Assembly (NCBI GenBank): GCA_021234155.1
Contig: JAJEKV010000005.1
Coordinates: 26,692,620 to 26,756,619 of the forward strand
DNA from: Isoetes taiwanensis
Taxonomy: Eukaryota > Streptophyta > Lycopodiopsida > Isoetales > Isoetaceae
Direction: 5' to 3'
Length of the DNA: 64,000 nucleotides
A program made the translations under genes and the position numbers. Each line of letters begins with the position of its first letter. The stretch's first letter is position 1. This document shows positions 1-64,000 of the stretch, one piece after another. The notes beneath the pieces were generated by a model. That model was not told the DNA's origin, searched no databases, and saw only the letters and a program-made list of their open reading frames with translations.

Positions 1-399
1 GATTTTGGCGATGGAGGCCGAACAAACGGGAAAGCGCCATCGTCACTAAACCCTACTTAAACCCTCCGTTACTTCAACTATATAATGCCATACACATTTT
101 TATGTGTTGTGTATGGGAGTATATACGTTATTTCACAACTACAGAATACCATACGGATATTAGATACTATTCTGTACTATACAATCGTGGCGCTGCCGTG
201 AACATCTCTCTACTGGCTGGAATTATGTTTGAATCTTGTAAGAGACAGGAAGAAACCGATGAAGATGTCCAGAGCTTTAAAAGCTATAATGGCCAGCAAT
301 CTCGGAATCGCAACAGTGGCATGTGCTACGACGAGCTGGTTGGATCATGGCTTCTTGATCTTAAAGAAGCGGCAAGCATTAGAGCTTGGATAAGGACTC
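1..399. other. No gene recognised
   Basis: AT-rich sequence. An open frame at 102-563 runs partly into the minisatellite that follows and its translation shows no recognisable domain, so I do not call it a gene. Confidence 0.4.
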
Positions 400-850
400 C
401 CTTAAAATCTATAAGCATTTCGTTAGGCTCTCTAAGATTCTATAAGGATACTCTAAGATTCTCATATGATTCCTCTACGGTCTCCAAGAAGATTCTCTTA
501 TGTTCTCTTAAGATTCCTCTAGATTCTTTAAGATTTCATGAAGATTTCTTAAGATTCCTTTAGATTCTCTAAGGCTCTATAAAGACCCCTGATGCTCTTG
601 AGAGTCCTCTTGGTTCTCCAAGATTTTATAAAGGTTCCTCTAGATTCTCAAATTTTTTTATGGGGTTCTTTAAGATTCTATAAGGATTTTCCAAGATTCT
701 CTGAAGATTTCTCTAGATTCCCAAAGATTCTCATAAGATTCCTCGACAGTCCTTGAGATTCTATAAAGACTCCCCTAGATTCTCTCAACATTTCCTAAGA
801 TTTTATGAAGAATCCACATGTTCCTTAAGATTCCAAAAAGATTCCACATT
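400..850. repeat. Degenerate AAGATTC minisatellite
   Basis: About twenty imperfect repeats of a roughly 20-bp unit built from CTCTAAGATTC and TATAAAGA words follow each other (for example near 424, 448, 500, 540, 672, 690, 760 and 800). Unit length and sequence drift strongly, so this is an old decayed tandem array and not a recent satellite. Confidence 0.75.
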
Positions 851-1811
851 TCGATCACATTGGCTCCAATGGCGATAAAAACAATGCAAATTACCAGCTT
901 TTAGAAAGTCCTCAATGAGGAATCCAAAAAACATTGGCCCCGCCTTGATCTGACACCCCTTTTAAGAGATATGGCCGTTTGAATTTGAGGCACAAGAAAG
1001 AAGCGTCGCAGAAAGCTATGTAATAAATGCAATGCCGCCTCACTTCTTTCCTCATTAATTGTAGTGCACAATGGGTTTCCCTTAAGAGAAACCTCTAACT
1101 AGCAGAACTGCAAGGTGAAGGAAAATAATCATGTCATAGCAGTTCATGCTGCAGCCATTGAACATTTGAAAATAGAAGTTGGAAACTGTGGGATTGCCTT
1201 AATTTACAGAACAGTCTATATGAGCGTAATTATGGTTATGTGTGATCATGACCATATTATCTGAGTTTTCTTCTTTGGGGTCAATTCTATAGGGTCGAAA
1301 AGTTTGATCCTGATATATATTTAGGGATGTTATTATGGGATGCAAAGGTTAATAGATAAGGGCCTATTATTATTAAGCAAGGCCTTATCTATACATATGA
1401 GGTTAAATTTGGTAAGGGTGATCTCGGTCCAATAAACTAGTGGCATGAAAAATACAGAAGTTTGAACTTGCCATTCCGGCTATGGCAGACGAGTTCGGTC
1501 CGGCTTATCGGCCGGATCAACGAATATAAAACAAGTAGTATGTATTTAATCTGGGCAGGTCGGCAAAGTAGCTCCGGAAAGACATTGTAATCTGAAGCTT
1601 GGGCTATCGAAAATCTATAATATCCATTGCTACAGTGTTTTTTTTATTTAACTATTGACTTAGTTGATTTTAATTGCTCGAAGTCTCAATGGTTACAATA
1701 ATGACATTGTTAAATTGAGAAGGCAATCTCTATCGCATTGGTTAAGGTTGAATTTGTATGCTATAACCTGTGCTAGTGCAATTATTCATATTGCCTAGTC
1801 AAACTGTTCAT
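851..1811 (+). other. Probable Copia-1 5' LTR region, boundary unclear
   Basis: No gene is visible. The segment just before the primer binding site at 1812 should be the 5' LTR of the Copia remnant that follows, but no matching 3' LTR exists in the window, so its left edge cannot be set. The part before about 1190 shows nothing recognisable. Confidence 0.35.
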
Positions 1812-1823
1812 TGGTATCAGAGC
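1812..1823 (+). promoter_or_regulatory. Copia-1 primer binding site
   Basis: TGGTATCAGAGC, the initiator-tRNA-Met type primer binding site usual for plant Copia elements, lies directly upstream of a gag-like start codon at 1835. Confidence 0.8.
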
Positions 1824-1834
1824 ACCAGGTGATC

Positions 1835-2767
1835 ATGTCTACAAGATTCGGAGCCAATCTTCTCAATGCCATAGAAGTTTTCAAAGGTGAAGGAAGTTTT
1901 CAAGTCTGGAAACAAAGCATCAGGGAAGTTCTTGAATTTGAAAATTTGTGGTACTTAATAGATGAAAAGGCTGTCAGACGTACCACTTCAAATGTCAGTG
2001 CAGGAAGTGTTAATGCAGGGGGAAATAGTGCAAGTTCAACCTCTGAAGGCTCCATTGTTGGTGGAGGTTCTGTGAATGCCACAGTAAGTTCTAAGGTAGT
2101 TGATAAAGGCTTGAACATTATGGAAGCTCAAGCCATTATCTCGTGTAAGGTTGGAACAGCAATCAAGTTAAAATTAAGGGGACTGTCACCAAGAGATATG
2201 TGGAGTATATGATCAAGAATTATGAGGCAAAATCGTCCTCACGGATAGATGTCTTGGAAAAACAATTGAAAAGGCTTAAGCTGTATGACAAAGAAGGTTT
2301 GACAGAATTTCTTGAAATTGTTGCAGACTTGGAAGGAGCAGGCAATGTACTGACTGAGGAATATCAGATTCTAGCAATTACAAAGTCAGTATCACATGAC
2401 TCTCATCTGGCCACTTTGTTAAGGAATGTAGCCCGAACAAAAGAAGATGCTATAAGAATGATCATAACAGAGCTGGAGCAGAGAAGTGGAGCTGATGAAC
2501 AAACCACAGCGGTGTTGTATACAGGAAAATTCAAAGGGAAAAAGGGAAACACCTCAAATAAAGGAAAGGTTGGACCATGTTATCATTGTGAAAGTTATGG
2601 TCATTTGAAAATTGATTGTCCTAAACTAGGAAGGGAGATTATCTGTTACAATTGTGAGGGCAAAGGACATTTGGCTGCAAATTGTCCAAGTCCTAAAGGG
2701 GGATCTGCTAGAGGCAGAGGAAAAGGAAGAGGAGCTGGCAACAGGGGAGGAAATGCTAAAGATCAAG
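1835..2767 (+). pseudogene. gag: Copia-1 gag, frameshifted
   Basis: Ty1/copia capsid-nucleocapsid gene. The start ATG at 1835 follows the primer binding site by 11 bases and the N-terminus resembles that of Copia-2 in this window (MSTRFG against MATRLG). The frame breaks near 2200-2212, where the first frame stops and the next frame continues the UBN2-like region (YEAKSSSRIDVLEKQLKRLK). Two zinc knuckles follow, CYHCESYGHLKIDC and CYNCEGKGHLAANC (CX2CX4HX4C), about 2578-2690. No Copia protease, integrase or RT follows. Instead the sequence passes into a gypsy element at about 2767. A nonfunctional remnant. Confidence 0.85.
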
Positions 2768-3230
2768 GTGAAGCAAGCCAAACTTAAAACTGGCAATTGT
2801 AAGAAGCTTGCACCTAGATGGGCGGGACCCTTTGAGGTAACCGAGAGGATAGGTTCTCAGGCCTATCGATTGAATCTACCTGTCCATTTGAGGGTCTAGA
2901 AAGTCTTTCATATGAGCCTTCTCAAGAAGCATAACCCCGATCCAGAAGAGATCCTTAACATGCCGACACTTTTGGAGATGATGGAAGATCATTTGGAGAT
3001 TGCGTTGAGGCTCTCCTCGATCGTGCATATAAGCAAACCCGCAAAACTCAAATCTTGCAGCATTTGGTTAAGTGGAAACACTTGCTGACAGAGGATGCAA
3101 CTTGGGTTCTTAAAGCGGATTTAGATAAGGCTTACCCAGACTTTACGCGAGAATGCCAAGGTCGAACCATTCAGGATGCGGTCGACCCAACCCTAATGGT
3201 AAGCATTGCATTATAGGTCCGACATGGATC
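2768..3230 (+). pseudogene. pol: Gypsy integrase C-terminus and chromodomain remnant
   Basis: From about 2768 the reading frame matches the integrase C-terminus of chromoviruses and is close to that of Gypsy-A in this window: KQAKLKTGNCKKLAPRWAGP here, KQAKLRIGNCKKLAPRWAGP there. A stop interrupts after LPVHLRV (2899), and the following MSLLKKHNPDPEE and chromodomain part (about 2905-3160) continues with frameshifts. Only the 3' end of the gypsy element is present. It is fused to Copia gag in the same orientation, so the join arose by recombination or template switching. Confidence 0.8.
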
Positions 3231-3825
3231 ATATGAGTGTTGATCCGGAAGGAATCATTTAAGGGGTTGGGTTACATGCATCCTAGATGGGGAGTTCGGC
3301 ATATAGGCATTCATGATAGGACGCATCCATTTATGGCTATAATAGAACGTTGCCATTCCTTATGCCGAGACGAAATGCAAGCCTTAGGCATGATAGGATT
3401 TCCTTCATTCATATTTCTTTCCTTAAGGGGGTGATCCCTTCAACCACACTATTTTAATTATTTTATAGATATTGATGTACTATAATTCTGCAGGCTAATA
3501 GCATGTACTGACGTACTGCAGAAGATTCTAGGTCTTATTCTGGGGCCATCTCTTATTATTTAACTGTTATTTTGCATGTGTGCTCCTATCTAATTTTCAT
3601 GATATGGTATTTATTGTCCATTGTTAAGGGACTTTCGTCCTACAACAACTTTATGTAATCCTGTATAACTTCAATAAATATATTTACTCTTTATAACTTA
3701 ATTGTCTTTCTATTAAACTAATCCCAATGCTGAGGACATACTACTTGCGCATTAAGATATTCAGGTATTTCTACCTTACCACAACCTATACATTATTTAT
3801 AGTAAGGTGAACTTCTATTGGCGGG
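3231..3825 (+). other. Probable 3' untranslated/LTR sequence of the gypsy remnant
   Basis: AT-rich sequence following the chromodomain remnant, with no coding content. It probably holds the 3' UTR and part of a 3' LTR, but no second LTR copy is available in the window to prove the edges. Confidence 0.35.
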
Positions 3826-3937
3826 ATATGGCGCTCAACCCTAGGCGTTGCTGACAGAAGGAAAAGTACAGGAGGTTACAGGGTGAAAACACACAGGTCC
3901 GTAGGCTCAGTTTAGGCTGCTTGGGCCGTTACACTGC

Positions 3938-3992
3938 AGGCCGATCTTTAGGCCGTTGCACTGCAGGCCGATTTCACCTGTGTAATCTGATA
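3938..3992 (+). repeat. Two-copy tandem repeat in LINE-A leader
   Basis: The words GGCCGTTACACTGCAGGCCG and GGCCGTTGCACTGCAGGCCG occur about 26 bases apart in the presumed 5' UTR of LINE-A. Short tandem leader repeats are common in LINEs and can carry promoter activity, but this is not shown here. Confidence 0.6.
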
Positions 3993-4052
3993 AGTCTAGT
4001 GTTAACCTGCATAACCACCAGACAAACCGAACCTGTAACAAAGAAATAACCC

Positions 4053-4874
4053 ATGGCAAAGAAAAAAAACCAAGACAAAATGGCAGAAGAGGATTCTCAT
4101 ATGGATTCTTCGGTTGATGCTGGAGGTACTTCTGAGGAAAGCCCGGATTTGCTCAAACTTGTTCTGCAGTTAACTCTTGACTTGAAAACAGTGACAAACG
4201 AGTTGAAGGCATTAAGAGAAGAGCAAATGGTAATGGCTACAGATTTGAAGGCTTCAAGAGACTAGACAAGAGCAATTGCAGCAGACTTGAAGGCATCCAG
4301 GGAAGAAGTAAAGGCAAGACATGAAGAAATTAATAAGCTCAAAAAGGACATCGATGAACTAGAAGAGAAAATTGAGGAATTACAAGATAACCAAGGAACT
4401 GAAACAGGCTTTGGCATTCTTCCTGCGACAGATCAGTTGGTAGCACAGATCACATCTTCAATCGGAAGCCAATTATCAGAACAGGAGGATAAAGCATTAA
4501 GATCCAAAAATATACTAGTAGTGGGTCTCAAAGAGGAAGAAGGAGAAAATATTTCAGAAATAGTAGACGATCTTTTCCAGAACATTATGCATCTTACCAA
4601 TCCTGGACACATTCATTGTAGAAGAATTGGTAAGAGAATAGATGGCAGATCAAGACCAATCTTGCTGAAATTTGGGAATGTGGAAACAAGAACACGTGTT
4701 ATACAACACAGAAGTCATCTCAAAGGTCATAAAATATGGCTTAATGATGATCTTACTCTGCAGCAACAGAAAGAACGCAAAATGCTGTTAGATGAGGTAC
4801 GAAAACTGAAAGGGGAAGGTAAAAATGCCTATATTGTGAATAATAAATTGGTGATTAGACACCGGGATACATAG
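4053..4874 (+). pseudogene. LINE-A ORF1
   Basis: Nucleic-acid-binding ORF1 protein of LINE-A. Starts MAKKKNQDKMAEED; a stop at 4263-4265 interrupts a long coiled coil (LKASREE and EEINKLKKDIDELEEKIEEL), which resumes in the same frame at 4266. The C-terminal half (LRSKNILVVGLKEEEGENIS, then PILLKFGNVETRTRVIQHR) has the RRM-like/CTD layout of LINE ORF1 proteins. It ends at TAG 4872-4874, and the endonuclease continues in the same frame directly after that stop. In LINE-C of this window the corresponding region is one uninterrupted frame, so the TAG is either a mutation or a readthrough stop. Confidence 0.7.
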
Positions 4875-5327
4875 GGATGCGAGGCCCTCCGCTTTCTAGT
4901 TTGGAATGTACATGGCTTGAGCGAGAATACAGTAATCAGCAACTTGCAGTTGTTTTCTGAATATGATGTGCTTGCTTTTGTAGAAACCTGGGAACATGAA
5001 ACCAATAGAGTCTTGGATATACCAGGATCTGTTTTGCTAGATTCAGTATGGAACGCCCAAGATAACAGTAGACGAGGTTGGGGCGGTATTGCATGCGATA
5101 TTCGAAAGAATATAGCTAATTCAGTCACACTGATAAGCAAAGATAAATTCTCTCAGTACATCTGGCTGAAAATATCTTCAGGTATGACTTTGATTTACAT
5201 AGCTATTGTGTATTTTTCTCCTTTAGATCCATATCTGGCATCTATATATGGGACTAATGAATTGAGTGTAGAAGATCCTCTTATGTATCTTGCAGAAGAC
5301 ATATCAAAATACAGACAAAATGGAAAG
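4875..5327 (+). pseudogene. LINE-A EEP endonuclease, N-terminal part
   Basis: APE-type endonuclease start: FLVWNVHGLSEN (catalytic-N region), FVETWEHETN (catalytic E), and IYIAIVYFSP. It is cut by the Copia-2 LTR at 5328 and resumes at 10666 (VFITGDLNGRIG, the GDLN/GDFN motif). Function in related elements is nicking the genomic target site. Confidence 0.8.
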
Positions 5328-5904
5328 TGTGAGAAATAGTTCATGGTTGAATTGTTGAATATAACAAATATTTAGGGTTATTGGACGTTTGGTTTAGGAT
5401 GAGCATTTGATCACCTTATATTTAAGATAGCCAATGGTTCTATTGTTAAGCAATGGTCTTATTGACCAATAGGAAAAAGACTTGCTAATATCGAAGGCCA
5501 AAAGTAGAAGGCAACTTCGGTCGAACAAATCCACAACAGGTGGAATGAAAGTCGGAATGGAGGTCCCAAACCGACTCCGGTCGGTCAGGATCTCTAAAAT
5601 AAATTGTAAGGAGTACCGAAGTATTTGATTATCTTGTTGTAGCAGGATCGAAGTTGGATTATTCTACCAGTATTGAATGCTGAAGATAAACGACATTGGG
5701 TTTAATATTCAATGAGCATTGCTTATCAAGTTGATTTGTTGTTTCATATTTTATGATTGTGAAACTTATGGTTATATGCATTTTGTGAAATGCATTAGTT
5801 AAATGTTGGTTGCCAAATAGACAAGATATAAAAATTATCTTGTGTTTCAATGAAGTGATTGAACTTGTGTTCTATTCCCTAATATTGCTGATTAATTATT
5901 CACA
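5328..5904 (+). repeat. Copia-2 5' LTR
   Basis: 577 bp, TGTGAGAAATAG ... ATTATTCACA. It matches 10085-10660 over its full length. It should hold the element promoter; I did not assign a TATA box. Confidence 0.95.
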
Positions 5905-5905
5905 T

Positions 5906-5917
5906 TGGTATCAGAGC
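5906..5917 (+). promoter_or_regulatory. Copia-2 primer binding site
   Basis: TGGTATCAGAGC, one base after the 5' LTR, complementary to the 3' part of initiator tRNA-Met as in most plant Copia elements. Confidence 0.9.
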
Positions 5918-5919
5918 CA

Positions 5920-6498
5920 ATGGCAACCAGACTTGGATCATCTTTGTTGAATGGTGTGGAAACTTTTCAAGGAGATGCTGGCTTCCAATGCAGTACGGCT
6001 GCCTCTGGAAGAAATGGTGCTAGTGAAGGGTCAGTAAATGCTGGAGTTGAAGGAAGCAACTCAAAAAAGGCTCAGCAAGCCAGGTGCATTATCTCTAGCA
6101 AACTCAATTCAAGCATTATATTTAAGCTTAGAAATAAAACACCAAGGAAAATGTGGGATTTTCTCATTAAGAATTATGAGGCTAAAAACTCGTCCCAAAT
6201 TGAAATACTTGATAGGCAGTTGAGGAGATTGAAGTTTAAAGAGGAAGATAATCTCACTCAATTTTTTTAGAAATATGACAACATAATTGCAGACATGGAA
6301 GCAGCAGGCATTCCAATAACAATGACTTTCATGTTTTGTCTTTATCACGAGCATTTTCTGATTTTGAGCAGTTATCTACACCAGTTAGAAGTGTGGCCAG
6401 AAATAGAGAGAGAGAGCAGAGCTTATGATCAGAACTGAGATTGAACAAAAGAAAATATTAAAACTGAAATTCTATATACAGGAAGGAGAAAGAATAAC
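5920..6498 (+). pseudogene. gag: Copia-2 gag, N-terminal part
   Basis: Capsid region starting MATRLGSSLLNG at 5920, directly after the primer binding site. The stretch KNYEAKNSSQIEILDRQLRR (about 6169-6230) is the conserved gag helix also seen in Copia-1. TAG at 6268-6270 and further shifts break the frame before the zinc knuckles that begin the next open frame at 6499. A short internal deletion near 5987 is suggested because the usual WK-S-REVLEFENLW part seen in Copia-1 is missing. Confidence 0.8.
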
Positions 6499-8019
6499 TT
6501 GTCAAATGACAAAAGTAAACTTGGGCCATGCTTTAACTGCAAGGCATATGGACATCTGAAAAATAATTGCCCCAAAGCAAAGGAAAATAAGATGAGATGT
6601 TATAATTGTGAAGGTTATGGCCATATTGCAACTGCATGTCCTAGTCCAAAGGGAGCTGGAAAAAATAAAGGAAGAAATAGCAGCAAAGGAAAAGGAAATC
6701 AGTTCAAAAGGACAAATGAAAGGACATCTAGTGTGAATCTCACACAAGAAACAAGGCCTGAAGAAGAAGACCCGGATGCTGAGGTAATACCTAACATCAT
6801 TTGCTCCATTTCTGAAAAAAGAACTAACAAAGATGATGCTATGCTTGTGTTAGATAGTGAAGCAGAGAGATCAGTAGTTAAAACTACTGATATGCTTAAA
6901 GAAAGAAGAAAAAGATGTGGAGTCTGTGTTCAAATGGGAGATGGAGAATTACAGAAAGTAGAAGAATCAGGAATTCTAGAAGTTTTTGATTTAAATGGAC
7001 AAGTAAGAAATTTAATATCCATCAGTCAGTTGGTTGACATGGGCTATAGAGTTTGTTTTGACAAACTAGCTTGTAAGATCTATTTAGATGATCAATTGAA
7101 ATTTGTTCCAAAATGTTTTGAAAATCTATTTGGATTTCATAACCATGCTTTAAATGCAAGTATCAATTCAATTCATTTTCCCACACTGAAATTGTGGCAT
7201 GAGAGATTGGGGCATACACACCTTGAAAATATTAAAACTCTGGCAAAAAGGGGACTTTTATCTGCTGTAGGGAATGAAGAATTTATGTGCCATGGATGCA
7301 TGTTGGGAAAAAGTACTAGATTGCCATTTAAAAGAACCACTGACAGAGCTGGAGATCTACTTGATCTAATTCATAGTGATCTTTGTGGTCCTCTAAATAT
7401 TAGAAGCATGCAAGGAAGAAAATACTTCATCACCTTTATTGATGATCATTCAAGAAGAACTCGAGGTTTTTTTCTTAGAACTAAAGACCAAGCCTACAAG
7501 GCTTTCAGGGTTTTTGAGGCTGAAGCTGAAAGAGATACTGGAAAAAAGATAAAATGCCTTAGGACAGATAGAGGAGGAGAATTTGTCAATGATGTGTTCA
7601 AAACTTACTGCAAAGAACAAGGCATCAAAAGACAAATTACTTGTAGTCATACTCTTCAGCAAAATGGTGTTGCTGAGAGGAAAAACAGGTCAATTTTGGA
7701 TGGGGTAAGATCAATGCTGAAGCATTGTGGATTACCCAACTACTTGTGGGAGGAGGCTGTAAAAACAGTTACCATGATTCAAAATTTGCTGCCATCATCT
7801 AGTCTTCAAGGAGGTATTGCTGAACAATTATGGAGTCATAAAGAAATAACGTACGATTTTCTTAAAGCATTTGATTGTATTGCTTATGCTCATGTTCCCA
7901 AACAGCTTAGAAAGAAATTAGACGACAGGTCAATTCTAGGCTTCCTTGCTGGATATGATAACATGTCCAAAGGTTACAGGATATTTGATCCAACCAAAAA
8001 AAGGATATTGATAAGTTGA
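6499..8019 (+). pseudogene. pol: Copia-2 nucleocapsid, protease and integrase
   Basis: 506-residue open frame. Two zinc knuckles (CFNCKAYGHLKNNC and CYNCEGYGHIATAC, residues about 10-60). A protease region whose active site reads LDSEAERS, with E in place of the usual G of DSG. GAG-pre-integrase (LWHERLGHTHLENI, C-X2-C at MCHGCMLGKS). Integrase core with the D-D-E residues in HSDLCGP, LRTDRGGEF and NGVAERKNRS. It ends at TGA 8017-8019 and the polyprotein continues in the same direction into RT. The protease substitution and the stop mean the copy cannot process its own polyprotein. Confidence 0.9.
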
Positions 8020-9285
8020 GATGTAAGGTTCAATGAGGAGATTTTATACAAAAACAGAGGAGAATTGGATAGAAGATATAACCTATTTTCTAATGATGAC
8101 AGCAAGAGAATTGAAAACAAAAATAGTATGGAATCTGATACATATGACAGTGATGATGACAATAAAGAATTGTCACAAGTTGATAAAAATAATGGGAAGT
8201 TACAGTCACAAAAACATGAAGGGAATCAAGATAATGCAGATGAGCAGGAAAATATCAAAGTAATGAGAAGGAAAAAACGTACAGAGGCAGAGATTTTGAG
8301 AGATGAAATGAAGGATATAGAAGAAAAAGATTTTGGAAGGGATGATACAGGGAAAAGCAAAAGATTTCAGCAGGAAGATATTGAAATAAATGAAATAATG
8401 GCAATATTGGATTCTGAAATTCCCAAATACTTTGAGCATGCAATGAAATGTGACAATGCAGAAAAATGGAGAGTTGCAATGGAAAATGAAATGAAGTCCT
8501 TTGATAGGACTGAAACCTATGAGGTTGTTGATAAACCTAAGGAAAGAAACATTGTAGGAAATAAATGGGTTTTCAAGGTGAAACTAGGAACAGATGGGGA
8601 AAAGAAGTACAAAGCTAGACTAGTAGCACAAGGGTTTTCCCAAAAAAGAGGAATAGACTTTGAAGAAACTTTCTCTCCCATTGTCAAACTCACGAGTTTG
8701 AGAATTTTATTAGCTTTTGAAAATGCTTTAAATTTGGAAGTGCATCATATGGATGTGCAAACTGCATTTTTAAATGCAAACTTAGATGAAGAAGTATACA
8801 TGCATCAGGCACCTGGATTTGAACAAGGAGAAAATAAAGTGTGGAGGCTCAAAAAGGCAGTATATGGGTTAAAGCAGTCACCAGGACAATGGTATTTATG
8901 CATTGATGGTTTTCTCAAGGAGCAAAACTTTGAAAAATTGCAGAATGATGGGAATCTATACATATTCAGAGACAAAGACAACTTCTGCATTATTGCTTTA
9001 TACGTAGATGATAATATTATTGTCTCAAATAGTATGGAATGCTTAAAACATTGTAAGCAAGTGCTGAGTAACAGATTTAATATGACAGACTTAGGGGAAC
9101 TTAAAAGATTTCTTAGAATGGAAGTATTCAGAGATCGAAAGGAGAACAAAATTATACTTACTCAAAGTGATACCATACAAGGGATGCTGAATAAGTTTGG
9201 TCTAGCTGAGTGCAATACTGTCAGTTCTTCATTGGCAACAGGATTAAAGTTGTCTTCAAGCATGAATCCTAAAAATGATAAGTGA
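8020..9285 (+). pseudogene. pol: Copia-2 reverse transcriptase
   Basis: RVT_2-type reverse transcriptase. Visible motifs in order: NKWVFKVKLGTDG, YKARLVAQGFSQ, FSPIVKLTSLR, VHHMDVQTAFLNANL (first catalytic D), VYGLKQSPGQW and LYVDDNII (YVDD box, about 8999). The open frame closes at TGA 9283-9285, a few residues before RNase H, which resumes in another frame. The N-terminal 100 residues are low-complexity and charged, as usual between integrase and RT. Confidence 0.9.
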
Positions 9286-9286
9286 A

Positions 9287-10034
9287 AGACAAGAAATGAT
9301 CAAGTGTCCATATCGTGAGCTAGTTGGATGTTTGTTGTATGTTGCAAACTGTTGCAGACCAGATATATCTTATAGTGTGAATCTATTAAGTAGATTTGGG
9401 ACAGATCCAGGGAGGCAGCACTGGCTTGCAGCCAAAAGAGTGTTAAGGCATTTGAAGGGAACTCAAAAAGAAGGGCTTACATTGTCAAATAATAATTTGG
9501 AGTTAACAGCATTTTCTGATGCAGATTGGGGTGGTGACAGAGACTCCAGGCAGTCTACTTCAGGTTATGTTCTAAAGGTAGGAGGAAGTTGTGTTGGTTG
9601 GAGAAGTAAGAAGCAAGGATGTGTTGCTATGTCAACTGCAGAGGCAGAGTATAATGTTGCATCTTTGGCAGCTAGAGAAATCATTTGGACAAGGAGAATA
9701 CTAAATGAACTTGGTGCAATTCAAAGTGGTCCTACTGTATTGTACATTGACAGTTTAAGCTGCTTGGCAAAGCATATTGAAATTCAAGTGCACTATATAA
9801 GGGATATGGTGGCCAAAGGTTACATAAAGAATAGAATAGAATAGAATATGATTTTATCGTCCATGGAGACCAACTGGCCTATGGGACCCAAGTACAAAGA
9901 GAGAGCAGCAGGCGTATTACTACCAGGATTAAAAGGTTGAGTATAAATGCACAGAAGATCAAATTGTAGATATATTTACAAAGGTATTACCAGTTCACAG
10001 ATTCAGAAAATTGCAGAGAGAACTTGGTATACAA
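9287..10034 (+). pseudogene. pol: Copia-2 RNase H, interrupted by a small insertion
   Basis: Copia RNase H: YRELVGCLLYVANCCRPDIS, AFSDADWGGDRDSRQSTSGY (catalytic D in DADW), AMSTAEAEYNVASLAAREI (catalytic E). Near 9830 the conserved C-terminal stretch is interrupted by about 105 bp of antisense LINE-end sequence. The protein resumes after it with VEYKCTEDQIVDIFTK (about 9935-9985). Nonfunctional. Confidence 0.85.
9830..9934 (-). mobile_element. Antisense microsatellite-tailed LINE 3' end
   Basis: Repeats of AATAG at 9830-9848, followed by TTATCGTCCATGGAGACC, TGGCCTATGGGACCC and ATTACTACCAGGATTAAAA. Read on the minus strand this is the same 3' end as LINE-D and the element at 59924-60070: GGGTCCCATAGGCC, then GGACGATAAAA, then the short-repeat tail. 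It sits inside Copia-2 RNase H, so the LINE family was active after Copia-2 inserted. Confidence 0.75.
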
Positions 10035-10074
10035 CAACATACTGAAAACAGGTGTCTGGGATCAATTCAATCAT

Positions 10075-10084
10075 GAAAGGAGAA
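10075..10084 (+). promoter_or_regulatory. Copia-2 polypurine tract
   Basis: GAAAGGAGAA directly abuts the 3' LTR start TGTGAG at 10085. It is the expected plus-strand primer site. Confidence 0.85.
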
Positions 10085-10660
10085 TGTGAGAAATAGTTCA
10101 TGGTTGAATTGTTGAATATAACAAATATTTAGGGTTATTGGACGTTTGGTTTAGGGTGAGCATTTGATCACCTTATATTTAAGATAGCCAATGGTTCTAT
10201 TGTTAAGCAATGGTCTTATTGACCAATAGGAAAAAGACTTGCTAATATCGAAGGCCAAAAGTAGAAGGCAACTTTGGTCGAACAAATCCACAACAGGTGG
10301 AATGAAAGCCGGAATGGAGGTCCCAAACTGACTCCGGTCGGTCAGGATCTCTAAAATAAATTGTAAGGAGAACCGAAGTATTTGATTATCTTGTTGTAGC
10401 AGGATCAAAGTTGGATTATTCTACCAGTATTGAATGCTGAAGATAAATGACATTGGGTTTAATATTCAGTGAGCATTGCTTATCAAGTTGATTGTTGTTT
10501 CATATTTTATGATTGTGAAACTTATGGTTATATGCATTTTGTGAAATGCATTAGTTAAATGTTGGTTGCCAAATGAACAAGATATAAAAATTATCTTGTG
10601 TTTAAATGAAGTGATTGAACTTGTGTTCTATTCCCTAATATTGTTGCTTAATTATTCACA
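10085..10660 (+). repeat. Copia-2 3' LTR
   Basis: 576 bp, matching the 5' LTR 5328-5904 with about 13 substitutions and one single-base indel counted by eye. Confidence 0.95.
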
Positions 10661-10665
10661 TAAAG

Positions 10666-11301
10666 GTGTTTATAACTGGAGACTTGAATGGAAGAATTGG
10701 CAGTAGACAAGCATCATTGCTTTCAGATGAAGGAAATATTTTATGGTTGAATGAACATTCAGATGACATGTTCTGTTGGCCACGCCAGTCGCCAGATACT
10801 GTAAAGAATAAGATGGGTGCACATGTTCTTGATCTATGTGAATCCTTTAACTTTATTGTTTTCAATGGTCTTGCGAGATTTCCAGGCACAAACTGTTTTA
10901 CTTGTATCCAGCCTAATGGACGTAGTACTATTAATCTTCTGCTTGGAGATCCAAAGGCAATCGAGTATGTAACAGATTTCACATTTCTAGAAAGAAATCC
11001 AGATTCGGATCATATTCCTTTTATGTTTCACTTGAATGCTAACATTGTGAAATGCACAACTGCTTTATCTCCTCCCCCAAAAGTAAAACTTGTATATAAA
11101 TTGGCAGATAAATATGAAAATGCATTGGCACCCAAACTAGAGGAGATACATTTACAGAAATCCTTGGAAGAGAAAAGCAGCAGATTGATAAGTGCCATAG
11201 TCAGTACAGCTGGAGATGTCTTTGGCTACGTCCCTTCTAGGAGGAGAAGCCATAATAAATGGTTTGACACGGATTGCCTTAAGGCAAAAAGGAGTGCATA
11301 A
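10666..11301 (+). pseudogene. LINE-A EEP endonuclease, C-terminal part
   Basis: Continuation of the endonuclease broken at 5327. FITGDLNGRIG carries the GDLN motif, and FLERNPDSDHIPFMFHL carries the catalytic SDH motif. The linker to RT (PPKVKLVYKLADKYENALAP) follows and the frame stops at 11301. The next frame picks up the RT. Confidence 0.85.
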
Positions 11302-11361
11302 AATTCATGAACCTCTGGTTTATAAACGATATAAGAATTTGGTCAAGCAAAAAAAGAGAGA

Positions 11362-12716
11362 TTGGAACCGCAAGCACCAGGAAAAAACGAAGTGGATAGG
11401 GATCCAAAATGTTTCTGGAACAGGTCATCTAGTAGGACAGAAATTGGTGATATAACAAAAAATGATCTTCTTTCCCTGGTTTCAGAGTTATATAGCACAA
11501 TAGATACATGTAGTCTTGATTGTGCGGGAGAAGCTATACCCATATTCAGATTTGAAGATGTACAAATAGCCCTTAAAAAAATGACAAATGGGCGCACATG
11601 TGATTCACAGGGTATATCAATTGAGCTTTTTAAATGGAGAGGCGATGAGCTCTATAGCCTTTTGGCAGATTTATGTAATGAAGCACTTTTGAGAGGGTTT
11701 TTTCCTACAGAATGGTGTCTAAATAGAGTTGTGCCGGTGCACAAGACAGGTGATAAAGACGACATAAGAAACTATAGAACCATTCTTGTGAGTAATACAT
11801 TTGCTAAACTTTTTGCCTCAATGCTTGAGCATAAGATTTCTTGCTGGGCAGATGAGCAGAATATAAGATCACCAGGGCAAGCAGGGTTTCGTATGAATCA
11901 TTCTACCTTGGACCATTTAGTCACTTTAAGAGTGATCACAGAAGGAGCGAAGGGTGCAGGCAATAAGAGGTTTTTGGCATTTATAGATTTAACCAAAGCC
12001 TTTGATAGAGTGAATCGTACACATCTTGCTGAAAGACTTGAGTGGTTGCAAGTTCCTATAGAATTGAGAAAAGCAGTTGCATGTCTTTATAATAAAGTTC
12101 TAGTTGAGCTCTCTTTTCCTTTCTCAGGATCTGATCAAATAAAAAACACAATTGGAGTTAAACAGGGCTGCCCGTGCTCTCCTACTCTTTTTGGGCTACT
12201 CATTGATGAACTTGAATGTTGGATGACGAGATTAGGTGGCTTGGGAGCAAGGCTTGGCAAGTATGTACTGCAATTGCTAATGTTTGCAGATGATATAGTG
12301 TTGATATCTAGGGATGCAGGTGGGCTACAGAGACACCTAGACGTGCTGGAGTCCTTTTACACATTGAAGCAAATGCAGATTAACGTAAACAAGTAAAAAA
12401 TCATGGTGTTTGGTGGGAAGGATTGCACTACATTTACAGTGGGTGGTATCCCCTTACAAAAAGTAACAAAATATAAATATCTCGGTATTGATATGACATG
12501 CAATTACAGATGGACAAGGGCTGCCCAAAAACGTGCTTCAGGAGGATTGCGGGCCTTCTATGGTATGATACATCAATGCGGGCTCAATAATTTTGAACAT
12601 TGGAAATTAAGAAGATTGCTTTTTGGAGTTCAAGTGAAACCAATCATGTTGTATGGTAGCCCAGTTTGGGGGCCTGGATTATCCCGGAAATGTTGAAATG
12701 CTATTGAAAATGTATA
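11362..12716 (+). pseudogene. LINE-A reverse transcriptase
   Basis: Non-LTR RVT_1 domain. Motifs: KKMTNGRTCDSQGISIELFK (RT0/1), WCLNRVVPVHKTGDKDDIRN, RSPGQAGFRMNHSTLDHL, AFIDLTKAFDRVNRTHL (catalytic D), GVKQGCPCSPTLFGLLIDEL, MLMFADDIVLIS-like FADD box near 12284-12306, and YLGIDMTCNYRW. A TAA at 12394-12396 interrupts after INVNK, and the same frame continues from 12403 to TGA 12694. The order without RNase H and the short-repeat-tailed relatives set this apart from the poly(A)-tailed L1-type LINE-B. Confidence 0.9.
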
Positions 12717-12729
12717 GAAATGTTTCTTA

Positions 12730-13205
12730 TTGAGTGAGCATAGTGCAAAGCCACAAACACCATGTTGCATGATGTTAGCGGAGACAGGTATGCTTCCCTT
12801 AGAGGTTGAAGCATTGTGTAGAACGATAGCATACGTTAACAGGGTTATGGAAATTGATGAGAAAAGATTTCCTCGCCTAGCCCTGGAACAATCTAAGGAA
12901 AAAGGTTGGTATTGTGAAGTGAAAAAATGGTGTGCTAAATGGTTTGGACAAGACATCTGGCCGACGTCACATAAATATAAGGAAGTTTATATGGAGGTTA
13001 AAGCATATGTGGTAAAGGAAATGTGGAGGCTCGAACCTGACAAGGATGTTAAGAAAAGGTTCTATCTTGATGACATCAATAATTTGGACACATATGAAGA
13101 ACAAGATTATCTGCTTTCCAACATTAGCAGAAAAAACCACATATTGATTTCTCAATTGCGGTTATCATCACATCACTTACACATTGAAACAGGTAGGTGG
13201 AATGG
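12730..13205 (+). pseudogene. LINE-A C-terminal domain, truncated
   Basis: C-terminal region of the LINE polyprotein: CCMMLAETGMLPLEVEALCR, then LSSHHLHIETGRWNG. In LINE-D the same block (HHLRLEMGRWIG) is followed by a CX2C...HX4C knuckle. Here similarity stops at about 13205 and unrelated sequence with a poly-T run follows, so the 3' end has been removed. Confidence 0.75.
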
Positions 13206-13257
13206 TATGTTCTCCTGAAACATCGTCAATCCAGAAACATCCCATCCATCTTTCCAG

Positions 13258-13280
13258 TTTTTTTTTTTTTTTTTTTTTTC
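13258..13280. repeat. Poly-T tract
   Basis: A run of about 23 T at the place where LINE-A similarity has just ended. It could be the inverted poly(A) tail of another retro-insertion, but no body is recognisable beside it. Confidence 0.6.
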
Positions 13281-16200
13281 CGCACGTTAGCCCAAACACG
13301 AATTGAGACTTTAAAGCAATTTTAGAGTGTCCACGTTGCCGCCAAGCAAGACTTTTGTTCACGTGTATGCAAAAGCAAACGTTGGATTTCATCTATGGCT
13401 ATGGCTGTGGAAATTCAAGAAACTTTTAAGTGGGATATCAGTTGGTTGGTTACCGGAAGGGAAGGCCGCTTGAATTCTACCATTCTTTGTAGAGAGCATC
13501 TTTTATATCGCTATGGCAATAATATGGCTATGAACTGTCAAAGAGGCCCAGCTTTCTTTCATACACTTTTCTATTTCCATTCCTTATTGCCTTTTTAGCC
13601 AAAAGGAACGTTATTCTTGATTGGATGCTGCGGATTGCTTGACAACAGATTCAACTCTGGAGAATACCGCTTTGGGGAGATTTCTTAGCGATTTAGACCT
13701 TTTTGAGCGGCTTCGGAGCACACAGATTCTAATTCTCTAAGTGAAATTGTAAGCAAAATCTCTAAACCTGTTCATTGCAAAATGCATGATGCTTCTTTGG
13801 TGTTTCTGATATTATTTTTACGATTTTGCAAGCAGGAAACAACACACAACTTCTATAACTGTTTTTTCTGTTTTGCTAAAAATATGAGATCTCCTAAGGA
13901 TTTATGATATCCGAGATGCAGTTCCCTGAAACCCCTTGCAATGCACAGATCTTGCTTTAGGCCCTCTCCAGCACTTCAAAATACACTTTGCTCCTGTTCC
14001 AGTTCTTTAGCAGGTTTGTTTAGAGGATGGGTCGTTCTTTCGCAGGTTAGGTAACATGGAGTTTCAATAGCAGTGCCTATCAGGGCCTGGAGGTTCTGTT
14101 CTGTAGCAGCTGCAGGTGCTGAAGGTTAGGTACAGGTTGGAGTTCATTTAGAGAGATTCTAGGTGGAGCAGGGTTTATCTGTTACTATATTTAAGGCTGC
14201 TATAGATGAAGGTATTTCCAATAACTTTTAAATTTTTTTAAATGCAAGATCCTTCGATGCTTTAAATGCTCTCGATATGTCACATCTGACGTGTCTCTCT
14301 TAAGATGTGTTTAAACTGGTTACATTGTTCTTCCTAAACAATGGTCAAATTTTACCACTGCAAAATCTTGACTCTGTGAAAGTAAAAAAAAAAAAGAAAA
14401 ATAAAAAGTACGGAGATTTGTCATAAATGGTATAGATGGAATTTCAGCGATTGCATTGACCATCAGATAAAGGTATAGAGAGCACCACTATAGAATATAT
14501 CTTAAACAGAGGTGGGTTGTTCTATGATACAAACTGGATATAAAGTTGTTGCACATTTGTTCATTTTGTTGCATGCAAATTGCTGATATATTGCTTTAGA
14601 GAAATAAATATTATAAATCTAACATTGTTGGGCCTTCTCTTGGCAACAAGGAGGTATCTTCTGAAGGCATCACGATATAACTAGAAGCACACGTGTATAT
14701 ATCATTGTTTAGATTGCTCTTGGCAAGCACACATGTCTAGTTAAGCTTAAGTTGAACTCGTAGACCATTTAGAGCTTTCTATAAAATGCATTTTGTAAGG
14801 GTTGATGGTGATGTGTGTTGTATATCCCTATGCATCATGAAGCTAACAACGTCTATATTCTGGCAGTGCTTGGAGTATTCTCAGCAGAGATGATAAATAG
14901 CTTTTTGGCATGGCATTGTGCATGGTTGCTTCCCAGTATTTTGACTTTGATGGAGTGTTTACATCTACCTTGTGGTCAGGCCTACTTCTCTTGATGTTTA
15001 CAATGATTTTGGTATGCATATATTGATAAAAGTTCTTTCAACCCATATTTCTGTTTGTTTTACTTCTTTGGCAAAGAATAGTTTAGCTATTAGACCAATT
15101 ATGTGGCCAGTTCATAACAAATCTAGCGGTTTCATTGATGTAATGTCGATCAGAGGCAGCAAGGAAAATAGGTGCACTGCATGAATCGGGTCAAACCCTA
15201 TAGTTGAACTACACTTTTAGTTGATGTGGATCAAGTAAATCCTTTGGATCAATTGGACAAGGGGTTGTGCATTGAACCCTCTAGACAAAATTAACATCAC
15301 AAAAGGAGGATGAAAGAGGAAGAAACATATAGTTATAAGTAAACCTTTTCTCAATCCTTCTGATGCACCCTTAGATCATTCTAGGTAGGATCTTTGTTTG
15401 TATCAATTTTGTAAACTGAAGTTATTAAGAACAAGTTTTGAATTCAAGTGTTTGACATGGCATGCCCTTTAATTCCCATTTAATGTTATAACTACCTTAA
15501 TGCAGGCAAATAGCCTCTTCTCTCTGTCTGGGCTCCTTATCAAGTGGAGAAAAGCTGAACTCGAATGGCTCAAAAGAAGTCACTATAAGCCAAGGCATTT
15601 GTTGGATATGTGTCCTGTTACTGCAAAGAAGAAATTGCTTTTGATGCACCTGCAAAAAGAGTATAAAGTCTTTAGCCAGTTGATTAGCTTTTTGAAAGGA
15701 ATAGTGAATGCTAGCACTTCTTCTTGGCTTGATATCCTCTCTGAATATATACGTGGAATCAACTTTCTATAAAAAATCAAGGGAATGACATCTAAACAGT
15801 ACAAGAAAATACGTTTACCATTAGAGAAACTTGACTAAAACGAGCTGGACCACTTGTCTCCTGAGGCAGGGATAAAGTTGCAAAGATGGCTTTGTTTTAC
15901 TCGGTTCGCCCAAAAACACGAACATCAGACAAGATCTTGATCATATACTCGAGCATTAAGGATTGTAAGGCATCAATTCTATGAGTGTCTTCTCACTACT
16001 AGCTGCGTATAAGGGCCAACATGATTTAGAAGCATCTTCTCACTACTAGCTGCGTATAAGAACCAACATGATTTAGAGATGAGGAAGAATCTATCTAAGA
16101 TGTACAAGGAAATAATTTGCTGCTTATCTCTAAACTATGCTGGTCCTTAAACGAGGGAAATTTATCGTTAACTTTTACCCAAACCATGACCTAGCTAATG

Positions 16201-17961
16201 CATGGGTTCCAATGTGCTAAAACAATGGGCAGCTTATATTCCACACCAAATAGACACACTCTAGACCAAACCAATGTGTGCCTCGCCTCAAGGACCCTTA
16301 GTTGGCGATGGAAGGAGAAGAGATTGCATTGTGAGATATCTATAATAGGCCTGAACGAACTGCCTTCCCCAAGGAATATCTGCTATAAGTGTCCAGACAT
16401 GCTCATCCCCTAAGTTAAGCTGCAAGGGAATATTATCTGCAACGTCTTCCTATATGTAGTAATCTAGCCAAATCAATCCGTAGGTGTCTCTAAATTCCTG
16501 CTATGAGCGGAGGCGGCCATTGGAATACCAAGCCTCAAGTTGAACTATGCCGCAGATTGCCACATGCGCTTATGCTTTAGATGCATCGTAGAGGAGAGTG
16601 GAGCCAGGGAGGTGCGGCAAAGGTACGCACAAAAAGGGAGAAGAGGCTTGGGACCAATTTAGAGAATGCAAGGTAACTAATGAGCTGACACCTTTCCAAG
16701 GTTTGAGAACTCTACGAAGGTAAGGAGACAAGGGATAAAATAGAGCACAGGACAAACAAGGGATGAGGGAAAACTTGCCAAACGCACAAGAATGTTGTAA
16801 GGTTTGGACAAGCAAACACAGTCTCAGTTCAACGAATGCGTCGGCCTTTTGTCAAAGGCATAAACACAGCTATAGGTACCTACTCAGATCATCCAACATG
16901 ACATCTCAAATCTTAATGTCTTTCTCTGCTCTAATCAGGTTTTTACTTCACTTAATGATTGCATCGGCAGAAGAGGCTAACATCGAAGGTATGAAAAATT
17001 TAGTGGGGGAGCTCTAATCTAAATTAAGTCGACTTCCTAAACTAAATGATCACCTTTTGACCTCAGTGTAAATCCGTCAATGGTTGCTTCGTTACTGTCA
17101 TGTAAATAGAGTGACGTCAAAGTGTCAAAGATATGTCATATGTTTCTAGATGTGAATACTACGAGGGAATTATCTGATAAATTACCATTAAATTATTAGA
17201 GGGAATTACCCTTGAGTCTCTTAATTTCTCCTTTTGCCATTGGAACTTGCATTTCAATTTCTATTCAAAGAGTTTGTGGTCGTTGATCTGGCACAATCCA
17301 AGGAATATTTTACAGATCAATGGCTACAAACAAAAGATGCATACAAACCCGATGTTATCGTGTTTGTGGTGTGGGACTTAAATGACTTTGTGCAACACCA
17401 TTCGATCTGATGCACCAAAGTATCTTCTTACCTAGTTATAAAAAATTGTTCTTCCTTAAAGCCTCATAAAATAAAAATTTCAAAATTATCTTTATTTGTT
17501 TAACATTTGACCAGTCAAACAAATATCCTTTTCTCTAAAAGAGCAATTTAGGGAGAGCTACTTCGCCCTTGCTCCTACATCCTAAAAGGTGGTAGTAGCC
17601 GTCCTCATGTCAGCAAGGGTAAATCCAATCAAGGGACCCAAGCAGGGCAAATCCGATTAAGAAACTAAAGCTGAAAGCCAATGAAAGGTGAAGCTCTCTG
17701 AAGATAACGGCAAAGGTTTCACCTGGCCACATAGGAAAGTACCGCATCCATCTTTGGCTAGAAAATTCAAATGTTCCAAAAGTTGGAAAGACAATGCCTT
17801 GTGTTCTAAAGATTCCATTCTTCCCACTGAGGATATAGCAATGCACATATCCTCAACCTGAGGATATTCTTAAATACCAACAGATTGCATAATGAATGCT
17901 TCTGTCAATAGTTTTTAGATAAAATGGTTCTTTATACAGAAGAGGAACAAAAACTCCAAAG
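13281..17961. other. Intergenic sequence, no gene recognised
   Basis: About 4.7 kb without a coding pattern I can support. Short open frames (13395-13598, 15500-15772, 16198-16413, 16763-17017) show no domain, no signal of splicing and no similarity I recognise. A two-copy tandem repeat at 15989-16077 is described separately. Confidence 0.5.
15989..16077. repeat. Two-copy 47-bp tandem repeat
   Basis: CTTCTCACTACTAGCTGCGT starts at 15989 and again at 16036. Both copies continue through CCAACATGATTTAGA with two mismatches. Confidence 0.85.
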
Positions 17962-19853
17962 TTATGCCACTTTATTTTTTGGAAAATAAACTCCTTCAGC
18001 TGCTACCCATAAGTTGTCAGAAGATTTCTTTTGAACACCACATACCTGGATGCCATATTTACAATAAATTTAGACATGATTGAAGCATGAAAACAAGCAA
18101 ATACTTTGTTAAAATCAAAAGCATATACAGAGGAGAAAAATTCCCAAATTAAAAAATAGTACTTCGAAAATCCTAGCAACTGTTAGCAAACCTCAGGGCA
18201 TTAGTGAAATATTTATGTAAACTTGAGGGCATAGTGAAAGCATTTATTTGTTTAAGCATGAATGAAAGAATGTGTGGGGTATACACAACTGGTTCTGGGA
18301 TCATATTTACCTTGTAATCCTATAGAAACAGCAAAAAAGACAATTATATCTCCCTTCTTTCAAAGGCAATTTAATTGCTGTCAGTAGTTCTGTAACTAAT
18401 AAGGCTTGTGTGTAGTCCCACGACTAGAATCATGGGCTATACTATTCATTCTACATATTCCATAAAAGTTTATCAGAGACCAAATGTAAGCTTAACGTTG
18501 TTCTTTTCAGAGGCAATCAAAGTAAAGCTGAAACTTACAAAAATAAAACAAAAAAACAATACCTCTTGTTGGCCAGCTAATCGCGGATACTTCTTATCAT
18601 GGCTATGAAGATATCCACCAGTATCAACATGTTTTAATCGCACCTTCTGATCACTTAACCACAGGTTTCCTGTACCTTCTATTTCAAGTCTGGTAACAAG
18701 AAACATCGTCCACGATTTCCCGTAAGCACAATCAGTCACCACTGAATTATGTAAACATACAGACAGACATACCTCCAATTATCGCCCGTGTCACTCTCAA
18801 GATCACTGCCATATGCACTCACCTGGTTTTGGACAAATTTTAAGTTACAAAAATCTATATTACAGAACGAAACTAAACAACCATTGGTAGAAAGCAGATA
18901 GAAAAAGCAAAAATCCTTGCCTCAAGGTTCCCTGAAAGAGGAGACTGGTGTAAGTGACTATGAAGCCATTTGCGTGTCCTCATATGTTGCAGCCGGATGA
19001 TAGAGTTATTTGGAATGACATCGCCTTGAGAAAATTCTGTCCGTGCTTTTGGCCGTACAACCTAAAAGACAAAAAAAAAACAGTAAGAACTGGTAGTACA
19101 ACATAACACGACTATAATCTAAAGAATGTCTATGTATATAAGAAACAAAATGACGATGAATCGCAACAACAGACGACGCAATATGATGATGATTACGTTT
19201 TGTGCTTACTTCAGAAGTTTTCTTTTTGCAATGTTCAGCTCAATAAAAGTTCTCAAACTAAAGCTAACGAGAATCAAGTTGTTGTGTAACAGTAATTGAA
19301 CAGCTTTTTATACTGAGTAGTCACATCCTTCCATACAGGAATGAACACAACGCTTTTAGGAGGATGGGCGCTCTTTGCAAGAAACTTGTCCAAAGGGGCC
19401 ACAGGTGAAAATGGGCAATTCATGTAGAAATCGCTAGACATAATTTATGTACAATGAACCATATTTCCAATTAAATAATTTACATATACTATACCCAATA
19501 GCTATTTGAGTCCTGAACACCTGGAAATCCTGTCACTGATTGCTGTCCGCTACCAGAACCATACGCTACATCATGGGAGTGAAGCCTAGACTTGGTCTTA
19601 TCATGCTGAAGTTTAATAACACTCCCATAAGTTACCTGAGATCATTTTGTTCGCATTAGTACAAGTTTTGCTAAAGTGCTGCTGCTGTAACAGTTAATTC
19701 AAGAAAAAATCCTAAAACAGGAAAGCCATAACGTTAAGTTTAGCTAAAATTAAACACAATGAAGCTAACCTCCCGACTGTCGCTACTTTTGGCTGAGACC
19801 GAGAAAACAGGCATGCACAAAAACAAGAGCAAAATCTGCAGCCTCCGATCCAT
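17962..19853 (-). CDS. SDF2: SDF2-like MIR-domain ER protein, six exons
   Basis: Stromal-cell-derived-factor-2-type protein, in plants an ER lumen factor for folding of secreted and membrane proteins. Exons on the minus strand: 19853-19770, 19635-19495, 19061-18921, 18822-18773, 18689-18563, 18045-17962. Lengths 84, 141, 141, 50, 127 and 84 give 208 residues plus TAA, close to the family size (about 210-220). Exon 1 encodes a signal peptide (MDRRLQILLLFLCMPVFSVSA). The three MIR repeats read IKLQHDKTKSRLHSHDVAYG, IIRLQHMRTRKWLHSHLHQS and VRLKHVDTGGYLHSHDKKYP. The C-terminus is NLWVAAEGVYFPKNKVA. Every junction keeps the frame. Exons use GT-AG except intron 3, which starts GC (CTTGAG|GCAAGG). 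No disabling change is visible, so this is likely a live gene. Confidence 0.93.
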
Positions 19854-20036
19854 GCACGCAGATCTTAGGGTTACGTCGCAAATGCCCCTGTGTTGCGTGT
19901 TGAGATTTTCAGGCGCCCCGGTCGTTTCCGGCAGTTTTTGTTTAGTTTTTCCTTTCGGGAAATTCCACCTTTTGATCATATGGTTGCCAAAGGTATGAAA
20001 GGGTCCTTGCATATCGGACGGTGTCGTGTTTTAACC

Positions 20037-20133
20037 ATTTTTGGGTTGCCCCCGGGGGGCAAACCCTCATGTGGGTTTTCGGCATATTCCGAGTATATGC
20101 TAGAATATGCCCAGCATATGCCGAAAACTGCCC
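20037..20133. promoter_or_regulatory. Two palindromes upstream of SDF2
   Basis: About 190-280 bases upstream of the SDF2 start codon lie GGGTTGCCCCCGGGGGGCAAACCC-type dyad symmetry (20042-20066) and a second imperfect dyad whose arms are GTTTTCGGCATAT and ATATGCCGAAAAC (20079-20130). They fall where the promoter or 5' UTR should be. They could be regulatory, a small foldback element, or chance; no function is shown. Confidence 0.4.
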
Positions 20134-20162
20134 TGTTCACGTTGATGCTGTTCGAACTGCCT

Positions 20163-20780
20163 AACCAGCCATAGTTCCCGGGGTTATGGAAGTGATACTG
20201 CAGAGAATAGTGTGAAGGCGCCTTCGAATCATGGGGTTGTGGATGTGCTTGCAGATTTTGAAAAGTAAATTTGTGGTTATTCTGCTCCTAAGAAATACCA
20301 GAAGAAGCAGACAAAGCCAAGAATTTGTTCGAATGCTGGTGAACAACCAAAGGGAATCAAGGGAATTGTTATGGGGAGAAGACAGATTAGCGCCAATTCC
20401 CCACATGCATCTATAAGAAGTACAATGTCATATACCACTACTCACGATGGGGATCTGCAGTTGCTCTGACTCTAGCAAGAACAATGTGGCTTCTCAGGAG
20501 AGCCCTTGTGATGATCAAAGGCAAGCTTATATGGATCTTGGCAATTGTCAACCATATGAGCAAGACAAGAGGTCAACAATTAGTTTGAATGTTTCCATGG
20601 ATACTTCTGCCGACGATCTAAAGCAATGCTCCCCAATGATATCTAAGAAGAAGGTACTAAGGACTCGAAGTTTTATTCAGATGAAAACAGGGGCATGCCA
20701 AGGAGTGAATAGTTTAATGAATATAAGCAGACAGAAAAGGCAAATGCATGTTACAATGCCATTGCATGCCGTAAGCCTCA
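20163..20780 (+). pseudogene. Unrecognised broken coding sequence
   Basis: A frame beginning YGSDTAENSVKAPSNHG runs through one TAA (about 20265) and continues YSAPKKYQKKQTKPRIC, then ASIRSTMSYTTTHDGDLQ. It breaks near 20455 and continues in the next frame as CSDSSKNNVASQESPCDDQ and KKKVLRTRSFIQMKTG. The Ser/Lys-rich composition looks like a disordered part of a nuclear protein. I cannot name the family. Divergent from SDF2, it starts about 300 bp from its start codon. Confidence 0.35.
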
Positions 20781-22342
20781 TATGTTCATTTTCATATTGT
20801 ATTGGTTGTACTATGCCAGGTTTTTTGTTTTTGCAACTTCTTGAGACTGCATGGGAAAGCATTTATTTCTAACATAATCCTAGTTCTTCCAATTTTGGCA
20901 AAGAATTTATCCTATAACATTACATAACATGCATGGTAACTGGCGAGGAAACCATTGTAATTACAGACATCACCATGTTAGGGATCATTTTGTGATGTCT
21001 ATGTTTGTCAACAACAAGCTACGTTTAGGGTGGAATATGGTGCTAATGCACCCATGTTCTATACAAGGGAGCCATTGCAGTATTTGGACATTGTACCTTA
21101 TATTTCATATTGGTTTTCAGTAAACACGGCATAGGGCAAACCTCTTGGGCGATGATCACTTTATGCATTGTGTAATTAAATCCTAGCGTCTCTTGCTCTG
21201 TAAATAAGTTAACTGATGGTGTACATCTAAATCTATTTTTTGAAAAGAAAGTCGATATGTGATCTGAAGAAGAAGGTGCTAACAGTCTTGCGAAGTATAC
21301 TCAGAAAGCTGAATGGCTATGCATATTTTAGATCCAATAAGAGAGATAATATGGAATAATGGTCTCGTGGTTTGATGTCCATGGCTCTATATATAAGCTT
21401 ATAGACTCATCTCTATGTAAGTCTGTCGATCATATATTCTGCTCCATCAGTAACAGTTTAGAAGTTCTTCCTACTTAGACATTTGCCACGAGAAGTCAAC
21501 AAGTCCTTCAAAGCATCTGAAGAATACCTGTCGTTTTATATATCATAATGATGCTGAATGTTAGGAAACATGATCATGTGGAGCTCTTTTTTGACGAATG
21601 CTTCATGCATTTTAGTGATCATGGAGGGCATCTTCACATATGATAAAGTTGGCAATCACCTCAATACTTTATCTGTTCATTCCAGTTCTATGTGTTGATC
21701 TATGCGTTGCTAAATGGACGCTGCAATCACATTTACAAGGCAAAGAGGGATCTTTTACTCCGTTCTTATATTTCCTGGCCATAATAACTTGTACTATAAA
21801 CCAACATATCTTGCTTTATTTATCTTAGCTTTATTAGAATTGATAAAACTTTTGGGGTGCCCTTTGAGTGAAAAGGATGCTAAGTTGTGTGTTGGCAAAC
21901 AAAGTATAAGCAAAGTTGGAGACCTGGTTCATAACGTGATTACACACCACAGGTTTGAGATGGGGTTGAAACTGGTTATATTAAGAGTTTCTTGTTGTGT
22001 TTACTAGATGTCTGATATTTTTTTAATATGTTGAAACAGAAAAAGGCAGTCCACAATTAAGCTTAAAGAGACTAACAATAAGATTTTATAAGACCTTAGA
22101 GTTATTTCTCAAAGATTGAGTTCATGATTATTCGCTTTTTTGTATTGTAGTTGGGCTATTTGGTGGCTTAAGTTTTCCATCTGATCATCCGCCTTGCCAA
22201 CCAAAGGATTCTATTCTCTTCTCTATTTATCAAGTATTTTCCCAGGTTGGCAAAACGGGCCTGACTGACGGGTCAGAAGTACTGTGCTCAAACAAACTCG
22301 CTTCTTGGATTTGTGAGTCCTTCATCTTTGCTTCCTTTTCAA
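20781..22342. other. No gene recognised
   Basis: About 1.5 kb of AT-rich sequence with scattered short open frames and no recognisable protein. Confidence 0.45.
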
Positions 22343-22472
22343 GTAGTACTAGGAAAATAATAGAAGGCCCACTAAAACATTTTTCAAGCTCAATACCAGT
22401 TACCTGAAGAACGAAGAGTTTAAAACAGGCTGTAAAGATGCGTGGTCACAGGCATTCGCTTCATCCAGGGGG

Positions 22473-23860
22473 ATGTCAGGGGTTGTAGCTGCCATGGCGG
22501 CGGTCAAATCCTTTGTTAAGGAATGGGGTCATCGTAAAGTGGTTGAGGCCAGAGGTCATTTGACAGCCTTATATCAGGAGTTACAAATATGCAGAGCCCA
22601 CATTCCTTCTTCTGGCATTAGAGAGAAACAGATCTTACAAGAAATTAAAGATATTGAGACTGCGCAGGTTACTGGAGCAAAGTTGAAGGCTGGTTTGCAA
22701 TGGTTTAAGTCTGGTGATAGGTGTTCTCATTTCTTTTTTAGGGCGGCAAAACGGAGGAGGATGGCTACTTCTATTAACTCTCTCACTCTCCCAGATGGCT
22801 CGGGAGGTTTTCGATCCGGCACCTAAAGCAAAGCACCTACATAATCATTTTGCGATATTCTTTGCTCGACATCGCTTACCATTTCAGGAGGACATGCAAT
22901 CAGCTGTGTTAGCTAAAGTGCATTCTATTGTTTCAGCAGAGCAACGTTCAATTTTAGAGACAAATATCACTAGAGACGATCTAGGCGCAACGGCTCACCT
23001 ATTGGAGAAAGGAAAATGTCCAGGTCTTGACGGTTTTCCAGTAGAATTTTTTCAAGAATATTGGGAGTGGATTGGAGATGATATATATAATGCATTTTGT
23101 GAATTTAGAAGATACAGAAGTTTGGACAAAATTCTTAACACAGGTGCTATTTCCCTCATTCCCAAGTGTAAAGAGCCCAAGACCATTTCGGATTGGCGTC
23201 CTATAACATTGCTTTCTACAATTGTATAAGATTTTTATGAAAAGCTCTGGCAGAGAAGTTGTGTGTTGTTCTTCTTTGAAATCAATTTCGTCCACCCAAA
23301 CCGGGTTCTTGCCCGAAGGTATAATGTTGCGGCCGCCTATGAAGGTATGTATTGGGCAAGGCTAAAGGCCCATCGTATTGTGTATCTCAAACTTGACTTT
23401 GCCAAGGCATATGACAGTGTGGATTGGGGTTTTTTAGAGAAGTGTTTATTGGCTTTAGGGTTTGGTATCCCATTCACAAGAGATGTCATGAAGTTGCATA
23501 CTTCAAAGAAGATCTACAAGACTCTTCCGTGGAGAGCCCTCTGTTGTCTTTCCCCGTTGGTAGAGGAGTTCGTCAAGGTTGCCCCTTGGCTCCATTGCTT
23601 TTACAATAGTGGCGAGGTGCTTTCACAATTATTTTCTAGTGCTGCTGAGGATGATGTGATCAGGGGTCTTCCTATGGAAAATGGCTCTCAAGAAATTATT
23701 AATCAGTATGCAGATGATACCTTTCTATTTTTGAAAGCAGATGCTGATAATCTCCAAAATGCAAAGCTTCTGCTTGACACATTTTCCTTAGCCTCTGGAG
23801 TTTTGGTCTGGTTGGCAAAAGTGTTACGCTTTGTGGACTCTAGATGATGGTCCCACCATG
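22473..23860 (+). pseudogene. LINE-B reverse transcriptase
   Basis: L1-type RT with frameshifts. It reads LKAGLQWFKSGDRCSHFFFR (upstream conserved block), LEKGKCPGLDGFPVEFFQEY, ISLIPKCKEPKTISDWRPIT, VYLKLDFAKAYDSVDWGFLE (catalytic D), GVRQGCPLAPLLL (another frame, about 23580), and INQYADDTFLFLKAD (YADD box about 23705). Shifts occur at about 22800, 23228 and 23490-23600. Confidence 0.9.
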
Positions 23861-24598
23861 TGTTCTTGCTTACCCCGAAGGTGTTGCCTCATGGGAAGGA
23901 AACCAAGCTTCTTGGTATCCCAAAGGGTATTCATGTTTCAACCGATGCTTGGGATGTTATAATCGAGGGGTTGGAGGCACCTTTTTGGTGGGATACTAAA
24001 AGCTATCTATGCCCGGAAGGGTAACAGCTTGCTAAGCATGTCTTAAGCAACACACATGTCTATATGGCTTACGCCATTCTTGCTTCCCACTCAAAGTTTC
24101 GTGGAGATTGTGGGTGTTGTTAGAAACTTTATCCGGGGTGGAAATGAAGCAGGGGTAGTGGTGAAGGTTGCATGGTCTAAGTGTATAAAACCTAAGTCTG
24201 GCCGGAGGTTTGGGCATGACAGATTTCCATTTGCGAGTAAGGTTATGATCTCAAAATTCATTTGGCGGCTTCTCGTAGGTAAGGATGATTCTCACTGGTT
24301 ACGGCTTATTGCACGTGCTCTTACCTCTTCAGTATCCCTTTGGTAAAGTCACACTCAAACCTGTTCTTCCATGGAGTTTATTTTATGAGTTGCGGCCTTA
24401 TCATAGTGCTTCTCCATTCTTAAAGGGATTGTTAGATTCCTGGCACACATTCAAAACTTTATTTCACATCAGTCCAACTGCTTGTGTACAGTTGATCGCA
24501 CCTTGTTGGTGGATCCCTCGGTATACAATCAACCACTTTGCTTTTGATGCACCCATTGACTCAAAGACGCGTTGGAAAAGTGCTTGGAATCTTAACTA

Positions 24599-25374
24599 TT
24601 GCAGCATGGTATGACTCGAGCCGATTCTTTGACATGGGAGGCTTTTCGCTTAAAGTTTCTATTGGGGCGATGGGATAGAGTTCTTTGGCAAAAGTTGCTG
24701 ATTTTCTACAGCCTATTCTCGCCACACCAAGAAGGTATTTTGGTATGGGTTTGTCATGAAGAAATTAAGGAGTGCAAACTTGTGAACTCTATGTATCGGT
24801 TGTTGCTTGATACCGATATTCTTCCTCCGCCTAATAAGTGGTCTCTTCAACTTCCTCCTCCTCAATGGCGTAAGGTGTGGTCTTGGGCATGGGACAAGCT
24901 ACTTCATCCTAAAGTGGCGCTTCTTTGGTGGCGATTCTTCATAGGTGTCTCATGGGTTAATGTGCTTGTCCATAAGTTTAACCCTAGAATATCAAATCGC
25001 GTATCCAAGATGCAAGCGTGGATCCGGAGACCATTGAGCATTGCTTTTTCATGTGTGATCACCTTAGACGGTATGGGACTGGTTGTTTTCCTTTTTGGGT
25101 TTCACTAACAAGTCAACAACCTGCTTTTGGCAATTTACCCAAGTACCGGACAGAGTTACAAGGCCGGCTTTTCATCTAGCAAACAGGATGGTTGCTTTGG
25201 ACTATCTGGAAAAGACGAAGATTGGTAATCTTCAAAGGTCTGGATGTGGCAGATAATCGTGTTCTCCAAGAAGCTCAAGGTTACATTGTAAAGTCGTATC
25301 ATTGTTCTTCACTTGCCCCTCGCAAGAGGCGATTGATTTTTGAGGAGTTTTTGGATGTGCACTCTTATGCTTAG
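24599..25374 (+). pseudogene. LINE-B zf-RVT C-terminus
   Basis: The C-terminal zinc-binding region of plant L1-type elements: WRKVWSWAWDKLLHPKVALL and WWRFFIGVSWVNVLVHKFNP, then CDHLRR-like residues in a shifted frame near 25050-25070, and LWTIWKRRRLVIFKG (25192 on). Broken by frameshifts. Confidence 0.8.
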
Positions 25375-25507
25375 GCAGGTTGCTTCACTCGGTGGGTCTC
25401 CGCTTATCCGCTGAGATTTTATTCCTGTCTCTGCATTTATACTTGTATTTGACTCTTTGATTGAATAAAGTCTGACGTCCTTCAACAAAAAAAAAGGTAG
25501 TACTAGG

Positions 25508-26640
25508 GTTGTAGTAAAGCACAGTGACAAACATCCCATGACCATTTCTATTGCTGCTTTGACTTTGCTGCATATTTCTTTAGGTATCTTATTGCCATTA
25601 ATATTTTGGCATGCTTATATTCTATTGTTCAAGGAGCGTGTATACTTATCAGTGTTGTAAACAAAAGAAGTTTGCTGCAAATGCCTCTTGTGAAGTACCT
25701 AAGCTTCGTGGGAGATCGAGATTTTTTGCCTTCAAAGAGCCATTTTGAGGGATTTAGTTCTATTACGATTTTTAACTGCACTACGCAAATTTAATCTAGC
25801 AGGTGACAGCTTATCTTCTGTTGTCATGTTCTTCCTCTGCTGCTACAAGAGTGGAAGTTTTAAAAGGCAGCCAGTGTGTGGAGATTTTTGCCCTCAAGCT
25901 CAAGGGTCAATCAGTATGAGCTTCTTGGCATTTGGAGTTGTTTGTTGTTCTGCACTTCAATCAGGTTACCATCTCTCCAAATACATTGGGGATATTTGAT
26001 TTCTTAAGACTTTTATAATGCTTACAATTTTTCCACCTTCATAGAATAATATTCACATCAATCACGATTGGGAAAACTCTTATTCTAAACTTATGTAAAC
26101 CACAATGATTGTGCATGTTATCAACACATATATTTACAAAAAGCAAATGTTGTCTAATGGACCAATTGGCTTCCATCTATATAATAAGGATCAGTTTGGA
26201 TATCCATGTGCATTTAATCCTTCTATACATTCTTGTAATTTTATTTTCCATGTTGTTTTTTCCCACCTCTCCAGTTTAATGCTTGTTACACAAGAATTGC
26301 AGAACTGATTGTTCATTGTCTCAAAGGGTCAAACCATAGAAGTTAAAAGTTGGATTTCTAGATATGAGGACTGGTGAATATAGTGCTTCCCTATACCAAC
26401 ACCAAGATTGAATAAGCCACAACAATGTTGCACATATACGTAAACCATTTCACGTACAACATAAACAGTATAGATTGAGATTCAAGATATATGAGAATTG
26501 AATTAAATACACTCTGGTTTTTTTCTAATTCATCATGCAAAGCACTTTATCTATTAAGCTCTATTATATAGAACAAGCAACCTAAGTACTGATCAAACCT
26601 AAGCAAACCCGTTTTCCACAAATCTACTGTTCTAGGTGCT
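25508..26640. other. No gene recognised
   Basis: AT-rich sequence with no coding pattern. It may contain the upstream part of the Copia-3 remnant, but similarity becomes readable only from about 26640. Confidence 0.4.
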
Positions 26641-26699
26641 ATAATGGCTCCAAATTTGTGCAGTATGTGCTTGATCTCTCCCTAGGTCCCGGCCATTTG

Positions 26700-26872
26700 G
26701 GAATGCACAGTCTTGACAGAGAAGGAAATGAAGGACTACATGGAAAAGATTCCAAACAAGGCTCTCATTGGGTATTTGTTGTGTCTAGGACACAATAGCA
26801 GACCAGATGTAGCATATATAGTAGAGTAAATGGTGTAACAATCCAAGTAAAGAGCATTGGCAGGCTACTAAG
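26700..26872 (+). pseudogene. pol: Copia-3 RT/RNase H linker fragment
   Basis: Decayed frame with KALIGYLLCLGHNSRPDVAY, equivalent to YR-x-LVG-LLY-x9-RPDI-Y of Copia-2 (9300-9370), then stops. It ends in the conserved HWQA(T)K at the Gypsy-A insertion point. Confidence 0.75.
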
Positions 26873-28522
26873 TGTGACGTCCCCTACTCGTATACGGTGC
26901 TCCCACCGTATACAAACAGGAGTTCATCCCCCATACCAGCTCCACACTGATACAGGGCCCTCCACAATCACTGCACCCGTAACGAGTCCCAGTGGGAAGA
27001 GTGAAGGGGTCATTTTACCCCGTCTCCCTCAGGGCCTACCTAGCTGCGGAAGCGTAAACATACATGTCAGTATACAACATAAACACATACCCACCTCGAA
27101 GGGTGGGGCATCAACATCTGCATAGACAACGATCAGCATCATACATAGGGGTCCTACCCAAGGCTCAGACTCGAAGGGATGACTGACGGCTTGGGTCTCC
27201 AGAGTTCATTGCAGACAGAATTCATGGCAATGGATTTGGCTGGCATAAGAACATGGCATTGGGTTGTCCACTCCATCCGCCCCTCCTGTGCACACTTTGC
27301 AGAGTAGGCTGAAAAGTGTTGGGACCTGACTGTAGCCCGCCGGATGCGTAGCCGAAGGGGCTACATCCTGGGTTGCATCTCCCCAGTTCCGATGGGGCAG
27401 GTAGGGATCTCTCCCTCCAGAGATCTACATGCTGACTCAAGGAGATTAGAGGGCCACTGCCCTTATTCGACTTGAACCCAATGGAAAGTGTACACCACTT
27501 CACGGGTGTCGAGCCCATGCCTTACCCACACTCAGTGGTAAGCCATTAGACCTAGTCACAATGATTCCCGGTAGCACTAACACACCATAGGGATCGTTCG
27601 AGAGTCAGAACATGAACCTCCTTATGAGCCAGTCTGGCCCCTTCACCCACAACCAGGTGTGGTTCTTGTGCACAGGCCGAATCTATAGTGTGCTAGAGAG
27701 GCTAGTCTAGGAGCATCTACTACCAAGCTTTAGGTCTCTACCCCCCTTCCCAATACAAGGAGTTCATAGAGATACATCATCCATATACATCACAGAAGAA
27801 CTAAAGAACTAGATCTAATCTATATCATAGAGTTAGGTTCTTTAGTTAGAGTCTGGTATCTAGAGATCTAGAGGGCTGCTATGGGCAATTTAATAGGCTA
27901 AACCTACTGATTTAATGACTAGAAGATGGTTTAGGCTATTAAATTGACGAAATACCTGATCCTTGAGTTCCTCCTCCTGACCTGAGCTCAACCATCCTGC
28001 TAACCTGTTCGAATCAAGGGAAACTAATGGGGCAATTCGCTCGACCAGAATGCACTGAGGCGGTTTTGACCCACCGGTAGTCAAAACAGAGCTCTAAAAC
28101 CCTAGAAACGAAAAATGGGCAAGTTAGGGTTTCCCTTCCTAAATAGACAAGGGGGTGGTCAGGGTTTCCAATTATCCCCTTTTGGCATGTGGGATAATTG
28201 GGAATGGGCCCACTTGCCTTTAATGGCTAGGTGGCAACATGTGCCCACATGGAAAGGTGTGCCCACATTAATGTGCACATTGGAAAATGTGCACATTAAT
28301 TGCACCTTGGGTATGGCCCACTTGGCATAAAGTGTCCACATGGGAAAATGTGCACCTAGATTAATGTGCACATTAATAAATGCACGCTCCTTGCAAGTTG
28401 CCACCTAGGGGCTACCCTTTGGCTATCTACGTTCTACCGTCGGTCGGGGTGGCGTGTGCTGCGATTTAGGGTAGTACAAGATATCGTCCTGGGACCGTTA
28501 TCTTTGGCTTTGGAACGTCACA
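26873..28522 (-). repeat. Gypsy-A 3' LTR
   Basis: 1650 bp, nearly identical to 42894-44556 except for a few sharply divergent patches (about 27285-27359, 28047-28085, 28422-28515) and a missing 13-16-bp repeat near 28373. The ACATTAATGTGCACATT words at 28260-28380 form tandem TGTGCACAT subrepeats. Confidence 0.95.
26890..26913. promoter_or_regulatory. LTR-end hairpin
   Basis: GTATACGGTG and CACCGTATAC form a perfect 10-bp stem with a 4-base loop, 17 bases inside the LTR end. The other LTR has the same hairpin at 42911-42934. Confidence 0.75.
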
Positions 28523-28535
28523 TTCTCCCCACCTT
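28523..28535 (-). promoter_or_regulatory. Gypsy-A polypurine tract
   Basis: On the minus strand AAGGTGGGGAGAA directly precedes the 3' LTR (TGTGACG). A second AAGGTGGGGAGA lies about 50 bases upstream (28563-28576), so the tract is partly duplicated. Confidence 0.8.
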
Positions 28536-28576
28536 GGAATGATGCTGTCCGCAGCATCGTGGGTCTCCCCACCTTG

Positions 28577-29388
28577 GAAACTTCCTAACCTGCAATCAAC
28601 CTGATACCTACGATATACTACTATAATACTTACACATTTACTGAGATTACCTTAAGGTAATATTTTTAAAACATTATTACGCCCTTAACTTATAAAATAA
28701 CTTATCAATCTATAACATCGTCAAACAAGTTACTCCACAATTCACATATCACGACAATTTAGTTTATCAAAACTTTAAATTAACGTTTGAGGTACTCTTC
28801 ATTCCTTGCAACACATTCTAACAAAATGTGTGTTGCAAGTCTTCGTAGCTCGACCTCCTTGCCCTCCGGAGCGCTCTATTGGCCTGCAGGTTGACACTAC
28901 GTTAGTACCATTTAATAATTATTAATAAAAATTTTTGGTTATATGGTGACCACCCCACCTATCTACATGAATGCATGGCTAATCTCCCGGCATAGGAAGA
29001 GGGTGAATCTTCCATTATGGCCGTGGAGACAGCGCCTATATGCCGCTCATGCCTACACCCTAGTTGCCCAGCGTGGAGGATAGGTCCTTCCGTATATGGG
29101 CGTGAAGGCCAGATTCCTCCTATCAAAGCATATATGGGGCTAGAGGTGCTTTTCCTATCAATGCATTTCTCAATGACCTCCTTTCTCTCGAGGTCGTCTA
29201 CTTTCGTGGGACAGAAGTAGACTTTCTAATCTACCTTCCACTCGTCCAAGCGGAAACGCGGTCATGCCTACATTGACATTACACCACGCCCTAGAGATCA
29301 CCGTAGTGGTCTCATCATCGGTAACAACGCATGCGACCCATACCTAGCATAGGTTGCATGCGTAGATTAATCTTAACTATACATAGAA
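28577..29388 (-). other. Gypsy-A 3' untranslated region
   Basis: Between the chromodomain stop and the 3' LTR. No coding pattern recognised. Confidence 0.55.
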
Positions 29389-29880
29389 TTAATCTACACA
29401 AATCGACATGCCTGAGCCGATTTCTTCGGAGATGACCTTGCCGTCCCATTGCTCCATGAACTGTGGGTACTGCTTTACTAGATCTTTCTTAAGTACCCAT
29501 GTTGCGTCTTCCACTGGCAAGTGTTTCCACTTGACCAAGTATTGGAGGAACTCCGACCTCCTTGTTTTCTTGAAAGCTTTATCAAGAATCAATTCTGGAA
29601 CTATTTCCAGCTGCTCCTCCGTCATTTCCAACAACGTTGGAGTGTCCAAGACTTCGTCTGGATTTGGGGTGTGCTTCTTCAACAAACTCACGTGGAAGAC
29701 CTTATGAATCTTTAGGTGTGCTGGCAAGTCTAATCTGTAGGATTGATTACCTACTCTCTGGACTATTCTGAAGGGTCCAGCCCACCTTGGAGCAAGCTTC
29801 TTGCAATTCCCGATCCTGAGCTTCGCCTGCTTCACCTTGATCTTCAGCCAAACATCGTCGCCGACTTGGAACTCCCTGGC
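29389..29880 (-). pseudogene. pol: Gypsy-A integrase C-terminus and chromodomain
   Basis: The frame reads GNCKKLAPRWAGPFRIVQRV, YRLDLPAHLKIHKVFHVSLL, then a chromodomain: PELILDKAFKKTRRSEFLQY, LVKWKHLPVEDATWVLKKDL. In chromoviruses this C-terminal domain steers integration to chromatin by binding modified histone tails, classically H3 K9me. The tryptophan of the KWK motif is kept, but the first cage position and the third do not look aromatic, as in the group of plant chromodomains with a reduced cage. Related to the remnant at 2768-3160. Confidence 0.9.
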
Positions 29881-29910
29881 TGTTCGATGCTTGTCGGCTA
29901 TGCTCTTTTG

Positions 29911-30486
29911 TCAACTCCTTGCTGCTAGCAGATATCCTCGAACTTCTTCCACGAGCTGCTGCATGTCGGCCAACATCTGCTGCAAAACTTCTACCTTTGA
30001 CACGGGGTTGTGCCAAGTGTCTGGAGTTAGGCATTGATAGCCGTAATTGATCATAAACGGCGACATTTGGGACGATTCCTGCTTGGTGCTATTATATGCA
30101 AACTCCACCAAGTGAATAAATTCTTCCCACATACTTTGCTTATTCCAGACATAGTTTCGTAGCATGTCCTCCAAAATTCTGTTGGTCCTCTCCGTTTGGC
30201 CATCCGTCTGAGGATGATATGCCGTGCTCATGGATAGCTTCGTCTGAATGGTCGCAAAGAGGTCTTGCCAAAAGGCGCTCATGAACTTCGGATCCCTGTC
30301 GGAGATGATCTCCCTTGGCATGCCGTGAAGTCTGAAGATCTCTTTGGTGAAGAGCTTTGCTGTATCCATAGCCGTATCTGTGGTCCTGCAAGGCACAAAA
30401 TGTGCCATCTTTGACAGCTTGTCAACCACTACCATCAAGGCATCCTTCCCTCTTACTGTCCTTGGAAGCCCTGTGATGAAATCCAT
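29911..30486 (-). pseudogene. pol: Gypsy-A integrase core
   Basis: rve-type core: MDFITGLPRT (first D), EIISDRDPKFMSAFWQDLFA (second D) and AYHPQTDGQTERTNRILEDM (catalytic E). The frame is offset from the RNase H/zinc-finger frame at about 30490 and stops at 29911, with the C-terminus in another frame, so the polyprotein is broken here. Confidence 0.92.
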
Positions 30487-31506
30487 GCTGATCCTCCCAC
30501 TTAGCGTTTGGCACCGCTAATGGTTCTAATGCTCCTGGAATTCGAAGCTGCTCTGCCTTCGTCTGCTGGCATAGCTGACATTCCTTAATGTATTTAGCTA
30601 TCTGCTTCTTCATTCCTGGCCAGAAATAGCTGCTTCGAATCTTGAAATAGGTCTTTATAAAACCCGCATGCCCGGCTATTGGGCTGTTGTGCGTGTCATG
30701 AAGAATTAGCTTCCTTACCCCTGATGATTCGGGCACGCACAACTTATGCTTATGATACAACAGGTTGCCTTCCTTCTTATAATGCTTGAAGGCTTCCCGT
30801 TCTTTATCTGTTCTAGCCTCCCTAGAGAGGCTTTCCCATACTTCCCTGAAATCCACGTCCGTTGGCAAGGACTCTTCAATCTTCTTATCAAAGTCGCTGG
30901 AGAGCGTCGAAATTGCATTGCAGTGCACTCTAGTTGTCAGGGGATGCCTTGAAAGCGCATCCGCTACCACGTTGAGCTTTCCTGGTTTGTAGACTATATC
31001 AAAGTGATACTCTTCCAGGAACTCCATCCACCTTCTCTGCCTCAGGTTGAGGTGTGGTTGTGTGAATACATACTGGAGGCTCTGATGGTCTGTATCCAAT
31101 TGGAACTTCCTTCCCAAAAGGTAATGCCTCCAAATTCTTAATGCCCTGACAACCGCAAGCAATTCCTGATCGTGCGTGGGGTAGCGCGTTTCGGCGTCGT
31201 TCATCTTCCTGGAATCGTACGCTACCACACGCTCTTCTTGCATAAGCACTGCACCTGTAGCTATCTTACTCGCATCTGTTGCTACAAGGGGCGGTTGTTA
31301 AAGCTTCCTTCAACAATTCAAACCCTGCTTGGGCTTTCTTGTGCCAATGCTCTGCCCAATCTTTTACCTATTCCGCCCTCGTCAAGTCTGTTAGCGGGGC
31401 CGCTATCTTAGCAAAGTTCTTCACGAACTTTCTGTAGTGCCCTGCTAGGCCGAGAAAACTTCTGACTTCATGCACATTCTTCGGTACCGGCCATTGAATC
31501 ACTGCT
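30487..31506 (-). pseudogene. pol: Gypsy-A RNase H and integrase zinc finger
   Basis: RNase H: VVAYDSRKMNDAETRYPTHD, ELLAVVRALRIWRHYLLGRK, DTDHQSLQYVF, and the tether ending VVADALSRHP. HHCC zinc finger: LHDTHNSPIAGHAGFIKTYF ... CQLCQQTK (about 30560-30670). The first part of RNase H is out of frame between 31250 and 31506. Confidence 0.9.
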
Positions 31507-33015
31507 TCAAATCTTGGCAGGATCTGTTGAAATTCCTTCTGCTGATATCACATGACCTGGGTATTCCACCCTCTCTGTTGCGAAGTGACACTTCGACAAC
31601 TTGGCGTACAACTGGTGCCTCTTCAACTTTTCCAGCACTCTCCTTAAGTGTTGTACGTGTTCTTCAAGGGATCTGCTATACACCAAAATGTCGTCAAAGA
31701 ATATAATCACAGAGGTGTCTAAAAACTCCCTGAAGATGTCGTTCATGAGCCTCATGAACGTCGCGGGGGCGTTCGATAAGCCGAAAGGCATTACCGTGAA
31801 ATCATAATGCCCATACCGCATTCTGAAGGCGGTTTTATGGATATCTTCCTCCTTTATCCGGATCTGATGATAACCTGACCTTAAGTCGATTTTGGAGAAG
31901 GCCTTTGCACCTTGAAGCTGATCCATCAGGTCATCTGATTTGGGTAGCGCATACTTGTTCTTAATAGTGTGCTTATTCAACTGCCTATAGTCTATGCACA
32001 TCCTTAAACTGCCATCCTTCTTCTTAACAAACAGGATGGGCGCTCCGAACGGCGAGACGCTGGGTCTAATGAAGCCTAGGTCGAGTAACTCCTGCAATTG
32101 CTTCTTTAGCTCCGTTAGCTCCTGCGTCGTCATTCTGTATGGAGCCTTACTTGTCGGCTTTGTTCCCGGTTCGAGTGCTATCTCGCACTCGACTCCCCTA
32201 TAAGGAGGGAGTTGCTTGATCTCATCTGGAAAGAGATCATGGAACTCCGTGATCAGGTTAGCTACCTGCTTAGGTAACTTGCTGAGCCCCTCATCCTCCT
32301 TACCTTCTTCTGGCTCCGGCTCTTGGATCTCAAGCTTGAAGATATAAGCTACCTGCTCACTCCGTATGCACTTGAGCATCCGTTTAGAAGACATACACTG
32401 CATGATGGGAACAACTTCCTTACCTGTGATCTCAATGATCTTGCCGTCTGGCGTTGGGAAGGTCACCTTCCGCTTCCCACAATCGATGATGGCCCCTGCT
32501 GGTCCAAGATACTCCATTCCTATAATCAGGTCATACTTGCCAATGCCCATTACCTCTGCCCCCATCTGGATATTAATCCCTGGCAAGTCGATGTCGAAAA
32601 TAATTCTCTTGCCTGCCGTTTGCCTTACTGCTCCACTTGCTAAGAGAACGGGCCTCGGCTTCGACTTTAATGGTTTCAACTTCAACATTTCAACCATTCT
32701 GGGGGATGCAAAGTTATGGCTACTTCCTGAGTCTATCAAGACTATGAAAGACTTGGCCTTGGCCTTCCCTACTGTGGAAATTACTTTATACTGGCTCTCT
32801 GCTTGCTCTGTGTCTATTGCGGCAAAGATATGACACTCACCCTGGATGTAGTCGCGGGCTGCCTCGCCGCCGTCGTCGGACAGGATGTCCCAATCTCCCA
32901 ACTCCGCTAGCGCTGCGCTCATGACGTAGGGGCAGTTCACTGTCCTATGGCCTGCCTGGCTTGTCCTTGAAGGACACCTGCTTTTTCTCCTGCTGCTTCC
33001 CCTGATTGCCACCAT
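31507..33015 (-). pseudogene. pol: Gypsy-A protease and reverse transcriptase
   Basis: Aspartic protease [15 protein letters not shown] (intact DSG). [62 protein letters not shown] (catalytic D), [38 protein letters not shown] (FDD box). It ends early at a stop after TDPAKI because of a one-base shift at about 31510; the expected continuation is in the next frame. The N-terminal HRTVNCP is the tail of a zinc knuckle whose first cysteines are not visible, so gag and pol overlap or a deletion has occurred at about 32960. Confidence 0.92.
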
Positions 33016-34093
33016 ATGGGGCTCTAGCTGGACCTGGGTTGGCTGCCCTAGGGCTATAGCTCCCTGTTGCCTTGCCTTTGTCCTGATAATACTGCTGCCT
33101 CTGCCCGCTATTCTGAGGCCATGTTCCTTGCAAACTTATTGCCTTGGACTCTGCTTCTGATATTGTCTTAGGGTTTATTGCCCTTACAAGCTTGCGGATC
33201 TCATCATTCAGCCCCTCAATATAGCTTTCCACTGCATGCTTTTCGCCCAACTTTGGCACATAAAGCCTTAGCCTCATGAATTCCTCTGTATATTTCTGGA
33301 CTGATTTGTTGCCTTGCTGCAACCTGTAGAACTGCTGCATCATGCTGGACTTGTGCTCTCTCGAGACGTAGTGGCGCTTGAAGGCTTTAGCAAACTTCTT
33401 GAACCTGTAAGCATCCCTGCTCAAGCCATGGGCCTTTGCATACCCTTTCCACCAAATGCGTGCTGCTCCTTTCAGGTTGGCTGTTGCCACCCTGCCTTTA
33501 TCCTTGTCCTTCATACCATAAGCGTTGCCATATTCACTCATCTCATCGAGCCAAGCCTCTGCCTCCATGCCCGACCTATTCTCGCCTGAGAATTGCTCGA
33601 GCTTCCTGGCCTTCCAAACATTTTCCAATGCGGAGTCTACCTTCTTCTGGTAATCAGAGGTTCTTGTGTCCTTTTGTCGTCCATCTGTGGTATCCCTACC
33701 TTCCATCTGCAGTGTTCCTCTGCCTTCCATCTGTTCGGTCCTGGGCCTGCTCTTCCTCTTCCTCGGTCGGTCCGAATCCCGGACTTGAGTCGGAGGATTC
33801 CGAGCTGGAGGACCTCCTTCTCTTGCTCCTCTTCTTGTCCCTTCCTGTTTTTTTCGAGCTGATGCTTGAGGCAAGCGGCGTTGCCCACCGAACACTGCTC
33901 CTCAGCATGCGGCCCGGCCCGGGGCCTTTATCTGCTCAAGGTCCGTTCTCATCTGTGATATTTCCTCTTCTGGGGTGATGGGTCCAAATTCCTCAAACAG
34001 GTTCCTTGTCGGGGGTGGCCTGGGCGGACTCTGTTCTTCCATATGGTCTCGGCATTGTCGTTCCCCTGAGCCTAGGCCTCTAGCTGCATACAC
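32945..34093 (-). pseudogene. gag: Gypsy-A gag
   Basis: Capsid with the Retrotrans_gag layout: FSGENRSGMEAEAWLDEMSE, LKGAARIWWKGYAKAHG, FKKFAKAFKRHYVSREHKSS, QFYRLQQGNKSVQKYTEEFM, AVESYIEGLNDEIRKLVRAI. It probably starts at 34093 (MYAARGLGSGERQ, then LFEEFGPITPEEEISQMRTD). Frame changes occur near 33905 and 33700, where a Ser-rich stretch (KRRRSSSSESSDSSPG) is found in another frame. A short duplicated segment (GGAAGGCAGAGGAACA-type and its variant) near 33690-33730 explains one shift. Confidence 0.88.
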
Positions 34094-34295
34094 AAGTAAT
34101 TCATGGCTATATGGTTAGTTTTAGCTTGTTCTCTTGCATTATTCATGTTTGTTGGTATAGTTGTGGGACAAAATACATCAACAAAACATTTAAAGTGCCA
34201 AGGAAATTATATTCATATATTATATAATATTTTAGTACAAAAAGTCTCCGGGATCAAGAGTCTAACTAATCTGGAAATCGCCGGTAAGATGGGTT

Positions 34296-34354
34296 GTCCT
34301 CAAGGAACTTCTTAACTTGGGTCGTTCCTACGAATGACCCAAGTTCCTGAGGAC
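34296..34354. repeat. Hairpin between gag and the upstream frames
   Basis: AACTTGGGTCGTTC (34314-34327) pairs with GAATGACCCAAGTT (34332-34345) with one mismatch and a 4-base loop. GTCCT (34296-34300) and AGGAC (34350-34354) extend the stem. It is unrelated in sequence to the 67-bp palindromes. Confidence 0.7.
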
Positions 34355-35198
34355 GCTTGCTGACGAGCCGCCCTGCAAGGCTCTCGCCAAGTCTTCCACT
34401 CTGCGGTCCGATGTGAGGGCCGCGGTCACCGCCAATCTCGCCTGCCGTCGATGAGGTATGGCGAAGTCGAAGAGGTCAAGTGCCATTGCTCTCTTGACTA
34501 GGGCGGACATAGTCGACATTTCGCGCTATTCGAGCATGCTGCCGAAGCACGAGAATGCAATAAGCATGAACACTCCTTCTTCACCGGGGGCTGAACTTGC
34601 GATTAATCGACCGCTATTCTCCCCATCCAGCGGCCCGAGGCATGTAGTACCTCGGCGACACTGTGGATTGTGTGTTCTGGCGGCTTCTCGCTTGTTTGGC
34701 CTCGGCTCTATGCGCCGGCGTACTCAATCAAACCTCTATCTCAGTCAGATCCCGGTAGTCTTCAATTGTGGAGTCGACTTGCCTGAGGTCGATTCTTGCT
34801 CCTCTTGTCGGGGGTGGTGTCGAGGGACTCGGCATCAGGATGCTGGTGGCCTTGCCTCTGATCCCCATCCGTTCTGAATGGCGAGGAACTCTTCTTGGAT
34901 GGCGGTCTCCGGTCTCCATAACACATCTTATCTTTCTTGTAGGCTGGATATCAGAAGTCGACTCCCCAGTGTAGGTGTCGGCTTCTCGCACTTGAAGCGG
35001 AAAGTTCGAGACTCCCCGGACGATGAAGTCGTCCAAGTCGAGGACTACCCGTAGTTGGTGGAAGCAGTTCATCCAATCCGGACTCCCCTCCACCTGCATT
35101 GGGGAGGTTACGGATGTCGGCGAGGGAGTAGATACTCCTCTCCGATATATGATAGGGGCTAGGCTTGTGATGCCTAGCCCAAGTGGGGAGCAACTCAC
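34328..35198 (-). other. Unassigned frames upstream of Gypsy-A gag
   Basis: Minus-strand frames: one reads WMNCFHQLRVVLDLDDFIVR and VREADTYTGESTSDIQPT (35100-34950), another reads ALDLFDFAIPHRRQARLAVT and SDRRVEDLARALQGG (34490-34350). Both look protein-like but are separated by stops in all frames. A splice-acceptor-like TTTCCCCAATGCAG-type site lies at about 35090. I do not recognise a family. They may be broken parts of the same extra gene as the frame at 35199-35854. Confidence 0.3.
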
Positions 35199-35854
35199 GA
35201 TGATGCAACCTCTGCCTTTCGAGGGTTGACCAGCTCTTCTTCTGCTTGTCGCCGTTCCTCCTCTGAGTCTAGCTCGGTGTACTCTTCGTCGTCCGACTCT
35301 TCTTCTTCTTCTCTTCCTTCTTGCTCTTGCTGGTACTGCAAAAGCATCTGCTCTTCGGCTTGGACTGCTATGGGGTCCACCTCCATCGGAGGGATAGAGG
35401 TTGCCCCCATTAGGTTTTCGACACGGTGGGATAGGAAAATAGCTAGGGCGGCGGTGTAGGAGAAATACTTGGTCCTGTTGGCTGTCAGGACCATGTAGTC
35501 TGGCAGCCTCTGCGCCTTGTTGGTTAAGTACTTGGCGATGTTCGGGACATCACCCAAGGCTGTTTGAAGGGATGGGCGGGGAACAAAATATCCTATGCAA
35601 GGGGGAACCTGAACGAGGGAGGATCCTACCCTAGCTTGGAACTCTGCTAAGACTTGTCTATATGCTGGGGTTGCATTCAGCGTGGCTTGGATATCAATTT
35701 CTCTCCCAAAGACTCGGAAGATGTCATTGACATCCGCCTCGGCAGCATGGGCACTGGCGCTGTACCATCGCCTGAAGTCAGCAGTGGCCATTGACCTAGC
35801 GAAGAAGGGAGTATCAAACAGATGCAGAAGCGCCTCAGGGAGCTGGAAGATCGC
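35199..35854 (-). pseudogene. Unknown extra gene of Gypsy-A, possible internal exon
   Basis: About 218 codons open on the minus strand, beginning AIFQLPEALLHLFDTPFFAR and continuing MATADFRRWYSASAHAAEAD, VNDIFRVFGREIDIQATLNA, KYLTNKAQRLPDYMVLTANR. The C-terminal tail is acidic (EGREEEEESDDEEYTELDSE). The open part is bounded by CTGCTTAG|GCG upstream and TCATC|GTGAGT downstream, both good splice sites. It could be an exon, or an intact ORF starting at the internal Met (35791) and stopping at TGA 35195-35197. It lies in sense between the H3-like gene and gag. No family recognised. Confidence 0.5.
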
Positions 35855-36104
35855 CTAAGCAGTGGAGAGCAAACTTGCAGGGTGCTAATTGAGAAATGGG
35901 GGACCTATTTATAGAAAAGGGGAAAACCCTAATTTTTGGATAACCTAGAATTTGCTGGGACTGGGTGATTCTGACCTATTAAGAGGTGCAACTGAGAGTT
36001 TGAAGACTAGCTTTAGGGTTTGAGCATGCTAAGATGGACTAATGAACATATTGCAACAAATTGGAGATCATTTGGATATGGCATGGTGACAAAAATGCTG
36101 AGAG

Positions 36105-36171
36105 GTCTCACACGTTGCGCCCAGACCGATAATGAAAAGTTCATTTTCTGCCCTGGCGCGACGTGTGAGAC
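36105..36171. repeat. 67-bp palindrome, copy 1
   Basis: Starts GTCTCACACGTTGCGCCCAG and ends CTGGCGCGACGTGTGAGAC. Two 32-base arms pair at about 27 positions around the loop AAG. Identical in the loop variant (AATGAA/TTCATT) to copy 3. Confidence 0.9.
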
Positions 36172-36314
36172 ATGGGCTCTAAATGGGCTAAACTTGATCA
36201 ATTTGGGTAATCTAAGGCTGTAATTCTACTGAACTCGTCGAGTTAGGCAGAATTGACAATAGGGAATAGGAAGAACAATAGGGAATAGGAATAGGGACAA
36301 TTGAACTCGTCGAG

Positions 36315-36452
36315 ATGGCAATAGGGAAAGTGGAAGAACGGGTGCAGGTGGTGGAAGATACAGAGGTGGAAATTCGGAAGAGGATGGAAGAGGTAGAAAA
36401 AGAAAAAGCGGAAATCATACAAAGGTTGGTGATATTAGAAAAGCAACAATAG
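36315..36452 (+). pseudogene. LINE-C ORF1 coiled-coil segment
   Basis: 46 codons, MAIGKVEERVQVVEDTEVEI then RKRMEEVEKEKAEIIQRLVI, a heptad-rich coiled coil ending in TAG at 36450-36452. It corresponds to the coiled coil of LINE-A ORF1. The rest of ORF1 continues in other frames. Confidence 0.6.
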
Positions 36453-36560
36453 ATCTAGATGCGTGGCAGAGTTTTGATAGGATTAAACCGCACATAGTGG
36501 AGTTCAAAGAACAGGAAAGGATTAAAGTTGATATAAGATTGATAGGAGTAGCCGAGAGGC

Positions 36561-36591
36561 CTAACGAAGACACGTTTCGTGTCTTCGTTAG
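36561..36591. repeat. Perfect 31-bp palindrome in LINE-C
   Basis: CTAACGAAGACACG (36561-36574), TTT, CGTGTCTTCGTTAG (36578-36591): a perfect 14-bp stem with a 3-base loop inside the ORF1 region. The frame changes at this place, so the inverted copy may be what broke it. Confidence 0.9.
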
Positions 36592-38498
36592 AGATAATGG
36601 AGAACGTGTTTCAGGAACACAGGAATGTGATAGTGAAAGCAGCACGGGCAGGAGCTTGGAGAGGGAGAGCGAGACATATAAATGTGACTATGAGAGACCT
36701 GGCAGCCAAAGAAAGGATCATCCACGCAGGGTTCAAACTCAGGAATGGACTCAAAGTACAAGAGGCCCTGACACCCATGCAGAGACAGGGGTTACACAGA
36801 GAACTGAGTTGGGCAGGAGTACAAGCAGGGGTAAAGAATGGGAAACTATACCTCAAAAGAGGAAGGGAGAACACATCGCAAGAACCGGCAACGCAGAAGG
36901 ATGGAATGGACCCGCAGGGGCCGAGGGGAGATGGGAATCAAGAAATGGAGGTAGTGAGAGGGCAGGGACAGCTGAAGCAGATGAGGAAAATAACACCATC
37001 CCGAGCAATGCCAAGGAAAACAGCCCCAAAGATTCTAACACAAACACATTTAGGATGGGGAAACGGAAAAGAGGTCGGAAGGGACCTAGACAAGAACATA
37101 AAGCTGACAAGGGAGAGAGTGGGGAGATCAGGGAGCAAGAACGAGAGGGCAGCTAAGGAAAGGACACGTAATAGAGCGGGGGCCGGGGGCGAGAAAAGGA
37201 AGGAAAAAGTAACGATCTGGTACTGGAACTGTACGGGATATCCATGGGATGATGGAGAACGCCTAAACGAAGCAAGAGACAAGGACATCATATGTCTAGT
37301 AGAGACATGGGAACACAGCACAAAGAGGCTACCAGATGAACCAGGCTACACATTGTTCACTTGTTGGAGGGAAAAGAACTACAAAATAGGAAGGGGTAGC
37401 CTTGAGGGGCTAGCCCATTACATTAGAAATAGCGATGACGTAAAAGCATGTATTTTGGAAAATGACATTAATAAAAGATACATGCTTATAAATGTTGTGT
37501 TGATTGATTGCAGAAATCTGTATTTGCTAATAGTATACTATCCGCCCCAATGTGATAAACTGGAGCTATTAAGCATGGGAGAGATCGTCATGAGACATAG
37601 GGATAAGGGAATGTTGATCATAGTGGGGGATATTAATGCGAGGACGGGACAGGAACAATCACATAAAGCAGGGATAGACAACGAGAGTAGACAGTGGACC
37701 CAAACTATAAGAGGGAAGGAATGGCAGCGGGACACGGTAGACGAAGTGGAGATGACAGCAAGAGGAGAAACACTGTTGGAGGTATGTACAGCGACAGATA
37801 CAATTATATGCAATGGTTTAAGAAGATGGGAGGAGTCAGGTCAATTCACAAGCAGCAGCATAGTAGACTATGTGATAGCAAACGAGGAAGCAATAAAGGA
37901 AATCAGAAAGATGGAATTAGGGGAATGGCCGATAGGAAGGAGGGAGGGGCACAGACCTATATTGCTCAAGATAAATGTGACAAGAGGAAGAACAGATGGC
38001 GAGCAAGGAAGAGGTAAGCGGGCCGAGATAACAATTAAATTCAGAGAAAACAGAGTGGGAACGTTCATAAAAAAGGTACAAAAGGAAATAAAAGCAAAGG
38101 AATGGGGAGAGGGAATGAAAGACAGAGGGAATGATATGAACGACATCTTGGAGGAAGCAGCTAGAGTGGCATTCGGGAGAAGAGAAAGAGGAAAGAGGGC
38201 AATAGCATTTCGGAGGTCAACATGGTTTGATGAAGGGTGTATGGAGCAACGAAGGAAAGCCAAACAGGCAAAAGGGACTGAGGCATACCAAGAGGAACGC
38301 AGCAAGTATGTGAAAATTCTGAAAAGAAAGAGAACCCAGGACCTGAAAAACCATCAATGGGGATTGGCCGAAGACCTGAAAAGGAGACCTAAGGTATTCT
38401 GGAACAATATGAAAAGGGGCTCAAAAGCAAAAGCAGGTACACCAAAAGGGGAGGAGGGGAGAAGAACGGAAATAGAAATAGGTGGACAAGATACCTAG
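36579..38498 (+). pseudogene. LINE-C ORF1 C-terminus fused to EEP endonuclease
   Basis: 639-residue open frame. Residues 1-190 match an ORF1 C-terminal part (AAKERIIHAGFKLRNGLKVQ, AGVKNGKLYLKRGRENTSQE). The endonuclease follows in the same frame: VTIWYWNCTGYPWDDGERLN (N), CLVETWEHSTKR (E), LLIVYYPPQ, LIIVGDINARTGQEQ (GD-N), SSIVDYVIANEEA (D) and GHRPILLKIN (H). The EEP-RT linker contains PKVFWNNMKRGSKAKAG. In LINE-A the two parts are separated by one in-frame TAG, so ORF1 and EEP may be one polyprotein in this family. Confidence 0.85.
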
Positions 38499-39590
38499 AA
38501 TCGGTTGTACAAAAGCAGAGTGCACCAATCATGGACCCGAAGGTAGACACAAACCCCTTTCTCCCGGGAAGAAGTGACATGGACCTTTGAATAAAATGGC
38601 AAACAACAAGGCTCCGGATCTATATGGGCTAACAAATGAAAATCTTTGAAGTCGCGTAGGAAACAGAGATAATAGGGATTATAACAAAAGTATTCAATGA
38701 GATAGTACATTTGGGTCTTCCGAAAGATGGCGGTTTAACAAGGTAATCCCGCTCCACAAAGGAGGAGACAAGGAGGAACCGAGCAATTCTGGGGACTATT
38801 ATGGTCAGCTCAATATTCGCGAAATGGTTCGGAAAACACCGGACCAAAAGCGAAAAACGGGGCGAAGCGGGGAAGCTCGAGAGCACAAGGTCAAGCGGGT
38901 TTTTCACCGGGAGTATTCGACTACGAGACCATTTGGTGACTCTAAGGATAATGATAGAGCGCACAAAGGAGAATAACAAGAAGATCATATCTTTGCCGTG
39001 GACTTTAAAAAGGCCTTTGACCAAATTGCCTAGGGATAAACTTCTACTTAGGCTAATAGGGCTAAAAGCACCGGAAGGGCTAGTAGGATCAATCGCAAGG
39101 CTATACCAAAAAGGTGTATGCCAAAACAAAGAGAGGGAGAAGAAGCCATAGAATGTGATCTGAGGAGTTAAACAAAGGCATCCATTATCGCCAACACTAT
39201 TTGGGATATATATAGATGCACTACGAAATTTGTCGGGGAAAGACAAGGGAGGCAAAGTGAGGCACCAATGATAGGGGAAAACAAAAGTCCCAATAATGCT
39301 ATATGCGGATGATTTGGGTATGATGGCGACCAAAGCCAAAGGGATGCAGAATCTTTGGAAATACTAGAGGAATTTTGTGAGGAGACGGGGGCCCGGCAGT
39401 CAACACAGGAAAAACAAAAATAGTGACCTTGGCACAAAAGATAAAACACAAAGCCATTTAGATACAAGGGGGAGGAACTAGAGGAAGCCACGGGATACGT
39501 GTATCTAGGGTACGACACACACATGAGGGGGGGGGAGATGGTCAAAAGGAGCGGATACAGTTTCAAGCGGCAATAGGCAATTACTACATC
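38499..39590 (+). pseudogene. LINE-C reverse transcriptase, heavily frameshifted
   Basis: RT motifs are spread over all three frames: SSGFFTGSIRLRDHLVTLRI (compare GFRMNHSTLDHLVTLRV in LINE-A), GVKQRHPLSPTLFGIYIDAL and IMLYADDLGMMATKAKGMQN (YADD). At least five shifts. Confidence 0.8.
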
Positions 39591-40400
39591 ATGATGAATT
39601 ATTGCAACAACAACAGGATCACCAATTGGGAGATCAAAGCATACCTATTCAGCACGTTAGTAGCATCAACACAATTGTACGGATGCGAGACATGGGGACC
39701 AGGCCTGTCAGAAAAGAAGTGGGAAAAGCAGGAAGGCATACTGAGGCAATGGCACGGACAGGAATTCCAGGTGAAGACAGGTACATCACTGGCAACAATC
39801 TTATATGAAACGGGGGAAAAACCAATGGAAGTGAGAGCCTGGGAAAGAACAATTAGATACCTAATAAAGGACAATAGCTATGGGAAAGAGGACAAACTGT
39901 CGTCACTAGCGATAGATGAATCAGCAAAACAGCACATAACAACGGGCAAGGGATGGTTTAACGAATTGGCCAAATGGACTGACAAGTATGGGGATGCAAC
40001 TAAGTCGATCATACAAGCGTAAGAATGGGACCGAAGAATGGACCGACAGTGGCAATGAGAAACCTGGTCCGGGCGCGGCACACAGGCCCAAGGCAAAGCG
40101 GCTATTGGAAACCTTCAACCCGGGGGACAGATAGGGCATGTCACATACAAAAGCGGCGAAGTTGAGTAAGAGTAAAGTGGGAACGCGGCGATTCAGGATG
40201 GGAAGCCATGACCTCCGAATTGAGAAAGATAGATGGAGGAAAATAGATAGAGCAGAGCGAATATGTCGAGTATGTGACTCAGGAAAAATAGAGGACGAAG
40301 AGCACATGGTAAAGGAATGCCCGTTTACAACGATATAAGGTCCAAATTTGACAAGGTCGGTGGGATCTCCCACTCCCAAAGACGATGGACAAAGAAGAGA
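39591..40400 (+). pseudogene. LINE-C C-terminal domain with zinc knuckle
   Basis: TLVASTQLYGCETWGPGLSE and QEFQVKTGTSLATILYETGE match the LINE-A C-terminal region (GVQVKPIMLYGSPVWGPGLS, CCMMLAETGMLPLEVEALCR). From 40138 the frame carries TRRFRMGSHDLRIEKDRWRK and the knuckle CRVCDSGKIEDEEHMVKEC. Confidence 0.82.
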
Positions 40401-40791
40401 CACTCACGGATATAGCGAAAAGCTATAAAAGAAATGATAATAAGACACCTGGGGGTGCACAAGAGAGAGGGCTAATAATCGAAAAAAGCACGTATGAGGC
40501 TAGGATCGAGTAGCCCAAAAAGTCTGATTCAAAACTGTTTATAACGATGCATTTGTGTATGGCCAAGAAGCCAGCTATAAGCACGATGCGGGTAATATAT
40601 AAAGAACAAGTGAAGCCCGCTAGATGGCTACATAAAACCTATGCGTCTGTTTGCTGGAAGCACCCTATGGGAGCTCGCAGGATGCTACATAAGTCCGGGG
40701 GCCTCACGGCCTGAGGGACGTTAATGTATATTCTATTCTATTCTATTCTATTTGGTCGATTTGGAGCAGTTTTGGGCATTTTTGGGGCATG

Positions 40792-40858
40792 GTCTCACAC
40801 GTTGCGCCCAGCCCGAAAATGAGATTCTCATTTTCTGTCCTGGCGTGACGTGTGAGAC
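40792..40858. repeat. 67-bp palindrome, copy 2
   Basis: Same ends as copy 1, with the inner stem changed to GAAAATGAG/CTCATTTTC. It lies about 145 bases downstream of the H3-like stop. Confidence 0.9.
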
Positions 40859-41002
40859 ATCGTCTCACTTTTGCTCAAAAACTCCAATTTGACCAAAACA
40901 AAAACTAGAATTCAATATCTTAACCTGATTACTCAAGGTTGTACACATTATTTACACAAAAATTCTTTATATTAACAAAAATTTTATTATTTACAAAAAA
41001 GT

Positions 41003-42219
41003 TCAAGGGCGTTCTCCCTTGATGTGTCTGGCCAAATGCATATCCTGTCTCATAAGTGTAACCCTCTTCGCGTGAACTGGCATGCGGTAGTGAATCCTCA
41101 AAATCTTTGCACTATTTTAAGCCTCTGCTGCCTCCTGTAAAGCAAGACATTTCATCGGTCCGCCGCGATGTCCGCGTGTTGTACTCTGGATGACTTCTAA
41201 CCAAGCGTTGAAAGCGGTGCCGGGGGATCAAGAGTCCAGAACCCATTTGGAAGTGCCGGATTTCCTTGAGAGCTCGTTCTCCAACTTCTTCCCGCTGGTC
41301 CGCTTCTTTCACCGGTGCTGCGGGAGGCTTGGGCCCGGTGGTGGCGGCCGGGGGTTTGACCTTTAAATCGGGCGTCCGCCTTCAATTGTTCTCACCCTGT
41401 GCTCCTGGTAGTAAGCGTTGTATGCCTCCCACTTCGCCATGAATGCATTGTGTTCCTTCAGCCTCTTTTGATAGACCTTGACGGGGTCTATCATATACGC
41501 CTCCCGTTGTGGCCGAGGGGCTTTAACCCTATCCCACGTCGGAAAAGGTGGGGGCTTCGGCGCTTGTCCGGACTGCTCTTGCTCAGGTGCCACCTGTTCG
41601 GGTACTTCCTTCTCCACGACCGGGGGTTTTGAAGAGTTTGCCCCCTCAGTGTTGGGGACGTAATCTTCATCCGAGTCGTCGGTTGTGGGCGGGGTCTCAT
41701 TGCCTGATGGTTCGTTGATGGCGATACCCTGCCCTCGCTTACCAACCTTCACAACTCTTCTGGGGCCCGCCTTAATGCCTTTGGCCTTCTTCCTTTTCGG
41801 CTCGCCGGCTGTGGTAGGCTCGTCCTCCCGTCTCTTCGTCCTCCTCTCCCAGCGGCGCTCTTTGGCCTCATACTTGCTGATGAACGCCGCGAGGTCTGCT
41901 TCTTCAGCAGGGCTAAGCCTCGACGGGCCCAAGCCTCGAGTTGCTCCTCGACGGTCGGCTGCCCTATCTGCTCCCGTTCCTCCCTGCTCCTCCTCTCCTC
42001 TTCGGCCATCTCTTCGAGAATCTGCTGCATAACGTCCGGCCGCCCCTCGCCTATGACCTCCGTCTGGTCGCTCCGGTCCGATCCTGCCTCCTCGCTGGAA
42101 GAAGATTCGCCTTGCCGGAAAAGGCATTCTTGGAGTATCCTCTGAATGAGGGCAGGGTCGCTGGCGCTGGGTGATCCGCGTCGGCGGGGCTTCCTAGCAG
42201 TCTGCTTTGTGCGGGCCAT
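41003..42219 (-). pseudogene. Histone H3-like gene carried by Gypsy-A
   Basis: Starts ATG at 42219 in a good context (CAAATATGG) and reads MARTKQTARK, identical to histone H3 through K9, then PRRRGSPSASDP. About 260 residues without similarity follow, rich in E, R, K, P (EEMAEEERRSREEREQ, KRKKAKGIKAGPRR, TTDDSDEDYVPN). H3 similarity resumes: KPPAATTGPKPP (H3 KSAPATGGVKKP), ALKEIRHFQ (ALREIRKYQ, 41247-41273), LLI, RFQRLVR (PFQRLVR), ALQEAAEA (identical, 41120-41143), HAKRVT (identical, about 41054-41077) and LARHIKGER before TGA (LARRIRGERA). Frameshifts at about 41930, 41370, 41195, 41118 and 41077 break it; the first coincides with a repeated TCGAGGCTT 16 bases apart. It lies in sense between primer binding site and gag, so it belongs to the element or was captured by it. 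Confidence 0.85.
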
Positions 42220-42410
42220 ATTTGACGGTTCGCCGATGCGTGCTATGCGCCAGAAGATCGCCTTGGCAAACGAGAGCGAATTTCCTAAGGAGGGGACACG
42301 GAAATGGAGGGGGGGGGGTCTAGATCTATTTATAGGGTCGATTTTAGGTCAAATTCCAAACTACCTTTTTGGGTTGCCTAAAACATCTAAAACACCTAAA
42401 TTTAAGCAAG

Positions 42411-42477
42411 GTCTCACACGTTGCGCCCAGACCGATAATGAAAAGTTCATTTTCTGTCCTGGCGCGACGTGTGAGAC
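42411..42477. repeat. 67-bp palindrome, copy 3
   Basis: Differs from copy 1 at a single base (TGTCC for TGCCC in the second arm). It lies about 190 bases upstream of the H3-like start codon. Confidence 0.9.
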
Positions 42478-42611
42478 ATGGTGGTTCCCGCTATTAAATT
42501 TTATACTTTCTAGCATATAACATATCAATTTTACTATTTCTTAGCTCAAAATTAGAATTATCAAGTTATTTTTCCGTAATTTATGACTTTTTGGTGTGTT
42601 TCAAGCTGAAT

Positions 42612-42678
42612 GTCTCACACGTTGCACCCAGCCCGATAATGAGATTCTCATTATCTGTCCTGGCGCGACGTGTGAGAC
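42612..42678. repeat. 67-bp palindrome, copy 4
   Basis: Inner stem GATAATGAG/CTCATTATC pairs fully. It lies between copy 3 and the primer binding site, in the element leader. Confidence 0.9.
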
Positions 42679-42880
42679 CACCCCTTTTTTTGAAGGTTGG
42701 CTCACCAATTTTGTCTTTTTTTTTTTTTATGTTTTCATTCATTTTAACTGTTACTAGCTTAGCATAAACTAAAAAAATGAGAAAAAAAAAATTTCCCCAT
42801 TTTTCGAGGGTTGAGAATCCTATCAAGTTAGTACTACTGGGAGCATGGTCAGTGCTTTGCTCTTGGTCTCCAAGAACATT

Positions 42881-42892
42881 GACCTGATACCA
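42881..42892 (-). promoter_or_regulatory. Gypsy-A primer binding site
   Basis: On the minus strand TGGTATCAGGTC starts one base after the 5' LTR end. It resembles the tRNA-Met site of the Copia elements but differs at its 3' end (GGTC for GAGC). Confidence 0.85.
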
Positions 42893-42893
42893 C

Positions 42894-44556
42894 TGTGACG
42901 TCCCCTACTCGTATACGGTGCTCCCACCGTATACAAACAGGAGTTCATCCCCCATACCAGCTCCACACTGATACAGGGCCCTCCACAATCACTGCACCCG
43001 TAACGAGTCCCAGTGGGAAGAGTGAAGGGGTCATTTTACCCCGTCTCCCTCAGGGCCTACCTAGCTGCGGAAGCATAAACATACATGTCAGTATACAACA
43101 TAAACACATACCCACCTCGAAGGGTGGGGCATCAACATCTGCATAGACAACGATCAGCATCATACATAGAGGTCCTACCCAAGGCTCAGACTCGAAGGGA
43201 TGACTGACGGCTTGGGTCTCCAGAGTTCATTGCAGACAGAATTCATGGCAATGGATTTGGCTGGCATAAGAACATGGCATTGGGTTGTCCACTCCATCCA
43301 CCCCTCCCCGCACACTTTGCGAGTAGGCTGAAAAGTGTTGGGACCTGGATCAGAAGCGCACGGATCGTGGCCAGAAGGGGCTACATCCTGGGTTGCATCT
43401 CCCCAGTTCCGATGGGGCAGGTAGGGATCTCTCCCCCCAGAGATCTACATGCTGACTCAAGGAGACTAGAGGGCCACTGCCCTTATTCGACTTGAACCCA
43501 ATGGAAAGTGTACACCACTTCACGGGTGTCGAGCCCATGCCTTACCCACACTCAGTGGTAAGCCATTAGACCTAGTCACAATGATCCCCGGTAGCACTAA
43601 CACACCATAGGGATCGTTCGAGAGTCAGAACATGAATCTCCTTATGAGCCAGTCTGGCCCCTTCACCCACAACCAGGTGTGGTTCTTGTGCACAGGCCGA
43701 ATCTATAGTGTGCTAGAGAGGCTAGTCTAGGAGCATCTACTACCAAGCTTTAGGTCTCTACCCCCCTTCCCAATACAAGGAGTTCATAGAGATACATCAT
43801 CCATATACATCACAGAAGAACTAAAGAACTAGATCTAATCTATATCATAGAGTTAGGTTCTTTAGTTAGAGTCTGGTATCTAGAGATCTAGAGGGCTGCT
43901 ATGGACAATTTAATAGGCTAAACCTACTGATTTAATGACTAGAAGATGGTTTAGGCCATTAAATTGACGAAATACCTGATCCTTGAGTTCCTCCTCCTGA
44001 CCTGAGCTCAACCATCCTGCTAACCTGTTCGAATCAAGGGAAACTAATGGGGCAATTCGCTCAGACAGAATCTGGGAGGCGGTTTTGACCCCTGGGGTAG
44101 TCAAAACAGAGCTCTAAAACCCTAGAAACGAAAAATGGGCAAGTTAGGGTTTCCCTTCCTAAATAGACAAGGGGGTGGTTAGGGTTTCCAATTGTCCCCT
44201 TTTGGCATGTGGGATAATTGGGAATGGGTCCACTTGCCTTTAATGGCTAGGTGGCAACATGTGCCCACATGGAAAGGTGTGCCCACATTAATGTGCACAT
44301 TGGAAAATGTGCACATTAATTGCACCTTGGGTATGGCCCACTTGGCATAAAGTGTCCACATGGGAAAATGTGCACCTAGATTAATGTGCACATGGTTAAA
44401 TGTGCACATTAATAAATGCACGCTCCTTGCAAGTTGCCCCCTAGGGGCTACCCGCCTGGATATACGTCGGCGTACATGTCAGTCGGGGTGGCGTGTACGC
44501 GTGACGAGGCAGTACAGTATACGTCCTGGGACCGTATACTGTGCTGGAACGTCACA
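42894..44556 (-). repeat. Gypsy-A 5' LTR
   Basis: 1663 bp. Terminal hairpins at both ends: GTATACGGTG/CACCGTATAC at 42911-42934 and ACAGTATACG/CGTATACTGT at 44514-44542. It contains an extra TGTGCACAT unit at 44391-44406 not present in the other LTR. Confidence 0.95.
44514..44542. promoter_or_regulatory. Second LTR-end hairpin
   Basis: ACAGTATACG and CGTATACTGT form a perfect 10-bp stem with a 9-base loop (TCCTGGGAC). In the other LTR (28479-28506) the loop is the same but the arms read AAGATATCG and CGTTATCTT, which still pair at 8 of 9 positions. Confidence 0.7.
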
Positions 44557-44561
44557 CTAAG

Positions 44562-44800
44562 GGATTGGTATCACATTTGATTCTGATGATTTAAACTTAT
44601 ATGCTTACAGTGATGCTAACTGGGGTAGTGACCTGAGCACAAAAAATCAACTCTATGTTATGATGTCTTTTTAGCAGAAGGAGCATTAAGATAGAGGAGC
44701 AAAAATCAAAGTGCCATAGCAACATCCTCAGTCGAAACTGAGTATGCATTATCTTCTCTAGTATTCAAGAAAATAAATGGTTGATGAGACTTTTAGAGGA
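44562..44800 (+). pseudogene. pol: Copia-3 RNase H fragment
   Basis: GIGITFDSDDLNLYAYSDAN WGSDL-type sequence with the DANW motif, then decayed SK-QSAIATSSVETEYALSS-like residues over several frames. Downstream half of the gene interrupted by Gypsy-A. Confidence 0.8.
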
Positions 44801-44946
44801 ATTAAACTTTAAGTAGGTTGAACCTACACAAATTCTAATTAACAGTCAGAGTTGCATTGCAATAGTGAAGAAATACATGGTTGATGAGACTTTTAGAGGA
44901 ACTAAATTTTCTAATTAACAGTCAAAGTTGCATTGCAATAGTGAAG
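44778..44946. repeat. Direct duplication in Copia-3
   Basis: ATGGTTGATGAGACTTTTAG and the following CTAATTAACAGTCA and GTTGCATTGCAATAGTGAAG words occur twice (44778-44868 and 44878-44946). The second copy lacks about 21 internal bases. Confidence 0.85.
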
Positions 44947-45026
44947 AATCTAGTAGATCATGAAAGAAGAAAACATGATGATTTAAACATTCACTTCATC
45001 AGCATGATTATGCAATGAAAAAGGAA

Positions 45027-45590
45027 TGTTGAAAATAACTGAGTATATCATTGCATAATTCATTTATTTATACAAATGAAATAGGTTGAATTATACATAT
45101 TCATTTGTGTATAGGTCACTATTGATTTTTTAGATAATGATATGATATATACCCTTTAAATTAGGCAAGGGTTAAGTTAGTAAGTTTAAAATGGTGAGGT
45201 GGAACAAAACTTGAAGGGAAACCGAATTCAAAATAAATAACCATTAGAGTCGGCCAATTTGATCTACAAAACCGTCAGAGACTTGGCTATAAACCTCAGA
45301 GAACAAGCTGAACATGACTAAATTTGCCGAGGAAGATTCATCATAATTATCAATTAGGGTTGAGATAGGATTTCGGTCAATACCACTGCTACAAAGTATT
45401 ATTTGACACTATTTAAAGGTTACTCATTGTATTTAACCTTCATCATTGAATAATACATTGATATTTGCTTATTGGAATCGTGAATTAAATTGAAAGATTG
45501 ATTGCTAGTGTGACCATTGTACTTGAATTTGCATTTGGTCTAGGAGATTGTCTAGTCATTGAAATTAAAATCGCACAATATTCCTAAAAA
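45027..45590 (+). repeat. Probable Copia-3 3' LTR
   Basis: Preceded by the purine-rich AATGAAAAAGGAA and starting TGTTGAAAATAAC, the usual Copia PPT-LTR junction. No 5' LTR partner is in the window, so the end is approximate. Confidence 0.5.
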
Positions 45591-46394
45591 AAATTCTTAG
45601 AAGACCATATAGACCAGGGCACTTGTCTTTCTTTAAAAGAAAAGCAGGTGAATGTAAGTCATTAATGATAATATCTAATTCTAGGTGTGGATGTTTCTGC
45701 GACGATACTATGGGGTGCACCTTTGACAAAACTGCAGATTACGTATCCTCCTAAAAAGGCCATTGATGTCTAGCAAAAAAGAAAGAAAAATGGTCGTGGA
45801 AAGACTGTTTCAACTGAATTATCTCAGAAACCTTCGAGCCATTAAGCTAAATAAGGAAAAATAACAGAGGCCATCATATGCCTTCTCTATCTTAGCAGCC
45901 CAGAAAAAGGAGTGACAGGATTTATCACCAGATCTTAACCATTCTTAACCAACTTTTATCCTATCTTGGTTCACGTGAGTTGTCTCAATGGCTTTAATTT
46001 CTGTCGATATTGCTTTCTCCCTAATACCAGAAGAAGGAGCAAAAGAGTGACATCTCTGTAACTCTTGATACACCCAGTAATTGGCCTCTAGCTTGTGTTA
46101 CCTATACATGACAGCACGAGAGAATTCATAAGACTAGATATTCCTATAACCTGCAATAAATTCATCATCCTTTAGATGTTTAGTATTAAGCTTGAAATAA
46201 GTTTTGGTAGCTCTTCGACAAAGAGGTTGCCCATTAGAGAACTGTTGTGGATTATGATATGATACTGCACTATCCAACAAATAATTCTCCATAAGTGAAG
46301 AAAACTAGTAGCAATAATATTATAATAGCCTCGATCATCTCGGGCATAAGCTCTACCATTGCATGTCCATCCATTGCATCGTCTGAAAGTTTGA
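45591..46394. other. No gene assigned; one unrecognised frame
   Basis: No recognised gene. A minus-strand frame at 46172-46453 (YLQDHDCGFVEIDGDQTFRR, CNGWTCNGRAYARDDRGYYN) looks more like protein than its surroundings and could be a stray exon. I cannot name it. Its 5' part overlaps segment A of the inverted duplication. Confidence 0.3.
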
Positions 46395-46851
46395 TCTCCA
46401 TCAATCTCTACAAAACCACAATCATGATCCTGGAGATATGATCCCAGTGACAAGTTTGTATATTCAGATGTAGATTTATATCCATACCTACATGTTTCAG
46501 TTCACTTTTTGAAGGTAAACCAAGCCAGGTTTAATTTTAACGATGTCTCTTGATTTTTTTCAAGATGGGAAAAGTTAGACTCTAGATTGCATCATTGCGT
46601 AAAAGACGTGCAGGTATTTAAAAGATTGATAGGTCAGTTTATCATTTTTGCTGATAAAATGAGTTACTACTCTGTTGAATATCAGAGTCATCATACTCTA
46701 CTAGGATAGCAATAGCTCCTCCGTCAAATGCTTGGCGCCCCACGTTTTACTTATTTCAGCAATATATTTTGATAGTTTTGATGAATTTAAAATTTTATAT
46801 ATCAAAGAGAACATCGTGGCATTTGCTTCAATAATATTGCTAATGATACAA

Positions 46852-47313
46852 TATAACAATCAACACACAACTACCATTAACATTATTAACACAAACCATT
46901 GCATTTAACACATTTTAATTAAAATCCCCCTTAAACCCCCTTTGGTTTGGGTGCATATTCACATGGGGGGTTACTCCTGGCATCGAGAGCTGTCGGATGG
47001 GCATATTTGGTCTGTATTCCTTGATCTGGACCGTACATAGCGATCCTCGTTTGTGGGGTATGCATGTACAAGTTTTTGTATACTGTATATTGAGATTTGT
47101 AAAATACTATAAGGTTTGAGAGAATGTACTTAATGGTGTTAATTTTGTACATGTATTGTAAATATATTTATGGGGCTCTCGCTGCCCTACGTAACCCCCC
47201 GTGTGAATATGCACCCAAACCAAAGGGGGTTTAAGGGGGATTTTAATTAAAATGTGTTAAATGCAATGGTTTGTGTTAATAATGTTAATGGTAGTTGTGT
47301 GTTGATTGTTATA
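46852..47313. mobile_element. Foldback MITE, copy 1
   Basis: 462 bp with inverted arms of about 130 bases. TATAACAATCAACACACAAC starts it and its complement GTTGTGTGTTGATTGTTATA-type sequence ends it; the arms also carry CCCCCTTTGGTTTGGGTGCA and its complement. Same family as 52132-52581 and 61498-61588. After the right arm comes AAATTTGGGCC, also found beside the other copies, so the true element end may be further out. Confidence 0.85.
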
Positions 47314-47707
47314 TTAAAAAAAAATTTGGGCCAGAAAAGCAAACATAGGTAAATAAAGCCAGTACCACTAGTTCAAGAAAATCAACTATCAAAATAAATA
47401 CCCCCTTCTATTGTAAACTGTACATTGTCATGCATATGCTAGTGCATATGGTAACATGTGCTGGTATCAATGCAAGCCTGTTTTGCCATGGCAAGCATTC
47501 ATAAGCATATGGCATATGCAAAACAAATTTAATTCTACAAAGAGGGAGCATGAATACAAAAGAAATGGCAATCATACCGACATTGGCCTCCAGAAATAAG
47601 AATATTCATAGGATCAAAAACAAGATATGATTTATAATCATCCCCGAGCTGACAAGATTGCAAATTCTTCTCTGGAAAAACCACATTATGGCAATGTCAC
47701 GGTAGTT

Positions 47708-48241
47708 TTATAATAAAGTTGGGCAATCCCTAATGGTTGTTTCCAGAAGCACATAATCTGTAACATCTAGTGCAAGATCTCCAATAAATATGGAATGATG
47801 TGGACCAGAATCACCATGCCTATCCCCTATGCCAAAAAATGCCCAGTTTAACCGAAAAAGTTGTTCACAATTTGGCATTGGCATTCCATTATAAGTCTGA
47901 AGCACTTTCTCTGCTCCAGAATGGGTTAAAAATTCTACAAAACCATAACCCTCAGGATTTCCGGTCTGTTTATTCCGTATTATTTTCACAAAATTTACCT
48001 GAACAAAATAAATCAAGCTTATGCGTTTCCTCAAACAATCTATTTCACATGAAGAACACAAGAATGCAATATATACCTCGTTGGTAGCAGCAAAGCAATT
48101 GTACAAGTAATTTTCATCCATCCAGTAGTGCAAATCTCCAACCCACGAGCTCCTAACATTGTCATAATGGGCCTGCTGTGGCACTCCTTGGGGCTGCATA
48201 AGGGGCTGAGGAGGAGGCTGCATCATCTGAGGCGGCTGCAT
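47708..48241 (-). pseudogene. RBP45/47-type RNA-binding protein fragment
   Basis: Two exons: 48241-48077 and 47998-47708, joined by a 78-bp GT-AG intron. It encodes a Gln/Pro-rich N-terminus (MQPPQMMQPPPQPLMQPQGV), RRM1 (SSWVGDLHYWMDENYLYNCF, VKIIRNKQTGNPEGYGFVEF, LFRLNWAFFGIGDRHGDSGP) and the first strand and helix of RRM2 (HSIFIGDLALDVTDYVLLET). It then ends in a stop. The full proteins have three RRMs and bind U-rich or poly(A) RNA in the nucleus. This is a truncated copy inside an insertion, presumably nonfunctional. Confidence 0.88.
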
Positions 48242-48499
48242 AAGCTGCTGAGGAGAAATCCCTGTTCGGCATATCCTGCAAGACTATTCTCATGATATCT
48301 CTCTGAGCATCTTCTGGCATTCTAACAATTTGCGAAAAAACAGGGCGCACATGAGGCTAGGCATCCCAACCTTGTCATGATTTTAGATAGCGCATCGGAC
48401 ATTCTGGTGGGATTATAGGCCTCACTCCCTATTTACAACAGCCAAGGCTGCCTGCACTGCAGTCATGTTCTAAAATGGGAGGTCATGTTCTGTTCTACA

Positions 48500-48631
48500 G
48501 TCATGTTCTTTAACAATATACCACACAAGAGGCTTCACATAAGCTCGTATAAAATGCACCACATTCTGATGCCTCAAAATAGCAAGCATTCTAACCTCTT
48601 GGGTGAATTGTTGCTCCATACCATTCCTGCA
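48500..48631 (-). pseudogene. Raf-like protein kinase exon fragment
   Basis: About 40 residues: [40 protein letters not shown]. This matches the alphaC-beta4-beta5 region of HT1-type Raf-like plant kinases (E of alphaC, LRHQNVV.FI, and the gatekeeper region). No catalytic loop nearby. Same orientation as the RBP fragment. Confidence 0.75.
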
Positions 48632-49745
48632 TTTTTTGGTTCATTCCATGGCCTGGAGAAGTTTCTGGCATCCAACACAGGCCTTAAACCATCCCTGCGG
48701 CATTCAACTAAGACCTCGATTACGGCCCTAATCCACACAACCCTAAAAAAAACCCTAAAAATAATGGGAGGATATATTCACACCCACCACAAAAGAAGCC
48801 TCCACCACAGGATTTGCCCCCTTTTCTAAAATCAACGGCTAACAAAAGGGTGCACTCTAGAAATACTATTTAGTACATCTGGATGAATACGGCCACCAAA
48901 TCATATGAAAACCTTAGAGAAAACAGTACAAAAACAGAAAAAAACCCCCTGTTATAATGCTAGATATACAAGCAACATGATTAATTTTGCTTTTAGGAAG
49001 GACAGCGTCGGCAAGACAAAGGAATATTTCAAATAGTATGTACAAAGGTTGGTTAGATATGTCCATACATTTGAGTGGTAGGTTTCTTCCACTTAATTTC
49101 AAGAGAGACTAAAGCCTCGAAAACCAAACTTGGGGTTTGAAGGTTGAAACCAAATAAATAATAAATATACTTAAATTATCTAGACAAGGATTTGAAGGCT
49201 ATTGGTCTAGAATAATTATTGCACTTTTAATAAACTGCTCATTTCTTATTCAGCCCTTTAACACTCTTTTTTACATTGGCAAAGCTGAATAGAAGAGAGG
49301 AGGTTTTGTATTGAGAACTTAGCGCATTCCAGATGGTTGGAACAGATGGAATCAGTTTAGTGCATCTTGAAACGAAGTAGTCTAACAATGCAAGAAAGAT
49401 GAAAGCAAATATATAGCACAATAATAGGGGTTTTTTTTGTATTTTTATACAGTTTTTGCTATGGTTTTCATATGATTTGATGGGCGTATTGCGCAAAGTT
49501 TACTAATTGGTACATCTAGAGTGCGCCAAGTATTTGCATGCAAACTTGTGCCAACTTTTTTTTCCCTCCCCAATGGTCAAGATCGAAGGGCTTATAACAA
49601 AAGCCCTCTTTAAGAAGACAAGATCGAAGGGCTTACAACAAAAGCCCTTTTAAAAAAGGGGGACACATGCAACCATGGAGCATACAAATCCTAGAGTTTT
49701 AGAATGGACAATTAGCAACAATGAAGCTTTTTGATCTAATACGCC

Positions 49746-50135
49746 ATGGACATCTCCTCCTTTTGGGCTCTAGTTGCAATTCTCCCTTCAATCTGTAGCT
49801 TCATCCCAGTTTTCCAACTTTTATCTGCTCACAAATATATCCCGTTCGTGATGCCAGAAGACAAGGGCAAGAAGCAGCAAATGGATTTGATGCAGCTTGG
49901 CTTCTTTCTGGATTTGCGGCTTGGCTTTGGTGCAGAATCATTAAGCAAATTTGTGGGCTTATCAGGGTTTGTGCAGATGTTTTTGTGCGGATTGCAGGTT
50001 CTAGTTAAGTCCTCCATTTCTGTACAGATGTCCTTTGACCTAATCCGACCTGGGAGCATAGCTTATGTTCTTGTTCCTGCCAGCAAACCAGTTGAATCCA
50101 AAGCTGGAATGTTTAAGCATATGTCTCAATCATAA
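49746..50135 (+). CDS. Unrecognised hydrophobic protein, duplicated in both arms
   Basis: 129 codons, MDISSFWALVAILPSICSFI, FQLLSAHKYIPFVMPEDKGK, FLDLRLGFGAESLSKFVGLS, QMFLCGLQVLVKSSISVQMS. The N-terminus is hydrophobic (membrane segment or signal anchor). The right arm copy (63560-63170, minus) is close but carries a TAG after the KGKEQ equivalent. I do not recognise the family. Whether either copy is expressed is unknown; it may be a piece of a spliced gene. Confidence 0.35.
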   Translation: MDISSFWALVAILPSICSFIPVFQLLSAHKYIPFVMPEDKGKKQQMDLMQLGFFLDLRLGFGAESLSKFVGLSGFVQMFLCGLQVLVKSSISVQMSFDLIRPGSIAYVLVPASKPVESKAGMFKHMSQS

Positions 50136-50243
50136 CCTTCTTCTATACAGGCTGGCAGTTTCTGGGTACTCATTCCCTTTAATTCTTCAGATTGATTACG
50201 ATCTATTAGTTGCAAAGACATCTCAGGTTAAGCAAAAGGATCT

Positions 50244-50684
50244 TTGTGCAGGCCAACATGGTCAAAATCGTCAAATAACTCTGCAGAAGGCATAAGGAAT
50301 GAAACCATGCTCAGTTTCAAGAGCCTTAAATTATTTGGGCCATACAGGGATGAAGCGGACTTGGTTAGAGTTGGAAGATTAGGATTTCAAATAGCTCTTT
50401 TAAAAGATTTTAAGACAGCTCCAATGATAAGGATGATGCTCTATCTTGCTCTGGTGCAGCTTCTTTTAACAAGTGATATTTCTTCATATCTTTCTTTTGT
50501 TGCTCATTCAGACTGCATGGAAAACAAAGTTCGTCCTCAGAAATTCATTTCAGTTTATGCTGGACTCACAAGCTGCCTTCTTGGATCTCTGCTATTTATT
50601 ACCTTGCAGGGTTCTTTTCTCGTTATCTTTAGGTCTTTTCCATGTCTTATTATAAAGCTCTGGGACCACAATGCTCTGGAATAG
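50244..50684 (+). pseudogene. Second unrecognised frame of segment C
   Basis: Hydrophobic frame: FKSLKLFGPYRDEADLVRVG, FQIALLKDFKTAPMIRMMLY, LALVQLLLTSDISSYLSFVA, GLTSCLLGSLLFITLQGSFL. Two or three possible membrane segments. The right-arm copy (63061-62654, minus) keeps the same frame (MCRPTWSESSNNSAKGIRNE). Possibly a second exon or displaced frame of the same gene as 49746-50135. The end runs into LINE-D. Confidence 0.35.
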
Positions 50685-51275
50685 GTAAAGATGGCACACT
50701 ACAAACAGCACATAAACCCCACCCTGGTTCGAGGCCCACAGCTCTACCTGCGTTCTCAGTTGCCCATGAAGGAGCGCAGGATCATCGCGTCCATTCGAAC
50801 AGGGGCCCACCATCTTCGGCTTGAGATGGGTCGGTGGATTGGAGAGCCGCGCCAGGACAGGCTTTGTCAGTGTTGCCCGCTGGGGATTGTTGAGGATGAA
50901 AGCCATGCCTTCCATAGCTGTCCAGCCTATAGTCAGATTCGGGCTCGCTACGCCCTCTTGGTGCGACCTGGTCTGCCACTGCACGAGCTACTGTACGCCG
51001 TCAGTTCGGTCCCTTGGCTCCTACCTCTAGGAGGTTTTGGATCTGCGGACTCACCTCTGTCCCCCCGCGCCTATCTGAGGTGCCGGGAATTCATGGGTAT
51101 ATGTATATTTGTACAGCTGCCAGCAGGCTTGTTGCTGTGACAGTTTTTCCCTCGTAAGGGGGTTTTTTAATCCGGATAGCAATGGGCTTGCTGCACCCGT
51201 GTAATTTGGGTCCCATAGGCCGATTGGCCTCCGCGGACGATAAAAGAACCTTCCTTCCTTCCTTCCTTCCTTCCT
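50656..51275 (+). mobile_element. LINE-D, 5'-truncated 3' end with (TTCC)n tail
   Basis: Only the last part of a LINE-A relative: HHLRLEMGRWIGEPRQDRLC and the knuckle CQCCPLGIVEDESHAFHSC (50691-51140). The 3' UTR follows with GGGTTTTTTAATCC, GGGTCCCATAGGCCGATTGG, GCGGACGATAAAAG and TTCC repeats to 51275. It sits exactly between segments C and D. The right arm has a different, oppositely oriented LINE end at this junction. Confidence 0.85.
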
Positions 51276-52131
51276 TATCTTCATGATTTCAATCATATTA
51301 TTTGTATTATTCAAAGGCTGGTCAGTATTGCTAATTGAAGCAGAAATGGAAGCTGCATTGCCATCATCCACAGGTGCAAGATCCCTAATAATATAGTATA
51401 TGGCTGCTGTATCTTCTTCTGAAGGAGTCGGGCTTGGCAAGTCATTCATGAATAGGGTAGAGGCATATTATATTAGTATAATCCAGCCACTATCATGCAT
51501 GGAAATGCTGGATTAGAAGATCTATTCTGTAATTCTATTATCTCATTTATGGTGATTACTTACAATTCTATTGCTTCTCTATTAATCAGAGAAATTTTAC
51601 TTCCAGTATTTGCAATATCTTAATATTTTTTTCCTACAATGGCCCAGTTTACAACAAGATACCTCCATATGGTTCTAGCTTTGCATATTCTGCCCGACCT
51701 AAATTTGGGCAATCAGACTACTGTCATTGAAATTAAATTGGTTTTGTGATTAGTGGATGGTGGTTATAAGCATCCACATTCATTAATACATGATGAGAAA
51801 AGAGTTTCTAGCAAACTATGTAATGACTGGCTAGGCATCTATGGTCTTGTTGTTGAAGTGCAGTGATTTACAACAAGAGGGCCTTAGCCAAAAGTAGCGC
51901 GTGGAGCTCTTACGGGAAGAGCATAAATTTGTGGTTATGTGTTGGTTATATTAAATGACTAATTCTATGTTTCGCATTATATTCGTTGTAATATTAGAGT
52001 TGTTGTAGTCCTTATTTAAGGCTATGTATGTTCAATTAGAATACCCAAGCTTCTTAGTAATTAATATTTAGACCCTTAAACTTTACCTATGTTTGTTTTT
52101 GTTAGGGCTCGAAGGGCTCAAATTTTTTTTA

Positions 52132-52581
52132 TATAACCAACACATAACTACCATTAACATTAATTAACACAAACCATTACATTCAATACTTTTAAATCAA
52201 AATCCCCCCGAATCCCCCTTTGCTTTGGGTGCATATTCACACGAGGGGTGACGGCAGCGAGAGCCACTTTAATCGTATAATACATGTATAAAATCAAAAG
52301 CATTCAGTAAATACCCTCAAACCTTATAGTATTTTGTAAACCTGAATATACCGCATACAAAAATTTGTACAAGCATACCCCACAAACGAGGATCGCTATG
52401 TACGGTCTGGATCGAGGAATAAAGGGCAAATATGCCCATCCAACAATTGTCAACGTCCGGAGTCACCGCCGTGTGAATATGCACTCAAACCAAAGGGGGT
52501 TCCAAGGGGATTTTAATTTAAAAGTGTTGGATGTAATGGTTTGTGTTAATTAATGTTAATGGTAGTTATATGTTACTTATA
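52132..52581. mobile_element. Foldback MITE, copy 2
   Basis: Inverted arms: TATAACCAACACATAACTAC at the left, complement at the right end; CCCCCTTTGCTTTGGGTGCA and its complement further in. The middle (52290-52440) resembles the middle of copy 1 (47020-47150), including GGATCGCTATGTACGGTC-type words, in reverse orientation. Confidence 0.85.
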
Positions 52582-53260
52582 TTACAAAAAAAAAAGGAAA
52601 AGAAAAGAGAGAGGGGAACTTGGTTTCAGAGATTCTCATTATTGTGATTGCCAGCAATAAGACGATACACGAAGACAAGAAACAAGAAAAAAAAAATCAA
52701 AAAATTAATTTAACCTCACATGTGCTGAAAAGTCACAAACCAAAGATAATCTAACCGTTAAATGTATGGGTTTTAATTGCCTACAGAGCTTCATAAATGA
52801 AACTCAAAACTCCTGCACTAAGAAGACGACATCTTGTGTTAATATAGGACTTCACATAAAACAAAAAGAACCCAACACGGACGAAACGGAAACCATGAAA
52901 ACACATTCTCGGGCCACCTGCAGAAGGCAATCCCTTGTGTGCAACACCTTGTTTTGTCTCCTCTATACTTGGCACTCTGCTTCCCTGTCCTGTTAGCCCT
53001 TTTAGCCTGATAGCTTCTGATTTTTTTATAGTGCCTGTTGATCTCTGACTCTCTTCAAAAAGAAGACCTTGCCATTTCTAACCCCTACATTGGATACCTG
53101 GCTGATTCAATTTCTTGGCCATTGCCAGTTCCTTGTGAAGACCCTGTCTCTGCATCGCCTTCAATTCCTCTTGCACTTTGATCCCATTTCTTAGCCTATA
53201 ACTACAGCAATATTCTTTCCCTCATGCCCTGATTCTCCATTGTCCTACTCATACTGCCTT
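52582..53260. other. No gene recognised
   Basis: AT-rich sequence with purine runs (52590-52620, 52680-52700) and short frames without recognisable domains. Confidence 0.45.
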
Positions 53261-54235
53261 TTGATGTGTCCGGCCTGATTCTCCACTGTCCTACTCATAT
53301 TGCCTTTACTATTATACTATGATAGTGGTAGCTGTGCATCCTAACCGAAAAGGCCATGGTCCTACTCATACTGCCTTTTGATGTGTCCGGCCCTGATTCT
53401 CCACTGTCCAACTCATATTGCCTTTACTATTATACTATGGTTGTCACATTTAAGGGTCTGGACGGGACTTGAACCCACTACCTCTGGAGTGGTAGCTGTG
53501 CATCCTAACCGAAAAGGCCACGATTTGGAGGAAACCAAATCACACGCTCCAGACCTGATGGTTAATCGTCACTGGGAGTGGTAGCTGTGCATCCTAACCG
53601 AAAAGGCCACGATTTGGATGAAACCAAATCACACGCTCCAGACCTGATGGTTAATCGTCACACTATCCTCCCCTCAAGGCAGGCAATATGATGTGTCCGG
53701 CCCTGATTCTCCAATCCTAACTGAAAAGGCCACGATGATTTGGATGAAACCAAATCACACGCTCCAGACCTGATGGTTAATCGTCACACTATCCTCCCCT
53801 CAAGGCCCCCCCCTCCTTGAAGGCTTGCAACCGGGGGAATTGGGGGCGGACCGAACTCGATCTGCAAGGGACTGAAACCAAGGGTGTGACAAAAACCATC
53901 TGGACCCCCAACCATATTACGGGTTGCCCACACCACTAGGGCATGAGTTATCCAAATCATACTGTCACATTTAAGGGTCTGGACGGGACTTGAACCCACT
54001 ACCTCTGGAGTGGTAGCTGTGCATCCTAACCAAAAAGGTCACGATGATTTGGATGAAACCAAATCACACGCTCCAGACCTGATGGTTAATCGTCACACTG
54101 GCCTTTTCAGTTAGGATTCACAGCTACCATTTCAGAGGTAGTGGGTTCAAGTCCCGTTCAGACCCTTAAATATGATAGTATGATTTGGATGAAACCGAAT
54201 CACATGCTCCAGGCCTGATAGTTAATCGTCACTGA
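53261..54235. repeat. Cluster of tRNA-like SINE repeats in both orientations
   Basis: A composite repeat occurs at least four times: tRNA-like core plus CACGCTCCAGACCTGATGG and TTAATCGTCAC. Cores with a pol III B box (GGTTCAAGTCC) lie at 53454-53522 (minus), 53975-54043 (minus) and 54100-54165 (plus). Partial units lie at 53500-53600, 53577-53670 and 53715-53800. CCTGATTCTCCACTGTCC units also repeat near 53230, 53276, 53396 and 53700. Confidence 0.75.
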
Positions 54236-54827
54236 CATTCTTCACTATCTCTTTATTATCATCCATTTGCATAAACTTCTTTGCACAGTAAATGTAAGCA
54301 TCTGTTGAAATGTTTTCTAGTATAATATACATAGAATAAATGTTGAAGACTGTAAGAGAAAAACTTAATGCTATAAATATGGCATTACCTTATTCTTTGG
54401 AAACAGATTTTGCTATTGTTGGAAAACAATATCTACAAAATTATCCACCTGCAGAAATCAATTTGCACGTATTACTAAACAACTTTTTGTTCAAAAAGTT
54501 TCAAGATGGTTGAAACTATTGCTATCTTCTTCCAGGGTTAATAAGAAATTTAACAATTACTTTAAAAATATGGACTTTCAATTTTTATATTATTTTCATT
54601 GTACTTTTGTGGAAGAGCAAAAAGCTTCAACAACTTTTCAACAGTGCCTTAACAGACTAGCATGCCAAGAAGTCTGCTCTTCAATGTCAGCAAACTTGGC
54701 ATCCCTTTCTTTTTTGTAAGTTGACGTCAACACACCAACAAACATTCTCATAGAGATCCTTCTACATGTGCTAGTTTTCAATGGTCAAGCTAAATCAATC
54801 ATTTGACCCTAATTGGTCTTGGCCTTA
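54236..54827. other. No gene recognised
   Basis: AT-rich intergenic sequence. The frame at 54510-54719 has no recognisable domain. Confidence 0.45.
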
Positions 54828-55118
54828 GGGTACGTTCCCATGGAGGCTGACCTTGACTTCAAATCTGGAAGCTCAAGTCCAAGCCAAAGTGTTACAGTTT
54901 GCTTGTTGACTTCAAATTTCAAAAGCTCAAGTCCAAGCCAAAGTGTTCTCGTGCGAATGACTTTAGATCCGCCTTCAGCGACAACTTCGAACATTTCAGA
55001 AATCAGAATTGCTGAGAACTCTGGTCTGCTACCCCTATCCAAGTATGCTCACTCATGGGAACTCTCGAGACCTGACCTCAACCAGTTAAAGTCAAGTCTG
55101 CTCCATGAGAACGTACCC
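54828..55118. mobile_element. Harbinger/Tourist-like MITE, copy 1
   Basis: 291 bp. Terminal inverted repeats GGGTACGTTCCCATGGAG and CTCCATGAGAACGTACCC, flanked by TTA on both sides (54825-54827, 55119-55121), the three-base duplication typical of PIF/Harbinger. An internal direct repeat (AAGCTCAAGTCCAAGCCAAA) occurs twice. Confidence 0.85.
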
Positions 55119-55121
55119 TTA

Positions 55122-55700
55122 GAGCATTTATTCATGTCATCCGCCCTTTGGATGTTTGGCTAGCTCAAAGGTTCAAAACAAAAACCAGTTAGTAGGAAAA
55201 TTTGGAAATCCTCAAATTACTAAAGCATCCAACATCCAAATCTTAATCACATTTACCAATGGGTTTGGCCATGTAATCGACCCACCTTACTCCTTAAAGC
55301 ACCATCAAATTGAATTGGCTTAGGCTCTACTCAAAAGTTATCCTTCAATCCCCCTGAATTCTGCTCTGAAAAAACTGAGGCCCTGCTAATTCGGCATTTT
55401 TCTCAAGCTACCTTAGAAAGAATTTTCTGTCAACCTCCTGTCGAGTTTTGTGGCCGAAATCACGCCCGAAAAATATTTTTGACACACCGAATCATCGAAT
55501 ATAGCAGGCCTGCATTTTTTTCCATCAGGAAATTCCTATCGGAAACAAATTTCAAGGCGCATGCTAGGCAAAAAGACCCGTCGCCTTACTATTTCAGCGT
55601 TTTCAGTAGGTTTTTATAATAAGAAATTTCCATTACGAATTTTTTAGCGTCGAAAATGTATCTGAAAGACTTTTAGAATGCGGAAATAGAAGGAAGGCAT
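55122..55700. other. No gene recognised
   Basis: Intergenic sequence with no coding pattern. Confidence 0.45.
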
Positions 55701-55706
55701 TTTTTT

Positions 55707-55818
55707 TCATAAGAAATTCCTGCCGGCAGAAAACTTCGGGGCGTGCACCCAAGCTCCCGACTGCCGCCTCTCACCAAGGCGTTCGCCCCGAAATTTCTGT
55801 CGGCAGGAATGACTGCTT
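55707..55818. repeat. Foldback with GC-rich arms
   Basis: AAATTCCTGCCGGCAGAAAA and CTTCGGGGCG at 55715-55744 pair with CGCCCCGAAATTTCTGTCGG and CAGGAAT at 55784-55810. The spacer is about 40 bases. A related word (AAATTCCTATCGGAAACAAA) occurs at 55532-55552. Probably a small decayed foldback element. Confidence 0.6.
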
Positions 55819-56404
55819 CCGAAATTTTGTTCTGATGGGAATTACTTTTTTTGTAAAAGGGAATGTGGATTTGCCTTACATTCAAGCAGGGGAAACCATG
55901 CCGACGTGCGAAGCGCGAAGGCCTTGTTGACCTTGATGGAATGCAGGGTAAGCCCACATTCCTGTGTCACATGAAAGCAAAGTAGGCTTGAATTCTGCTG
56001 ATGTGTCATCATGTTTGTGGTTAGAAACAGAATGAAAATCAGAATGTAAACCAAGACTCAAATTCCACTATCCCGGTAGTTGCAGGGATGAATCAAAAGG
56101 CCACACATGAGCAATTGACACTACTATTATTGTTCCATTGTAGGGTGGAAGATCATGAGTTGGAGTCACAAATCATGAATTTTAGTGACGGCAAACCAAA
56201 GCATGAATTTTAGTGGCACGAAAATTTGCCACTTAGGATAACCAAAGCTTTGATTAGCAAATCTGCCGATCTGCAATAGAATGTCAATTGCGATAGTTAG
56301 CCCTGATTTGCCCGCTACTTCTTCCTATCAAGTCTAGAAACAGACATGTTAGTGAAATCTGGGCCTAGAGCAGGAAAAAAAAAAGCGAGATGTAAAGTAA
56401 AGTG

Positions 56405-56408
<4 letters not shown>

Positions 56409-56439
<31 letters not shown>

Positions 56440-56441
56440 GG
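56409..56441. repeat. Poly-T tract
   Basis: About 31 T in a row, possibly the tail of an antisense retro-insertion; no body assigned. Confidence 0.7.
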
Positions 56442-56524
56442 AGTGCTGCCACGTGGCAATAACCGATTGGTGGATAGGGCGGAATTCAACCTAGCTTTTA
56501 TGAAATCCACATTGATGATACTAA

Positions 56525-57085
56525 GGCTACGTTCCTATGCACCTCCGACCGGACTCAAGTTTCAAGGCAAGTAATCGGACCCCCCTCCATTTCTGAAAAA
56601 TCCAAGCCAACCTTAGAAGTTGACCTCAAATTTTGAAGTTAAATATGAATATGGGAACTGGCTGGACTTCAGCTTGACAACAAATTTGGAAGTCCGGTCT
56701 GTTTCATATGAGCCTAATGCTCTATTCACATGCATAAAAAGCAAAAAACGCTGGCTGCAACAGAGCGTGACATTCTGGGCAGCGCTGCGAATTTCATAGC
56801 AGCACTGCAAATTTTTTAGCAGTCCCGCGTATACCCATCAGCGAAACTGCAGCAGCTGGAAGAGAAATCGATTCTGCTGCACTGCCGGTCACGCCCACCG
56901 CCCTTGCTGCTGCTATTTTAGGAGCTCATGTGAATCTTCCATAACCGGACTTCGAAATTCAAAGCTGTCAAAGCGCACAGCTTTCAGAAATCCTCAGCCA
57001 TTTCTGAAAACTCAAAGTCTTTAGCATTAATTTTGACAATAATTTGAAGTCAGGCGACACGACAGCATAGCATGGGAACGTACCC
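56525..57085. mobile_element. Harbinger/Tourist-like MITE, copy 2
   Basis: 561 bp. Ends GGCTACGTTCCTATGC and GCATGGGAACGTACCC with TAA on both sides (56522-56524, 57086-57088). Same family as 54828-55118. Its right end lies 45 bases before the CDC26 start codon. Confidence 0.85.
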
Positions 57086-57130
57086 TAAGTCAATCCGTCG
57101 ATTATGCCCTAATGTTGGAACGAGCAGAAG

Positions 57131-57355
57131 ATGCTGCGACGGAAGCCCACGCGGTTAGAACTAAAGGCTGACGACAAGGAAGAATTTGACGAGGCTAGGC
57201 GCCGATCTGCCGCTGCAGCAGCTGCAGCTGCTTCTTCAGCTGGCACTGCGGCGCCTTCTTCCGCATCTGCTTCCAAATCTACGCCCAGCGCTTTATCCCT
57301 TGCAAACGAAAGGACACGGCTTTCCATCCATCAGCGCCTTGGTCTCGCCGATTAG
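57131..57355 (+). CDS. CDC26: CDC26, anaphase-promoting complex subunit
   Basis: 74 codons. The N-terminus MLRRKPTRLELKADDKEEFD is the conserved CDC26 segment that binds and stabilises the TPR subunit APC6/CDC16 of the anaphase-promoting complex, the ubiquitin ligase of mitosis. An Ala/Ser-rich linker follows (RRRSAAAAAAAASSAGTAAP) and the C-terminus is NERTRLSIHQRLGLAD. The size fits the plant family. Sixty-one bases downstream of its stop begins TTM3 on the same strand. In Arabidopsis and other plants the two are reported to be translated from one bicistronic mRNA. No frame damage. Confidence 0.9.
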   Translation: MLRRKPTRLELKADDKEEFDEARRRSAAAAAAAASSAGTAAPSSASASKSTPSALSLANERTRLSIHQRLGLAD

Positions 57356-57416
57356 GGTTAGTCATTGTTTTCTGTTTACTAGATTTAGCAGTTTAATCTA
57401 CTCATCTCAGAAAGGT

Positions 57417-58016
57417 ATGGAAGTAGAAGTGAAGTTGAGATTGCCTGATGCTGAAGCTCACCAGAAAGTGGCTTCACTTTTGGAAATGTATCACAAAAAG
57501 ACACATATGCAAGAGAATTTTTTTTTTGATGGGAGCAGAGGAGAGCTCAGTGCAAAGAGGGCAGTTTTAAGATTTCGATTTTATGATGAGAATGCTCGTT
57601 GTGTGGTCACTCTTAAGGGCAAGGCTATAATTGTAGACGGGATAAGCAAAGCTGAAGAAGTTGAGGAGGATGTGGATGTCAGTATTGGCCGTGAGTGTGT
57701 TCAAGATCCGACAAAGATAGTGTCTTTGGATTGTAGCATACTGAAAAAGGTCATTAAAGATTTTGATTGCCATGACTTTGAGTGTCTAGGAGGCTTTAGA
57801 AATGTTCGAAGTGTTTTTCATTGGGAAGGAGAAACATTAGAACTAGACGAGTCCACCTACACGTTTGGCACTACTTTTGAGATAGAGTGTGAGACTCCCG
57901 ATCCAGAAAGAATCCGCCCTTTATTGTGTGAATTTCTGGAAGCTAATGGTATTCCACATTCTTACTCCACATGTTCAAAGTTTGCTATCTTCAGGTCTGG
58001 GAAACTGCCTGAATAG
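57417..58016 (+). CDS. TTM3: TTM3, CYTH-domain triphosphate tunnel metalloenzyme
   Basis: 199 codons, close to the about 210 of the Arabidopsis protein. Members hydrolyse inorganic tripolyphosphate with divalent metal. The signature ExExK is at residues 2-6 (MEVEVKLRL). Tunnel-strand residues follow in RAVLRFRFY, CVVTLKGKA, KAEEVEEDVDVSIG, LGGFRNVRSVF, ETLELDESTYTFGTTFEIEC and the C-terminal SKFAIFRSGKLPE. Translation could start further upstream in the same frame (57186), but the ATG at 57417 gives the exact family N-terminus. AATAAAG occurs three times in tandem at 58033-58052, shortly after the stop, and may be the polyadenylation signal. The gene has no intron within this cistron. Confidence 0.93.
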   Translation: MEVEVKLRLPDAEAHQKVASLLEMYHKKTHMQENFFFDGSRGELSAKRAVLRFRFYDENARCVVTLKGKAIIVDGISKAEEVEEDVDVSIGRECVQDPTKIVSLDCSILKKVIKDFDCHDFECLGGFRNVRSVFHWEGETLELDESTYTFGTTFEIECETPDPERIRPLLCEFLEANGIPHSYSTCSKFAIFRSGKLPE

Positions 58017-58052
58017 ATCTTTGTCACTCGAGAATAAAGAATAAAGAATAAA

Positions 58053-58765
58053 GATTTGGAGCTAATGGGTTGCGAAATTTCTACAGACTGTGTTCCCACA
58101 TCTGATATATCTGCCATGATATGAATTTATGGTGTACTTGGGCTAACGTTTGTCTTGGTTTTCACACAGTTTGGATCTAAGTGATGTACTAGCAACAATA
58201 CAGTTCTACATTCACCGCATTATTGTTACAAAAACGTTCTTAATAAGCTACAACGTTACTCGTGTGCGGAAAAATTACATAACACAAGTCGGTGTCTTTG
58301 GCATGGAATCTGTGGCTTCCTGGTTCATAACAAAGGATTCAAAGGAATGTCGTGCATTTCATTTAAAAAAATGCAAACAAATTCTAAACGAAGAGATATT
58401 CAACAATAATAACGCATTTCTTTTTTACTTCCAACTTCAGCCTGCCCATTTTCTGTTTTGCTTTTGCATCCCTTGCAAGTACACCTTCCATTTCATTTGT
58501 TAACAACGAGAATGCAATCTGTGACAAAGAGATGCTTTTGTCTGGAAGATAAATTGTTCCATGGTGAGAATTCTATATTTTGGGTTTCGAGTCAGGCATT
58601 TCTAACACCGGGGCTTGAAAAACTCTATTCCAATTCCAACCATACATGGCAGAAATCAGGACTAATGATGCGTAATTTGAAGAAGAATAATTCATCCCTA
58701 GGTCCTAACTATGTAGTGTCCTCGTAGCGCATGTTCATTTGGCGTGAATTGAGCACAAACAAGTA
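58053..58765. other. No gene recognised
   Basis: Sequence downstream of TTM3 with short frames only. Confidence 0.45.
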
Positions 58766-59169
58766 GGGGAAGGTGCCCATAAAGCGCCCACTTAAGGGTA
58801 AAAACTATATTATGATGTGTTTAATTCGTTATTTTGCTATAACACAAATTGGTACTAAATACCAGTTATTTCGACAAATCGAAAGCTCGCAGTTCTATCC
58901 TTATTTTGACCCCAATAGACCACCAAATGCCCTTCAATGGACCACTAAAAGACCTTCAATAGACCACCAAATGTTCACACTTGACCTTCATTGGCCCACA
59001 AGTGCCCATTAATAGACCATGCATTTAGTTCAATTTTTAGTACTTTTTAAGGTGGGCTATTGTAGGGCTATTAAAGGGTTAAGGTGGGTCATTGAAGGGT
59101 AAAAAGTGGGCCATTAAAGGGCAAAAAGTGGGCCATTGAAGGGGAGTGGGTGGAAGAGGCACCCTCCCC
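58766..59169. mobile_element. Stowaway-like MITE
   Basis: 404 bp. Ends GGGGAAGGTGCCC and GGCACCCTCCCC, with TA on both sides (58764-58765, 59170-59171). Inside, CCATTGAAGGG/AAAAGTGGG units repeat (59060-59140) and opposite-strand versions (GACCACCAAATG, CCTTCAAT) occur at 58915-59000, so the two halves are loosely complementary. Confidence 0.7.
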
Positions 59170-59570
59170 TACGTTACTCTGTGCTATGGCCCCCCTTTGT
59201 TATCCGTGGTATGGCTGCCCTTTGTCAAAGGCTTTCGGTCTGATTTAACCCTACAGGTCTATTCAAGTGTTAAATAAACTATGTGGGAATTGACTCTTGG
59301 AAAAGGCCCTGGATATTGCTCACTCCGTGAGTGAACAGTGTTTCCCCTTACAGAGAAATCATTCATACTGCATTTTGCAGACCTGTAAAGAAAAGATATT
59401 CTGTCTGCCAAAAAGGTGCAATCTCTTATGACTCATGGTTGACTAGATGCAATTGCAGTCTTCGGTGATCATCTGATTCGATTATTTTCTTACCTGGTTG
59501 AAGTGAACCAGACATTTGGTAGAATTTATATGCCTGGTGTATACACATGGTCCGCCATCATTCTGGCTAT
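59170..59570. other. No gene recognised
   Basis: Intergenic sequence with no coding pattern. Confidence 0.45.
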
Positions 59571-59571
59571 A

Positions 59572-59720
59572 GTTTTTTTTTTTTTTTTTTTTTTGAGAGA
59601 GAGAATGAGGTTTTTTCCATTAATTAATGAAAAAAGATACAATAGTGTTCATTGCCAATGCCGAGACATGACAATAGAACTGAAAATTGCAGTGAGTAAT
59701 ACATATATAAAACTTATAAT
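59572..59720 (-). mobile_element. Probable antisense poly(A) retro-insertion end
   Basis: A run of about 22 T followed by GAGAGAGAGAATGAGG. On the minus strand this is CATTCTCTCTCTC plus poly(A), as at the 3' end of an L1-type insertion. The body is too short to classify and the far edge is not defined. Confidence 0.45.
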
Positions 59721-59923
59721 TAAAATCAAGTGTAGCTGCTAAACTGTATGAGAATCTTGCTACCATATGAAACTATAGTAATAGATTAACAAGACCTCCA
59801 GAGTATGATCTTTGCCCAAAGGCCAGTAGAACACAACAATGAAGCAGATGCTTTGTGAGGAAGATATGGAGCCAAAAGTTAGGATAGATAGGCAAAAAGT
59901 AGGAAAAGGAAATGTGCAAGGAA

Positions 59924-60070
59924 GAATAGAATAGAATAGAATAGTTTTTTTAACGTCCACGGAGACCAATAGGTCATGAGACCCATACAATGGGCTAGTA
60001 CAATCATTACTACTAGGATTAAAAAACCCCTGCCTCGAAAGGTTTTCAAGGGAAAAACCTTTGCAGAGAA
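59924..60070 (-). mobile_element. Antisense microsatellite-tailed LINE 3' end
   Basis: (ATAGA)n at 59924-59946, then AACGTCCACGGAGACCAATA, ACTACTAGGATTAAAAAACC. On the minus strand this is the conserved 3' end seen in LINE-D and in the insertion inside Copia-2. Confidence 0.75.
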
Positions 60071-61497
60071 AATTAAAACTGATAGGAGTCAATGAAAGGG
60101 AAAAGAGCTGGATAATGAGGCTGAAGTATCAGGATGTGATTGTTCCCCCAATTAAGATCCTGGATTAGTGTGTCAGAGTTTGTAGTTGCCATGAGTAGGA
60201 TAAGTGAGACATAAGCATCAGCCATTTCCATGTGGTAATAATAGCAATCCCTATAGAACTCGAATTGCAGTCATGTTGCTGCTAAATCTTTCCAGAAACC
60301 ACCATAGCTAATGCATCAGATAAGTGCCCCTACAAAATTCCATAGTCCAATCTATTTCTCTTTCAGGAATGTTTGTTGTAAGCCTTTCGATCTTGTCTTC
60401 TTAAAGAGGGCTTTTGTTATAAGCCCTTCGATCTTGACCATTGGGGAGGGAAAAAAACTTGGCACAAGTTTGCATGCAAATACTTGGCGCACTCTAGTTG
60501 TACCAATTAGTAAACTTTGTGCAATACGCCCATCAAATCATATGAAAACCATAGCAAAAACTGTATAAAAATACAAAAAAAACCCTGTTATTGTGCTATA
60601 TATTTGCTTTCAGCTTTCTTGCATTGTTAGACTGCTTCGTTTCAAGATGCACTAAACTGATTCCACGTGGTCCAACCATCTGGAATGCGCTAAGTTCTCA
60701 ATACAAAAGCTCCTCTCTGCTCTTCAGCTTTGCCAATGTAAAAAAGAGCGTTAAAGGGTTGAATAAGGAATGAGCAGTTTATCAAAGGTGCAATAGTTAT
60801 TCTAGACCAATAGCCTTCAAATCCTTGTCTAGATAATTTAAGTATATTTATTATTTATTTGGCTTCGACCTTCAAACCCCAAGTTTAGTTTTCGAGGCTT
60901 TAGTCTCTCTTGAAATTAAGTGGAAGAACCTACCACTCAAATGTATGGATATATCTAACCAACCTTTGTACATACTATTTGAAATATTCCTTTGTCTTGA
61001 CTACGCTGTCCTTCCTAAAAGCAAAATTAATCACGTTGCTTGTATCATTAGCAATATTATTGAAGCAAATGCCACGATGTTCTCTTTGATATATAAAATT
61101 TCAAATTCATCAAAACTATCAAAATATATTGCTGAAATAAGTAAAACGTGGGGGGCCAAGCATTTAACGGATGAGCTATTTCTATCCTAGTAGAGTATGA
61201 TGAATCTGATATCCAACAAAGCAGTAACTTATTTTATCAGCAAAAATGATAAATTGACCTATCAATCTTTTAAATACATGCACGTCTTTTACGCCTGATG
61301 CAATCTAGAGTCTGACTTTTTCCATCTTGAAAAAAATCAAGAGACATCATTAAAATTAAACCTGGCTTGGTTTACCTTCAAAAAGTGAACTGAAACATGT
61401 AGGTATGGACACAAATCTACATCTGGATATATAAACTTGTCAGGGATCATATCTCCAGGATCATAATTGTGGTTTTGTAGAGATTGATGAAGATCTG

Positions 61498-61588
61498 GCA
61501 AAGGGGGTTTCGGGGGGATTTTGATTTAAAAGTTTGAATGTAATGGTTTGTGTTAATTAATATTAATGGTAGTTATGTGTTGGTTATA
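61498..61588. mobile_element. Foldback MITE, copy 3, truncated
   Basis: Only one arm is left: CAAAGGGGG at 61498 to GTGTTGGTTATA at 61588, matching the left end of copy 2 in reverse complement. The arm breaks at its GC-rich CAAAGGGGGTTTC end, where segment A begins. Confidence 0.8.
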
Positions 61589-62486
61589 TAAAAAAAATTT
61601 GGGCCCTTCGGGCCCCAACAAAAACAAACATACGTAAATTTTAAGGGTCTAAATATTAAATACTAAGAAGCTTGGGTATTCTAATTGAACATACATAGCC
61701 TTAAATAAGGACTACAACAACTGTAATATTACAACAAATATAATGTGAAACATGGAATTAGTCATTTAATATAACTAACACATAACCACAAATTTATGCT
61801 CTTCCCGTAAGAGCTCCACGTGCTACTTTTGGCTAAGGCCCTCTTGTTGTCGATCACCGCACTTCAACAAGAAGACTATACATGCCTAGCCAGTGATTAC
61901 ATAGTTTGCTAGAAACTCTTTTCTCATCATGTATTAATGAATGTGGATGCTTATAAGCACCATCCACTAATCACAAAACCAATTTAAGTAATTTCAATGA
62001 CCTTATTAGAAATGAAGGGCATGTTTCTGCCATCAGTATTCTCATTGCCCAAATTTAGGTCGGGCAGAATATGCAAAGCTAGAACCATATGGAGGTATCT
62101 TGTTGTAAACTAGGTCATTGCAGGGAAAAAATATTAAGATATTGCAAATACTGGAAGTAAAATTTCTCTGATTAATAGAGAAGCAATAGAATTGTAAGTA
62201 ATCACCATAAATGAGATAATAGAATTACAGAATAGATCTTCTAATCCAGCATTTCCATGCATGATATTGGCTGGACTATACGAATATAATATGTCTCTAC
62301 CTATTCATGAATGACTTGTCAAGCCCGACTCCTTCAGAAGAAGATTACAGCAGCCAGATACTATACTATTAGGGATCTTGCACCTGTGGATGATGGCAAT
62401 GCAGCTTCCATTTCTGCTTCAATTAGCAACACTGACCAGCCTTTGAATAGTACAAATAATTTAATTGAAATCATGAAGATAAGAAT

Positions 62487-62632
62487 AATGTTGCATCATA
62501 GACCCCATGTTCTGTTTCTTGGGCTTCGGCCCTCTGTTCTGTTAGGGCGTATGCCCTCTTTGTTTGTTCTGGTCCCATAACCCGATTGGGTTTCGTGGAC
62601 GTTAAAACTTCTTCCTTCCTTCCTTCCTTCCT
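62487..62632 (+). mobile_element. LINE-E, short 3' end with (TTCC)n tail
   Basis: About 145 bp: GGTCCCATAACCCGATTGGG, TTCGTGGACGTTAAAAC, then TTCC repeats to 62632. Palindromic GGGCTTCGGCCCT- and GGGCGTATGCCCT-type words precede it. It lies between segments D and C, at the same junction as LINE-D in the left arm but in the opposite orientation relative to those segments. Confidence 0.75.
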
Positions 62633-63560
62633 ATAATAGAATTTGGAAAGGACCTAAAGATAACGAGAAAAGAACCCTGCAAGGTAATAAATAGCAGAGA
62701 TCCAAGAAGGCAGCTTGTGAGTCCAACATAAACTGAAATGAATAGCATAAACTAAAATGAATTTCTGAGGATGAACTTTGTTTTCCATGCACTCTGAATG
62801 AGCAACAAAAGAAAGATACGAAGAAATATCACTTGTTAAAAGAAGCTGCACCAGAGCAAGATAGAGCATCATCCTTATCATTGAAGTTGTCTTAAAATCT
62901 TTTAAAAGAGCTATTTGAAACCCTAATCTTCCAACTCTAATTAGGTTCGCTTCATCCCTGTATGGCCCAAATAATTTAAAGCTCTTGAAATTGAGCATGG
63001 TTTCATTCCTTATGCCTTTTGCAGAGTTATTTGACGATTCTGACCATGTTGGCCTGCACAAAAATCCTTTTGCTTAACCTGAGATGCCTTTGCAACTAAT
63101 AAACCGTAATCAATCTGAAGAATTAAAGGGAATGAGTACCCAGAAATTGCCAGCCTGTATAGAAGAAGGTTATGATTGAGACATATCCTTAAACATTCCA
63201 GCTTTGGATTCAACTGGTTTGCTGGCAGGAACAAGAACATAAGCTATGCTCCCAGGTCGGATAAGATCAAAGGACATCTGTACCGAAATGGAGGACTTAA
63301 CTAGAACCTGCAATCCGCACAAAAACATCTGCACAAACCCTGATAAGCCCACAAATTTGCTTAATGATTCTGCACCAAAGCCAAGCCGTAAATCCAGAAA
63401 GAAGCCAAGCTGCATCAAATCCATCTACTGCTCCTTGCCCTTGTCTTCTGGCATCACGAACCGGATATATTTGTGAACAGATAGAAGTTGGAAAACTGGG
63501 ATGAAGCTACAGATTGAAGAGAGAATTGCAACTAGAGCCCAAAAGGTGGAGATGTCCATG
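62633..63560 (-). pseudogene. Right-arm copy of the unrecognised hydrophobic gene
   Basis: Minus-strand copy of the frames at 49746-50135 and 50244-50684. The first frame has a stop after KGKEQ (about 63425); downstream codons stay open (MDLMQLGFFLDLRLGFGAES). The second frame is kept, with a longer end (FILVYAIHFSLCWTHKLPSW) because of a small insertion. Frame preservation in two copies hints that the sequence was coding before the duplication. Confidence 0.35.
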
Positions 63561-63810
63561 ACGGATTAGATAAAAAAGCTTCGTTGCTGCTAATTGTCCA
63601 TTCTGAAACCCTAGGGTTTGTATGCTCCATGGTTGCATGTGTCCCCCAATATATCAACATTTGTTCTGCCTTTGACTAACCCTGTCCAAAGACCCTCTGA
63701 ATATTCAATGTCCTGATCAATCCATTGTTCTACATAAATCTGAACCTCGGCTAGAAGATCAGCTCTGAGATTGTTCATATAATCTGATAGATAAAATATC
63801 TCTGTCAGCA

Positions 63811-64000
63811 AATTCATTGCGATAGCTGCAAGTCCAGGAATGAAGGTGGAATAGTAATTTACCTTACCCAGAAAAGAGCGTGTCTCTTTGATATTAGACG
63901 GTGCTTGAGCTTTCAGTACACAACTGATTTTAGCAGGATCCGTGGTGATGCCTTCTTTACTGACCACATGACCCAACAGAACACCGGAGGTGACGCAGAA
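63811..64000 (-). pseudogene. pol: Gypsy RT/RNase H linker fragment
   Basis: Minus-strand reading from the window end: FCVTSGVLLGHVVSKEGITT, DPAKISCVLKAQAPSNIKET, RSFLGKVNYYSTFIPGLAAI. This is the end of gypsy RT and the start of the RNase H region (compare [16 protein letters not shown] of Gypsy-A). Similarity ends near 63811 and the element continues outside the window. Confidence 0.88.

Follow-up and report, generated by a model that had tools for sequence, protein, structure and literature searches.

A hAT DNA transposon of Pseudocercospora and its relatives carries a captured histone H3, and in P. fijiensis all copies of this hAT-H3 element have been inactivated by RIP (PMC6710886). The bracovirus histone CvBV-H4 was recovered in host nucleosomes, and its action is tail-dependent (PMC9145170). 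Among plants, orchid Gypsy elements carry a functional AlkB-type RNA demethylase, and when 25,565 consensus sequences of 121 angiosperm genomes were screened, 15 extra domains were detected, with no histone among those that the paper's text names (PMC9289625). Extra ORFs in plant Gypsy elements (PMC9289625) and a captured H3 in a fungal hAT (PMC6710886) are known; the literature that we searched, with most subscription papers and bioRxiv preprints out of reach, yielded no retroelement-encoded histone, and an LTR element with histone cargo as an accessory gene is a class that we have not found reported there.

Here we describe a chromovirus family of Isoetes taiwanensis that carries a selected, resident H3-variant gene, and we consider it likely that the product acts as an H3 variant in host chromatin. 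The gene lies at the same place in the element from copy to copy, has many intact frames, is under purifying selection and possesses a conserved TATA-plus-hairpin module. As in the Pseudocercospora hAT, a mobile element captured and multiplied a histone H3 sequence; that carrier, however, is a fungal DNA transposon, whereas the Isoetes element is an LTR retrotransposon with intact frames, selection, a long linker and a promoter-like module (PMC6710886). With CvBV-H4 and giant-virus histones it shares a parasite-borne core histone with an extended N-terminus, but those belong to DNA viruses or virus-derived segments, while the Isoetes histone is an H3, is carried by a retroelement and has its extra stretch inserted between tail and fold; CvBV-H4 is a precedent for a parasite histone that works via its N-terminal tail in host nucleosomes (PMC9145170). 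The orchid AlkB elements are likewise plant Gypsy elements that acquired and kept an extra host-derived ORF, although for another protein than the H3 variant of Isoetes (PMC9289625). Gag, protease, reverse transcriptase (RT), RNase H, integrase with chromodomain, LTRs, primer binding site and target duplication are all shared with described chromoviruses, from which the Isoetes element differs in its length of 17.7 kb and in two pre-gag accessory genes with their own TATA-plus-hairpin modules (PMC2864245, PMC3350952).

The window, that is, the whole stretch of 64,000 nucleotides analysed, contains one 17.7-kb copy of the element on the minus strand, with LTRs of about 1.65 kb each and an internal LINE of about 4.5 kb. 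The 5' LTR (42894..44556, minus) is paired with the 3' LTR (26873..28522, minus); the two are 95% identical (K2P 0.052 over 1646 sites), and the element is bounded by the target duplication CTAAG, left at 26868..26872 and right at 44557..44561 (no strand). The differences between the LTRs comprise about as many transversions (42) as transitions (40), and transitions are fewer than expected for a methylated plant repeat. The 5' LTR is followed by a primer binding site (42881..42893, minus) that we take to be of the tRNA-iMet type, and a polypurine tract lies at 28523..28540 (minus, ends approximate). The Gypsy proteins are all encoded in sense between the LTRs, on the minus strand: a broken gag at 32945..34040 (PF03732, Ty3 capsid), protease and RT at 31507..33015 (PF08284, PF00078), two frames at 29911..31297 that we take to be RNase H and integrase, named by sequence only and matched in other copies, and the integrase C-terminus with a chromodomain at 29380..29910 (PF00385 at 1.5e-10). 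On the strength of this protein set, and of the chromodomain at the end of the integrase, we class the element as a chromovirus. The primer binding site and gag are separated by two accessory genes, the H3-like gene and a second one termed ORF2, and in the window copy by the LINE (36200..40750, plus, ends approximate) as well, which sits between the H3-like gene and gag. The original prediction had placed an H3-like gene in sense after the primer binding site and ahead of gag in a chromovirus with paired LTRs and a target duplication; the LTRs, primer binding site, polypurine tract, CTAAG duplication and chromodomain are all confirmed. As a test for nested insertion, direct repeats flanking the accessory region were sought in the window copy and none was found beyond chance, so the separate later insertion with its own flanking duplications, which would have contradicted that prediction, is not seen there.

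Elsewhere in the window, a probable Copia-type element occupies 5318-10661, with 588-bp direct repeats that are 97% identical and 4.76 kb apart and with Copia-like ORFs, named by eye, between them. A large inverted repeat in several pieces spans 46393-63647, its arms about 95% complementary, with a CYTH-domain gene (57165-58016) between the arms, and a short-repeat cluster with tRNA-like sequence lies at 53237-54234, where ARAGORN reports one tRNA-Lys. The CYTH gene and the plant-like H3 both point to a land plant.

The H3-like gene of the window copy occupies 41003..42219 on the minus strand. Read from 42219 to 41003, the exact H3 tail codons MARTKQTARK (42190..42219, minus) are followed by ALKEIRHFQ, LLIP, RFQRLVR, ALQEAAEA, HAKRVT and LARHIKGERP, and tail, linker and a complete H3 histone fold are all present in order. 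The motifs and their H3 order had been predicted and hold against both the sequence and the shuffle comparison below; the accompanying claim of a single minus-strand frame does not, as the frame changes between the tail and most of the linker and again, several times, within the fold (41006..41285, minus, ERALKEIRHFQ to GERP). In a frameshift-tolerant alignment, canonical plant H3 scored 168 against the last ~490 nt, with 48 of 98 aligned residues identical, while the scores of 25 shuffled sequences averaged 27 and did not exceed 35, and H4 and H2A scored 47 and 40; these values exclude a chance match to H3. With the open pieces joined by X, the window fold is also matched by Pfam Histone PF00125 (2.4e-13) and by PDB H3 chains (1e-14 to 1e-13). 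A homology-aware alignment places 4-6 frame changes within the fold alone, depending on the reference, and a codon model places 3-4 in the whole gene. The H3-like gene of this copy is dead.

To follow the gene beyond the window, we searched the plant's own genome (1.66 Gb) with the N-part of the H3-like protein (156 aa) and obtained at least 153 matches at E <= 0.001, the window copy included, a lower bound because the 150 best of 2313 first-look candidates were scored. From these data we assembled a sample of 48 loci, eight from the search output (L001 being the window copy) and 40 picked for long open frames, three of which are listed with an internal stop. The start pattern used, RTKQ or MARTxQ, was matched in 47 of the 48. 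In 31 of these 47 loci, all within the 40 picked, tail and complete H3 fold are joined in one unbroken ORF of 398-434 aa; having been picked for long frames and a tail-like start, these loci give no share of all copies. MARTKQTARK is exact in 43/47 loci (picked, again, by a tail-like start), and at residue 10 Pro stands in 46 loci and Thr in one; the H3 tail is kept from Met to Lys9 only, and its remainder is not. Two successive ATGs (MMARTKQ) open the gene in 19 of the 47 loci, and use of the first would shift the tail by one residue, off the H3 register.

We then examined both flanks of 10 of the 31 intact copies. A window-type LTR lies upstream of the H3-like gene in 10/10; downstream, on the same strand, gag and protease-RT follow in 10/10, the RNase H part in 9/10, the N-part of ORF2 in 9/10 and more of integrase together with the chromodomain in 8/10, and another LTR falls within the 9.9-kb downstream stretch in 8/10. 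The youngest LTR pairs are those of L011 (K2P 0.0076) and L016 (K2P 0.0079), whose 5-bp target duplications, CTAGC and GATTG respectively, were read from the printed flanks. Other pairs gave K2P values of 0.032 (L025), 0.036 (L039) and, over just 326 sites, 0.048 (L026). The L042 pair (K2P 0.10) may come from two elements, since no RNase H or integrase precedes the LTR there and a leader stands after it. No ages were taken for L019 and L030, where the alignments extend past the LTR (tandem or nested elements), and no second LTR was found for L015 and L009 within the stretch examined. Family copies in tandem or nested, with LTRs shared or abutting, were also observed at L057/L058, L063/L064 and L067/L068. 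The expectation that other copies of the family (Gypsy-A) would carry the gene at the same place is thus borne out in all ten examined, and intact frames occur in 31 of the 40 loci picked for a long frame; with at least 153 genome matches, the frame is no peculiarity of one family member.

Selection was measured over the 465 pairs of the 31 intact copies as pooled pN/pS, with a bootstrap over copies. For the whole gene pN/pS is 0.234, at a median dS of 0.55. The ratio is 0.080 for the fold (bootstrap 0.067-0.096), 0.286 for the linker (0.255-0.319) and 0.021 for the first ten residues (0-0.043), where pS is 0.38, synonymous variation as elsewhere, and where the ratio is partly conditioned by the start pattern, which fixes some residues. 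Fold differences per pair at codon positions 1, 2 and 3 are 4.4, 2.2 and 21.8, and off-frame readings give ratios of 2.2 and 2.6. These results show strong purifying selection on the tail and fold of the H3-like gene, with ratios far below 1, as the original prediction had anticipated.

Each accessory gene is headed by a module in which palindromes B and then A precede a TATAAATA box. Ahead of the H3-like gene these are hairpins B1 (42610..42682, minus) and A1 (42409..42481, minus) and a TATA box TATAAATA at 42327..42334 (minus); the second promoter-like module starts with hairpin B2 (40790..40862, minus) and continues with A2 (36103..36175, minus), 98.6% identical to A1, and a TATA box TATAAATA at 35906..35913 (minus) upstream of ORF2. 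B2 and A2 are split apart by the ~4.5 kb LINE in the window copy. Past the palindromes, too, the upstream stretches of the two genes are alike, with a local score of 62.5 (best of 300 shuffles, 61.6). Among the 31 intact copies, TATAAATA occurs 93-112 nt upstream of the ATG in 30 (within 700 nt), and two or more hairpin-arm motifs in all 31. The H3-like gene thus has a conserved TATA-plus-hairpin module in common with ORF2, and judged by its sequence this module is promoter-like. It was also observed that the window holds four near-perfect palindromes of ~70 bp in the order B-A-gene-B-A-gene, and that two palindrome pair positions, read by eye, differ on both sides between copies.

ORF2 (34270..35791, minus) is broken in the window and has no known domain. 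It is intact in two copies, at 511 aa (L053:7697-9229) and 508 aa, with a pN/pS of 0.216 between them; it has an acidic stretch, and it starts 0.66-0.85 kb past the end of the H3 gene in 9/10 other copies, those with a matched start. For intact ORF2 (P0241) neither Pfam at E <= 1 nor PHROG gave a match, and the PDB gave nothing convincing (best 0.07). A likeness to H2A/H2B seen by eye was unsupported by the Pfam and PDB comparison, and a single-sequence structure model considered beside this question was too poor for use (mean pLDDT 45.7).

The intact protein, of ~417 aa, consists of the exact H3 tail to Lys9, a charged linker of ~320 aa and an H3 fold. A canonical H3 has ~136 aa with the tail joined straight to the fold; at 398-434 aa and with its linker, the H3-like protein is an H3 variant, not a canonical H3. 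The original prediction of a captured H3 gene or retrocopy carried as cargo holds for capture and propagation, but a plain retrocopy does not fit so remodelled a protein. Intact protein P0242 matches both Pfam Histone PF00125 and PDB H3.3 at 3e-27, and the best 60 of its 175 PDB matches are all H3s, with no CENH3; the rest of the protein gave nothing in Pfam at E <= 1. Against host H3, the fold of L016 aligns gapless over 90 residues (52/90 identical), with a loop 1 of canonical length. Plant CENH3 has a longer loop 1, and this loop is the main reason why the fold appears to be of H3 type and not a CENH3. The tree had 83 rows, including eight element folds, 46 RW-type rows and two plant CENH3s; in it, the element folds form one clade (100/100) on a stem of 0.94 changes per column; the clade lies on the H3-type side (88/74), apart from the 46 RW-type rows, with the two plant CENH3s on the same side but on another branch. 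Its exact place is unsure, because columns are few and branches long.

Of 7942 proteins scored in database searches with the composite protein, 1910 matched at E <= 1; the alignments of the 120 listed span 23-39% of the query, for the most part its H3 domain. The fold alone found 181 proteins at E <= 0.001 among 416 (120 listed), while a linker piece, a 254-aa frame partly out of the gene's frame, found none at E <= 0.01 among 1517 candidates. No relatives of the linker, ORF2 or RT were found in IMG/VR, and none of the RT in bacterial and archaeal genome contigs, collections not expected to hold plant elements; a giant-virus origin, for which relatives were sought in IMG/VR, was set aside with this limit.

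When canonical H3 was compared with the genome, the best 150 of 9099 first-look candidates were scored. Fifteen places match the whole length of canonical H3 at 96-97% identity, and the one host-like H3 place read, L072, encodes an ordinary H3 of 136 aa. The other 135 are 71-86% identical, many of them in frames of 400-500 aa. Three of these 135 were read (L069-L071) and represent a second, dispersed family of 409-413 aa proteins that start with MAITKSAPD and carry an H3 fold (PF00125 against L071, 2.5e-41), with an N-part different from that of the element's protein. Their fold is 77/90 (86%) identical to that of host H3 and is the same protein in all three at a pS of 0.09-0.17; whole-protein pN/pS is 0.11-0.21. 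The DNA of this family has no blastn match in the window, and the ~400 nt ahead of its ATG are without the TATA and hairpin motifs.

The main rival to deposition in chromatin is a decoy or structural protein that never enters nucleosomes: the fold would hold H4 or H3 chaperones, or serve the VLP or pre-integration complex, and the tail would titrate H3K4/H3K9 readers and writers by histone mimicry. A constraint that is strongest on the ten-residue tail and the fold and weaker on the linker is consistent with such a role, as are the ~320 aa that separate tail and fold, unlike in normal H3, and the company of ORF2, another accessory protein, which has an acidic stretch. A pure decoy, however, needs the tail only, whereas here the whole fold is constrained and its best matches are nucleosomal H3 chains, and we regard this alternative as unlikely. 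More improbable is a captured centromeric histone that steers the element to centromeres. The short motifs ALKEIRHFQ, LLIP and RVTLMR match Arabidopsis CENH3, to which 51/95 aligned residues are identical, against 48/98 for canonical H3; the centromeric-looking RW-type protist proteins P0121 and P0133 score 197 and 191, above the 168 of canonical H3 (191 and 187 for the H3-type P0123 and P0122), and the PDB list for the window copy's final 54 residues is led by CENP-A chimeras and yeast Cse4. Yet Arabidopsis and maize CENH3 score 157 and 145 in the frameshift alignment, both below canonical H3, and the reading from short motifs is set back by the canonical length of loop 1, in 90 residues gapless to host H3, and by the PDB ranking of the intact copy, whose best 60 rows are all H3s. 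The separation of the element clade from the 46 RW-type rows (88/74) is weak evidence, as the two plant CENH3s fall on the same side, and the trees do not decide between the two readings.

Selection might instead have acted in the host, on a long-tailed H3 gene that was captured recently and is merely carried, and a single host source gene could have been missed, since the best 150 candidates per query were scored. Copies at a median dS of 0.55 nevertheless keep a fold pN/pS of 0.08, so the constraint acted while the element copies diverged; the 15 best host-like H3 places are full-length and 96-97% identical to canonical H3, with L072 an ordinary 136 aa protein, and the promoter module, hairpins and ORF2 are common to the copies. 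We hold this reading to be very improbable. The last alternative, pseudogene cargo, in which dead host sequence was trapped by one element or inserted separately later, might be suggested by the broken window copy, in which homology gives at least six frame changes where the indel rate of the LTRs predicts 2.6 (P 0.05). The lesion density of that copy, however, resembles that of gag-pol in the codon model (P 0.33-0.52, no excess), and no flanking duplication was found; at the level of the family, the intact frames in 31 of the 40 picked copies, the shared place in 10/10 and the strong purifying selection refute it, and the probability that we leave to it is negligible.

Deposition of the H3 variant in chromatin is favoured because the whole fold, and not the tail alone, is constrained. 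The H3-like gene would be transcribed from its own promoter and its product translated apart from gag-pol; the protein would then enter the nucleus, pair with host H4 through its fold, and be built into host chromatin or held by H3 chaperones, displaying its ARTKQTARK tail to readers of the host and of the element. Normal pairing with H4 is likely rather than proven, because the fold is far diverged (52/90 against host H3). Pro10 instead of Ser would remove the Ser10 phosphorylation site beside Lys9; that it may also weaken recognition by some Lys9 enzymes is a point that we count against deposition. The likeliest benefit would be local chromatin control at the element's own DNA or at future sites, which could take the form of relief from H3K9-based silencing or of a docking tail supplied for the chromodomain of the element's own integrase. 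A broader proposal, which we put forward tentatively and hold to be possible rather than probable, is histone piracy: the chromovirus H3 in host chromatin would set the state of the element's own insertions or targets, and a second, unrelated repeat family would separately have fused an H3 fold to another N-part, making this a repeated strategy in the plant.

Hosts silence retroelements by chromatin marks, above all on H3K9. A retroelement that makes its own H3, keeping the Lys4-Lys9 stretch, and has a chromodomain integrase would attack or exploit silencing via the substrate itself. With the H3-like gene, nature provides a case in which a nucleosome part encoded by an element can be put to the test, and the element opens a new source of unusual H3 variants among plant genomes. 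Taken together, the findings suggest that a parasite of the genome has come to provide a chromatin protein of its own.
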